Part shown: piece by piece, positions 1 to 64,000 of the stretch
Position numbering within the stretch: the first letter of the stretch is position 1
Layout: each line of letters opens with the position of its first letter
Origin: Ianthella basta
Lineage: Eukaryota; Porifera; Demospongiae; Verongiida; Ianthellidae
DNA length: 64,000 nucleotides
Reading direction: 5' to 3'
Assembly: GCA_964019415.1 (NCBI GenBank)
Contig: OZ025878.1
Coordinates: 4,778,512 to 4,842,511, forward strand
Translations under genes and position numbers: made by a program
Notes under the pieces: model-generated
Database searches by the model: none
Told to the model about the DNA's origin: nothing
What the model saw: the letters and a program-made list of their open reading frames with translations, nothing else

Positions 1-2405
1 ACAATCAGTAGTTGACAGTGTCTAGGTGTTAATAACTACCAGTACGCCACATCTCCCTTCTTCCAGTACACGAGTCTGGGGGAGGACCAACGTGAGTTCC
101 TGTCTGTGCCCGCGTGGTGATGGTACACTGCTGTAATTCCATTGGAACTGTGTCTGACTGTCATTCACCAGGTCTTGGTGAAAGGTGACTCTGGTTCCTG
201 CGAACAATTCCGAATGGAGTCTCTATGATGTAGGACTGCGGTGTGGTCGCTGGTTGGATGACTCTCCAGGGGACTTGTTGGTCTTGAGTTTGCACCCAAA
301 CTGACTCATCATCTGGAAGTGGTGGCAGTGGTCTAGCTCTGTGATGCCTGTCATACTCTGCTTTCTGCTTCATTTTCTGCTCCTCATTTTTCTTATGAAA
401 GCTTGTGAGATATGGCCAGACAGGTATGAACACTGTCTTGGGATGCAGTATGTCGGTCTGTAGGTGTCTGCCCATCAGAAGCTCTGTGGGGCTTAATTCA
501 CACTATCGTAGCTAGAGGTGTTGCTCTGTAGCTCAAGTGAGCCATGTGTGGATCATCGAACTTCTGCAAAAGGCTCTTGGCTGTCTTGACTGCTCCCTCA
601 GCCATACCATTGCCCTGGTGGTAGTGATCATGAGGACTGCTTGTAGTGTGCTGGAAGTTGTACAGTTCCGCAAACTCCTGCATCTCTTTGGAGCTGTACT
701 GTGGCCCATTGTCACTTACTAGGACTGATAGAATGCCATGCCTTTACGAAAATGGCCTTCAGGGCGTGGATTATACTCACTTAAGTGGTAGTTGCAAGCG
801 TTCAAACTTCCATGTACCAAGAAAAGTAATCAGCTACCAGCAGGTAGATTTTGCCATTTAGTTGAAATATATAAGTTGGATCAAGGCAACCTTGTCCCAT
901 GGGTGGCCTGGGAGGAGTAAGCCGATCATTGGCTGCTTGTGGGGCACACTGGCCTTGGCACACTCAGGGCAGTTCTTGATGAGCTGTTCCACTTGTCTAG
1001 AGATATGCCAGGCCACCAGACAGATTTGGCTACACAAAGGCGACTCCACTGAATCCCTTGGTGTCCACCGTGAATCTTGTTGAGTGTGTCTTGCTGCAGG
1101 CTCCATTATGATGTGTTGACCTCAGGAGTAAATCATCATGGAGGGAATATTCTCTAGTGTCATGATAGATCTCCTGTGATCTGGCTTCTGCTTGGCCACC
1201 CTGTTTGCAGAATGTGATGATCTGAGATCAGGTGTCATTCTGCTGCTGTGCTGCTCGAAGCATGTTGAGGTGTTCATCACTTGTTGGGAGGTCGTGGCAA
1301 GTGCATGCACAAACGATTCTGTCTGTGTGCCTTCCTGAATGTGGTTGACATCTGGGGAAGTGACTGGGGCACGGGAGAGCGTGTCAGCAGTGTACAGGAG
1401 CTTCCCTGGAACATGACTAATAAAGTAGCCAAATTGCATGAGGCGAATCTGGAAGCGTAGGACTTGTGGTGGCAAGCAGTTGAGATTGGTACGGCCCAGG
1501 AAGAGTACCAGTGGATTGTGGTCTGTCTCCAGCTGGACCACCTTGTCAATGACGAAGTCGGAGAACTTCTCACATGCCTACACAAGGGCCAGGACTTCCT
1601 TCTCAATCTGAGAGTATCACTTCTCCATGTCTGCCGTGTATCTGGAGGCAAATGCAACAGGCTTCCACTCATTGTGCTGCTGAAGGAGTACTACTCCTAG
1701 ACCGTAGGTGGATGCATCTGCACAGATCTTTGTTGGAGCATCAGGATTGTACACGGCTAGTGTGGTCGGTCTGGTCATCTTGGCCTTGATCTCCTGGAAG
1801 GCTTTGTCTTGAGCAGGTCCCCACACCCATGACCTTTTGCTGCTCAAAAATTCACCCAAGGGCTGGGAAATCTCTGTGATTCTTTGGGTGAACTTGCCAG
1901 GCTGATTTACCATTCCCATTCATAAATCGTCGCAGCTCTGACCTAGGTGTCTGCATCTCCAAAACTGCTATGATCTTGCTGGGATTGGCTGATACCCATG
2001 CTCGTCAATAATGTGAGTGTAACGAAAGTGAGGTATTGCTTGCTGAACTCACAATTGTTTTGGTTCAGTGTCAACCCTGCCTCCTGGATTCTTTGCAGTG
2101 CTGAGTGCAGTCGAGTGTCAGGCTCTTGCTGGTTCTGCCCAAAGATGAGTACTTCATCTATGTGGCAAAGGACCTCACTCATGCAGCACTAGAACATGCT
2201 CAAGGGTGCTGGAAATTCCAAATGGCAACTTGTTAAAACAATAGCGTCCGAATGGTGTGATGAACATTGTGAAATGATGGGAACTCTCATCTAGGGGGAT
2301 CTGCCAGAAGCCACAGTTCGCATCCAGCTTGCTGAACATGGTTGCTCCCGCCAGTTGTGCTGGTGTCTCATCTATTTTGGGTAGTGGATGCACCTGACGA
2401 AGCAC
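1..2405 (-). mobile_element. Ty3/gypsy-type retrotransposon pol remnant (RT, RNase H, integrase)
   Basis: Broken pol reading frames run 3' to 5' along the plus strand. From high to low coordinate one reads reverse transcriptase (about 2405-1950; KLDANCGFWQIPLD and a catalytic box read as HIDE instead of YVDD), RNase H (about 1920-1370; ICADASTYGLGVVLLQQ, then ETDHNPLV and DTLSRAP), integrase zinc-binding region (about 1106-860; H..H with NCPEC), integrase core (about 715-500; GNGMAEGAVKTAK) and integrase C-terminal region (about 475-100). This domain order is that of Ty3/gypsy pol. Several frameshifts and stops separate the parts, the catalytic box is altered, and RT is cut off at 2405, so gag, protease and the RT start are absent. 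It is an inactive fossil. No long terminal repeat was recognised; the 3' part runs off the window edge. Family placement is confident, clade is not. Confidence 0.9.
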
Positions 2406-2535
2406 GTTAGATAGATAGATAAGACAGATACATTTTTATCTTAGTAAGATTGCCCCATTAGCAAAGCTGGTCTTCCTGGGGGTCCTACATGAACAGTACA
2501 GATATGTAATATATACAAAGATTGAAAAATTTGAA
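2406..2535 (-). mobile_element. LINE 3'-tail remnant ending in a TCTA microsatellite
   Basis: On the minus strand a stretch with AGGACCCCCAGGAAGACCAG and TGCTAATGGGGC is followed by an AT-rich run and then TCTATCTATCTA, which abuts the truncated RT of the Ty3/gypsy remnant exactly at 2405. A conserved 3' untranslated segment ending in a short microsatellite is how CR1/L2-like LINEs end. No protein remains, so the assignment is by shape only. It may mark the event that cut the gypsy element. Confidence 0.4.
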
Positions 2536-2779
2536 TCAATGACAAAACAAACAATAATGTGCATCAATTTGTTATTAACATGTAAGAAATGAATTGCAAA
2601 TAGCATTTAATAATAATAAGATAGAGTAAATTTACTATTGTTGAATATGTGCACCAACATTACTTTTCAACCATAACAAAGAGCATCGATAATGATGCAA
2701 GACCAAGAAATAATGATTTAATAATAATAAAGATAGTAATGATGATAATTGTAATAGTAACAGATGTTAATGAGAGGCG

Positions 2780-4605
2780 TTTAGCATTGTCTGATCTGCA
2801 GCTGGCCCTCCGCCAATCTGCAGCCCCCAGTTCAAGTTGTTTTGGGTGGCATGCGGATGATCTGCCTCTGTGCAGACATGTGATCGAGGATTGCAGCAGG
2901 GCAAAGCTGAGGCAGACACTTAGGAGTTCAATGATGGTGCTGTAGTTGGTGCAGTTTTTCTCTGACAACAGTGCAGTGACCCGTCTGAATAAAACAGTTG
3001 CACTGGGCCCTGCTCCTCCTGTGCAGAACATCACCAGTGAGACAAAGGATGCATGTTCAACTTTTTGAACTCGCTGGTCGTACTTACGCCTTTTTTCTAG
3101 CTCATGGTGATGGTAGCAAGAGGTCATCTGTAGTATCCAGTTTGAGGGGGCAGTTGATTACCCTTACATTGAAAAATGCTCTCTCAAATCTTCCACCCCG
3201 GTATCCACTTGCAGCAATGTCTAGCCTCGAGTTGTCTTCTGTTGCTGTGATACGGGTGGTGAATGTCTCGTTGAAGAGGGGTGGCAAGCGGGGATTCACA
3301 TTCACGTCATGACAGACATCAGTGAGGAGATCAGCCATTAGGTCATGGATTTCGTTGTGGTGACAGATGGTGACTCCACCTGTGGGGCATGAAAGGGCAT
3401 GTTCCATGAAGAAGGCGGTGCCACATACACACTCCCTGGGTAGGTCTGATGGGGCCCCGTTGTACCTAAGGCACAGTGGGTCCCGGAAGGCGCCCTTGTT
3501 AAGAGCGAATCCATGGGCCATGATAGGTAATGTCATTAGCCAATGGCGGGTGCCTTTCTCACTGCCAAGCTCAGCAGCTCTTTGTAGGTATTGGGGCAGT
3601 CGGGCTTTCACTTCAGTTGCGACTTTTTCCTGTTGACTGCGTCTTCCTACTCTAAGGTTTTGCTTGATGGATTGTTGTACCTGCCTGGTGACACTCAAGT
3701 CACCATTCTGCTGCTCAATATGAGCAGTCAGTGGTTCTGTGACTTGGAGTGAGGAGGTGTGTTCATCCTTCATGGCCATTGGGTTCACCAGGACCAGGCC
3801 CCCGTGGCGGGATGGCAATGCAAGGAGTTCACGCTCTGCATCAGATGGACTGTTCCTTCCAGTGAGGCTGGCAGGAACTGCTGGCGGATGGTGTCTTCAA
3901 GGGGGTTTATCAGTGGAGATATACTTTCAATGGTTTTCAGGAAGTACGTCCAATGGCCAGTGAGACCATGTGTAAATGCTGAGAGAGCAGCATGGGGCTC
4001 AGCTCTGGCAATCTATGAGAGGCATTCAAGCTCAGGCTTCCATGCAACTTTCTCCACTATGTACTTTTTGATTAACTCTGGTGTTTCAAGGGCTGCACTA
4101 AGGTGTTGCCTGCCTGTGCATGTGATGTGGATACCTGTCTCAGCAAGACACTCTTGGCCTTATGGAGGTGTTCTTCCTTTACTACAAACCATAATTTGGA
4201 GCTGTTTGTGTGGTAGCCAAATGTAGAGCCCTTGTCAACCACGTGATCCCACCATGTGTGCAGTTTGTCTAGTTTCCACAATGGCATCATTAGTGAACCA
4301 TACCTCCTTGTTCCCTGTGAATCAGAGGTGCAGCCATCTCTCGAGGCACTTCACGTGGCCCTTGGCCTTGGATGAGGCACATGGCTTCTGCAGAAGCAGT
4401 GAGGGCATTGTCACTGTGGCTTTCAAGGTGATTCATTCGAGTGGTTTACTCTCAGTGTAGGATGAGAGGAGGCAGGTCTGTTCGTGAATGAAGTCCTTGC
4501 CAGCCTTTCCTGAGGGAATGAGGAAGAGGTTTCGCTTCCAATGAGCTATCTCGGCATTGGCATAGTCAATGGAGTGTGCCACACCGGGCCCGACGAGGGC
4601 CCCCA
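2780..4605 (-). mobile_element. Non-LTR-like RT element with C-terminal CxC..H...C knuckle and nuclease-like region; RT core deleted
   Basis: Decayed minus-strand coding sequence. From 4605 down: an N-terminal region (NLFLIPSGKAG near 4510) with in-frame TGA stops between about 4460 and 4320; an RT thumb-side segment at 4290-4075 (FGYHTNSSKLWFVVKEEHL); a region at 4060-3820 (AALSAFTHGLTGHWTYF); then the longest intact frame, 3818-3102, with the knuckle CVCGTAFFMEHALSC, a conserved HN pair and RLDIAASG..GGRFERAFFNVRV, which resembles a PD-(D/E)xK nuclease core. The C-terminal end (3127-2780) is in another frame and contains EKRRKYDQRVQKVEHASF. This order matches an RT-bearing element family common in sponges, cnidarians and fish. 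The stretch between the N-terminal region and the thumb, where the catalytic YADD box should lie, is missing, so the copy carries an internal deletion. Frameshifts and stops make it inactive. The nuclease reading is inferred. Confidence 0.7.
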
Positions 4606-5110
4606 AATAAAGTTAGTCTCCGACATTCGTTCGTGTTCTGGAAGCAGTGGGTAAGGATCGCTGAGAGGGTTTGAAGGTGGGGGGGCTACTCATCGGCAAT
4701 CCACTAGGCTGTACGGACTGTGGGTCGGCTGTTTGGTTGCTCTGGTCATGACTAAGGCCTTTATTTTCTAGATTTTTGCATCATTGTGGGCTCTGCCTCG
4801 AAGGCCAACAGTCAATACACACTCTTCCAGCTCTTACACAGATACACCTCACACATCTGCCATTGCTCATGCATGGGCAACACGTTGGCATCTTGCAGTC
4901 TCTTCCAGTGTGTCTTGATGTGGAGAGTGGCATGAGGTTGCTTTAAGGTTCAACTCATTAATGGAGGAATCTTCAATGAGCTGAGATGATCTATCGTGGA
5001 AACTCACTGACCGCCATATTTTACGCCCCAATCATAGAGTAGAGTAATTTGCTTGCTTCCAGCATGCATGCAACATGCACATGCAACAGTGGTCACAATA
5101 GTATTAGGCA
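4606..5110. other. Probable 5' debris of the RT element, then unassigned sequence
   Basis: The minus strand still reads short pieces that could continue the neighbouring element's N-terminal region, but every frame is stopped and no domain is recognisable. No gene is supported. Confidence 0.4.
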
Positions 5111-5114
5111 GAGT

Positions 5115-5760
5115 ATGTGGCTAACATGGATTTGAAATGGGTGCTGGAAGCCTCAGGCTGGGAGGAAGTTTGTTCCATTCTATTGCCCCCATGTGTCTAA
5201 AGCACTTTCTGCAAAATTTGGTGTTTATTTTGTGGATGTGAAGTTTGTCACTGTCACGGGTACATGTGAAACCTGTCAGCTCCTTGTTTGATTGAAAAAG
5301 ATTCACAAGGTCTGGTGGTACTCGGTTGTTGACACATCTGTGAACATACACGAGCTGTCTTTGATCATGCCTGGCATGGAGTGTCTTTCAGGCAATAGAA
5401 GAACGCATCTTATCACTTGCAGTCCTTGGGGGTTTGGATAGAATCAGTTGCATCCCGTAGTTTTGCACTCTCTGACTTACAACTCTACTAAGCACCTTTG
5501 CCACACCACTGAGCAATGCTCAAAGTGGGGTAAGACCAGCACATTGTACAGTTTCTTCTTTAAGCCTGTTGGCAATACATTATGGAGCCACTTTAGTTCA
5601 CTCACACCACCGTAGGCTTTCCTTCTCACGGTGTTGACTTGATCCTTCCATGACAGTTTATCATCTATAACTTCCTCTAGACACTTAACTTTGGTACTGC
5701 CGGACAGAAGTTCACTGTCCAGCTCAACTTTCACACCGGCAACCTCATTGGCTCTTTTCT
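5115..5760 (-). mobile_element. LINE fragment (CR1/jockey-like RT thumb and C-terminal region)
   Basis: Two minus-strand frames carry the end of a LINE ORF2. The upstream one (5734-5477) reads IDDKLSWKDQVNTVRRKAYG then LHNVLPTGLKKKLYN and VLPHFEHCSVVWQ, the usual sequence after the RT palm. The downstream one (5351-5121) reads NNRVPPDLVNLFQ and a terminal NKLPPSLR-type box typical of the ORF2 end. The EN and catalytic RT parts are absent, and the frames are offset. It is a 5'-truncated dead copy. Clade is inferred only from the general motif order. Confidence 0.8.
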
Positions 5761-6049
5761 ATCTGGTTAGCACCAGAAACTGTGTCCACATGGTAGTTAC
5801 CATACCAGAAAACTTATTCTTTAGCAGAAAGGTGTGGATAACCACTAAATTTCTTTCAATAATAATTTCGGAGGGAGTAACTTAGTGATGCCAAAAATGA
5901 CATCACTAAGCTAGAGCTTACACAACAGACCAGAACTATGCTAGAGTGCTTACAAAACAGATAAGCACTTGCTACAGTGCTCACACAAGAGTCTTTGCCT
6001 GATGAAGTTATTCTCTGTATTCCAGAATTGGTCTAAAGCAATAATCGAG

Positions 6050-6290
6050 TTGGCACTGAGTACGTGTGGAGCGAGACAGTGTGCAGAATGACAAAGCATT
6101 TGTGGAGTGAATGAAACTGCGTGTTGAGTTAGCTACGTACAAAGCACGTAGAGTGAGACAGAATGTGGAGTGAGGCAGTGTGTGGACTGAGGCTGCGTGT
6201 GGAGTTAGGCAGCATGTGGAGTGAGACAGTGCGGGGATTAGAGCTGTGCGATGAGTTAGGCAGCATGTAGTGTGGCACACATGGATACAC
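6050..6290. repeat. Degenerate tandem repeat, about 20-24 bp unit
   Basis: About ten imperfect units of the type GTGTGGAGTGAGACAGTG recur head to tail, with variants such as GCATGTGGAGTGAGACAGTG and GTGTGGAGTTAGGCAGCATG. They create an artificial Cys/His/Thr-rich reading frame on the minus strand that should not be taken as a gene. Confidence 0.75.
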
Positions 6291-6299
6291 AACATATAA

Positions 6300-8050
6300 A
6301 ATAGAGATTTGCTACCTGAGCTGCTTGAATATTGTTGATATTGATATGATGTTTGGCTTCATCCATCTGTAGTGAACGTTGCAGATATAGGCCTCGGACC
6401 CAATGGCTTCTACAGCTCCACCAGAGCTTTGCATCATCCCACATGTAAAAGCTTGACAGTTGACTTGCATGGCCAACCATTCAGTCTTAATTTCAGCAAG
6501 CAACTGTCTTAATGACTATGACCCAATTGTTTCCTGACTGCACTAGCTGAAATCCTACTAACAAGTGATAACATATGAGATTTCATTGTGATACTTTCCT
6601 AAAATGGTAGATGATGTGTTACATTATGTGATTTAATGCTGCATGTTTTGCCATACTTTAGGAGACTACAATGACCTGAGCTAGACAACATAGAGACAGC
6701 AGCAGTGTGAATCGCAGATGACGTATTATCAATTTCTACTTACGTCTATCCATAAGTAATTCATAATTATAGAGAATCTGTCAGTGTGGTTGCCTTCTAC
6801 ACTGTTTGTGAACAGCACCTGATTGATATTCTGGTGGGATGATGTGTGCAGATATACTTCATGATAGTATATGCAAACTATGATGTTGAGTCTGCCAGCA
6901 AGACAGAAAGCAACGGGAGCTTCATAATTAAATATACTGCACTTTCCTCTCATAGCTGTGACAGTACATGCTTGTGAATATTTGCTAGAAATAACCTCAG
7001 TGATACCAGTAAACTATCAACCTGAGCAAGAAATATTGCTCCTGCACTAGAGTATGGTATATAGCCTCAACATAATTCTCACCTGATGCCTGTGTGGAAA
7101 TTGATGTACCCTGAAGATCTGGTTGATGGCCACTAAGTAGCAATAGCAATAGTATGTAATGCAGCTTCAATCAACTTGCAAATTGAATGTTGCTATGTTA
7201 TGACTCACTTTAGCTTAGGCCATTCTTTTGAAAGCTGACTTTGCAGAAGCAACTGAGGAGACTGATATTGTGCTCTCTCTTTGTTGCCACTACAGCAAGA
7301 ATGATTACATGCCAATACAATGGAAAGTCCTCCATATGCAGTTATATGACATGTAGTAATTACAGTATAATTATAGAAGAAAATACACCCTATTTACCAA
7401 ATGACCTCATACATCAAAGAGACCGCCAGTGCAGTATTCAGATACTGCACTGCAATAACCAAGTAAGCGCCTCCAACACTTCCTTATCACCTAAATTGTG
7501 GTCAACCAACACCTCCGTAAAGTAAACAAAGAGCGGAAAGGTCACAAGAATCATTTTAGCCATGACGTTTCATGTACCAACTTCTGAAGAAGTGGGTAGC
7601 TCATGAATGAGGAGCGCGCACATGTACACGTGTTCCCCAAGGATGCATTTACTCCTGGGAAATGAGTCGACATGCAATCGGCGCCAATACACTGCATCCA
7701 TTGCTCACCACTTTGCTTCTGTTGTGAGCTGAGCCAAGCTTTCCAAGCATGTGCAATCCAGCTGAGCCAAAGCAAAGCGTCAAAGCATTCGTGACGTCTC
7801 CGCGTATTCGTGCGTCACTCATTTTGTTGGGTACTGCGGCCACAGATCTGAGTGCGCGCTGAATGTTCCTGGTCTGAGAGTGCACCGGAACAAAAGTCGG
7901 CGACACCATTGCACAGCACTCGAAGTACTACTGGGGCGGCGTGGAGAGGATACAAAGTGACTTTAGCCTAGTCCTATGGCGAGATTACCACCAGTTCCAA
8001 CGCAGCTCCCCAGCAAGACACACTAAAATTTAAATTGTGGGCGCTTATTT
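6300..8050. other. Unassigned intergenic stretch
   Basis: Only short open frames without recognisable domains are present, for example at 7241-7525 (+) and 7649-7909 (-). The stretch around 7600-8000 is less AT-rich than its surroundings and could hold a promoter or first exon, but nothing supports a product. Further downstream exons of the minus-strand CCCH gene might lie here; none was recognised. Confidence 0.4.
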
Positions 8051-8060
8051 TTGGTAAATC

Positions 8061-8178
8061 ACTTACTACATGACTTCAATGGCATACGGCATATTTACTG
8101 CACTCGCCCTCGGGTGCTTCATGCCCTCAGGTCTCGTGCAGTAAATGCCGTACACCATTGAAGGCGTGTAGTACTTAC
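8061..8178. repeat. Short foldback element with 6-bp target duplication ACTTAC
   Basis: Two arms of about 38 bp (8067-8104 and 8137-8172) are near-perfect inverted copies containing CTTCAATGG and TTTACTGCA around a short loop. The hexamer ACTTAC flanks both sides (8061-8066 and 8173-8178), consistent with a target-site duplication of a small MITE-like element. On the minus strand the hexamer reads GTAAGT, a perfect splice-donor consensus, and the right-hand copy sits exactly at the end of a CCCH-finger exon. Confidence 0.75.
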
Positions 8179-11100
8179 TTCATTGGACTATACCTTTCAT
8201 TGTGTTTATGTGCTCCACTTGAAATATAATCATGAACTGTGGCTGGTGGTCTGCGTGCAACTTCTTTCCAGAAATCCAGCTCCTCTTTGGAGTGTGGGTA
8301 GTGACAGTGTGTATCATAAGGACAATATCCAGATTCCTCAACATTTTTGCACATTTGGTACTCTGGTGCCACCCCTGCTGGATGGTCTTGTCTAGGTTCT
8401 TCCGCCACCCTGCTTTGAAACCAATTATGTAACTCTTCCTCAGAGTGAGCGAAGGTGCAACTCAGGCCATGTGGACAAGGTGATGTGTTTTTGCACATCT
8501 CATAATGAACAAGTGGGCTAATTTGGGGTCTTGGTCGAATATGTACCTCTTTACTTTCTTCCTGCATAATGCTGAAAACATACGAAGCATACTCAATCCC
8601 CCCTTTCACATGGCCACAATAAACAGGTTCAACCCATTCACGTGGGCACTAAAAATGAGTTCTAAACCATTTGAAAATGCTAAACTGATTTCAAAATGGA
8701 TACATGTAAACCTGCTCAACCAGGAGCACATTTAAGGGAGAACAGCTAAGCTGTAGTAAATGTACAATAAAATGGCTACCAGAGTAAAGAGTCACAGACA
8801 GAGTATTGTTTAACCCGTTACCAATGATAGATAAGTTTTCTTGTTGCACTGCAAAGGGTTAATTTTGTATCCAAAAAATAGCTGAGACAAACAACACCAT
8901 TCATTTAACTTGCTACTGATTCAACAAACTTCAAGCATTCATATGCCTATTCAACATTAACCTTCACTGCCCTTTGTGGTAGGTGCAAAACCATTCTGTA
9001 CCTTCTGCATGTACAGATGCACACTCTATTAATGTAAACTTGTGTGGCAAGCATGGAACATGCATATTCCAATGCAGACAAAGCTCCAGGTACAAATCAT
9101 TCTTCTCATCCAATTTCATATAGGCTACTCGCTACCTTCATCTTTGCAAAAACATTCAATAGGTATAATTGAGGTGTGAAAGGTGTTCCTTGAGTGTGGA
9201 CATTTTATTCCTGTAAATTGCAAATTGTAAATCATTATAGGTGAGCATTGCACGTGAAGATTCAAATTTCTGGGTAATGGGCTAATGATTCATTTTGTAC
9301 AGATTTAGCCTAACTACATGTATAGTGCTTCATGCAATGTCTTCAATTTCTTCTTGCTGCAGATGCCTGTGGTTCACCCTACTTTCTCACCCAAGCACAG
9401 CAACAGGCAGTAGGTATACAGGGGCAAGCAAGCCAGATTAGTCTAAACTGAACTGGATATCAGTTATGCATGTACACAGTAAACAGAGTTTGATTACTTC
9501 TGACTTCATCACATATGTACGTGTGTACATAAATGCCACATTACCGTGTCCATGCGTCCAGCTCCTTCTTCGAGTGTGGGAAGTTACACTTCACATCATA
9601 GGAACAATATCCAGTGTCCTCGACATTCTTACACATCTGACATCTTGACCCTTTGGATGGTTGTAGCCTCGGTTCATCCTCCACCCGACTTCGAAACCAG
9701 TACTGCAACTCTTCTTCAGAATGAGCGAACATGCAATTCAACCCATGTGGACAAGGTGCCTTGTTCTTGCACATGATAAAACGATAATTATGAGGCCTTG
9801 GTCGAATATTCGTTGCTTCACCTTCCTCAATATTGCTGAGAAAATTGAACAGACAAAGCAGACTCAATAAATACTATGTAGTACCAACTGAATGAGCATT
9901 TTATTGCTTGAATATTATGAGGTACCCTCTGTATAAATATCAACCAAAATGCTGCTATAACATGCATCACACAATGTATGCATAATTATACGTATCAGTT
10001 CATTTATGTACATTGGTCACATGTCATATATATGCAAATATCACACAAAATAGACATATATCTCCCATTGCCACGGCAACCACATGCTCAGATTTCTCCT
10101 AGTACTGATATCAGTGTAAGAGCCTAGGGCTAGTGAGATGATGGTGATATTGACAATATCACACAGGTCAAAGGTCAAGTACCATCTAAGCTCTAATTAT
10201 TGCTGGATGAAATTTTTTTGTATCATTATTTTCAAGGCTAATTTGTGATTTCATTTTCGGGAATGGCCGCTTAGCTATTTATATTATTACCATATATAAT
10301 GTACTTAAATGCTGAAAGCGTAAGGAACGAAAGCTTTGTGGCCGATTCTTCTGCACTAGAGGACCAACAATACGTCTCAGGCAGCTAGCTATAGCTACCA
10401 AACAAACAGAGACTCAGATTATGGTAAATTCCACTGCAGCTGATCACCAATCTATTGTGCTGTCCCACTGTCAGATTCCTCTGAGCCAGCTTGGCTCCCT
10501 CTGCCTCCATGCCATCAGCACATCTTACGTCAGCACACAATTCACCAGCCAAGTCTCGTTGGCTCCTCCAATCACGTTGCAGGAGATTGGCAAGAGGTCT
10601 CTTTCGTGGAGGAACAGGTTACTGGAGGGGTAGAGTACGAACGTTTCCGCCTGGTTTACCTGGCTCCACGCACTGGTTCTCCCAAACAACAGTGCCGCAA
10701 TGGATTCACTCTTGTTTTCCTGGCACTTTTTTATTTGGCTAGGAACCATTTAAAATTCACCCACACTTCCCTTTGATCAGCTAATAAATAACTTATAACA
10801 CCTAAGTGACATCCTTCAAGGAGGTGTCATAAGTCACATGATACGCACATATATAACATAGTTGTGATGTCAACATAGGATTTTAAGTATTACAGGGAGG
10901 TTAGAAATTTGGCATACCAGCCCCAAACTGGATATGAAAATATAACTAACTTTGAGACAATGGGCACACTGAGACACGGTGCTCACTTCTCTAGGAGGCT
11001 TTCCACAGAGTTCAGCGACACCAAGATCAGCATCTTAGGTAGAGACTACAATCATGCGATGGTCAATAGTAGATACTAAGTGGAGGTACTGCACGAGACA

Positions 11101-14100
11101 GACAATGAAGACCATGAGAGCTAGAAACACAGAAAACATGAAAACTGCACCTAGACGAAGCACTCCATGAAGTGCCACCAAAGTATCTGCTGCGGTGTAA
11201 CGGATTTCGCGTTGCTGAGAGGCAGCTTTATCCCTGTTCGGGAGTAAATCGCTGCGACACTTTGAGACCATAGCACTCTGAGCTTCTTAACGTCTAAGTA
11301 GCAACTTATTTCCCTCGCTTTAGGGTGAACGGCAATAATGAGCCATTTTTCTCCAAGGAGTACAGTCACTTTCTCAGAATGCCATCCATAGGGTGCCACC
11401 AAAACTAATTATGCATGCACAATAAGTTACATTATTGTAAACAATGGCTTGGGTACTTATAGAATACAAATGGGTGTTGCGGCCAAGGCCAAACCCAGCA
11501 ATTAGCCTCTTTATTGGTGAGCCATTTTATCACAACCATGTTATATATTATATAATGAATAGAAGGGCAGTTGGTATGCCAAATTATTGGACCTCAGCCC
11601 AAGGATGTTTCAGATATTGAAGAGAGCAAGAAATGAGCACAGAGACCGTGTCTCAGTGCACCTGCTGTTTTATGGCATATTTAGACCTGGATTGGACAAT
11701 GAAATCTGGGGAAAGTACTTTGCGAAGGCCATTGATGAATGCAGAAAATAAGGTAGGACCAAGAACCGAACCTTGTGGGACACCAGAGGAAGGGTAGCAA
11801 ACTGAAGAGAAGCTGTCACCAACACATGTCACCTGAGATCTATTAGAAAGGTAAGATCAAAAACAAGAAACCGTAGAGGAAGACAGGCCAAGGTGAGAGA
11901 GTTTTAGCAAAGAGAAGGTCATGGTTAACAGAATCAAAGGGTTTGGAGATGTCAAGGAAACCAACACCAACAAAATCTTTTCTGTCTATAGGGCCTTGTA
12001 CCAGAAATCAGGGCAGTGAAGGAGAAGTGTTTGTGTTGAGTGCTGAGGGTGATAACCAGATTGAAGAGGGAAGACAAGATTGTTGGAATCAGGTGAGAGG
12101 TGAGTTGCTCATTTACACATCTTTCTAATAGTTTGCTGCAAGCAGGAAGAATAGAGATGGGCCAATAGTTAGAAGGAGTAGCACGGTCCCCACCTTTGTG
12201 CAGAGGCTGGATTGAGACACACTTTCAAGGTTGAGGGAAGACAGAAGAGGAGATGGAGGAGTTCAGAATAGAGCACAAGGGCTAGCAGGTAACTTGGCAA
12301 CAATTAGACTGGATGAAGGTATCATGTCAGGTCCAGTGGTGCATCATGGTTTCAAATAAGAAAGAGTTTCTTCACACCATGCAGGGGTGGTTGGAGAGAG
12401 ATTTAGGACAGGGTCTTAAGTAGTGTAAGTAGAATCGGTCACGGCAGTGTCTGGAGGTGAGGCTTTGGAACTGACTGAGACAAAGTAGTAGTTCAGCACA
12501 TTGGTGAAGGACTTGGGGTCAGGGATGAGGGAAGTCCTGCAATCCATTTGGTCATTTATGCAAACTTGTTCAAGTGATTTCCACAGAGTGGAGGGATGGG
12601 TCTTGGTAGAAATGAGGTGAAGGAAGTACTCCTTTTTTGCTTTCCTCTGTAAAGAGACCACCTGGTCTCTTTGTGCCTTGAACTGAGCCCATGGAAGAGA
12701 TGAAGCATGGATTTTGGCGGTGGAGTTTGAGGAGTTTGTTTTGTGTGTCCATCTTATCCCGAATCAATTTTGAGATCCATGGGGCAGGATTCTTCTTCAC
12801 TCAAACAGACTTGATTGGAGCATGGACCTCTTAAAATAGGGTGTTGAAAGCACTCACTTTGTCATCAATATCATCAAACAGATCAACAGTGCACCATCGG
12901 CACAGTCTTCAACAAAATCAGTTTCGGAGAAATACTTAAATGATTTACGCTTAATCGAAGATGGAGCAGATTTCAGCATAGGAAGGGCAAGGATCAGGAG
13001 AATGGAAAGATGATCAGTGATAGCACAGTCAAGAACCATTGAACTGGAGATAGAGACATTAGGGGTGGTAATAAAGAGATCAATGAGTGAGCTGGAGGAT
13101 TCAGAGATTCTATTGGGCTGGGAGATTGGTTTAGTTAAGGAGTGAGATGCTAGGAAGTCAGGGGAAAGTCTGGTGTTAGGTTTGGTCAAGTCAGACATGT
13201 CACTGTTCAGATCTTCACAAGCAGCAACATACTTTTTAGCAATGGACATTGACTCAATACTGGAACAAGCATCATGTATTGATTGAGACAGAGAACCAGG
13301 GGGGTGATAGTAACAACCAACAGCAAGGGGGGATGGAAACAGACTCAATTCTACAGCAACCCATCTTGACGCAAGACCAGAAGCATAAGTATCTCGCAAC
13401 AGGGTTGAGCACAGTTAGCTTGCACAAACACAGCACCACTACCATCACAGCGGTTACGACCTGGACGTGTTACAGAATACCCAGGTATGGAGATCTCACC
13501 ATCACTAATCCCACTGTCCAACCAGGTTTCAGAAATGGACATCAGGGGATTGGGATGCAGCAAGTAGGGTAGTTTCGTCCAAATGGCAGATTAGCTGCAG
13601 ATGTTCAGGTGCACAATTCTCAGCTTCTTTGTCTCCGTCTTGCCCCAAGGGGAATGATCCTGGCAAGCAGATCCGGGATTTGCCTCAACATTGCCGCACA
13701 GGACTAGCAAGAGGAACCAGGGGCTGACCAGTATATACACAGGGTGGGAGTACCTCTTACGCCGGGTGGAGCAGCGAACATCAACCTGCATGCCGTGGCA
13801 AGGGTTGCTTGCCCGAACGTAGCGCGAGGGCTGTTGACAATGGTCAAACGTCAGTGAGATCTAACTCCAAAATGAATGCGTTTTGCGGAGATACGGACGC
13901 CGGCCGAGAAATAGTGACTTCCATTCAGGGTGGCCGAAGTACGTCGAACGCTCCACGCTATACATGCTATACTGTGAGTAGGACAAGGATGTAGTTTCAC
14001 ACCAGCGAAATCCAAATCCAAAACGAATGCCTTTCGGTGGAGATACAGACGGTGGACAAACTAAGATGCCGTCCGACTGAATCGGTATAATAGTCGGACC

Positions 14101-15032
14101 GGTGGTATAAAATTCGGACCAAGAACAAGTCAATCGGAATATACATTCAGCCATTTGAACAAGAACGCTGTTCTTGCGCTAGCTGTACATGCGTATCAAA
14201 TACATGTAGGCACATGCACGCCAAGATGAAGTGAAGCTACATGTTACTGAAACTCTCCAACTCACTGGTCCGTAAATTATACCGCTATACTATCGGACCG
14301 GACGGTCCGGTCCGGTCCGACGCGGTCCGAAAATTATACCCGACCTCCGGCCGAAGTAATATTTCTTCGGCCACTTCGTTCTCTACCGTCTAACATGACA
14401 TTGAATCGAAGACAGCTATAAGCTTCTTCTTTTCAGCCCCAGGTTACACTGGTCTGCCCTCCATATGAACTAAGCTTAAAACCCTAGCTGAATGCTTTTG
14501 GCTGTGGAGAATCGGTAGCTAATCAATAATGTGATGAAACCTTTAGCAACGGTACCCTAAAGCGCAGCAACGAGGAGAAGCGCTCAGTGACGGTGGAACG
14601 GGTGTAGGTAACTTGTGCAAGGAGGGAGCCTTTCAAGAAATATTCAAGTACCGACAGGGGCTGCGGGAAAATCAATCGTGATAATCCTGCCAGATATAAC
14701 ACAGCGAAATTTCTACGCAAACTGTACCTTGTCCAGGCGTGCAGCTCCTCTTCCGAGTGCGGGAAGATACATTGAACATCATCCAAACAGTATCCATTGA
14801 CCTGGACATTCTCGCACATCCGATAAGGTGGCCTTGTACCTATGGGAGGTCGTTGCCTAGGTTCGTCCTTCGCCCTGCTTTTAAGCCAGTGATGTAACTC
14901 TTCTTCAGAATGTGCAAAGATGCATTTCGATCCGTATTCACAAGGTGCTTTGTTCTGGCACAGCTGATACTTCCTATTGTGTTGTCGATTTGACGGTCTT
15001 TGCCGAATGTGAAGAGCCAGCTGCGGATCCAT
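8175..15032 (-). CDS. CCCH zinc-finger protein with at least six fingers in repeated two-finger exons (3' end uncertain)
   Basis: Three exons are supported: 15032-14728 (start MDPQLALHIRQRP), 9835-9545 and 8571-8179. Each encodes one finger of spacing C-x5-C-x5-C-x3-H (for example CKNTSPCPHGLSCTFAH) followed by one of C-x8-C-x5-C-x3-H (CKNVEESGYCPYDTHCHYPH), both ending in a conserved (S)EEEL..W. The internal exons begin with IRPRP and are phase 2-2 (291 and 393 nt), and all junctions join in frame. CCCH fingers with this spacing usually bind single-stranded RNA, so a role in mRNA control is likely but inferred. If the last donor is not used the frame stops at 8175; otherwise downstream exons remain unseen. 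The alternative donor GTATAG at 8193-8188 also keeps phase. The large first intron holds a LINE and other repeats. Among known families the finger style recalls ZC3H7-type proteins, without proof of orthology. Confidence 0.8.
8620..9540. other. Intron of the CCCH gene
   Basis: AT-rich non-coding sequence between two CCCH exons. No domain, structured repeat or mobile element was recognised. Confidence 0.6.
9836..11690. other. Intron sequence of the CCCH gene with scattered inverted short repeats
   Basis: Non-coding for the host gene. The words AATTTGGCATACCA (near 10907) and CACTGAGACACGGT (near 10968) recur as reverse complements near 11573 and 11650, but in the same left-to-right order, so they are not a simple pair of terminal inverted repeats. 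A minus-strand frame at 11271-11035 has a hydrophobic stretch (AVFMFSVFLALMVFIVCLV) but no other support as a gene. Confidence 0.4.
11690..13791 (-). mobile_element. CR1/L2-like LINE, 5' part with 2A-like motif, APE endonuclease and start of RT
   Basis: From 13791 down the minus strand reads an N-terminal hydrophobic stretch and GNVEANPGS (near 13680), then HLNICS, the APE endonuclease (ISETWLDSGISDGEISIPGY near 13520; GCYYHPPG near 13310; SLIDLFITTP and DCAITDH near 13080-13010), a linker (NVLNYYFVSVS near 12490) and RT motifs in several frames down to about 11700 (KGGDRATPSNYWPIS, then FINGL). The palm YADD box and thumb are missing, so the 3' end is truncated. Stops and frameshifts show it is dead. 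It lies in the first intron of the CCCH gene, in the same orientation. Confidence 0.85.
13860..14080. repeat. Two diverged copies of a short GC-rich unit
   Basis: A segment starting CTCCAAAATGAATGCGTTTT and carrying GGAGATACGGACG (from about 13862) recurs about 150 bp later as CCAAAACGAATGCCTTTC and GGAGATACAGACG (from about 14008). No coding role is apparent. Confidence 0.5.
14084..14340. repeat. Terminal-inverted-repeat (MITE-like) element, about 257 bp
   Basis: The left end GGTATAATAGTCGGACC (14084-14100) matches the reverse complement of the right end (14324-14340) at 15 of 17 positions. Subterminal copies of GGTCCG and CGGACC at 14096-14120 and 14269-14335 form further palindromes, including a run of alternating CGGTCCG words. 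No transposase is present. A clear target duplication was not found. Confidence 0.6.
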
Positions 15033-15440
15033 GACTTGTCACAAGCCTAACTTCTTAGAGGATCTGTATATGGGGAGAGAGCAGCTTATCTCCGTGACTA
15101 GCCGTTCGAAGACACATTGCACAACCGAGCAAGAAATAGGCTACCATTTGAATTCTATTTCTTACCTTCCACTTTCGATTTACGGCTAGTTAAGTAGCCT
15201 GCAATGGCTCGAACAGAGAGATACCAATCGGCTTTTTCAATGGCTGCAATCGCTGGGCTTTAACCAAGCTGAAGGTTTGGTGATAATTATTAATATGATA
15301 TTCATGGTTTGGGCACAGCGGCCGGCTTACGGGCGCGCGCCGCTAGCAAATAATGAATACCGTTGTCACGGTTTACTCTATCCCCCAACTATGCTTCATC
15401 CCCGACTTGGTGCATTCTACCCGAGGGTGGTTGTGACCTC
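15033..15440. promoter_or_regulatory. Likely 5' flank of the CCCH gene
   Basis: Sequence directly upstream of the CCCH start. It is richer in CG words than most of the window (for example GGGCGCGCGCCGC near 15330), which fits a promoter region. No specific element can be named. Confidence 0.3.
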
Positions 15441-15454
15441 CATTTGACCCTTCT

Positions 15455-16320
15455 GGGACAAGTAAAGTAACTTATCAGAATTGGGACAAATCAGAAATGG
15501 GACACCTGGTTCTCAGCGATTGCTTGAGCTATTGACTTCAAACAAAGACCGAATTGTAGCTCTCGTCGAGGCTAATTGACATACGTTTAGCAGGATGGCT
15601 ACATTTTATTGTCGAAGAGAGCGAGCGGCTTTACTACTGTCCCAAAAATAATCAGAATTGGGACAGTGTAGTTAGAAATGGGATATACTTGAGTCTGGTG
15701 ACCTCAGTTTCAAACAGTGCATACACCTAACTCTCACAGCAGTTAGATCTATGCCCCCTTTAAGAAATACTCTACTTTCGTCGCAATCCTTTTGATATCC
15801 ACTGGATGCGAGCACAACGAGCCGAGTATACTCACGTAATCAGAAATGGGACACTTTGGGTGTGACAATTGTTTTACCGTACAGAATAATTATTATGAAT
15901 CAGGCACACATGCGTGTGACAAGTGGGATAGAATAAGATGCAGCTAGCTGGTTCTCTGCGAATACAGGGAGGATTGACTTCATACCAAGACCGAAGTGCA
16001 GCTTTGTTAATGCTTGCTTGGTACACTTACAACTAGGTAGTGGCGTTTACTTTTCGCAGATAACGAGTGATGTGTCTGAGCGTCACCGAATCTTATCAGA
16101 AGAAAGACACTTTATTTAATCAGATATGTACACGACAGCGAGTCTAGTGCATTCAGTTTTGGACGAAGATGTACTCAATTCTTACAGGAGGTGGCTCTAT
16201 GATTCCTCTATGAAATATCCTACTTTCAGCAAGGACCGTTGAATATTCACTGCATGCATGCGACTTGGATAAACCTAGCAAACGCGATGAGATCAGAAAT
16301 GGGACACTTCTTTCTCGGCG
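15455..16320. repeat. Dispersed repeat built on the word TCAGAAATGGGACAC
   Basis: The word CAGAATTGGGACA or CAGAAATGGGACAC occurs near 15477, 15490, 15652, 15840 and 16293, usually followed by GGTTCTC..CG and a GACTTC..ACCAA segment (about 15510, 15950 and 16310). These look like diverged copies of a unit of roughly 200-400 bp. Open frames here are short and not conserved. Confidence 0.5.
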
Positions 16321-16860
16321 AACACTCAGGCTATTCACTTCCAACAAATTTGTCTAGAGGTAGCCCTCCTAATGGCTACTCGGCATACCCACAACAGTGT
16401 GGGTGCGTTTATACATTTCGAGAAAGCATGGTTTCCAAGACGGCACATCCAAAGTGGTACCACACGTCGCATCCATCACACAACTCAATTTTGATCATGT
16501 AAGATATTGCATGCAGTGCACACATCATCCTCTGAATCTGCATCTATAAATAAGAAAGTGGGCATGGTTAAAGTTTCTAGCTATAGCTACGTAACTCTTG
16601 CATTTTGTCTGAAGTGGGTCAATCTATCCTACGCGTAGCGCACAGCGCACAACATAACCAAAGACAGCTGAGACAATTTTGAAAGCACGAGGGGCTACAT
16701 TTCTAATTTCATGATTTCTATAATTGCGATTTTTTGTTAACAGAATAGTCCCATCAGCACAATTCAGTAAGACTGGCAGCAAACTGAATGGTAAATTATT
16801 TATAACTTCTGTCGTCACCTTAACACAAGGGATTTAATTTCCATCACTGAGAGAAGAGGC
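16321..16860. other. Unassigned stretch
   Basis: No coding sequence, element or structured repeat could be supported. Confidence 0.4.
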
Positions 16861-16861
16861 G

Positions 16862-17123
16862 CTGCTATGAGCAACGCATTCTTGATGTGGAACATGGGAC
16901 ATTTACCCCCTTGGTCATGTCATCCAGTGGTGGATGGGGCACATCAGCCATGGTGGCTTACAAGAGGCTAGCCAGCCTCATTGCTGAAAAGCATGGCCAC
17001 CCATATAGCTCCACCATCTCCTGGATTCGTTGCACAATCGCCTTCAGTCTAATTGACTCAACCATGGCTTGCCTCAGGGCACTCAGGTCCTCCTACCATG
17101 CCCTGCCCAGGAGATTGATCTGA
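16862..17123 (+). mobile_element. C-terminal fragment of the same RT-element family as at 2.8-4.6 kb
   Basis: The frame reads VEHGTFTPLV-like sequence, then SSGGWGTSAMVAYKRLASLI and YSSTISWIRC, which aligns residue by residue with the C-terminal piece at 3127-2780 (VEHASFVSLV, GGAGPSATVLFRRVTALLSE). It is in plus orientation and consists only of the last about 80 residues, as expected for a 5'-truncated insertion. Confidence 0.75.
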
Positions 17124-17319
17124 CCGAACTGCTGGACCTCTTTCACACTGAGGTCCAGCCGGCTGAATAAACTTTCCTATCAGCTTTTACAGACTGTTTT
17201 TGCCATCCCCATCTGCACTGTATCTTATCCTTGCTTATATACTCGTATTTTTTCCTTGAAGGCCGTGCGCATGTGTGCCTTATTATGTCTGTTTATTATT
17301 GATAATGAAGTATAAAATG

Positions 17320-17865
17320 TAGCCTGCGTGTTGTGCTGTGACCCTCATAACTTACGGGATGATTGCGCTGTGCTGTGAACGGCGAGTGTTGCCAGCAGAA
17401 CTACAACTGTCAGCAGGGCTGTCATTTTGCACCTACGTACGTAAGTACAGACCCTGGGATGGGAGCCTGCAGAAAGAGAATGCTAGCAATCCTCCTTCCG
17501 TAATCAAATCCTAATTTACTAGCTCACCTTAGCAAAACCGTCACAATGGAATAGCCGCAAGTATTTAGTTTGACCCAGCACTTTCCCTTGACTCTTCTTG
17601 ATGCCTATCTACGGCTGATTTGTGTTGCTGATGCGCATGAACTACCGTATATAAACCTACCTGGTATTGTGCGTTGACTAGCTTTTCTTACACAAGAGCT
17701 GGTCAATTACTGCCATATCTGGGCAACTGGCTGGGGAAGCCAAACAGCTAATAGTATAAATTGAGCCAAAGCGCACAGACATTTGCATACAACTACAAGT
17801 GGTCCCCACCATACTAGGTTCATGACCAGGAAGGGGCAGCCTTAGGCAAGGCAGATGTATACTAT
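17320..17865 (-). repeat. Leader exon plus 5' flank, duplicate of 28254-28799
   Basis: About 546 bp here match 28254-28799 in the same orientation with only scattered differences by eye. The unit contains a 70-nt leader exon and its upstream region, so promoter and signal peptide were copied together. At 17865 it joins directly to the GPCR 3'-end segment that begins GCAAAATACTTATCA. Confidence 0.9.
17356..17425 (-). pseudogene. Orphan signal-peptide exon
   Basis: Starting at 17425 the minus strand encodes MTALLTVVVLLATLAV followed by HSTAQSS, a typical signal peptide, and ends in CCC|GTAAGT at phase 1. It is nearly identical to the first exon of the VWD receptor at 28290-28359. Downstream (lower coordinates) no matching minus-strand exon was recognised and a plus-strand RT fragment lies 230 bp away, so the exon is probably stranded. 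It could still start a transcript with an unseen acceptor. Confidence 0.7.
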
Positions 17866-18166
17866 GCAAAATACTTATCACTGTAAGACAGAATCAGCTA
17901 AAACCATGGCTAAGCAATCACATGACATTTTGCTTTTGAGAGAATGCTATATGATGTACAGTTGGTACTGCATGCACATATGTAAATTAATTTATCCATC
18001 AATTTACTTCAAGCTTAACACAGCCACATTATTGTGTGTATGCTTATCCTTTTACAAATTTACTGCTCAAGTGCAGTGAACACACAAGTCCTACTGCTAA
18101 GTATTGCACACTCAAAGGCACACTGTTGTCAAACATGACTTTCTTTTGCTTCTTCAATGGCTGAAA
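17866..18166 (-). other. 3' flank of the GPCR pseudogene
   Basis: Non-coding sequence following the stop of the GPCR-like pseudogene. It is duplicated at 30967-31280 and resembles the 3' flank of the intact GPCR (33060-33150). Confidence 0.6.
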
Positions 18167-21100
18167 TCATATTCCAAATGTAGTGGTAGTGGGCTTTTCA
18201 TTGTTTTTGCCATTTTGATCATCAGCCTGTTCAGTCAATGTGATGATCTTCGTCTCCAGATTCTCATCACCTTTAATACTTCCTGCATCTTCTTCCTTCT
18301 TATTTCCTCCAGCTTCAATAATGGCCTCTGATTCTGCTGCAGAGCTGCTGCTCTTTATACTGTCAACCCAGGCTGACTTGCTGAAGTTAGTACCTCCTGA
18401 ATAGGACAAAGTGAACAGGTTTAAGCAGTTTTGGCACAAATATCTCACAACAAAGTCCTTGCTCTGTCCCTGTGTGTATCCAACTTCTAAAACGTTCAGT
18501 TAAGTATTAAGACAAAGGCACTTCACCCAGAGTAATTCAGTATCTTGATTTTAATGTACCCACCTGGAGCCGAGCCACTTCCACTGGTCAGTGGTCCCTG
18601 AATGTACAGTGAGCAGCAATGCATCAAAGCACACAGTTGGATGTCTTTATATGTATAGACTCCATTAGAAGACAGTGGACTGAGGGTGCTGCTGAGGGTG
18701 CTGCTTGTTATACATATAACTGTATAGACTAAACTGAAAATGTGGCATAGTATAATACTGACTAGCTATATAATAGAGTACTATGTCCATGTTAGTAGTA
18801 GCTGACCTGAGTCCGTAACTTTAATTTTGGAAGTTTGTCTTTGATCTTTCCATACACCTTCTCATGTCTCACAACATGAAACAGAAATATGAACAAACCC
18901 TGCAAGATGATTGCAGAATGAAGTTGTTAAAGAATGACAAGCACCCTTGGCATCAGCTTTACTTACAGTCCAAACTCAGAAATACTGTTGCAGTTAAACT
19001 CTCACCTGAAACACATTGGCAATGACAAAGAGGTAGGCAAAGACCCTCCCCTCCTCTCCCACTGCAAACAGCCCAATGATCCAGGTGAAGCCCAACACAG
19101 AATGAAGGTGGCTTTTAACAGGTGCCTGGGAAAGTTATACAACCACAGCACTTTTGTTGGCATAATACTAATACATTTACATAGCTTGCTTCTACATATA
19201 TGCATCTAGCATGCTTTACAAAAGTCATTACACATCAGATCCATGCAGATGATCTACAGCTAGTCCTCTGGCTTCACAGATGATCATGATGCACTTTACC
19301 GTCAGTCTACTACCTGTAAATGTAAATTCAATTTGCTTTCTACTGTGCCCGTGGAGTGTATTGCAGCAATGTGTCTACTTCAGATAACAGTGTGTGCACT
19401 TACTTGCCCACTTCCATGTACTTCTGTCTCTTCTCATCTTTGTTAGACTCCATCTTAGAAGCCATTTCACACTGAGACTTAGCCAGTGATACCAAACTGA
19501 TGGTCAGCAGTACAGCATTCACCTGTGTAAGTAAGTGTGTAAGCACACACACAGTAACCATGCAACAAGTGCACACAAACATGCACAAAATGTAACTTGA
19601 ACATTGTAACATTGAACCAAAGCATAACAACGTTCAAATCTTGCATTAGGAGAACCATTAATTTATTGTACTAGGCTAGGACTCATAATAGTAATTAAAA
19701 TAAGTTGCAAAGTGAAAGTAATTTAAAGCTGTTGCTGTGAATCTGTTTTGGCTTCCTTTGTGCATTCAATGTTCTACATCTCACAGGCATCCCAGCCACA
19801 CTTGTGCACCCTGGTATATCATGCTGACCTGGTTCTAATTTATATAAACACATTTCCTTTCACTTTTGGTCAGCATTAAAGCTTAACTGCTACAATGATA
19901 AAATAGTCATACGATAATGGTTTTATAAAAAATTTAAGCTAGTCACAGCGATGTACACTTCATGTCTGTATCTGTGCATGTCATCAGAGCACAATTGCAA
20001 GTTGCACGATCAAATCGAGACATGAATTCAAAGTCATGTTGCACACTGATCAACTATTGCAGTGCTCACCACAACAATGGCCACCATTGGTCCAATAAAT
20101 ACATAAATGACTCCCTTTTCACTAGGCAACCAACACCTAAGGGAAAGTGCATGAACACAAAGAATAGAAATTGATCACTATGATAAAACTAACTGTTCAC
20201 TCCTTTCCAGGAATTAGCTCAGGCCTTGATATCCTTATAATGATGTTGAGCTTGATCAAATGATCTAATCAGATAGCTTTCATGTCTTACTCCTCCAGTT
20301 AACACCACAACAAGAATGGGAAGAGCTGAGGGATTGGAGAGAAGAGATACAAGCCACATTACCTGCTCACTATAATTTGTTATGAGGTAAACCATGAAAT
20401 TATCCCCATAGTCCATATATATTATATTATGCTGATGGAATCTGTTAGAAGGAATGGCAGTATGTATTTTGAATGTGGAAATGAAGTTCACAATGAATGA
20501 AAGGATAGCATAAAAGTTATACATAACTATGAATATCATGTGTTACAGTAAATAGAGATTTCTTAAGAAGACAAATTAGAACAATCACACTTCTCTCCAA
20601 GATAAGAAACATCGCTCTAGTCAGCTTCAGCTGGCATCTGTAGATTCATGCAGACAGCTCCCAGGGCACTTGGAAAGGAGCTTAACTCACCTGAACAGGG
20701 TTCAAATGTCTCAATGTGGTATTAAGGCATAGCGGTGCCTCATTCACAGGGTGCCTTGTCATCATTTCATGAAACTACTGCTGCCATTGTTCGGCAATTC
20801 TTGCAGTTCATTTTGGGTGTGCCACTGACATGGCAATTTATTGTCAAACTTAATGAAGTCAGACTCTAATGAAATGTTAGGTGGGTGCGTATGTACCCTT
20901 GCAACAATTACTTGCAATATCCCATTTTCAATGCTCACCTGTTTAGTAGCTTCAAATGCTGGTGCATTACGTTCAAGTACATTGCTCAGTATGTCAGCAC
21001 CCACCTACAGTGTGACATCAAAGCACTCAGTAGTACACCCATACTGTATTGTGTAATGTACTCACTTGTTGAATTTTGTTTGATTCTCTGAATAGACCAT

Positions 21101-21705
21101 TGTTCTCACCAAGGCTGCAATGAGATAGGTGATGCAAGTATGAGCTGCTTGACTTGTATGAAATTGTCTGCTTTGTGTGTGTCTCTCATATATGCACATA
21201 CAGGCAGCATCGCCAAACATATTTACTCACTCTGCAGCAACCTCCACAAATTTGGCTACAGTCTTTAAAACTTGTGGAAAAACTGATATTTCATTACTAC
21301 TTGACAGCAAAGCTACATTTAAATCATGCGATATATTTTGAAATTCCTTCCTTTCAACTCCAGTCAGATTATTCCTGAACTTGTCCAAGCTATTAAAGAA
21401 CTCTTCTACCTGTGAACAAAGGAATTTAGTTGTTTACAACCTAACTCGACAAAAACATTATAATAGGGTTGAGTTTTCATGAAACTGTCCTACCCTCATC
21501 CTGACAGCCTTAACAGCCCCAGATTCACATTCTGAGGCATCAACAGAATCCCATACACCACCAGCCAGACTGTGGGTGAGACCCAACGCTGGTTTATCCC
21601 CCTCTCCAGGACAAGAAGCAGACTGAGTGGAGTCTGGAGCAGTAGCAGGCCACTGGATCCTCCACACACTGTCTTCTTCATTAGAACACCCATAGTCACT
21701 ATTTC
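18167..21705 (-). pseudogene. Decayed adhesion-GPCR paralogue lacking GPS and TM1-TM3
   Basis: Exons match those of the intact GPCR one by one: HRM domain (about 21705-21498, CSNEEDSVWRIQWPATAPDS), GAIN helical part (about 21412-21235), LGENNGLF (about 21113), VGADILSNVLERNAPAFE (about 21003-20935). The next recognisable exon is already the TM4 end (about 20320-20220, LVVVLTGGVRHESYL), so the GPS, TM1, TM2 and TM3 exons are missing. Then follow CWLPSEKGVIYVFIGPMVA (about 20135), VNAVLLTISLVSLAKSQCEM (19523-19403), the TM6-TM7 exon (about 19128-19006), GLFIFLFHVVRHEKVYGKIK (about 18900-18830) and the acidic tail exon ending in a stop at 18167. The TM6 exon has lost 7 bp relative to the paralogue, which breaks the frame. 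No Calx-beta exons precede it. It cannot make a seven-pass receptor. Confidence 0.85.
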
Positions 21706-22622
21706 TGCTTACACTACTCTTGGAAACTGATGAATGGAGGCAAATAAAAATATTGCAGTGCACAGAAGGAGACTGCAGCTGGCTTGTCATTTTGTAAAGG
21801 CAGAACCACAGCTCCCAACAGAACCCACATCATGGGCAGTAACTGCGAGCCAGTCTGTAGACAGAGAATGGCAACCACATAACTACAACAGTATAGAGAA
21901 GCATTGATGTCGTCGTTGGCCTTATAGTCCCATTGCATTTTACTTACTATTTCACTTGGGCACAGCTGTCACGACTGAGATTATATAGCTATAGCTATAT
22001 ATATATGCCTGCTCAAGGAGTAACCACCTACTATATGATGCGACAACGTGGTTTTGTACTTAAGACATTCAGTGCACCGTATTTGGGCGCGGCATAACCG
22101 TATACGGTGTCACGGACATGCCCAACTTGTTGCACTCTATAATTATTGCGCTACGTATTAACATTCAGCATTTCGAATAGTCCAGGATTTGGCAGTTACT
22201 AATTCCAGGAATTATCCAGTTTTTGCAAGTAAAATGGCTTCATCTGTGCAGTGTGTGCGCGCGCGTGTGTGTTTGTGCATATGTGTGAGTTCTTGTGCAT
22301 GAGTGCATTGCAGGTACAAACAAATGTGTGTAGATAACTTGGAGTTGATTGATGGCTACTATTTATGATTATGCTTATAATAGTAGCCATAGAAGCCAAC
22401 TCAAACACTGTCAGCAACTAACCTCTTAAAGCCTCTATAGATGCTGTTTCTACTCTTCGCAACCAGGCAAATTCCAAGTAGAACATTTTCACGTTGAATG
22501 CTAGAGCACAAAATGCCTAACACTGGTGCAGCATTCATGTAGACTAACATTGCAAAAATGACAAAGCATGCATAGTCTGTGTAAGGTATGTGCAAGTGTT
22601 TCTTAATCTTGATTTGGTACCA
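21706..22622. other. Intergenic stretch between the GPCR pseudogene and the VWD receptor
   Basis: Contains a short TG/CG alternating tract near 22250-22280 and AT-rich sequence. Short open frames here have no recognisable domain. Confidence 0.5.
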
Positions 22623-25600
22623 TTAAATATATTCATAGTTACCACTGCTTGAGTCTGCAGAAAATGCAAAAGCATAAAATAGTCATAGTAAGACATTGTA
22701 CATACACATTGTAGGCATTGCATACAGACACTGGATGGAAATTATGTGCCTATATAAAAGTAGTTTGCATCACAGCTGCTCTCACTCCTGGTAGGCAATC
22801 ATTTGGCAATACATCACTGACAATTTAACCATTATTAACCATGAGGATCTGACATAGGGTTAAATGTCAATTCCTCCAAACAAACAAGGTGTTTTCTGTC
22901 AGCTAAAGCAACACTTTCAGGAATACCATAAGTTACCCACAAACTGCTGCTATGATCTCAGGTATCAGTGATTAGGCCTGTAATACAACCTAAGCCAACA
23001 TGTCAGGTAGACCATGCCACTTTATCGAATAATTGACTTGCATACTACTATATGACTTGATTTTGCATTTGTATGTAATCAATTCAGTATCAAGTGCACA
23101 CGTGCTGTATACCAACCTTTTCTATTGCCAGCAATTGTTGCATAACCAGAAGTTTCCTGTGTGACCAGGTAACATGGGTTTGACTCCATCACCACTACAT
23201 CTCCCATTGCAGTGTATGCAGGGTTGGCCTGCATGGTCACTGATGTTGTTGTCTCAGGAACAGAAATTCCTACAGTCAGTACACAGGATATACTTAGTAT
23301 AGAGATGGTCAGTAGTAGTAGATTCATAAGATAAGAATACATAAGACACAGAATGGATTTATATACAGCTGAACAGTGAATGTGTCTATTGATAAAGCTT
23401 TGATGTGTGAACATAGCAGATTAGAAGACAGAGGATGGTCAACTGATGCTATCTGCATCACCACACACACACGTGGCAGATATGTAATGGCACAATTAAC
23501 ATAGTAGCCGATGTAGTGAACTACCTAACCCACTGTATTTGGCCAAGTAAAACTGGGCTTGAATAGAAGCCACGTAAAATTTTGATTCACAACAGAAGAA
23601 TAAAAAGCAACGATTAGAACTACACATAGTAAGGAAAGAGGGGGGAAGGTAAAATGGCAGAGAACCAGTCCAGAACCGGCAACTTCCAGATCTTTAGCTG
23701 ACCCTTTAGCCAGGTCACTGGTCACCACCAACAGCCACTGATCCATAGGCTAGGATCAAGTACTTGTTTACAGGATTTAAAGAAGATAAGCTAGATAAAA
23801 TGTCTGCATGGGCATTAATAGAGATTCAGACAAACAGTGTCAATGTTTTGTTTACCTGTGAATTGCTTTCTAGTAAATTTTTGCTGCACCGCCGGGCCTC
23901 CTGCAAAGTAGGATGGATTGTCTTGCATTGTTATGGTGGTATTGACTCCAGGAGAAGAAACACCTACACCAGAAGAGATGTGACACAGAAGGCACAATTT
24001 TGTTACACTGTGCACAGTGGCAAGGAGTTGTGTGTACATGCACATACTTGAATTTTGACTAATGAAAATGGCAAAAGTCTATCAAATAAAAACCTTCCTA
24101 TGTCCTAAATACAATATGGGTGGCCTGTCAAAATTAAACACAAATCAGTGACTGACTGGTTTATGGTAGATCTGAATTTAGATCTGCCAAAACATGCATC
24201 AGTTATTGATCCATAGTGTAAAAACAGCAAACAAGTCTAGTTGACTTCCATATGATTCAAGGCTTTACACCATATTTATATTACTATACTTGCACAGCAA
24301 TCACATCACATCTTCAGAGGTAAATCTCATTGACATAAATAGACGAGTGAAAGTGAGTCATGCTTTGCAACAGCGCAACAGAAATAATGCTTGTCTTTTC
24401 ATAATTATTAGCAGCACATACAGGTATTGGTGTGCACTATATAAACATTATCTTACCATTGAAGCTTTCCCCTCCTTTACCATTTCTTCTCACTCTCCAT
24501 GCAATTAGTGCAGCAGCAGCTGTAACTGACCCAACCACCAGGACAGCCACAGCCATTGTCACCGCTCCAATGATAACCCAATTCACTCGTACAATGGGAC
24601 CATCACTAGGTGACATGGTCATTTCATCTATCTCTGACGAGGGAGCAGCAGAAGGCTTTGGAGAAAGTGGAGTGTTTGTTGTCGTTGTTGATGCGACTGA
24701 AGTGCTAGGGATACTTGGCACTGTGCAAGAATAGAGCAAAGTAATATATAATAACAATTTAACTTGAGTCAGTTCTATAAGTAAAGGAAGGGGTCATGCT
24801 GGTCGTTGCCTGCTGAGATTCTGGCGATCTACACTTTTATGATTGTGGTTGTTGTTGATGATGAGACTGAAGTGCTTGTAATGTTGGGTACAGGATGTTT
24901 TGGCTCGAGAGCCTTTGTCAACTGCTTACAGGGTAGGAATGTAAGCAGTTGCCAAAGGCTCTCGAGCCAAAATGTCCGGCGACTATATCCCTCCCTCCAT
25001 TATGCTGCTTTATTGCTCGATTGAATGCTTGTGTAAACATATGATTGTGCTACCGTATATTGCAAAATTTTCGCGACCCAATAATTTCGCGAATCGCTGC
25101 CAAAACGGGTGTCAGAAATGTTCGCGAATAAAATTTCGCGAAGGAGACTCTACAAAGTAGGCATTAAAGCCTATTTAGTGTAAATAGCAGGAGAAATCGC
25201 TTCTAAAATGAAGAAAACGAAAGAGCTATACGCTGTTTGTTGATCCGCCATTTTATAATGACATTACCGCACACACAAGTTATTATTATATCATAGGTAT
25301 TATACACATATAAAATTAGCGATAGAAATTTTCGTGAATTGATTCATTCGCGAAATTCGCGAAAATTATTGGTCGCGAACATTTTGCGATATACGGTATG
25401 TGTACTGCAGAGGGTATTGTGCAATTTTACCGCTGATGCTGATTGTATCCACCTAGCAAGACAAGCAACAAGATTAAATACAATTGCTTTATACCTCACA
25501 CTTTGTCAAATGAACACTTACATAAATGTCAAACCAAACTTAATTCTGTATAAGCTAGATAATTACATAATTCCTTATTATACCTGTGCATTCTAATAAC

Positions 25601-28359
25601 ATAATACTAAATGCTTACCACATTCCTGCCTTGTGATTTGAAAGAGCTGATTAGAGGACTGAACTCTGAAATCTGCAGCAAGCATCTCTACTTCTTGTTG
25701 ATTTGTAGGATTTACCCTCTGTCCATTTCTCAGTCGTAGATTGTCTCGTCTATCTCCACACAGCCCACACAACTGACTCAGAGAATCACTGCTACTAGAT
25801 ATGTTTATGCTAAGTGAAGGTTGTGTTCCCAGAACTCTTTCAATTGTAATGATAATACCAGCAGTTTTAAACCTCACTGTGCTGTGCATATTACTGCTGG
25901 ATAATGAAACACTAGCACTACCAGATGTTATTACTGAGTTGCCTTCACCAATTATGGCTATTGCATCCATCCACCGAATGGCCATCTGACCGACTTCAAG
26001 CTGCTCATTCTTGAAGTCAGCATGAACTTGTATTGGGGAGTGATGACTACCATCTGAGGAGCAAGTGGTAACCAGTTCATAAGCACAAGTTTCCTGGAAG
26101 TGGTAGCCAATCCTTGAGAATGGAAAGATCTGGAGTGAATGAACACTACATTCCAGTTCTTCATCTAAAGAGAAGAAAAGTACAGCAGTGTTATTTGGAT
26201 AATGGGAAGTATACTGTGCTGCTGCCTTCTTCCTTATTTTTATTTAATATAAGTTTGTTTCAACCATTGTACAGGTGGATGTAGCCTAAAGAAACTTATG
26301 AAGTGTATCCCATGCTATTTTAGGGGCTGCCACAGACAGCCCCTAATGTTTTTTTACGTTTTTAGTGTATGGCTTTGTGTTACACTTCGGGTAGTATATA
26401 TGCATGCATGTATGTTTATATAATACGGGAAGCTATGTTAGTATATAACTGTGCTTGCGTCTTCTGGCATCAAAAGTAGCAGAACAGGCGAACACAGCAA
26501 TTCTGGTTTTCTCACTGCAGGTGATGGTACCTCACCCCCAATAGACATGTTTTCCTCACTATGCCATTCTTTAGTAGGACCTGCCCCATTTTAATATTAC
26601 TAATTGGCCAAGACTATGCTATGATAGATATAGATTCACATTCACATACACAGACTCATAGATTATGCTATTTACAGTATTAATCCATAATGGACTCTCA
26701 TTATCATTAATATTTTTTATAATATTATTGTATAGAATAGTAGCATTATAAAAATACTAATAATTTTATAGTTCATTGATTATAATTTAGTGGTCTGGAC
26801 AGTCCAGGATGTGGCAGATATTAATTTTTGGCGGTTTGCAAGTTTTTGTACATAATTTTTATGCCTGTACAAACATGTTTAGCAGGTATATACAATGTTT
26901 AGCAATTTTTTGACCATGTTCACTGAATTCACTGATAATAGTACCAATTAATATTAGTAACCTTAGGCATAAAGTAAAATTAATGCACACAACTGTATAT
27001 ATAGACAGAACTGACATGTTAAAATGAAAGACCAGTAAATAATTTCTTTGTTACAGTAACCTTTGTGAAACAGCTACCAGCGCACTGCCTTGCTTGTGGT
27101 GCTTCTCTTGCATAGCTACCCTACCAAAGAGCAGGTAGGTATCCAAGTACAGACCATTTGCAATCAAGGGCACAGGTGATAGTGTAGGGGCTCATTGCTA
27201 CGTGGGACATATTGTAGCTAGTGGTAGTTGTTTGAGCACTTGCGTAGCAGAAATTCACTGTAACTCAGGATGCTTTGGCCACATAGGCCTTCATCAGCTG
27301 ATATTGTTTATCAACTGAAGCTGATAAAGTTGAAGGCCTACGTGGCCAAAACGTCCTGAGTTACAGTGAATTTCTGCTATGCAAGTGCTCAAACAACTAC
27401 CCACTAGCTACAAGGACACAGGTATGGCAGTTAAATCATAACTGGGCACAAATCCATTGCAGATGTGAAGTGATGTATATTATGGAGTTTCTGACTAGAA
27501 TACATATAATTATAGCTACATTACTTTTGGTATAGGAAAGTCGCCCACATATGACACACCAGGCATAGGTATGTATCACTTATCAAATTGTATTATTACA
27601 TACAAGAAAACGACCAAGAGTGATTGTAAAGAGGTTGAATGTGCTGAAAACAGCGACCATCCGGAGTTGTAAGTAGATGACTAGGTACCAAAGGGAATGC
27701 TCGCTGAGATACTGTTTTATGCTGTGGTTTGGGTGCTCACATATAGTTGTGTCCTGATGTCGAGTTTCGCAGAGCTATATCGCTGTGTGGTGCTCGTTGC
27801 TTAGTTAATAGTACCACGAAGACGTACACAAATATGTGAGCGGATTTGACAAAAGAACCCACTTGTCGCTATGTATAAAATGCCACTAGGGAATAAAACA
27901 TGCAACAAAGTGATGTTATCAGTACATTCGGATTTTTGCGTCTTACGTACCTGTGGTATCGTCTCAACAACCTGGCCAAGTTTGAAAACCACCGTCCTTT
28001 CCTGTGCTTCAAACCAGAAAGAATAGTTACGCCGTCGCCAGGTATAATAACGAAGGGTTAGGCCGTACGCGTTTCTCATAATTGCACTGAGCGTATTTCG
28101 TACTTTGATCGAGCGTATCTCGGGAACGGGAGCAGCTATTGAAGCGCAACGAAGTGCAACGAAGAGCTCATCTACTGTGCGTACTCCCAGTACCGCTAGC
28201 TCAAAATCGACAAATAGCAACAAGTGGGCCCTTTTGTGAAATCCGCTCACAAGTAGCTTGCGTGTTGTGCTGTGACCCTCACAACTTACGGGATGATCGC
28301 GCTGTGCTCTGAGGGGCGAGTGTTGCCAGCAGAACTACAACTGTTAGCAGGGCTGTCAT
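22623..28359 (-). CDS. Single-pass receptor: leader, VWD-like domain, Ser/Thr stalk, TM, NPxY tail
   Basis: Six exons join in frame: 28359-28290, 26164-25619, 24720-24457, 23963-23856, 23269-23117 and 22654-22623, giving about 390 residues. Residues 1-23 are a signal peptide (MTALLTVVVLLATLA). The 182-residue second exon resembles a von Willebrand type D domain: IGYHFQETCAYELVTTC near its start and CGLCGDRRDN near its end. The third exon is a Ser/Thr/Pro stalk, then a membrane span (VIIGAVTMAVAVLVVGSVTA) and a basic stop-transfer RVRRNGK. Two following exons are diverged repeats, each with TTxTMQxNPxY (NPSY, NPAY) and a further NPCY; the last exon ends SGNYEYI-stop. NPxY motifs are known docking or endocytosis signals for PTB-domain proteins, so an adhesion or scavenger receptor that signals through tyrosine phosphorylation is a reasonable inference. 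All junctions are phase 1. Additional exons in the 2.1-kb first intron cannot be excluded. Confidence 0.8.
24893..24977. repeat. Foldback repeat, about 37-bp arms
   Basis: Arms at 24893-24929 and 24941-24977 are near-perfect inverted copies around an 11-bp loop and share GGCTCGAGAGCC, CTGCTTAC and a terminal (A)AAATGTCC / GGATGTTTT. It lies in the intron upstream of the stalk/TM exon of the VWD receptor. The inner words (AAAGGCTCTCGAGCC then AAAA) resemble those of the larger foldback at 27212-27413. Confidence 0.8.
25051..25398. repeat. MITE-like element with about 45-bp terminal inverted repeats
   Basis: Left end TACCGTATATTGCAAAATTT and right end, reverse complemented, TACCGTATATCGCAAAATGT, both continuing into TTCGCGACC, AATAATTT and CGCGAAT words. 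About 348 bp, no coding capacity. It lies in an intron of the VWD receptor. Such TACCGTA-ended elements are non-autonomous DNA transposons by structure; the superfamily cannot be told. Confidence 0.8.
26165..27211. other. Intron 1 of the VWD receptor, proximal part
   Basis: AT-rich non-coding sequence. A perfect hairpin AGGGGCTG..CAGCCCCT lies at 26322-26344. No exon could be recognised. Confidence 0.5.
26322..26344. repeat. Perfect 8-bp hairpin
   Basis: AGGGGCTG and CAGCCCCT are exact inverted copies around a 7-base loop, followed 5 bases later by seven T on the plus strand. The role is unknown. Confidence 0.6.
27212..27413. repeat. Large foldback element, about 90-bp arms
   Basis: Left arm (27212-27300) and right arm (27318-27413) are about 93% inverted copies by eye, sharing TTGTAGCTAGTGG, GTTTGAGCACTTGC, CAGAAATTCACTGTAACTCA and GGCCTTCA. 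The spacer is short, so the whole element can form one long hairpin. It lies in intron 1 of the VWD receptor. On the minus strand of the left arm the word CTGATGAAGGCC is followed by GGCCAAAG. Confidence 0.85.
27836..28250. repeat. TIR element of about 415 bp with a 149-codon internal frame
   Basis: The left end GTGAGCGGATTTGACAAAAG and the reverse complement of the right end GTGAGCGGATTTCACAAAAG match at 19 of 20 positions, and similarity continues through CCCACTTGT. The element ends 3 bp before the duplicated leader/promoter unit starts. A minus-strand frame (28250-27801) spans nearly all of it, but its product shows no domain and the frame includes both repeats, so it is more likely incidental. 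Confidence 0.7.
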
Positions 28360-28799
28360 TTTGCACCTACGTACGTAAGTACAGACCCTGGGATGGGAGC
28401 CTGCAGAAAGAGAATGCTAGTAAGCCTCCTTCCGTAATCAAATCCTAATTTACTAGCTCACCTGAGCAAACCCGTCACAATGGAATAGCCGCAAGTATTT
28501 AGTTTGACCCAGCACTTTCCCTTGACTCTCCTTGCTGCCTATCTACGGGTGATTTGTGTTGTTGATGCGCGTATACTACCGTATACCTGGTATCGCGTGT
28601 TGACTAGTTTTTCTTACACAAGAGCCGGTCATTTACTGCCATATCTGGGCAACTGGCTGGGGAAGCCAAACAGCAAATAGTATCAATTGAGCCAAGGCGC
28701 ACAAACATTGGCATACAACTACACAAGTGGTCCCCACCCTACATACTAGGATCATGACCAGGAAGGGGCAGCCTTATAGGCAGAGTAGATGTATACTAT
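28254..28799 (-). repeat. Leader exon plus promoter unit, duplicate of 17320-17865
   Basis: Carries the first exon of the VWD receptor (28290-28359) and about 440 bp of its 5' flank. It is nearly identical to 17320-17865. Because the flank is copied as well, the transcription start and control sites of the receptor probably lie within it. Confidence 0.85.
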
Positions 28800-30966
28800 A
28801 CACGAAACCCTTGGTATGTACACTGCGGGGGATAGCGGCATAAGTGCGTCTGTGGGTAATCGTTGACTCAGGCACCGCAGGGATGGGAACGGAACTCCAG
28901 GGCATGGAACTGGTCTTCCATGCACAGTGCTGTACACTCAGTATATAGCTACCACGAGGGCCAGCACTGACATAATGCAGATGCACACTATACTACTACA
29001 GGATAATATAGATAGAAACTGTTACACCATATGCACTAAGGAAGGGGACATTGTGGAGTCTGCTAATTAAGGTACCAGAGGGGTTTGAATTGCCATTCAT
29101 TCAGCTTGACTAAAGTTTAGACTGCACATTGTGCACAAGCTTTCATTGTGATCATTCCATTTAATGTACATGCACATGCGTGGCTACAAGATTAATCATT
29201 AATCCAAAGAAGAAGCTTAAAACATGTCTCCCCATAGTACGTAGTTACAACACTGCTTCTGCCTCTCATACTTGTACCCTGTATAATATAATAATAATAA
29301 TAAAGTCATACATGTCTCAAAGATGACACATAGATAGATATAACGTTAACACTCCATGTCCTGCTATTTGACAGTATTGCTGCTTGAGCCAGGCTGTGGC
29401 ATGAGAAAATCTACTAAAAGCAACCATCTGCAATGGCAAGAACCTACCCATCCATCCAACAAAGACAGAACCTGTACTGCAGTTTTGTCCTTTCAATTGC
29501 TGGGGCTTATCAGTGTGACATACTGCACGACTAATGTTGGATGACTGGCTGCTTCTTTATCGACCAGATGCACATGTGTCAACGAAAACTGATAAGGAGT
29601 TTGCATGACCTCCCAGCCTCAATCACTGATCTTAATGTGAGACACCAATACAACTAGTCTGGTTTGCCATATTGACTGTCCCAGTAAGCAAGTTGGGGTA
29701 TGGAAAAGACTGACATGTATACGTGCATATGGCCCCTCCATGTCTCAAAGAAGCAGTCGTAAATGTGCAATAGTTTATTACTACAACTACTTAGAGATGA
29801 ATAGCGTGAGTTTGTTAAATTACTCAGTGGAAAGCAAGCCAGTTTTGGTAGTGATGCAACAGCACACTGCTAGTAAAACTTTATTGTATGCTAAGTCGAT
29901 CTATAAGACTTAGTCTTTCAGTCAGTTGGTAGAATGTGCTTAATAATGATTATATCTTATTAAGTAATAGCTTTAGCCAAAATCACTCCAGAGCTTTATT
30001 GGGGTCACTTTGTTTCCTAGGGCACTTGGCCTTCTTGCATTTGTTGTTTTGCTCCCCCATGCTCATTAAGACATACGTACAATAACTTGTGCATTACACA
30101 TGACTGTACAATTGAGCATGATGTTATATGTGTTGGCTACCTTGTCGGTGGGACTTGTACATGTAGTCTGACATATTTCATGTAACCAGTACCTAAGCCT
30201 ACTCCATTGAATTTAGAGTTGGATAGGTGGCTTAGCTATGAATATGCATAGTTCCTCCTGACAGACACTGGTATCACATAATTCATTAGCAAAGACTTGA
30301 ACTCCTTGCTCACCCATGGCCTATCTTCCTAATGTCTCCGGCAAGTGCTGGTTTGAAGTGATTAGCCACACTTATCTTATGGTTGGCTCAGCCATGGTAG
30401 CTTAGATTCTCTGTACACTCCCCCAGTAGGAATATGATTGGGACAGTACTAGTGTTCAATTATATGCAAACTGTATAAGTGCCCATAGGCAAACACTGAC
30501 TGTATGGTAGATTCATATTCATGTATGATAGAATTTTGAACGACATGTTTCAGAATGTATGAAACTTGGTGGACATGGCCAGCTAGGTGGCCTGGGCAGG
30601 ATTCCTTTATTAGCCTCAAAATGGCCATGATATGGAGGAAAACAAATGTATAAGGAGTCTAAGATTAATCTCTGGTGTAGGTGCATAAGGCTGCCAGGCC
30701 AAATGCTTTGTGTTAGTTGTCCCAGTCAACTGGATGGTGGGCACACCCAGGCATGTTCTGCTATTTCAGCATTCATTGAGTCTCAGTACTCCACTGCACA
30801 CCCATAATTAAACACTCACTCAGCTGTTCTTCGAGACACCTGCTCATCTGTCCCACATAGGGTATATATGTTGTGACTAGATCTGCTTTAGTGAGAAGCT
30901 AACATGCCCCTCTTCATCAGTGCTATTTAACTAGAATATCTCTGCTGAAGGATGGCAAAGGCTTTT
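28800..30966. other. 2.17-kb segment present in one copy of the duplication only
   Basis: In the first copy the promoter unit joins the GPCR 3'-end unit directly at 17865/17866. In the second copy the same two units are separated by this stretch. It contains an ATA/AAT microsatellite near 29290 and only short open frames. No element ends were recognised, so insertion here and deletion in the other copy are both possible. Confidence 0.65.
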
Positions 30967-31358
30967 GCAAAATACTTATCAACGTAAGACAGAATCAACT
31001 AAAACCATGGCTAAACAATCACGTGAAATTTTGCTTTTGAGAGTGTGCTATAGCTATAGACGTACAGTTGGTACTGCATGCACATCTGGAAATTAATTTC
31101 TTTATTAATTTAATTCAAGCTTAACACAGCCACATTATTGCGTGTATGCTAATCCTTTACAAATTTACTGCTCAAGTGCAGTGAACACACAAGTCCTACA
31201 TACTGCTAAGTATTGCACACTCTAAGGCACACTGTTGTGAAACTTGACTTTCTTTTGCTTCTTCAATGGCTGAAATCATATTCCAAATGTAGTGGTAGTG
31301 GGCTTTTCATTGTCTTTGCCACTTTGATCATCAGCCTTTTCAGTCAATGTGATGATCT
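30967..31358 (-). pseudogene. Stray 3'-end fragment of a GPCR gene
   Basis: Matches 17866-18249 closely and so includes the 3' flank and the last part of the acidic-tail exon. The match ends abruptly at GATGATCT (31358), after which the sequence is unrelated. No other GPCR exons are linked to it. Confidence 0.85.
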
Positions 31359-31451
31359 GCAGTCGCTTAATACAATAATGAAAATTGCATACACCACTTC
31401 AGTACATCACAATGCAATGTTGTCCTTCGTTTTTCTCATCATCACTATTAT

Positions 31452-31821
31452 CTGAAGTTAGGTGAATCACTAGATATTATGCCAACCAGCCTTCTACACC
31501 AGTCATGTTACAGGAGGCAGGGGCCGTGGCTCTATTTGATGGCAATTAACATTCATTCTTGCTGAATCCATAAGTGTTTCACTGGTGGTGGATACATGCA
31601 TGAGTAGCTAGTCATTCTGCCATCCATCAGCATGCAACATTGATGAGCCCAATCAGGGAAAAACAGCTGTGTGTGGCTCTACCATCTTTGTAGGATGACT
31701 AGTGTGAGGAAGGGGATCACTGGTTGCATGCCATCAAATAGGGCTACGGCCCCCACCCTCCTGTAACACCACCGGTGTAGAAGGCTGGGCGATGTATTAT
31801 CCAGTGATTCACCCAACTTCA
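31452..31821. repeat. TIR element of about 370 bp with about 90-bp arms
   Basis: Left arm 31452-31541 and right arm 31725-31821 are inverted copies at roughly 80% by eye, sharing GAAGTT.GGTGAATCACT, CCAGCCTTCTACACC, TGTTACAGGAGG and CTATTTGATGGCA. No coding capacity; a non-autonomous DNA transposon by structure. Confidence 0.8.
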
Positions 31822-33151
31822 ACCTATCCCTTGTCCATGCAGTGGCTAACTGCAATGAACTTTATCATTGTCTGCTACTTTACACTATAATACAAAATAC
31901 ATGCTGCTACCTACCTTCGCAATGACTTGCATTAGACTAGTATAACCATATTATCTTATTATCATGCACGCTAATGACTCAGAATACTCGGGATTTACTC
32001 CTTCAATTGGTTTTTAACAGATGCTAGCCAAAATTGGACAATATATGGAAGGGCGTAGTGCAGGAGACTGGGCACTGAGTGAATTGGGAGTCTGCTCCAG
32101 TCATTTTCAATCCATCAGACACCGAGCACCACTGACTTTGACTCTGTTTGCTTCTCCATTCATCACTGAACTCCTTTAGCCATATTCAATTAATTAAGAA
32201 TTCTGCATGTCCTCACAATCACAGAGTTGTATGGTATGCATGTACAAAACACTACCAATTAAATAGGCAGCTTTAATAATTGATTAATAGCTCAAACTGC
32301 AAAAGACAGCCAGGTTAGGAACCAACCTGAAGTGTGAGCATTCAGCTAGTAGGGGCCGGATAGACACCAAACGTTCCCAGCACTACAATGCATGCTGTGC
32401 CATGGGGTGCACTGAAGTCAGTGTTCTCTAACAGCCTACAACTGTGAAGGGAGCAGCGAATAAGTTTTCGGACAACATAGCTTGCTTAGCTACCACCAAA
32501 CATTTGCAAAGACATACCTGAGGTGAGACATTTTAGGAATGGGCTACTTCTGAGAAGCTACAGCTGGGAAGTTACAGGACTGGAGCATCTGTATGTACTA
32601 CTTCAACGGATGCTGCTAGATTGCGACCAAACGTCACCATCCATTAGGGGAAAGAGGTGCTCGAGCAAATTATGCAACGGGAAGGTACAAGTTTAAGACA
32701 TTTTGACCTCAGGGATGTTCATCAACTGAATGACTGAAGAAAGCAAACTTGGAGGAGCATGCAATGCCATATTGAGTCTGGAGGCAGTATATGAGTTTAC
32801 GTGCATGGCCTGAAGGAGTCAGCCTAGTTTTACTACGGATTTAAACATTGGTCTTTTGCATCAGTCCAATGGTTGGGAATGAATGGGGATGCCAACCTTC
32901 CGTGTAGTCAAGTCCTGATCCAACCAGGACTGTACATCAACTTCTCAGATAAGATATTAGCACACGCAATGATAATGCTTGCTACGGTACGTTCACTGCA
33001 GATTTAGCCTGGGTGCAGCCTATGCAAACAACCTAGAGCATACAATAATGTATGCTTGCCTAGTTCTCTTACTATAGAACTCACTGCTCAAGTGCAGAGA
33101 ACACGCAAAAGTCCTAGTGTTATGTACTGCACACTCTAAGACACACTATAG
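31822..33151. other. Intergenic stretch downstream of the intact GPCR
   Basis: No coding region was found. The last about 100 bp resemble the 3' flanks at 18.07 and 63.6 kb, including the words CTGCTCAAGTGCAG and ACACACAAGTCCTA or close variants, so it holds the 3' untranslated region. Confidence 0.5.
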
Positions 33152-36100
33152 TTAAACACAACTCTCCTTTGCTTTTTCTTCAGTGGCTGGAACCATTTCA
33201 AACTCTTTGGTGATATTGGGATCTTCACTGTCTTTGTCCTTTTGATCATCAGCGTTTTCAGCCAATGTGATGACCTTCATCTCCAGACCTTCTTCATCAT
33301 TAATACTACCTGCATCCTCTTCCTTCTTCTGTCCTCCAACTTCAATATTGGCCTCTGATTCTGCTGCAAAGCTGCTGCCTTTTTTACTGTCAACCCAGGT
33401 CGACTTGCCAGAGCTAGTACCTCCTGAACAGGGACAGAGTGAACAGTTTTAAGTACTGTAGTTTTGGGAAAAAATACTCCACAACAAAGTCCTTGCTCTA
33501 TCCATGTGCACATCTAGCATTTCAAACATTGACTGCATACTTGTGCACATGTATATACAATCGCATCATACCAGAGTGTTTCAGTGTCATTGACTTTATG
33601 TACCCACCTGGAGCTGAACCACTTCCACTGGTCAATGTCACCTACAGCACATGTACAATGAGCAGCAATACATCAAATCACACAGCTGGCTTTGTGCTGT
33701 GCAGTGTACACTAAAATGTATAATATGTGGCTATTAACTGTATACTAGCTGTATATGATATGACAGTACATAGTACTGACTTGTGTCCAGAGCTTTGGAA
33801 GTTTGTCTTTGATCTTTCCATACACCTTCTCATGTCTCACAACATGAAACAGAAATATGAACAAACCCTGCATGCAAGACAATTGCAGAATACAGTGGTT
33901 AAAGAATAACAAGCACCTTTGGCATCAGCTTTACTTACAGTCCAAACTCAGAAATACTGCTGTAGTTAACCTCTCACCTGAAACACATTGGCAATGACAA
34001 AGAGGTAAGCAAAGACCCTCCCTTCCTCTCCCACTGCAAACAGTCCAATGATCCAGGTGAAGCCCAGTACAGGGACAAGGATGACGGTGGCCTTTAACAA
34101 GTGTCTGAGGAAATTACACAACAATACACATTTTATATGCACATTAGGAACAGTTGGTCAATACTGTACTGAAGCAAGTAAGTGCAATAAATATACATCA
34201 GTCAGCTGGCTTCACAGGTGATCCACTTGAAAATTGGGAAAGACCAACCCTCGTACTAATAGTTGTAAAATGAATGCACAATTTGATCACTTTCTGCCAT
34301 GCCCATTGAGTATACAGTGGTAATGTTTCTTCTCGGGAAATCAGCTAGTGTGTGTGTGTGTGTGCGCACTTACCTGCCCACTTCCATGTACTTCTGTCTC
34401 TTCTCATCCTTGTTAGACTCCATCTTAGAAGCCATTCCACACTGAGACTTGGCCAGTGACACCAAACTGATGGTCAGCAGTACAGCATTCACCTGTGTGT
34501 GAGCACAAACATGCACAGTAGCCGTATTGAGTACACACAGAAATGTATGACATGTATAGATAAATGCAGGCCAACTGGCATTCTGATGGCACGTATTTAG
34601 CCCACAAACATGCTCTCAAGTATATCCTTAATATATTTAATCTATTCCAGTCTGTGCATTCATTCATTCGTTTGCTTGTGCGTGGCATTAAAAACGGGCA
34701 TTTGATTGGACAATGCAATGATGTAACCGCAAACATGGCTGCTCTGGCAGTGTGCAGGTGCCTCGCAGCCAACCGTCTCTTAGACACTTCGTGCTCCTCA
34801 GTTTGGTTCTCCCTGGCGCAATGTGCACTTGAAGAAGTTTACTGTTATTGTCTGGTGTGAGGGAACTGCTTTGGCTATTAGTACATGGATATATTTGTTT
34901 CAGGTACTTTAGCTTCAGCACTAGCTCCGGGCTGCTGAAAGCCCTTCCTCTATGTAAGTAAGCTATCTCATCTAAGCTATTGAGCAGAATACTTGCTTGG
35001 CTTCGGCACCGCCTTATTGGCTAAGGAAATATATGACCATGAAATTCTTTTAACATGGTGTAGGTGTAGCTAGCTATATGTATATGTGCATGCAAGTGTA
35101 TGACAGTGGCCAACATCAGCGAAAGAAGATCAGCACTATACCTGTCACTCAGCTGCAATCACCCAAATGGTGATGGATGGCCTGTGTTGTCCACTGGGAG
35201 ACGCGATGCTGAGCGAGCTTGTTCGTATAGCTAATGATTTAATTCCCAGGGATGCTTTTCATATTGATCAGCATTTTACCCATTACATGCATAATTCTAG
35301 TCATTTCAGAGACAGTCCATTACACATTATATACACATTATACTGTACAGTGCACTGTATGCATCTTTCAGATGTATATACATGCATGGACGCGTTTTAG
35401 CGAACATTTTGAATGGATCAAAGTTGAGATGCAAGATCAAAAGACATGTTGCATGTCATCAGCTATTACAATACTCACCACAATAATGGCCACCATTGGT
35501 CCAATAAATGCAAAAATAATTCCCTTTTCACTGGGCAACCAACACCTAAAGGAAAGTGCATGAACACAATTGCAAAGAATAGATATTAAACACAGTGATA
35601 AACCTGTTTCTTTATTACCAAGAACTCACGCTTTGACATCTTTGTAATGAGGATGATTCTGATCAAATGATGATCTAATCAGATAGCTGTCATGTCTCAT
35701 TCCTCCAGTTATTACCACAACAGGAATGGGGAGAACTGAGGGATTAGAGAGAAGGAATACAAACCACATTACCTGCTCATTTTGATATTGTATGAAAGAA
35801 ACCATGGTGATTCGTATAGGTCACAGACCAAAATAATAAGTGCTGAAGAATTTAACAGGAAAGACTGTACAGGCATTTTTAATGTGGACCTCAAATACAA
35901 TATATAGTGGAGGAATAGATGACTAAGAATGCATTACATACTTAATTATATTTATGTACAATGCATAACTAAACTTTCTAAGAAGACAAGTTCCTCATTG
36001 CACAGCTTCCTTACTTCTTCCATTATCTGTTTCACCTCAGGATCGGAAAGAGCAGAGCATCGCCCACCTGTGAATGGTTGTCTAATCCCTACTTTCTCAG

Positions 36101-39100
36101 TGCCTATCTCCTGGACTCCAAAACTCTGTCCAGCTAGACTCTGTGGGAGATCCTGCTGGCAACTGCATGGACTCTGAGTTTGCAAATGTTGTTTGAATCT
36201 CTAAGTCGTGTGCAAGTAATGCTGTGTTGATGGCTCTGTTCTTGGTCGCATGCTTCCTCTGCCAGTGGCTCTTTGGTGTCATGAGGTCCGTTGTTACCAG
36301 TCGATGATCACTAGGCAAAGCACACCCTGCCCATGAGCAGGCATTCTTCATGACTGATATCAGCTAATAAGGTGTGGGTCCTAGTCTTCTCCACTTTCTC
36401 TTGAGGGTGTATCAAATGCCCGAGATAGATCTAAACACAAGAAATGGAATCCCATGTCTGTCAGTAGGGCCATCGAGCAGACCAGCCTCTTGGCAAAGAT
36501 TATGTCAGCACAGCTGCGGCCCTTCATGAAACCAGGTTGGGTAGCAGGGATGTAGGAATTTGCGTAGGGACTGAATCTCTTGAGGAGGATGAGTGACAGT
36601 AGCTTCTGGATGCCATTTAATAACACCACTGGTCTCAGGTTGGACAAAGGACCTCGTGGCTTTCCTGGTTTCTGAAGAGGAATGAGTGTGCCAGCTCCGA
36701 AGTCATTCAGGTGGATTTTGCCTTCTACAGCCACATTCACAGGGATGGTGGGCTGGAGCTGCCTGGATGTTGGAGGCAATCCCGCAACTTCCGGTGACAC
36801 CCCTTGATGTGGCTTCCAGTGACAGTGCATGATGAGATGCTAGGCTATAAATATGATCAGTGCTCGCGCTAGCATATCTTCGCCCTGAAGAAGACCAGAG
36901 CATCAGGTCGAAACGTTGGCAAGGTTTTCAACCCTGTTGTGAAGCTGGTATTGGAGAACCAACCCTTTCTGATGCCTGAGCCAGCTGAGAAGCCCTCACT
37001 TCATTCTTCACAAATTGCTTGAATTGGTTGGAAATGGCAATGTAGTCAATTGGATTGTAGATAGGTATTGACTGTGTGATATCTGAGCTGTGGTGGTATC
37101 CCTGCCATGTGGTAATGTGTCTAGAGGCGTGTTTGAAGAGGCTGTTGGCAATAATGAGGTTGGAACGTTTCCCTTTTGACCAAGCACCAATACAAGAGTA
37201 GGAGTCATTATCGTGTCTCTTCCCAATCTTGGCATTCATATTCCCCATCATGCAGTAAGGTGACGGCTCTTTGAGGGATAGGTGCCACTGCGGCCTGTAT
37301 CTGTTCAAAGAAGTTCTTGCATAGTTTTGGATCAGCTGTGCACTGTGGGGTAGTGGGTCCGTAGGCAATAACGGCACTAATGGGGACATCTTGCTTACTG
37401 AATCTGAAGGTGACTACCGCCACTCTGTCACTGATGGACTTAGATGACTGTAGGTAAGGCTGTATTCTGGGGCCCACTACAAAAGGCAATCCACCCCTCA
37501 GTCTGTGCAATATAGCGACACCTTGTACCATCTTTGTAGGCCGCGGATCTGCTTCTCTTCTGGTCTCTTGCAGTGCCAGGAAGTCCAACTTGTAGCACTC
37601 AAAGTCTAGGCCCAGTTGTTCCAACTTGATGCTTGACAAAAGACTGCGGCAGTTACGAGTAGCAAATTGTAGGGATGAGCACAACGAGAGGAGAGACGTT
37701 GAGTCAAAGACTTCGGGACAAAGCCTGGCCGTGTCAGGGCCGAGATTAAAATTCCTGCCATTTAATAAGGGATTTGCTCCATAATTAATTATAGTTGGCA
37801 CATTGTAAGGGCTCAAGCAGAAATTGTCTTTCCTGAACAGCACTCAATTGAGCTAATGTGATGGTGCCTTATCACTAATAGGCAATGCTTCATGAATTAC
37901 CACCAACATTGATAGATGAGGAATCATGCAGTTCATTTAATGTGTGCTGTCTTGATAACTGTAGATCCTGAGCATTATTTCATTATTGAGTGACTGGTTC
38001 ACACCCAAGGGTGAGCGGAACAAGAACATACAGGCTGGCTTAGCATACTATAATGGCTTATTGTTTTCATAAAGTTAAGTAGACCATTGCTGATTTGTGA
38101 AACCCTTGAATGGTTTGTTGCCATGCATGTAGCGGATTAGAAGGAATGCACAAGAACTCAGAAGGATTATTTTGTAGTATAAAACGTATATAAACACATC
38201 ATACATAAAGATGACACTACTTACCCCATCCCAGTGCCAGATAGAGGTAGATCCACTTTCTCTCGTTGGCTCCAAACACTTTCACCAGAAGGATGTAAAT
38301 GAGGACAGCTTCACAGAGTGTCCAGGTGAAGGTAGCCAGGAAGAAGTAATGCAGCAAGGCTGTCATAAATTTGCAGGCATACTGTGAAAGGAAGGATGTG
38401 TTTGAAAATTGATAATGAAGGATTTTTTCAACCAAACGAAAGCCCTTGATCAGTTCAAATTGTTATCCCTTTCATGGCTTGATGTGTCACTTGAATTTTT
38501 GTTTAAAAGCATTTGTTATCAATGATATCTCTGAGTGACTGATGTTACAGTCCTTAACTTAATGTCCATGCACTTAATTCACTTTAAGCGCAACTGCTTC
38601 ATTTTAGAGCCAAAAACTGGTATGATGGAGATAAGCATTTGTCAAGTATACAGTTGTCATCATATTTTGCACATATAATTATTATAGTTGTTAAAATATT
38701 TGGCTTAGTCTGATGTCAGCCTTGGCTAGTCACACTCTCTAACAACAATACTTGTACCTAGCCACCCAGAGTCAGCTAATGCACTGTATGATCTTTGAAT
38801 TAGATTTGTGCAGAATCACTTCATGGTAGCCTGTAATTTAGCTTTCATCTTGGCTGATTATAAATTATACGAACTTAACACAATTTAGCTATTCCCAAAT
38901 TGCCTTTCATGGTTCATGATGAATTTCACTAATCTATAGATAAATAGCCCTAATTGAGCATGCCTGTCACTTACAATGTTGGCTGTGGCTGTCTGTATTC
39001 CAGTGAGGAACAGGAACAGTCCCAAGGAAAGGGCAATGCACAGGTTGAGGTGGATAAAGTTATGGAGCTTTTGAATTAACTCCTTTCTGCAGCAGTAGAA

Positions 39101-42100
39101 GGAATACAAATTGAGACTTCTACAAAACTAACCAAACTACAGCATTTACTTCACCTCAGTGACAAGAAGAATATGATAGAGGCAAGCAAGCAGAGTAAAG
39201 AAATGCTGCAACCAATGTATGTGATGTAGTCCAAGGCAGGCTGCAAGAAGAGATAGAGAATGGTGGGGTGACTAAACATGGCGTCTGCATAAAGAGGGAT
39301 ACACCTATTCAGTTCTAATACAATTGAGAACCAGTTACTCACTGGATCTCCCACAGTTGGCACGATGCTGACCAAAACTACAAAACTGGTCAGATGTGAT
39401 GCATTGCAGCCAACATGAGTGTCATTGATGACTTTAGTCTCCACCCCTCTGTAAGACCACCCTCCAGTCTGGTTGATCCCTCCAGTGAAGTTAAAGAAGG
39501 CACAACGGAACTGCTTCACTCTTCCTGATAAGACTGTGACATTCTGTGCTCTCTCCTTTAGAAAGTGAAAAAGGGTATTTTTAAAAAGGTTTCTGGAAGC
39601 CATAGTCTAAAGTGCAATAGGTCTAGAATTAACCATGAATAACTTTCAATCCATATACTTTGCATGTAATGATATCTACTGTACAAGTGCATGCAGATAA
39701 ACCATATAATAGTAACAAGCAATACGAGGTAATTGCATGCATTCCTTACATACATTAATAGGGAACATCACTTCCACTGTCTCATTGGTGTCTACCTCGC
39801 CGCCATCATAGCCAGGAATCTGACTTGAGAGCACACAACTAGCAGGAAGGGTATCCTCCACCTCACCCTCCCTGCATGAATACAGGCAAGACATGTTATG
39901 TGATTTAAACAGATCTTATAAAGTAAGGGTTGCCAGCCATGCACAATGTCTTACAGTTCTTTGTCTTCTTCAACCACATTTCTGGGCAGATAGTTCTCTA
40001 TGTTGTTCATCACCACATTCACCACCTCAATAGTGTTATTTTCTGGAATATCAGTTATCTTAAATGATACCCACATTGCTCAAAGGTTACTATACCACTT
40101 ACCAGAAGGCATTTCTATTCCTCTTGAAGCCAACAGGAAAGCTGGAGGCAGCTGAATCCGAGGAAGGCAGTCTGGCTTTCTGCAGGAGGGCAGATTGACA
40201 CCAGGTCCTGGGAATACTACAGTCTGAACATTGTTGATTGAGAACAGCTGTCCATTCATTACTGAGTGTATAGGTAAGAAGGAGAAAGTTCCCTTACAAT
40301 AATAATTATTCAATTCAGTGGTACAAAATTGCAATGGGCAATATCTTAAATGCTGTCAGGACCACACGTACCTATATTTGGTCTTGAAATGGTAAAGGTA
40401 TCCATGTCCTTGGACAATGTACTTGCAAGCACATTAGTGACTCTTTCTGTGCTCTGAAGGATGCTGGTAGCTGTGGGCACTGCTTTGCCATCTTCTGGGT
40501 CAGCTGAGGTACTCTTCTACATGTGTACAATGTGGAGCCCACTGTTAAGTACACCTACTTCTATCTTAATAAACTACAACTATTTCTTTTCCAAAATAAA
40601 TATCAGTGGTATACCTAATATCACTGGTATACCTAATGTCCAAATGTTCAATTATTTATTCTAAGTATGTCCTAACTAGCACACACAGTAAGATGCATTA
40701 TCTATGCTCACCTGTGCAGTAGCTTCAAATGCTGGTGCATTACGTTCATCAAGTACATTGCTCAAGATTTCAGCAACCACCTACAATAGGCCAGAACGTC
40801 AAAGCACTCAATACAACCACACAGTGAATTGTGTAGTATGTGTGCTCACTTCTTGTGTTTCATTCGATTCCTCACTAAACAAACCATTGTTCTCACCCAG
40901 GCTGCAGTCAGGGAGACGTTATTGTGAGAACATGAGGCGATCATAAATGATGTGTTTCTTGCATGCATACTTGGCACCAAACAAAAAGCTTACTCTGCTA
41001 CGACTTTCACAAATTTGGCAACTGTCTTCAAATCTTGCGGTGCGATTGGTGTGTCATCCTCAACTGATGGTTGCAAAGCTGCACTTAAATCCTGGGATAC
41101 ATTCTGAATCACCTCTCTTTTGTCTTCACTAAGTGTACTGTTAGATCCTTCCAAAGTATCAATGAACTGTTCAGTCTACAGACAGAGCCATGCATTCCAT
41201 TCATCTCTTGAACAACAAAGTGTTCTATACACTCTTGTTAACGTTAATTGTTCTATACATATTTCTTATGTGTTAAGATATTGATGCGCAATCTGTCTTA
41301 CTTTCATTCTGACTGCCATGACAGCCACAGATTCACATTCTGAGGCATCAACAGAATCCCACACACCACCAGCCAGACATCTCCTGTGGGCCAGGCTCGT
41401 CCCAGGTGTGTCCCCCTCTCTTTGACAAGCAACAGACTGAGTGGAGTCTGGAGCAGTAGCAGGCCACTGGATCCTCCACACAATGTCCTCCTCATTAGGA
41501 CAATTACTAATGACAACTGGCAGAAGATGACAAAGGCATGAAATTTATGTATCTGATTATGCAATTGCGTCACCTACATACCTTCATCAGCCATAATAGA
41601 GATAGTTGCAGTGTTAGGTGAGCCCTTGATGACACCTATGGTTGCAGCTACAGCTGGGATCTCCAGATTGAGAGTGAACATCTCAGCAAGTTCAGCAATG
41701 TTGTCGTCAATGATGGTCACATTGAAGCTGATCACATTCACTCCAGCTGGGAAGATCACAGTGAAACGATCACCCTCATAGTCAGAGCCACCTAAGGATG
41801 CAAATGGGAAAGGGTAAGTAGTCTAATGGAGGCAACTGGTGAGGAAAGAAATATCTGCCACCACCATGTCTCAAACAGAGGACATGTGCTTAAACACGAA
41901 GTTTCAGCCATATGGTCGCACTCGCATACAGCCCTAGTGATCTGGTATGCTCATACTCTGATCATGTGCCAGTCTAGCATGATTAGAGTGCCTACCCACA
42001 AATGCATATCTGTGGCTAGACCCACGTGTAGCAGTTCCATCCAGTGCGACCACAGTGAGATTGAAGGGAAAGTCAGGATGGTCTTCAAGTGCTTCCAAGG

Positions 42101-45100
42101 TGATGACAGCACTGCTGTCCATTTCTTCTCTCACAAGGTAGTTGGATTGGCTGAACCGTACTGGAATAAGGGCTGAAATGCAAAACATAGTTGTCAATGG
42201 GATCTCATTACCAGAGTAGAAATTCATGAGTTCATTTTCAGAGGTGTGCATACCCAAGATGTAAACCACAGCTTACGAGTAGTGTCAGTGATGGTGACAA
42301 AGGCAACTTCTGGAGATCCAACAACCACAGCTTCTGGTATAACAGGGAGACTGAGACTGAGGGTGGCCTTGAAGTATTCATCATCTTCCACAAAGCTGTC
42401 ACTTAGAGTAGACATAGGGATTTTAACCTTCATTGTCTTAGCTGGGATCGACATGCCAAAGAAGCCACCTGTGTAGTCATCAGAATCTGGGCGGAACAGA
42501 GAGGATGCCTTTTGATGTCTGGCATTCAGAAATATTATTATGCATAGAGAAATGATAATGTTTCATCACTGCATGACCGTCAGATTAAAGTACAAACCTT
42601 GAGCTGAGATGTCCATGGTAGTAATAGTAACGTTGATATGCTTAGGTGATGGCTTGTCAAGTACAATCATGATGTCAGCTGGTGTGCCCTCGGGAACAGT
42701 GTAGTTTTGTGGACTGAAACTGATGGTCACCACTGAAAGGGAACAATTAAGAAGTCTACAAACAGAGCCCAAAATGAAGATGCTATGTCACACTCCACTC
42801 CATTGAAAGGGAATATTCAAGAAGTAATCAAATTGAACACAGAGTGAAAAATGCTTTGCCACACTGTATTACACTAACCCTCATCATCCAAAATGTTGAT
42901 AGTTGCAGTGTCAGGTGACCCTTTGATAACACCCATATCTGCAGATGCATCTGGGATCTCCAGATCAAGAGAGAACAACTCAGCAAGTTCAGCAATGTTG
43001 TCATCAATGATGGTCACATTGAAGCTGATCGTATTCACTCCAGCTGGGAAGGTCACTGTGAAACGTTCACCCGCATAGTCAGAGTCTCCTGTGTTGAATG
43101 TGTATAGGGAAGTATGCAAAGGAATTGGATTGAGAAAGAGTTTGTAGACTCTGATCAAAGTACAGAAAGCCTGAGAGAGTGCAAGTGCTCACGAGTAGCA
43201 GTTCCATCCTGTGTGAGCACAGTAACAGGTATGGCAAAGTCAGGATGGTCTAAGAGTACCTCCAAGGTGATAACAGCATTGCTGTCCTCTCCTTCCTTTA
43301 CAGAGTAATCTGGTGGATTGAACCACACTGGAATCATGGCTGCACAGAACAAAAGGTACACATGTGGTCAGCATTGCGTAAAGCAAGGGAATGCAATAAC
43401 GTCACGGAGCATTTGTGCTGAATTCTGACAACTACGTATGTGTAAATATCCTATAGAAATTAAACATACGAGTATCATCAACGATGGTGACAAAGACCAC
43501 ATCTGGAGAGCCAACAACTACAACTTCTTGTGCATCAGGGAGGTTGAGGGTGGCTTTGAAGTACTCGTTATTTTCCACGAAATTGTCTCTTAGAGTAGTC
43601 ACAGACAGTGCCACCATCATTGTCCCAGCTGGGATGGACACATTAAAGGAGCCACCTGTGTAGTCATTGGGATCTGTGCAGAACAGAAAGGATACCTCTT
43701 GAAGTCTGGCACTCTGAAGTTAATTATTGTGCATAACTTAATTAAGGATGCATGGTAATGGCCAGTTTATCAGATTGCACAAAGGTACCTTGAGCTGTGA
43801 TGTCCATGGTAGTGACAGTAAGGATGATGTCCTTGAGTGATGGTTTGTTCAGTACAATCATGATGTCAGCTGGTGTGCCCTCAGGAGCAGTGTAGTTCTG
43901 AGGACTGAAACTGATGGTCACCACTGAAATGGAATGTTTTCAAAGTGTGTATAGCGAACAGTGAACAAAGAACAGAGTGAAGATGCTACACGCCGTGTAC
44001 TGCACTAACCTTCTGTGATGTTGACAGTTGCAGTGTCAGGTGATCCCTTGATGATCCCCATAGCTGCAGATGCAGCTGGGATCTCCAGATCAAGAGTGAA
44101 CAACTCAGCAAGTTCAGCAATGTTGTCATCAATGATGTTCACATTGAAGCTGATCACATTCACTCCAGCTGGGAAGGTCACTGAGAAACGTGCACCCTCA
44201 TAGTCAGAGCCACCTGAGTTGAATGTGTGCAGTGATATGGTTGAGGAAGAGTGAGAAGACAATGGCATGTGTCAGGTGCACATTTCATTGCAGTTTTCAT
44301 ATTTGGAAGAAACAGTTCTAACACATTCTAGATCTGTTTTTATAGCATTGCCTGACACAGTGCAGGTACTCACCGGTAGCAGATCCATCTTGTGTGAGCA
44401 CAGTAACAGTGAAGGCAAAGTCAGAATGGCTACCAAGTGCTTCCAAGGTGATGGCAGCATTGCTATCATCTCCTTCCTTAACAAAGTAAACTGATGGATT
44501 AAACCGCACTGGGATCAGGGCTGTGTAGAACAATTATAAGGAATACAATACTTGCTTTAAAACAATCAAAAGATTTTAGGAGCATACAGTTGTCCTAAAT
44601 TTTGATAGGCACATGCAGCCAAACTTCACGTTCACAGAATGGACTGATATTAGTTATTAAGCAGAATGTATGCATAATGCAACACACATACGTGTAGCAT
44701 CAGTGATGGTGACAAAGGTCATTTCTGGAGATCCAATAATCACAGCTTGTGGTGTACCAGGGAGACTGAGGGTGGCCTTGAAGTGCTCATCAACTTCCAC
44801 AAAGTTGTCCTTTAGAGTACTCACATTAAGAGTCGCCACCATTGCACCAATTGGGATGAATACAATAAAGGACCCACCAGAATAGTCAGTAGGAGCTGAA
44901 AAGTGGGTGAAAGCACAGAATTAGATAAAGATTTGCTGTGAATATGACACTATAAGGCATTCTGATCACAATGTGTTTGCTATCAGGATTATTTATGGAA
45001 GCTAACATCCACAGGTGTGCAGGGCATTCAATGCCATGTCTTGGAACACTTAGCTACTTACAGTACAATGAAGAATCACATAATAAGTTATGATATATAA

Positions 45101-48100
45101 CAGTACAGTATGTAGCTAACAGAATTGGATCATCTTGGATCATCCTCTACAATGGCCTATTGCAAGCAATGGCTCCATTAAATTAACTAGCTGAATGCCC
45201 GCCCTTCGGGTGGGTTCCCAGCATATCGTTTGAAATTTGAGCGTTTAACCAATCAAAACTGTCCATTTAATTGAGAGCATACCGTAGACTTGCTCTGTAA
45301 AACTCCGTACATACAGAATTTACTTATGTTAATCTATTTTGTCTAATTAAAAGGAGTTCAGTGGCGAAGGCGCCAACCACCTTAGGTTACCCCTTGTATT
45401 ACTGTGATGTGCTCTTCTAAGTTTGGGGAAGATAGGTAGAAAATTGAAGGAGGAGTTTCTGGACAATGAAACACGATCTTTTACTATCTCTTAGATATGG
45501 CGGCAACCGTAAAAGTGGCAAAAACTCGGCCGGAACGACTTTAAACCAAATTTCGGCTTGGCGAGGTTACCCACACTACGCCTCTTCGTAATCCTACTGC
45601 GTTTCATGACGATCCGTCCAGAACTGAAAAAGTATATCCTGAACAACGAAAGTGTGCGTTACGTTTATTATAATCCCGTGTCTATTGGCCCGGCAGCCAG
45701 CTCAGCAAAATTATATAAAATCAACCCTAACCCTAATACTAAATACTTTATACAGGATATGATATCCCAACCTACAGTTTTGTTTTACACTATTTTGCTG
45801 AGCTGGCTGCCGGACCAATAGCCACTTCGTTATTATAAAGCAGGAGCAAACAGCAGATATGCTGTCCTGACACCCATGGCTGTGTACTTGTCAACTGCAT
45901 CATCTAGATGCAATTATATATTCAGTTAACAAACCACTACCAAACAATAGCATAAATAGTGCAATGCTGAACTCAAACCTGTAGCTACTGCATCGATCCC
46001 ATGCACATGCATCGTTCAGTAAGAATACGGCCTACCAACAACTGTTACAACCAGGATACTACTCTGTCACATATAAAGACGTTAACTCACATTGAGCTGT
46101 AATGTCCATGGTAATAACAGTAATTGTGATGCCCTTAGACGGCTTGTTCAAGACAATCATCAGCTCAGCTGGAGTACCCTCAGGAACAGTGTAGTTCTGA
46201 GGACTGAACCTCACTGTGACATCTACATGTAGCAGGAGAGTAAGTTCATGTTACTACTCTTTACATAGGTGGAATTGGATGTACTAAAGAATTAGTGCTG
46301 TGATTACTGATAATGAATAACATTGTATGTAAGAAATGGACATAAAGGACTGCAAATAGAAATTCAATTGAATTCAGTGAAATATGCACCCTGACTAATC
46401 CACGAATGATGATATGTACATAACAGCATATGACACAACTGTGTGCAATATGCGAATTACACAGTCAAATGGTTCAGTAAACTTTACAGCCAACTCGGTA
46501 AGTACCCAAAAGCTGTTGCTGTGATACCCTATGTAGAGAGTCACTGCTGGAGTAGGTTATGGCGGGGCAAGGCTTCCCTGAATCCTCTCTTTTGCATTGA
46601 GTACCAAGTTCACAGTGGAAGGTTCACACCTCTGTACGGTCCATAGATTCTTGTTGTCTCAGAAGCAACCCTGTAAAGTGGTACCTGCTAGCAGTTCCTT
46701 GCATATACTTTGCTGTTTTGCAATGGCTCCTGTATCTCTGACAGCCAGTTGTTACTCACTGCCACAGCTAGTGTGTGATAAATTGCTGCGATTTTGTGCA
46801 TGCCAATTAGCTGTGATCCTCATGTGCATGGGAATGCATGGTCACCTACATCGTATCCACTGGTTAGCAAATTAATAACTACATTAGGACTCACTGTCAT
46901 CATTAATTATGGCCACATTGACAGTGTCTTGCAGACCAATCCTAAGTCGGATCACATCTGATGTCTCCACAATGCGTGCCCGAAAGTACTCCAGTCCTTC
47001 CTTAATAGTGTCAACAAAGATATTAAAGGTTACAGGTAAAGAGTCAGCAAAGGGTGCTGGATTATCTGTATCAGTGAAAACAGTTTGAGGAAACTCCACT
47101 CTGTAGCGCCCTGCACTAGAGTAGTCTTCAGGGTCTGCAGAATGGCATGAATAGATTACTAAAGTATGATAAGGCAAACGTATTTCAGAGTTCAATGTGA
47201 ATAAATGAACCCTTTGTATGTATTAACTACTGTGTATGTTCACAGCTCACCTGTTGCTGTTCCATCACTGACTTCAATGACAGCATACAGAGGAATGAAA
47301 AACTGTCCAGTGATGCGTAGGGAGACACTGACTTGGCCTGCACTTTCAGTAACACTGTAACTTGACTCTTTGAAGTTCACCTCCACAACTAATAAAGGAA
47401 AAGGAGTATGTGTTTAAGTCACTGTTGCGAATACAGATTTAACTTAGCTTCACAAGTTTCACTCACAGTCATTATCACTAATAAGAATGTAGGCAGTGGA
47501 AGGGGTTCCTCTTCTAGCATTCCAGTTGTTCGCAATTTCTGGGCCAAACTCAAATGTTGCTATCAGGAGCTCATCAAACTCCAGCACACTATCATCAATG
47601 ATGGTAAAGCTCTCAAATGCTGACTTGTTGGTTGGTGTGAAGATAAAGGCTTTGATTGCACTCTCCACATCAGTGCGACCAATCTCTGCACAAGTAAAAG
47701 CAATCTACCTTACTGCGGGTCATTCATGCATCAATTCACAACACCTCACGTGTCACTTGAGCCTTGCCAAAAACTTTTTCTTCGAATGAAACCTGCTCAA
47801 TGGGGGATCTAATGATAGCATCTATAAAAAGTATACATTTGTACAGTAGAAGGTGAACTGAAAAGACTAAACATGTTTCTCAGAAGCCGCATAATGTAGC
47901 ATCATAAATTTATATGGGACTCTCATTGACAAATACCTGGAAAGATGTCTGGTCCAAGCACTTCCAGAGATGAACGGGTGCCTGGGTCACTATCAAGGAT
48001 TCTTCTGGGGTGAACTGAAATTGCAACTTGGGGTGCTGTAAAGTTAGAATCTATAACAAGCTGAACAGTTGCTAGTTGAGCTTCTTGGAACTGATAGAAA

Positions 48101-51100
48101 TCCTGAGCCCAACGCACAATCAGCTCTGAATGAATACAGCAATAGAAATCAGAGTCTATCCAAACATGGTCATTAAAGAAGCCCTAACACATGCATGTGT
48201 TCACCATCATCATCATGAATTTCTATGGTGACTTGACTTGGAAAAATAGTCTGGACTGAATGCACAATAGGCTTTTGAAGTGTACAGATAAAGGACTCCC
48301 TTGGCTCTACTATATCATCATTAATGATTGGTATCACCACTTGGTCAGGTGAGTAGCTTCTGGTAGATCCAAATTCTCTGAAGTGAAGCTTTGTTCCAAC
48401 AGTGAAGTTGAAATCTCTGCCACGATAGGCTGCACACATAAAATATATTGGTAGCAAGATATAGTACGGTAACTGTGACAATTCCTGCAAACAGCATGCT
48501 AGCATACCTGGTTCTACATCAGTGGCTATAGACTCTGAACACTCAACACCAAATGCTATCTCATTGGCATAAATCCCAAATGCTTCACCACGCAGTCTCA
48601 CTACATCTCCCTCAGTCACTGATATGGCTCGTGATATTGTAAAATTGACCTGTACAACTACAAGAGATATTGCATGAGATGTGTGCAAATATCATTTGTT
48701 ATAATTCTGTATGCATTTTTTACAGGATAAGCTGCTTGGCTTACTGTCATCATCTTCAATGCTTATATCCACAAAGGTATTATTCACACCAGCTTGAGGT
48801 ACAAAGAACTGTGCTGCTTGTCCAATGGGGCGGACTGCACTGATTCGGAGGCGAAAGAACTCCCTTCCCTCAAATATTACATCGTCAGCAATGTTGATCA
48901 CATGTTCAATTGATTTGGCTTGTTTGGAAAGGAAAGTTACTGTAAAATTCCTGGATGCAAAATCTTGAAGGTTGACAATATAGTCAGTCCCTGCAAGTGT
49001 GTCAGCAATTGCAAGGTATTACAGAACAGTCAGTGTGACAGATCTAGAGCAGTAGAATACAAGCCATCTAGCTGTAAGGATCTTAGTAAGTAATATAACT
49101 GCAAGCGACAGATGGAAACATTTTCATCTGAGATCACATGATCTTTAACAAATCTTATGGCAGACTAACTGCTTGGATGTGTTTTATTGTGCAAGGGGTG
49201 GGAGAATGGTATGCCTACTATTGTAGTTTAGTGATACCAAGGTGAGCATGGATGTGTATAATGATATCTATATTTAGGTATGTCCATATGTTTTATGTAG
49301 GTATTGCAGGACAGTGTTTTGGCTGAGCTGCTGAAGAGTGAGGGAAGTGCAGCGATTGACTGGTTGATGGAGTTATTGCAGGAGATATGGAGGACCAGGC
49401 AAGTGCCACTTGGTGGAAAGATATGCAACCCTTTTGTCGCTCCATGAAAGGAAGGCCAGAATGACTTGTGGCAAATACCATGGAGTGGCACTGCTCAGTG
49501 TACTCGGCAAGCAAGGTAATGGATCTGATCCTCCTTCAGAGACTGCAAGCCATTAATTGTTGAGCCCAAACTATTGGAAGTCCAGTGTTGCATTAGTAAG
49601 GCTGTGGTACTGTTGATCAGGTCTGGGTAGCCTGATAGCTTGTGGAGAGAGCCACAGAATACCACATCCCACTGTGCCTCTCTTTCATGGACCTCACCAA
49701 GACACATGACTCTGTCAACCGGCAGGCCCTGATTGCAATCTTGAGGGAGTACAAAGAGCCCAGCTACTGATAGACTTTATTCAAGCTGGAAGTGCGTCTT
49801 TAAGTCAGGCAGGGCTGTGTTTGGTCACTGTTGCTCTTCAACTGCTTCATGGACAGGATCCTGAGGGAAGCCACATCTATGCTAGGAGGAAGTCTGCTCA
49901 TTGACTACACCATTGGCAGAGAATTCCTTCTGATCTATAGGGACAGAACTGCTCTTACGTATTACCTGCATACAGGCTGTGTTGGATGCAAACGACTTGG
50001 CACTGGTTGCTGAAACCAGGAGGGAACTGCAACACATGTTAGAAGTCTTGGACAGAGCCTGCACCTGGTGGGGCATGTGCATCAGTATCCGCAAGACCAA
50101 AATTCTACAAGTTGGACCTGGTGAACAACAACCTGACATTGAGCAGCCTAACACCTTACAAAGTCAAACCCTGGAAGAACTGCAGTCACTCCCCCATCTG
50201 GGAAGTGAGGTGGATAAATCTGACAATGTGGAAACACAGTGAGGCTTGAGAAGGCAAGTAGAGTTTATCAAATGTAGTAAAGAAAGCTGTTCCAGAGTAG
50301 AAATGCTAGAGTAACCACTAAGATGCATGCTTTCAACCTTAGTAATGTCAGTTCTATTGTACGAAGCAGAGACCTAAACAGTGACTCAGTGATTGATTTG
50401 GAAGCTGAAACATTCCAAATGAGACGCTTTACGGATATCTTGGTGGTAACCTATTGGGATCCGGGCATGCTCCGAAACACAGTGATCCTTGAGAGAAGCA
50501 AAGAACGTCATGTGGAAGACCAATTAAAGTACAGGCACATACAGTGGAGCTGAAAAATATCAGTTGATCAAGGATCATCTTAGATGGCATGCACGCTGCC
50601 ATTCACCAACCTAACCTGCCCTCGCAGCAGTAGCCCAGATCTCTCCTAACATCCTCAAGGGGTAACAAGAGGTGGAGGAGGAGTATGGATGTGTATCATG
50701 ACACAAACAGTTAGGCATTGCTATAGTTAAGATATTGCATACAGTCTAATAAGATTGAAATACCATGATACAGTACAAACAAAGCAGTACAATGGGCACA
50801 CTATACATCCATAATGAAAGAGTCAATTTGAAGGTTCTATTATAGTTTCCAACTCTGGATACCTGTACCTATCACTGCCCCTATATACGCTTTGCAGATG
50901 AACTAAGTAAACCAGTACTTGGACTGTTATCAGTTTCAGCGAGAAGCACAACATTCATTTTCTTAAATTCTGACACCAGTGTATTATTTGGAAAATTTTT
51001 GAGTGGGGTTAGATTATATTCCAAGATTTAGAGATAGGGCAATACAAGAAGTAAGGGGGGTTACACTATGTTTACAAAATTAATGACTTACCAAATTTTT

Positions 51101-54100
51101 AAGGAGAGGTGGGGGGGGGGGGGGGGGGGGGGGGCAAGAATATAGCAAGGCCCCCCTAAATGCACCCCTTGACAACGTCTGTACACAATCATGAGCAATT
51201 ACATAGTATACCCATGATGCAATTGCATTCTCAACATTGGTATCAATAATATTGATATATAATATCGACAAATTGTTCAGCTCCACCTACCTATTGCAGC
51301 CTGCAAACGGGGATCACCAGCTGACAAGTCTTCTGCGGTTATGTCCACTTCAATTCTTCCATTGAAAGGTGGGACAAAGGACCTAGTCAGGATAGGAGCT
51401 GACAAACGAACCACAAGTTGTCCACCTTCACTGGTGATAGGGTTACTGATAGAAAAGACTGGTCCAAACAATACTGCATATTATGAAAGAAAATGACAAT
51501 AGACTGTTTACTAACTTTCGGTGGCCATGGAAAGATTGCAACATAACCTGGTAGTGCATACAGCACTGACACTGTTGAGAACAATGGTATAATTGTCATC
51601 TCTAATAATTGCAAAGAAAATGAAAATATACACTTGACACACAAATTTATTATCCAAGCTATGCCTGTATACTAAATTTTGTCCAAGAGCAATGTTGCAC
51701 TGTTTTTGACGGGTTTGTTCACCATTCTGTCTTTGCACCACTTGCAGTAAGTTAAACACGGCTGGCTTCTCGTTTGCCTATATTCGATAGAACAGCTTAT
51801 GATGATGTACTTGTACATAGTTGGCAGGAGTCGAGCAATGCAATGTTTGATATTTATAGCGAGAAGTGGTTCATTTCTCATTCAGGTGAAAGGAGGTACC
51901 AAATTAAGAGCCCTATCTTACAGTATTTGGAAACTTTGGATTGCCTAACTCAACTCCACAAAGTTGGCATGTTTAAGGGAACTGAGAATCTCTTGTTCAT
52001 TCTGACAGAGGAGGCCTATACTTTGATTGCATGTAGTAACAAGTACTTTCACAGTGGAGCATTACCTTGGTTGCTATATGCAAGAATGTTACACCATATG
52101 TAGTCCTATACTCTTTAGAATGTAAGTATTCCACGGCTAATCATTGTTTTGGCACTTTTGCAGAATGAGGAGATCATACACATTTTCTGTGCTTTCTAGT
52201 TTCTGCATGTTTTGGGGTACATTTGGCACCCCTACAAATTAAAATGAGGCAATTGACTAACTTCTGCAGCTGGATTGCATGCATGTGGAGCTATGGCAGT
52301 TGCAGGTATTGTTAGGACATTATTTCTGGCTGAGACGTCTTCAATGTTTTGCCTACTGGCTTTGAAAAACACTGTGCTTTGCATGTCCTCCTGTTCAGAT
52401 GGCATCTGTGCTGTGCTGCGTTATGACTGCATATATCACACAAGCAAGATATGCCACAGCAGGATTGTCTTGCATAGACATAGCTATGGCTGTGAATGTA
52501 GTAGCTCAGCTTACAATAATTTCTCTTCAGCGATGTGCATGTACGTATGTGTACCGAGCACACTCGTGTATTGACAGGAAAAACACTGCAAATAATAAAG
52601 TGATGGTGGCTTAGAGCTACAAGTACAAGTTTGAAGACATAGCTGTGTCATGGGAAGTTCCAATTTCCGATTCTTGCAAACTAATAGCCATCAACAGTTG
52701 TGTATCAACATGGTATCTTGATATGTACATCTTCCAGGCTATCAGCAATGCTGCATTCCCAACTAAGTATCTGAACTATTTAACATTCATAGCATTCGCA
52801 GGGACCTGCTAGCAATTAAGAGGTTTAGGGGCACAAGCACCCTGTGCTTTAATTTAGCTTATATTACTTGTTTAAACTTGAAACACTTGTTACAGTTAGA
52901 GAGTGCTATCTCAGATTATATCTTCTAACAAAGTTTAAAAGATGAGCTGAGTAACATGATTATGATTGACTTACCACCATTATCTTCAACGGTGATGTCC
53001 AGAAATGTCTTATTCACACCAGATTGAGGTACAAAGAACTGTGCTGCTTGGCCAATGAAGCGGACTGCACTGATTCGGAGGCGAAAGTACTCCCTTCCTT
53101 CAAATATCCTATCATCAGCAATTTGGATCACATGTTTAGTTGAATGAGCTTGCTTGGAGAGGAATGTTACTGTAAAGTTCCTGGATGCAAAATCTTGAAG
53201 GTTGACAATATAGTCAGACCCTGGAAGTGTGTGGGCAATATGTAAAGTGTTTGAGAACAATCACAGCGACCAGATTGGGACTGAACAATAAAATGTAAAC
53301 AGCTAGCTGAAATAACATAGCAAGACTTAGTATAGAAAGTGCAATAGAGAGTCATTAAAATGTCAATGAGATCACATGTGGACCTACATTAGCTGTGCAC
53401 AATGTAATTGCAACAAATGAGAAGTATGTTTTTTCCTATATAGATACAGGATAATTGCAGTGTCCGGAGTCAGTTGTGGAAGAAATGGCATGAGTGTAAT
53501 CACAGTACGCATCCCAATGAAAGGACTGTGCTCTATAGACCAAATGGGTGAATGTGTTCAATCGATGAAACTGGGCTATTACTGTCCGAGGAACTTGAAA
53601 TGGCATGGGGCTGCAGAGGAAGGTGGCACTGCTAGGATTTGAACACAGGACTATCTAGTCATTGCCCACCAGTAACCATGTGCACACCTCTCTCCACCCA
53701 ATACATTGAATATTCAAATGTGATTGTTGCTAGATACAGGTCAATTGCCATGCATGTTCAGAATCAGTTTGTGGAAGGAATCATGAGCTGCAGTCAGTGT
53801 ATTCACAGCTGGTGTCCTGATGTTACATTAGACACACTGTAACCTATCAGTGTTTGGACCACAGTCCCTCCATTGATTGGGATACTGCTGTGATTGCATT
53901 CACTATTCCTTTGACAAACTAGATGCTTCACTATTATTTTACAAAAGCTGATGGAAGGCTTACCCAGTGTAGCCCACAAATGGGGATCATTAGCAGGCAA
54001 ATCTTCTGCGGTTATGTCCACTTCAATTCTTCCAGTGAAAGTAGGGGCAGAGGACTGAATCAGGATAGGAGCTGACAAACGAACCACAAGTTGTTCACCT

Positions 54101-57100
54101 TCCCTGGTGGTAGGGTTACTGGCTGAGAACACTGGTCTAAATGACACTGCATATAAATAAAGAGAAATGGCAGCATATTGTGCACAAGTCAGCGTACACC
54201 CATACTGTACCTGACCCTTTCCCAAATAAAGTCTGTACTAAACAACTATTAACAAGTCTTGTAGCAAATTAGGCAGCTACACACAACAAGTGCACTTGTG
54301 TTTAATAACAAACACACTGACATAATGTAAAATATAGCTGACTCACTGTTATCATCATTAATGGTCACATTGACAGTGTCTCGCTGACCAATCCTCACTC
54401 GGATGAAGTCAGATGTCTCCACAATGCGTGCCTGAAAGTACTCCAGACCTTCTGTAGCAGTGTCATCTGTAATATTAATAGTTATGGGTAAAGAGTCAGC
54501 AAAGGGAGCAGGTGTATCTGTATCAGTGAATGCAGTTTGACAAAAGTCCACTCTGTAGCGTCCTGCACTTGAGTAGTCTTCAGGGTCTGTAAAATGGTAT
54601 GAGATATGAATAAATACACTCAGTGGCAGACTCAATCCAACACAAGGTGGCTAGCTATGTACAAATCACTTCTAAGTGCATGGTTCACCTGTTGCTGTTC
54701 CATCACTGACTTCAATGACAGCATACAGAGGAATGAAGAACTGTCCAGTGATGCGTAGGGAGACACTGACTTGGCCTGCACTTTCAGTAACACTGTAACA
54801 TGACTCTTTGAAGTTCACCTCCACAACTGAAAAAATAGCAAAAGATATATCAATTGACCACTAAGTATGCATGTACTGTAGGTTTGGATATAGCTAAAGC
54901 TTACTCACAGTCATTATCTACGATCTACCTACCTATTATCTACCTCCACAACTAAAGAAGGAACAGAATATTAAAGTCACTATAGTGAATTCATGCAGGT
55001 GGGACTTATAGCTAAGGTTTACTCACAGTCATTATCCCAAATAGAGATGTAGGTGGTGGTGGGGTTTCCTTTTCTAACATTCCAGTTGTTCTCGATTTCT
55101 GGGCCAAAATCAAATGTTGCCATCAGGAGCTCATTAAACTCCAGCACACTATCATCAGTGATGTTAAAGCTTTCAGATGAAATATTGTTGGCTGGTGTGA
55201 AGATAAAGTCATTGCTTGCACTCTCCACATCAGTGCGACCAGACACTGTACAAGAAAAGGCAAGCTACGTCACTGTGGGTTCATTCATGTATCAATTCAC
55301 AGCATCTTACGTGTCACTTGGGCCTTGCCAAAAGATCTGTATGATCTGAATGATGCTTGCTCAATGGGAAAAACACTGACCACACCTATGAACTGCACAT
55401 GCATTAGCAATAACAGTTGGATAGGTCACATTGATTAAGTGTCTCAAAGATTTCACAAAATGCAGCATTATTCAGTTTCAACTCTCCATTACCTGGAAAC
55501 AATTGGGGTCCACACTCTTGAAGAGATTCACGGTGGTATGGGTCACTATCAGGAATTCGACTAGGACACCCAGGAATGGCAACTTGGGCCACTTCAAACT
55601 TAGACTCTATGACAAGCTCTACAGTTGCTAGCTGATTTTCTCTGAACTCATAGAAATCTGCAGCCCAGCGTACAATCAGCTCTGAAGTAAACAGAAACAG
55701 AAACAATAGTTTAGGCGAATGTATTCAACCAGGCAAAAAACACATGTATACGCTCACCATCATCATCAAGAATTTCAATTGCGACTTGACTCGGAAAAAT
55801 AGCCTGTATTGAATCCACAATACCTCCTTGAAGAGTACAGATAAAGGACTTCCTTGGTTCAGCAATATCATCATCTAAGATTGGTATCACCACTTCATCA
55901 CTTGAGAGGGTTCGTGCAGTAAAGGTATCAGTGAAGTGAAGTTTGGTTCCAACAGTGAAATTGAAATCTCTGCCAGGAAAGGCTGCACACAAAGTGGTAA
56001 CAAGACAAAGTGTGGTAGCTCACACAACTCCTACTAGCAGCATGCTAGCATCAGTGACTGATATGGTGTCCATACCTGGTTCTACATCAGTGGCAATAGT
56101 CTCTGAACACTCCACACCAATTGGTATCTCATTGGCAAAAATCCCAAATACTTCACCACGCAGTCTTACCAAGCTCCCTCAGTCACTGATATGGTTACTG
56201 ATGTTGTGAAGTTGACTCGTACAACTACAAGAAGAATTTCTTGAGATGTAAGTACCACATCATTTGGATAATATGCAATTCTATAATTTGCACAAGATGA
56301 GCTGCCTGACTTACTGTCATCATCTTCAATGCTTATGTCCACAAATGTATTTTCAAAACCATCTTGAGGTACATAGAAGTCTGCTGCTTGTCCAGTGGGT
56401 CGGATTGCACTGAGCTGGAAGCGAAAGTACTCCCTTCCTTCAAAGATATGATCATCAGCAATTCTGATCACATATTCAGTTGAATTGGCTTGTTTGGACA
56501 GGAATGTTACTGTAAATTTTGTGGAATTAGAACATTGCCAGTTGACAACATAGTCAGAACCTGCAAGTGTGTGGGCAGAGTATGTAGTTGAGTGCAGGCA
56601 CTGTGACAGAGCAATAGAATACAAGGCAGCTGAAACCAGCATCACTAAGTGAAGAAATGAGGGCTAATTAATTGCTATCTGAAGTTATACCTAGCAATCA
56701 TTACTGCAACACTATTAAACAGTAGGTGAGACGATACTTACCTAGTGTGGCCCGCAATCGGTAATCACCAGCTGGCAGGTCTTCTGCAGTGATGTCCACT
56801 TCAATTCTTCCAGTGAAAGCAGGAGCAAAGGACCTAGTCAGGATAGGGGCTGACAATTGAACCACGAGTTGTTCACCTTCCCTGACTGTTTGCGTGCTAA
56901 TGGAAAAGATAGGGCCAACTGCAAATTTGAAGGGGAGGGGAGAAATGGAGGGAAGAAAACATTGAGAGGGGAGAGGAGGATATAGAGAGGAAGAGAGAAA
57001 TGGAGGGAGAAGAAGGGATCAGAGAGGGAGGTAGGGAGAAGAGGAAAAGGAGAGGTGGAAGAGAGAGAGTTAGCTGATGGTTGCAGAGATGGAGTTGTAC

Positions 57101-57442
57101 ATTTTATAACATGTCACCTGATTATTTAACATGCACAAATGCAGCTAGCTGTATGTCTCTGCTCTTTGTACAGTACAAGGGACAAAATACTTTATTGTTC
57201 TATAATTATACTGTACATTCAACTCTGACTCACTAGCTCAAACTAAGGTGTGAAAGTAGTATATTGATAATAACCTGACATAGATATGCAGCACATATTT
57301 TGTATATAGCATGTGAGATACAGTACACGGGGAAGGTTTAAATGCAGATGGCTCACCGCCCCCACAACGTACTGGATATTTGCGCTGTGCCCTCAGTGAC
57401 TAGTGTTGCTAGCAGCACCAAGGCTGTCGACAAGGCCTTCAT
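33152..57442 (-). CDS. Giant adhesion GPCR with about 15 Calx-beta-like domains, HRM, GAIN/GPS and 7TM (ADGRV1-like architecture)
   Basis: About 52 exons join in frame on the minus strand (57442-57373 leader; last exon 33423-33152 ending in TAA), predicting about 2,810 residues if one missing base in exon 4 is allowed for. Order: signal peptide (MKALSTALVLLATL), about 15 Calx-beta-like domains (41.6-56.9 kb), HRM domain (41516-41302), GAIN with GPS cleavage site HLTSF (41175-39343), TM1-TM7 (39240-33781) and a Ser/Gly plus acidic tail. Calx-beta arrays next to a cleavable GAIN/7TM core are the architecture of ADGRV1/VLGR1, but an HRM domain is not part of that receptor and the array is shorter, so orthology is not claimed. 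It should sit in the plasma membrane with a long calcium-binding adhesive arm. A LINE lies inside one 7TM intron and another in the Calx-beta region. All Calx-beta exons are phase 1-1. The 1-bp deletion in exon 4 may be an error, a real allele, or tolerated by skipping. Confidence 0.85.
36381..37843 (-). mobile_element. LINE fragment with APE endonuclease and partial RT, inside a GPCR intron
   Basis: From 37843 down: RNCRSL, then LDFLALQETRR (APE endonuclease motif around 37580), NAKIGKR (near 37225) and YNPIDYIAISN (near 37060). A second frame (36830-36381) reads RT: TLIPLQKPGKPRGPLSNLRP, GFMKGRSCADIIFAKRL and CLDLSRAFDT. The YADD palm box and the remainder are missing. EN and RT frames are interrupted and the linker is shortened, so the copy is dead. 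It is in the same orientation as the host gene, in the intron between the TM3/4 exon and the TM4-end exon. Confidence 0.85.
38382..38974. other. Intron between the TM2 and TM3 exons of the giant GPCR
   Basis: AT-rich non-coding sequence. No element recognised. Confidence 0.6.
39343..41175 (-). other. GAIN domain and GPS exons of the giant GPCR
   Basis: Exons 41175-40994 (helical part, DLKTVAKFVKVVAE), 40901-40850, 40780-40712 (VVAEILSNVLDERNAPAFE), 40516-40372, 40261-40103 (beta part, VMNGQLFSINNVQTVVFP), 40078-39955, 39871-39754 and 39606-39343. The last encodes the GPS: CAFFNF, GGWSYRGVETK and GCNASHLTSFVVLVS. Autoproteolysis in this family cuts between Leu and Thr of HLT, which is present. 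Two of the four usual GPS cysteines are absent (Val after the WSYRG motif, Ala two residues before His). Junctions keep frame. Confidence 0.85.
41302..41516 (-). other. HRM (hormone receptor motif) exon of the giant GPCR
   Basis: One exon encodes CPNEEDIVWRIQWPATAPDS, two further Cys, and CLAGGVWDSVDASECES, the Cys/Trp/Pro pattern of HRM domains that sit before GAIN in many adhesion GPCRs. It is preserved in the pseudogene at 21.5-21.7 kb. Function in this family is mostly structural; ligand binding is not implied. Confidence 0.8.
44896..46090. other. Enlarged GPCR intron holding a small inverted-repeat element
   Basis: The equivalent introns of blocks 2 and 3 are about 110 bp, this one about 1.2 kb. 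It contains the sequence CCCGCCCTTCGGGTGGG near 45200 and the inverted-repeat element at 45682-45821. It appears to have grown by insertion. Confidence 0.6.
45682..45821. repeat. 140-bp inverted-repeat element with an internal CCCTAA pair
   Basis: Ends CTATTGGCCCGGCAGCCAGC and, reverse complemented, CTATTGGTCCGGCAGCCAGC match at 19 of 20 positions and similarity continues through TCAGCAAAA. The middle contains AACCCTAACCCTAATAC, two telomere-like units. MITE-like by structure. Confidence 0.75.
49290..50560 (+). mobile_element. LINE RT fragment inserted antisense in a GPCR intron
   Basis: Plus-strand frames, with shifts between them, read AAIDWLMELLQEIWRTRQVP (near 49350), CGKYHGVALLSVLGK (near 49470), EYHIPLCLSFMDLTKTHDSV (near 49670; RT motif A), NDLALVAETRRELQHML (near 49990; the box normally reading YADDLALLAET), KTKILQVG (near 50100), LGSEVDKSDNVE (near 50210) and a terminal QLKYRHIQWS (near 50540). 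The order is that of a LINE RT and C-terminal region. EN and the 3' end are absent, and the catalytic box reads ANDL. It is inactive. Confidence 0.85.
51111..51134 (+). repeat. Uninterrupted run of 24 G
   Basis: Poly-G tract in the same expanded intron as the LINE. It generates a spurious poly-proline frame on the minus strand. It can form G-quadruplexes and is a likely site of sequencing length error. Confidence 0.9.
51474..52974. other. Enlarged GPCR intron, unassigned
   Basis: About 1.5 kb between the partial and the second Calx-beta block. Plus-strand frames at 51774-52103 and 52275-52574 have no recognisable domain or exon structure. By comparison with the nine-exon blocks, seven exons that would be expected here are absent, so the stretch marks the deletion or recombination point. 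Confidence 0.5.
52975..54146 (-). other. Two-exon partial copy of the Calx-beta block
   Basis: Exons 54146-53964 (FRPVFSASNPTTREGEQLVV) and 53220-52975 (SDYIVNLQDFASRNFTVTF) together encode one complete Calx-beta-like domain equivalent to the first domain of the nine-exon blocks. The other seven exons are absent. Both exons remain open and phase 1-1, so the array frame is kept. Confidence 0.85.
54347..56918 (-). other. First copy of the nine-exon Calx-beta block, with a 1-bp deletion in its third exon
   Basis: Exons 56918-56742 (GPIFSISTQTVREGEQLVV), 56560-56315, 56224-56076, 55982-55758 (GRDFNFTVGTKLHFTD), 55681-55493 (IVRWAADFYEFRENQLATV), 55385-55311, 55245-55027 (DDSVLEFNELLMATFDFG), 54826-54689 (VEVNFKESCYSVTESAGQVS) and 54586-54347 (DPEDYSSAGRYRVDF). 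Lengths equal those of the second copy except small in-frame changes and the third exon, which has 149 nt against 150 and loses the frame after VTISVTEG. Since that exon is phase 1-1, skipping it would restore the frame. Confidence 0.9.
54895..54960 (-). repeat. Mini-fusion of an exon 3' end and the next exon's 5' end inside an intron
   Basis: The plus strand reads CTTACTCACAGTCATTATC, identical to the donor-side end of the exon at 55027, and 30-40 bases later CTACCTCCACAACTAAAG, like the acceptor side of the exon at 54826. Both are out of their normal place, suggesting a leftover of unequal recombination or slippage. Confidence 0.6.
56927..57075 (+). repeat. 150-bp polypurine tract
   Basis: Almost pure A/G sequence (GGAGGGA, GAGAGGGGA and GAAGAG words) in the first intron of the giant GPCR, directly before the first Calx-beta exon on the gene's strand, where it reads as a polypyrimidine tract. 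It can form triplex DNA and may help acceptor choice. Confidence 0.85.
57373..57442 (-). other. Leader exon of the giant GPCR
   Basis: Encodes MKALSTALVLLATLVTEG followed by TAQIS: a short positive start, a hydrophobic core and small residues before the likely cleavage site. It is 70 nt long and ends at phase 1 with GTACGT, exactly the layout of the leader exons at 28290-28359 and 17356-17425, with which it shares the LLATL core and a similar exon end. Confidence 0.8.
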
Positions 57443-59928
57443 CTTGCTCCACAGTACAATATAGACACACTTCCCTGACTGTATAGCTCACTCAACTCCC
57501 GAGTTGGAGAGTACTGTATGCTTGTACAATGCATTTCGCTACCCTACACTGCTCTTTATTATATATAAATTGAATTGACTTCCTGTCCATTAGCGCAATA
57601 TATTGGAAGTAGGAGAGGAGATATGCAACACCTAGTTCCCTGTTTATATTAGACTATCTATATAACAAAAACTGGATTGTAGCTCCTCTCAGACTTAGTT
57701 GATATGCTATAGAAATGGATGTTGTGGAGACAAGTGCTTCATAGTCTCCCAATTGTAAATTGTCTGCATTCCACACTAGTATACACATCTCACCGTACAC
57801 TTACACATCCTATCCTACATCCCACACACCTCAATCTAACCCCACAATTTTAACATTAATTCCCACACACACCACCCTTCCTCGCTTACACTGCTACTCT
57901 AGTCCTATATATCTCACCTTATAGCCTCACACTCATTCTACCTTCACATGTACATCTGGCTAACCACAGGAAACATATCTCTAGGCAGAATGTGCCAGTC
58001 ATGTTAGCCTCAACTGGCTACACAACAACTTTGCAATGTTGATTTTCATTCACCATGGAGTGGCGTGCTGCCCCATAGATCACCTACTGTAAGTGCTAGC
58101 TGACACCACTGCTCCTGAATTAAAGTAATAAAGTCATCAGCATCTTGGAATTGTGAATATGGCTTAGCAAGTGCAGGTTGCACACTACAAAAGCACAGAA
58201 ACTAGAGGAATAAAGAGTTCAGTAAAAGGGAGGGATGAATAGGTGAGATGCTGTGTATCCATCCTGTAGCTTTACTGGCAGAATAGTTCAGACTCAGCGA
58301 GGATGGAGCAGCGGTCTATAGTGTCCCTTACAATACTTGGGATCTGTGGAAGATGAATAATAAACATACACTGACATGTTTTCAGATGCAGGAATTGTTC
58401 CCATGCAGTGCTAAAGGACACTGAGTAACTGTTTCATCACCCTTAATAAATCCGGATTGCTTCTTCCAGTATAAGCTACAGGGTGGAGACATTGCACCAT
58501 TCCTACATTCCTACTGTTTCTGGAAAGTATTCCTATCTATATAATTTTATTACAAAACACAAATCTACAAGCATTATTCAAGATTGGCTGTGTGCATACA
58601 GGTATGTGTCATACCCAACACCCACCCACCCACCCACCCCCCCACACACAGCACACACACACACACACACACACACCCAGAGAGCAGGTAATGAGAGAAG
58701 TTAATTGAGAAGTGTTCTAGATATAATAGCAGCTGCACAATGGGAGAGGGGATATGGGATGTAAGGAAAGCGAAGGGCTGAAGAGAACACCTTCAACTTG
58801 AATACAGTTTAGTTGCTTGCCTTGCACTCATACCGAAGACAAGATATGAAATGTACCACTGTACAATGTACGTTGTGAGCCCAGCTAAATGCAGTACTTC
58901 ATCATGAAGTGTAAGTAAATTTTGATGTGACTGTATTGCAGTTGCAAGTGTACAGCTCTTACTAGGTTTCATACAAGACACCACAACTAAGGAATAAAGC
59001 AAAGTGCATGGACACGCACAAAGAGGAGTTATACGTAGCTGCATTAGCTCATTTTCATTGTGCTACAACACCATAATAATCCCAAAACATAAGCAACACA
59101 ACATGGTTTCTCCTGAGGGAAGCCTGCATGCATGCACAAGCGATGAAGTACCAACTGATCGATGCTATGTCAAATATGCAATCCCTCCAGTACACCCTAA
59201 GATGACAATAATTTTTGGGTGATGTTTGCAGTCATAGTCCATTAGAGGAACTGTCATATGCTGTATTAGCATGGTTTGCATGTAGTGGCTATTAATGTGT
59301 CGTATATCCACCTCTAAAATGAATTGAAATATTAATATGCATCCTCTTGTAACACATGTTTGAAAAAACAGCAGTGTGTTCAACATAATAACCGTAAAAT
59401 GTATTGATCTTGAGGTCTTTGCCAACTGTGTTCAGCAGTTGATGTTTCACTAACAGTTGTCCCCTGTTCAAACCAATGGATTCATCAACACAACTCTAGC
59501 TATGCACCTCCATAATGTATTGCACACATCCCCAGTGAGTATTATATGTAGCTATCTTTGTGCTATTATAATATTAGTAGTCCTTTTAGATTTCATATTC
59601 CTGTTTTGCTACTATATCTACAAAAGTGAAAGTAGGGTCATTCAAAATTAAATGTATAGCTAAGAATAATCTATCCTGGATCTCATAGACTGATAGACTG
59701 ATGAAATGCATTTGCTTCCCAATGTTGTGCACAGAGGACAATCAGTAATCAGTACCATAGATGTCATTGTGTGCCTGTTACATACTCTGTATACCTCTTT
59801 AAAAACAGAACCAACTTGTTTATCAAGCTAATGCATTTGCCTAAATCATATGAACATTATATGAATTGCAGCTGCTGGTGACCATACTGATACACACATT
59901 CCTAAGACTGTCAAAGTTTATATAATAA
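57443..59928. other. Intergenic region between the giant GPCR and the fibrinogen-domain gene
   Basis: Includes the GPCR 5' flank. A CA-rich microsatellite (CCCA units, poly-C, then ACACAC) lies at about 58620-58677. A plus-strand frame at 59457-59651 has a strong hydrophobic stretch (CAIIILVVLLDFIFLFCYYI) and could be the membrane anchor or first exon of the fibrinogen-domain gene, but no donor-acceptor pair could be fixed. The divergent arrangement means both genes may share control sequence. Confidence 0.5.
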
Positions 59929-61018
59929 TTGTGTATTTGCAGACATTTCAGAATGTTCTCACTCCATGTAAGTCATTGCATTGGAACATGCTATAGTGAC
60001 TTCTCCTCTGCACTGTGCATGATACTATTTATAGAGTACAACTGCAACTTCTGTCACCCCATCCAATGCTGGCTTAATACCCACACCATGCCAACTACTA
60101 CAACCTCTTCTAGTGTAACAACAGCGCCCACTCATACATTTTCCACTCCTGTTACAACAACCACAACTGGTACAAGATTCACACCTTCTGCAACATTTTC
60201 AAGCATTCTCCCAGCTGTGAGCCCAACTGTGAGTCCACTAATTTGCAATCCACCAAGAACACTGAATGTGGATAACAGCACTTGTGAGTGTCCTTCATCA
60301 TATCAACCTTATCATCTAGCAAGTACAATAATGGCTCATTTTTCCCCTCCCCAGGCACTCCGCGAGGCCCTGGTCTCCCCCGTGACTGCAGAGAGGTGTA
60401 CCAGAGAGGGTGCACCACGTCCGGTGTCTACACCATTGACCCACAGTGCCCTCGCACCAAACCATTCAGGGTGTGGTGTGATATGGACAATGGACAGTGG
60501 GTGGTCTTCAGTAATGAAAGAATGGAGAACTGAACTTCAACAGGGGATGGTGTGACTATGTCAATGGGTTTGGTGACCCTAAATGGGAATACTGGTTGGG
60601 TCTAAAGAATATCCACTGTCTAACTGCAGCTGTGGTCAGGACAGAGCTGAGAGTGGACTTGGCTGACTTTGATGGCAACACAACATATGCACAGTACAAC
60701 TTCTTCTCTGTCAACAACAACCTCACCAACTACAGACTGGACATTGGATCATACAGTGGCAATGCAGGGGATGCACTGCATGGGAGTTGTGGTGGTGCAT
60801 ATTATGATAACCATGATGGGATGGCTTTTTCAACATATGACAGGGACAATGACAGGTACATATACAGTGGCAACTGTTCTCTTTACCAGTCTGCTGAATG
60901 GTGGTACAATAGATGTGAGTGTGCAGTTCTGAACGGACCATACAATGGAAACAACCGCTGGTATGGGTTTACCAACAGCCACAAAAGCACTGAAATGAAG
61001 CTCCGCACTAGAGACTAG
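59929..61018 (+). CDS. Fibrinogen C-terminal domain protein with mucin-like N-terminal region; 1-bp frameshift
   Basis: An exon ending at 60283 (donor T|GTGAGT) encodes a Thr/Ser-rich stretch (MPTTTTSSSVTTAPTHTF) and CNPPRTLNVDNST. It joins at 60355 (acceptor after TTTTTCCCCTCCCCAG) in frame to TPRGPGLPRDCREVYQRG, a short collagen-like step and the start of a fibrinogen C domain (FRVWCDMDNGQWVVF). Near 60530 the frame shifts by one base relative to family spacing, then continues LNFNRGWCDYVNGFG, FSTYDRDNDRYIYSGNCS (calcium-site region), WWYNRCECAVLNGPYNG and a stop at 61018. Such domains act in extracellular recognition as lectin- or ficolin-like binders. The 5' end is not certain and the signal peptide was not found. 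The frameshift means either a recent pseudogene or a sequencing error. Confidence 0.75.
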
Positions 61019-63716
61019 TCAGGTGTCCATCACTGAACACAGTTTAGCTACAGACACAGCACTAGAACCACACAAGGATAATGAGTTAACCAATTGCAAT
61101 GTACAAATGTAGTGTATAATGTGAACAATAATACAGTGATGAAGTACATGTGAAATATGTTCATACAGTGTATATACGTATATAATCTAATGATCAGACC
61201 AGCAGTTGTACACCAGATGGAGGTACAGTTAGGTTAGTTTAGATGGATTCAGTCCCTCAAAGTCAGCATTAATCCCTGTGCTGTTCACTGAGAGTCCTCT
61301 GAATACACTGGTAGACCAGACGCATACCATTACACCCTTATATGCAAGCACAGTTAGTGCTTGCAGTACTTATACCATCCCATACACCAGTTTCTTTACA
61401 ATTAGAGGAAGAGTTCTTCTTGATGTAGGCATCTTTCTTCCTCACCAGTGCCTCACTAACAGGCTGCCCTGTGGCACAGTGATCTAGTGTACATATGGTG
61501 AATGGGAACAAGTGTAAACCTACCCCCACTGCATGTATACATGCAATACTGGCACACATAAATCGACATTGGCACATACACACATGCATGTTCAGTACTG
61601 AAATTAGAAAACTCTTCAAGGAAAGCTTAACTTAGGATCTGTGTAACATGGGAGGGAAGACAATAGTAATACATGAGGGAGGTCAGGAATCAGCTCTATA
61701 AGGGGGAGGGGGGGGGGGGGGCATTGGGGTTTAGTGATCTCCTTCTCCCTCCGAACTAGAACTAAATCTTTTGTAAAGTCCTGAATGGCTGGGAAACTCA
61801 TTCATTGTAGCTTTGCACACACCAGCCAATGGTTTAATAATTGGCTGGTATGTACAAGCTACAGTGGTTGATACTGCAAACCCACTTAGGCAGTAGCTAC
61901 TAGAAGTGCTTGGTAGTTATGGATATCAATTAATCAATGACATAATTGCTCAGGCAATGTACATACAAATGTCAGAGCTGCAGAAAGGTTATATATACAC
62001 AACCAATGTCTGTACCTGCGTGCTGCAATGAATGCACTGCAATGTCTGACTGCCTTGTTACAATACAACTGCATCTCGAGGTTCACAAGAATTGCTTTCA
62101 TTGAGGGAAGACTGCAAAAGATAAGCCATAAAGGATTGCAGTCAGTTTAGTGGCTGTAATTGACTACAGTCATTTTGTAAAAAGCATTATTACTTTCCTT
62201 TAGTAGGATGATACTACATGCAACTTGTACAATGACTGTATTGATAGTTATGAGGTGTGCAAACTGAACCTGAACTTTTACATGACCAGCTGCAAAGGTT
62301 TCACAACATTGTGCCAACATCATAATACCAGACGTCTTTATCTGATGTGTGTCCAAGATTGTTTGCATGCATGAACACACCAGGCAGAGTGATAGGAAGA
62401 TCTATTTCAGTCACAAAGCACATGCCTTAGAGATACAGTCAGTGCAATCAATCATGTGCATCTATACACACATGCACACACACTTGCATACAAACACTTT
62501 TATAAGTGTAATATTATTATAATTTTATGGACAAGAACTTGACATTGTGGTTACTAAATATAATATTGAGGAGACACATTTCTGAAACAATCTTCTCATT
62601 GAAAGAATAAGATGCACTTCAGCACAAAATGTGATATTGAGACGAAACCGCTCAAAAGTGGATAGTGGGTGTTGAATGCATGCATGAATGTGTACACACG
62701 CACACTATTATCTTACAGGACAGCATTTCAATCCTTTTGCAGTTTGAAAAAACTCGTTACATGAAGTTCTTGGGACGGGTGAATACGTATGCATATAATA
62801 ACTGGCAATGGGTAGTAGTAGGACAGTGCAACACACATGCAGTGTCATACATACACCATTTTACATTGTTCAGGGCATCAGAATGCACTTAATTAATTCA
62901 ACTAGCGCAAATGGTGAAGCCATTGTTTTGGTAGACATTTTCAATAGCACACAAACAACAGCTGGACCATGCCCATAAATGGTCATAAGTTGCCGTTGCA
63001 TCTTCAGTGCATTTGCAGTCTTGCTAATGCATGTGCAATCTTGGACCATAACACTAGCGAGTTACAAAGTGAACCTATATAAGTGCTATAAGTTGGAGTA
63101 CATGTGTTCTAATAATATATTCACAATGCATGTCCCCTGTACGCGTGGCAGGTCTTAGAAGTTGAATAATAATGTACTCATTATTGTCTATCTTTTAATG
63201 TAGAATGAATCTGATACGCAGTTGGAGTAGACACACTGTTATTTTGCATTGCTCCAACACATATTAACACAACCATTAGACAATGTCATTCATTCATGGT
63301 CCACATTGTCCAGTCCTATATGTATATTTGTAGTAGTTATACCGCCGCCACACAGTGCAAGTTGCAATCTGCACATGCAGTATATGCGCCAGTGCTTCTA
63401 TTAACAAGGCCACCAGTGCCAGTTGTTGAGGGTAACCACCCTTAGTGCAGGTAGAGTGTTTGCACTAATTGATAGAAGGAAAAACACCACCAGTGCAAGC
63501 TGCTGAAGGTGAGGGGGACTGGGCACAATCATTGATCAGCATACAGTGGAGGACCACTATGAATGCAAGTACAGTGTTGTTGCTAGTCGAATGTAATGTA
63601 CATTAAATTATGCTTGCTATAGTCTTCTTACTATAGAACCTAATTTACTGCTCAACAGCTGAGAACACACAAAAAGTCCTAGTGTTATGTATTGCACACT
63701 CTAAGACACACTGCTG
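61019..63716. other. Intergenic region
   Basis: Holds the 3' flank of the fibrinogen-domain gene and of the next GPCR paralogue. A G-rich run (20 bases, one A) lies at 61702-61721. No open frame here shows a domain. Confidence 0.5.
61702..61721 (+). repeat. G-rich homopolymer run
   Basis: GGGGGA followed by 14 G. Likely length-variable. Confidence 0.8.
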
Positions 63717-64000
63717 TCAAACACAGCTCTCCTTTGTTTCTTCAGTGGCTGGAATTATTTCAAACTCTTCAGTGATATTGACTTCTTCATTAGCTTTGTC
63801 ATTTTGATCTTCAGCCTTTTCAGCCAATGTAATCTTCATCTCCAGCTCCTCATCACCTTTAATACTTCTTGCATCCTCCTTCTTCTTCTGTCCTCCAACT
63901 TCAATAATGGCCTCTGATTCTGCTGCAAAGCTGTTACCCTTTTTACTGTCAACCCAGGTTGACTTGCCAGAGCTAGTACCTCCTGAACAGGGACAAAGTG
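63717..64000 (-). CDS. Last exon of another adhesion-GPCR paralogue (runs off the window)
   Basis: Exon 63982-63717 encodes GTSSGKSTWVDSKKGNSFA, an acidic Glu/Lys-rich stretch and the end PATEETKESCV-stop, matching the intact GPCR tail exon (33423-33152) almost residue for residue. Upstream of it lies a good acceptor (GTTCAG). The rest of the gene is beyond the window. It shows that at least four GPCR 3' ends (18.2, 31.0, 33.2 and 63.7 kb) exist here in one orientation. Confidence 0.85.
   Translation of the reverse strand, partial: LCPCSGGTSSGKSTWVDSKKGNSFAAESEAIIEVGGQKKKEDARSIKGDEELEMKITLAEKAEDQNDKANEEVNITEEFEIIPATEETKESCV

Follow-up and report, generated by a model that had tools for sequence, protein, structure and literature searches.

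A predicted adhesion GPCR of the sponge Ianthella basta joins a long Calx-beta array to HRM, GAIN/GPS and seven-transmembrane domains

The analysed window, a stretch of 64,000 nucleotides from the genome of the sponge Ianthella basta (contig OZ025878.1, here C11; C11:4778512-4842511), contains on its minus strand a predicted gene of 50 exons and 2695 aa (gene A, 33152..57442) that encodes a signal peptide, a Calx-beta array, an HRM domain, a GAIN/GPS region, a 7TM domain and a cytoplasmic tail, in this order. It has two features of class B2, namely a GAIN/GPS region that precedes the 7TM and a 7tm_2 domain related to those of adhesion receptors. Judged from its sequence, gene A is probably a single adhesion GPCR from a sponge subfamily that has expanded in tandem, and its Calx array appears to have been joined to a non-ADGRV chassis independently. 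It extends the adhesion GPCR family and is not a new kind of system.

The coding region opens with an ATG at 57442 and closes with a stop codon finishing at 33152. In the final model of 2695 residues, all 49 introns are of the GT-AG type and there are no internal stops. A dynamic-programming gene finder was applied to 58500-32500 (minus strand), to the plus strand and to dinucleotide shuffles, with a codon table trained first on 20 homologous stretches from the window, predominantly Calx exons but also HRM, GPS and TM3, and subsequently on its own predictions. On the minus strand it returned a single 44-exon gene within 58404-33152 (score 395), while neither the plus strand nor any of the 20 dinucleotide shuffles gave a gene; this control is tilted towards gene A because the codon table was trained on gene A stretches and the finder's own predictions. 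The 7TM and GAIN exons missed by the finder were placed by hand via splice sites common to gene A and its upstream paralogue B. Paralogue comparison also replaced the bounds of a GAIN exon (40207-40103, now 40261-40103) and those of the signal-peptide exon (57442-57357, then 57442-57376, now 57442-57373). The latter exon (57373..57442, minus) was recognised by eye from a charged start and a hydrophobic core, and a 101-base stretch around it has 14 matching places with 75-100% identity, all on C11 and its own site included. An earlier note on this DNA, which gave no strand, had described a single gene of 52 exons; the single multi-exon gene stands, with 50 exons in our model, and our guess is that a damaged half-Calx exon and another minor exon may have been included.

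Pfam scores refer to an earlier version of gene A (2675 residues, E up to 1) or to pieces, as opposed to the final 2695 residues. Genome-wide profile searches covered 209 Mb in 96 contigs and scored 150 candidates each of 969, 244, 208 and 427. The same genome includes a mitochondrial contig (C96), whose cox1 has a Pfam match spanning nine TGA codons and reads as a single frame of 520 residues under table 4, and which carries an atp9-type gene at C96:4910-5098 (PF00137 match), a gene whose presence in mitochondrial DNA is a mark of sponges.

About 15 Calx-beta-like domains had been noticed in the sequence, and pairing of the half-domain exons indeed gives 15 units, one of them without its first half; in the 2675-residue version, Pfam assigns 375.6 bits to Calx-beta with 10 stretches passing. 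Nine units, including the incomplete one, form a distal block with an internal duplication (46895..56918, minus). The proximal tandem (41582..46222, minus) consists of 12 exons arranged as three 4-exon units, equivalent to six domains, with ~1.2 kb between the last two 4-exon units. All 30 exons of the Calx part are entered in phase 1. This part amounts to about 1870 residues, so that the arm is longer than the several hundred residues originally proposed. The damaged half-Calx exon (56075..56224, minus; 3' end approximate) is homologous to 48657-48508; by-eye comparison shows a net one-base change and loss of frame near 56224, and the exon is excluded from the gene model.

Among solved structures, two adjacent Calx units come closest to the calcium-binding domains CBD1/CBD2 of the Na/Ca exchanger NCX (3rb5, E 1.8e-11). 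CBD1 and CBD2 are intracellular calcium sensors, whereas the repeats of gene A are predicted to be extracellular. In 11 of the 15 units the second half has at least two acidic residues among its final four positions, in 13 units a DY or DF lies near its start, and 10 of the 15 show a loose DDxxxExxExF pattern; the roles of these residues are those known from NCX. The acidic end is absent from four units, and calcium binding is likely confined to part of the array. The suggested calcium-stiffened arm is plausible, though the acidic ends back it for part of the array only.

The HRM exon (41302..41516, minus) encodes four cysteines. In the profile search that had been proposed as a check, Calx-beta, GAIN and 7tm_2 pass, whereas HRM exceeds its cut-off of 26.2 bits when the exon is scanned alone (27.0 bits) but not in the full-length protein (19.1 bits). 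The GAIN exons follow (39343..41175, minus), the GPS exon being the last of them (39555-39343). Scanned as a piece, this region yields 46.0 bits for GAIN (cut-off 26.5) and 32.6 bits for GPS (cut-off 22.5), the GPS reaching 29.3 bits in the full-length scan of the 2675-residue version. The HL↓T cleavage triad (39388..39396, minus) is followed by TSFVVLVSI, a putative tethered agonist of the TxFxxL type, and HLTSF(V/A)VLV is kept in all nine aligned members of the subfamily, the divergent gene on C23 described below not being counted as a member. In the available text of PMC13197933, TxFxxLM is given as the tethered-agonist core, which TSFVVLVSI fits save for the last position. All nine members have two of the usual four GPS cysteines, so that one of the two GAIN-B disulfides would be absent and self-cleavage at HL↓T is not assured from the sequence.

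In-frame joining of Calx-beta, HRM, GPS with HLT and 7TM in one gene, as first read from the sequence, holds in the minus-strand model. Alternatively, the prediction might have fused two neighbours, one encoding a Calx-beta protein for secretion and the other a receptor with HRM, GAIN and 7TM. It is true that a new domain type starts at the HRM exon, that some Calx-rich stretches of C11 have no GPS nearby among the matches listed, and that forcing a split before the HRM lowers the gene-finder score only from 395.5 to 378.4 (382.7 for a split between GPS and TM1), a cost of 17 log units to which the finder's fixed penalty per gene contributes. Since the difference is slight and owes something to this penalty, the real evidence for one gene comes from the relatives. 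Exons matching Calx, HRM, GAIN/GPS and 7TM follow each other in this order and on one strand in all six Calx-bearing C11 relatives that we read (B, P2 to P5 and a copy on the plus strand), and this speaks against a merger of two genes. In addition, the last Calx exon leads into the HRM exon in phase 1 in four genes (A, B, P2 and P3), and the repeated signal-peptide exon precedes the Calx array. The two-gene model, which scores lower and is disfavoured by the order kept in six relatives, was rejected, and we consider such a fusion very improbable. The in-frame joins, the phase and the order in the relatives support the reading of Calx-beta, HRM, GAIN and 7TM as parts of one predicted gene.

Paralogue B bounds gene A on the 5' side. 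It has the same architecture and domain order with its own 7TM exons, and its last exon (63717..63982, minus) ends with a stop at 63717. Between the two genes lies a fibrinogen C-terminal domain on the plus strand (60518-61018, 151.9 bits). Downstream of gene A the window contains a von Willebrand factor type D domain (25593-26243, minus, 33.9 bits) and a weak endonuclease-reverse transcriptase match (12854-13414, minus, 19.7 bits, below cut-off).

Nine relatives, picked from match lists rather than sampled, were aligned: the six with Calx, HRM, GPS and 7TM, one with SRCR and fn3 domains, one with two HRM domains, and the gene on C23. In P2 to P5 and the plus-strand copy the 7TM coverage is partial, from 118 to 268 of 280 positions; the lower value belongs to P4, whose prediction ends after the GPS and whose 7TM is supported by 118/280 aligned positions and a 7tm_2 match. 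The C23 gene (C23:1755001-1765000, minus) has Calx-beta, HRM (37.9 bits), a GPS with CECDHLT (41.7 bits) and one clear hydrophobic span. It shows no 7tm_2 among the matches listed and no aligned 7TM position, and is possibly a single-pass Calx-HRM-GPS protein.

The 7TM domain of gene A (33781..39240, minus; 8 exons) scores 181.1 bits against 7tm_2 on its own and 174.6 bits within the whole protein, and is followed by the cytoplasmic tail exons (33152..33641, minus). Its best PDB matches are ADGRL3, ADGRL2 and ADGRD1 (E about 1e-38 to 1e-36), with 36-39% identity to ADGRL2/L3 and ADGRD1 compared to 23% to ADGRV1, which is absent among the best 60 of 71 PDB matches. The best reading of these sequences is that the chassis is nearer to the latrophilins and ADGRD1 than to ADGRV. 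Latrophilins (ADGRL) and ADGRD1 are thus the nearest solved 7TM relatives, although their heads differ from the Calx-beta head of gene A.

ADGRV1 (VLGR1/GPR98) resembles gene A in its long Calx-beta array, GAIN/GPS and 7TM. Gene A differs in that its 7TM belongs to another clade, an HRM is present and EPTP was not found, being absent from the 11 Pfam families that the full-length scan listed (E up to 1). At E up to 0.01 the genome has a single EPTP match, on contig C20, which also bears Calx-beta matches; on a longer piece this EPTP reaches 36.4 bits. The 7TM of the C20 gene has ADGRV1 as its one PDB match up to E = 1 (1.1e-20), while its 7tm_2 Pfam score remains below the cut-off (17.3 versus 20.6, in a version with two superfluous residues); the identity of this gene therefore rests on the ADGRV1 match and EPTP. 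This sponge ADGRV relative (C20:777461-812545; Calx-beta and EPTP) has no HRM on its contig among the matches listed, and a GPS-like stretch that, by eye, seemingly has no HL↓T.

The 7TM phylogeny that had been suggested in the earlier note comprised ten sequences, with most human families left out and the C23 relative excluded (67 aligned positions). ADGRV1 (9fte) and the C20 gene form a clade with 100/100 support on long branches, and gene A falls outside it; gene A and its relatives adjoin ADGRD1 with modest support (75-83). The identity between ADGRV1 and C20 is 25%, little above the 23% between ADGRV1 and gene A, and given these values and the long branches the clade may in part reflect long-branch attraction and is by itself no proof. 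For this sampling, the tree speaks against ADGRV membership of gene A and leaves its true sister unnamed.

These data bear on the two origins initially proposed for the architecture. An independent origin is supported by a 7TM that stands apart from ADGRV1 in a genome whose C20 gene groups with ADGRV1, while the other origin, a form older than the domain loss in ADGRV1, finds no support. The idea that gene A is a true ADGRV member retaining an HRM lost in other animals would fit the Calx-beta array, GAIN and 7TM that both have in common and the age of ADGRV, which has choanoflagellate relatives according to the available text of PMC12716839. Against it stand the closer similarity to ADGRL2/L3 and ADGRD1, the position outside the clade, the EPTP result and the presence of an ADGRV-type 7TM with Calx and EPTP in the separate C20 gene. 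Gene A was rejected as an ADGRV family member on its 7TM (tree and PDB matches), and we regard this origin as scarcely credible.

The preferred reading, a Calx array on a non-ADGRV chassis, gains detail from relatives with other heads. At C11:4640001-4654200, two SRCR domains (94.3 and 55.1 bits) and an fn3 domain (44.5 bits) precede an HRM (32.1 bits), GAIN, GPS and 7TM; from their order and strand we infer that these exons form one gene. Its identity to gene A is 90% for both 7TM and GPS, 83% for HRM and 64% for GAIN, and neither SRCR nor fn3 is among the Pfam families listed for gene A. In P5, one predicted gene comprises an IgGFc-binding domain (49.1 bits) and, after it, the Calx array. 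An N-terminal exon of similar kind precedes the plus-strand copy, whose prediction, however, breaks between this exon and the remainder, so that the link is unproven. Because C11 relatives bear SRCR and fn3, or IgGFc-binding and Calx, on nearly the same chassis, the head is probably the changeable part and the one that gives specificity, and we infer from the sequences that heads were exchanged on one HRM-GAIN-7TM chassis. The two-HRM copy on C10 has 79% identity to gene A over 257 aligned 7TM residues; on C10, C18 and C41, several genes among the matches listed have two HRM domains 1.4-2.2 kb apart before the GPS.

How the exchange proceeded is less clear. SRCR and Calx exons are of phase 1-1, and a simple same-phase swap at the HRM boundary was expected. 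The SRCR-fn3 gene, however, has its fn3 donor in phase 2, as is the one AG that could serve as acceptor ahead of the HRM, a weak site (score -1.9); with phase 1 between Calx and HRM, this contradicts such a swap. The SRCR-fn3 phases were derived by hand and partly rechecked. In the subfamily tree, the SRCR-fn3 gene groups with A to P5 to the exclusion of the Calx copy on the plus strand (93/88), while P5 joins the other Calx genes with a support of 67 and the extracellular and 7TM trees disagree. Calx was either gained once and then lost or gained twice within the subfamily, a choice that these trees resolve poorly. More speculatively, and with less confidence than in the reading above, the C11 cluster could be a diversifying recognition system that combines a conserved force-gated chassis with exchangeable heads of variable length, the Calx form being convergent with ADGRV. 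If this were true, tandem head swaps could let individual sponges differ in cell-cell, self or microbe recognition. Another cluster, C12:4781447-5038004, has about 30 7tm_2 among the matches listed, in mostly unbroken frames of 650-890 residues, and apparently consists of intronless class B receptors.

Gene A could be a copy in decay, given the frame-broken exon and an intronic retroelement. The latter is a reverse-transcriptase fragment, LINE-like by eye (36381..36839, minus; RVT_1 33.9 bits), which lies outside the protein in the TM3-TM4 intron; the nearby open reading frames 36928-37413 and 37208-37843 have no Pfam match. At about 2.5 kb, this intron of gene A is longer than its 0.8-kb counterpart in B, so that the insertion probably happened after the duplication. 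A functionless, decaying duplicate of paralogue B would account for the broken exon near 56224 and the retroelement fragment, and also for Calx exons being fewer in A than in predicted B. The frame, however, is otherwise open over 2695 residues with GT-AG at all introns, and dN/dS between A and B is 0.17 for the 7TM and 0.20 for the HRM, although a pairwise value may mirror constraint on B alone. The remaining values are 0.45 (distal Calx), 0.41 (proximal Calx), 0.37 (GAIN-GPS) and 0.41 (tail); the whole comparison covers 48 of the 50 exons, the signal-peptide and TM7 exons having no partner, and pairs each Calx exon with the most similar B exon, orthology being unproven. Taken together, we consider a functionless gene A unlikely.

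Among known systems, gene A has HRM and 7tm_2 in common with the secretin family (class B1), from which it differs by GAIN and GPS between HRM and 7TM and by the long adhesive array. Sponge adhesion GPCRs with HRM, and with SRCR repeats or fn3, are a further related group: for Amphimedon, Krishnan et al (2014, PMC4302439) report 40 Adhesion receptors, of which at least eight have an HRM and two contain SRCR repeats. Compared by domain description, they have HRM-GPS-7TM in common with gene A, in which the Calx-beta array takes the place of SRCR/fn3. The word "calx" does not occur in the main text of that paper. The chassis itself is common to gene A and the SRCR-fn3 relative, as compared within this one genome.

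Further sources concern the components. The HRM-GAIN-7TM module predates animals and choanoflagellates possess ADGRV (eLife 2025, PMC12716839), and for Capsaspora, Calx-beta is noted as a VLGR1 signature (PMC3251606). For H. panicea, the legend of a receptor figure names IgGFc-binding, Calx-beta, GAIN, HormR, GPS and 7TM among the domains (PMC8242945), and similar receptors may already have been drawn in this figure. Elsewhere, Calx-beta genes are mentioned apart from GPCRs (PMC6208332, PMC11229196). Within the available literature text, figures and supplements aside, we found no description of Calx-beta and HRM in one receptor.

In the model we propose, the Calx-beta array would have been joined to the HRM-GAIN-7TM chassis independently of ADGRV, by way of duplication and unequal crossing-over together with the shuffling of exons that are mostly of phase 1-1. 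The Calx arm, stiffened by calcium over some or all of its length, would bind a partner on another cell, the matrix or a microbe. A pull or a binding event at the HRM/GAIN end would then free the tethered agonist, which in turn would switch on the 7TM domain.

A long Calx-beta arm on a cleavable receptor would thus have more than one origin, as suggested by the presence of both forms in one genome. The subfamily offers a natural experiment in which nearly the same membrane unit carries different heads. It thereby becomes possible to test which of the two, head or chassis, determines what an adhesion GPCR senses, and what role the HRM plays beneath a long arm.
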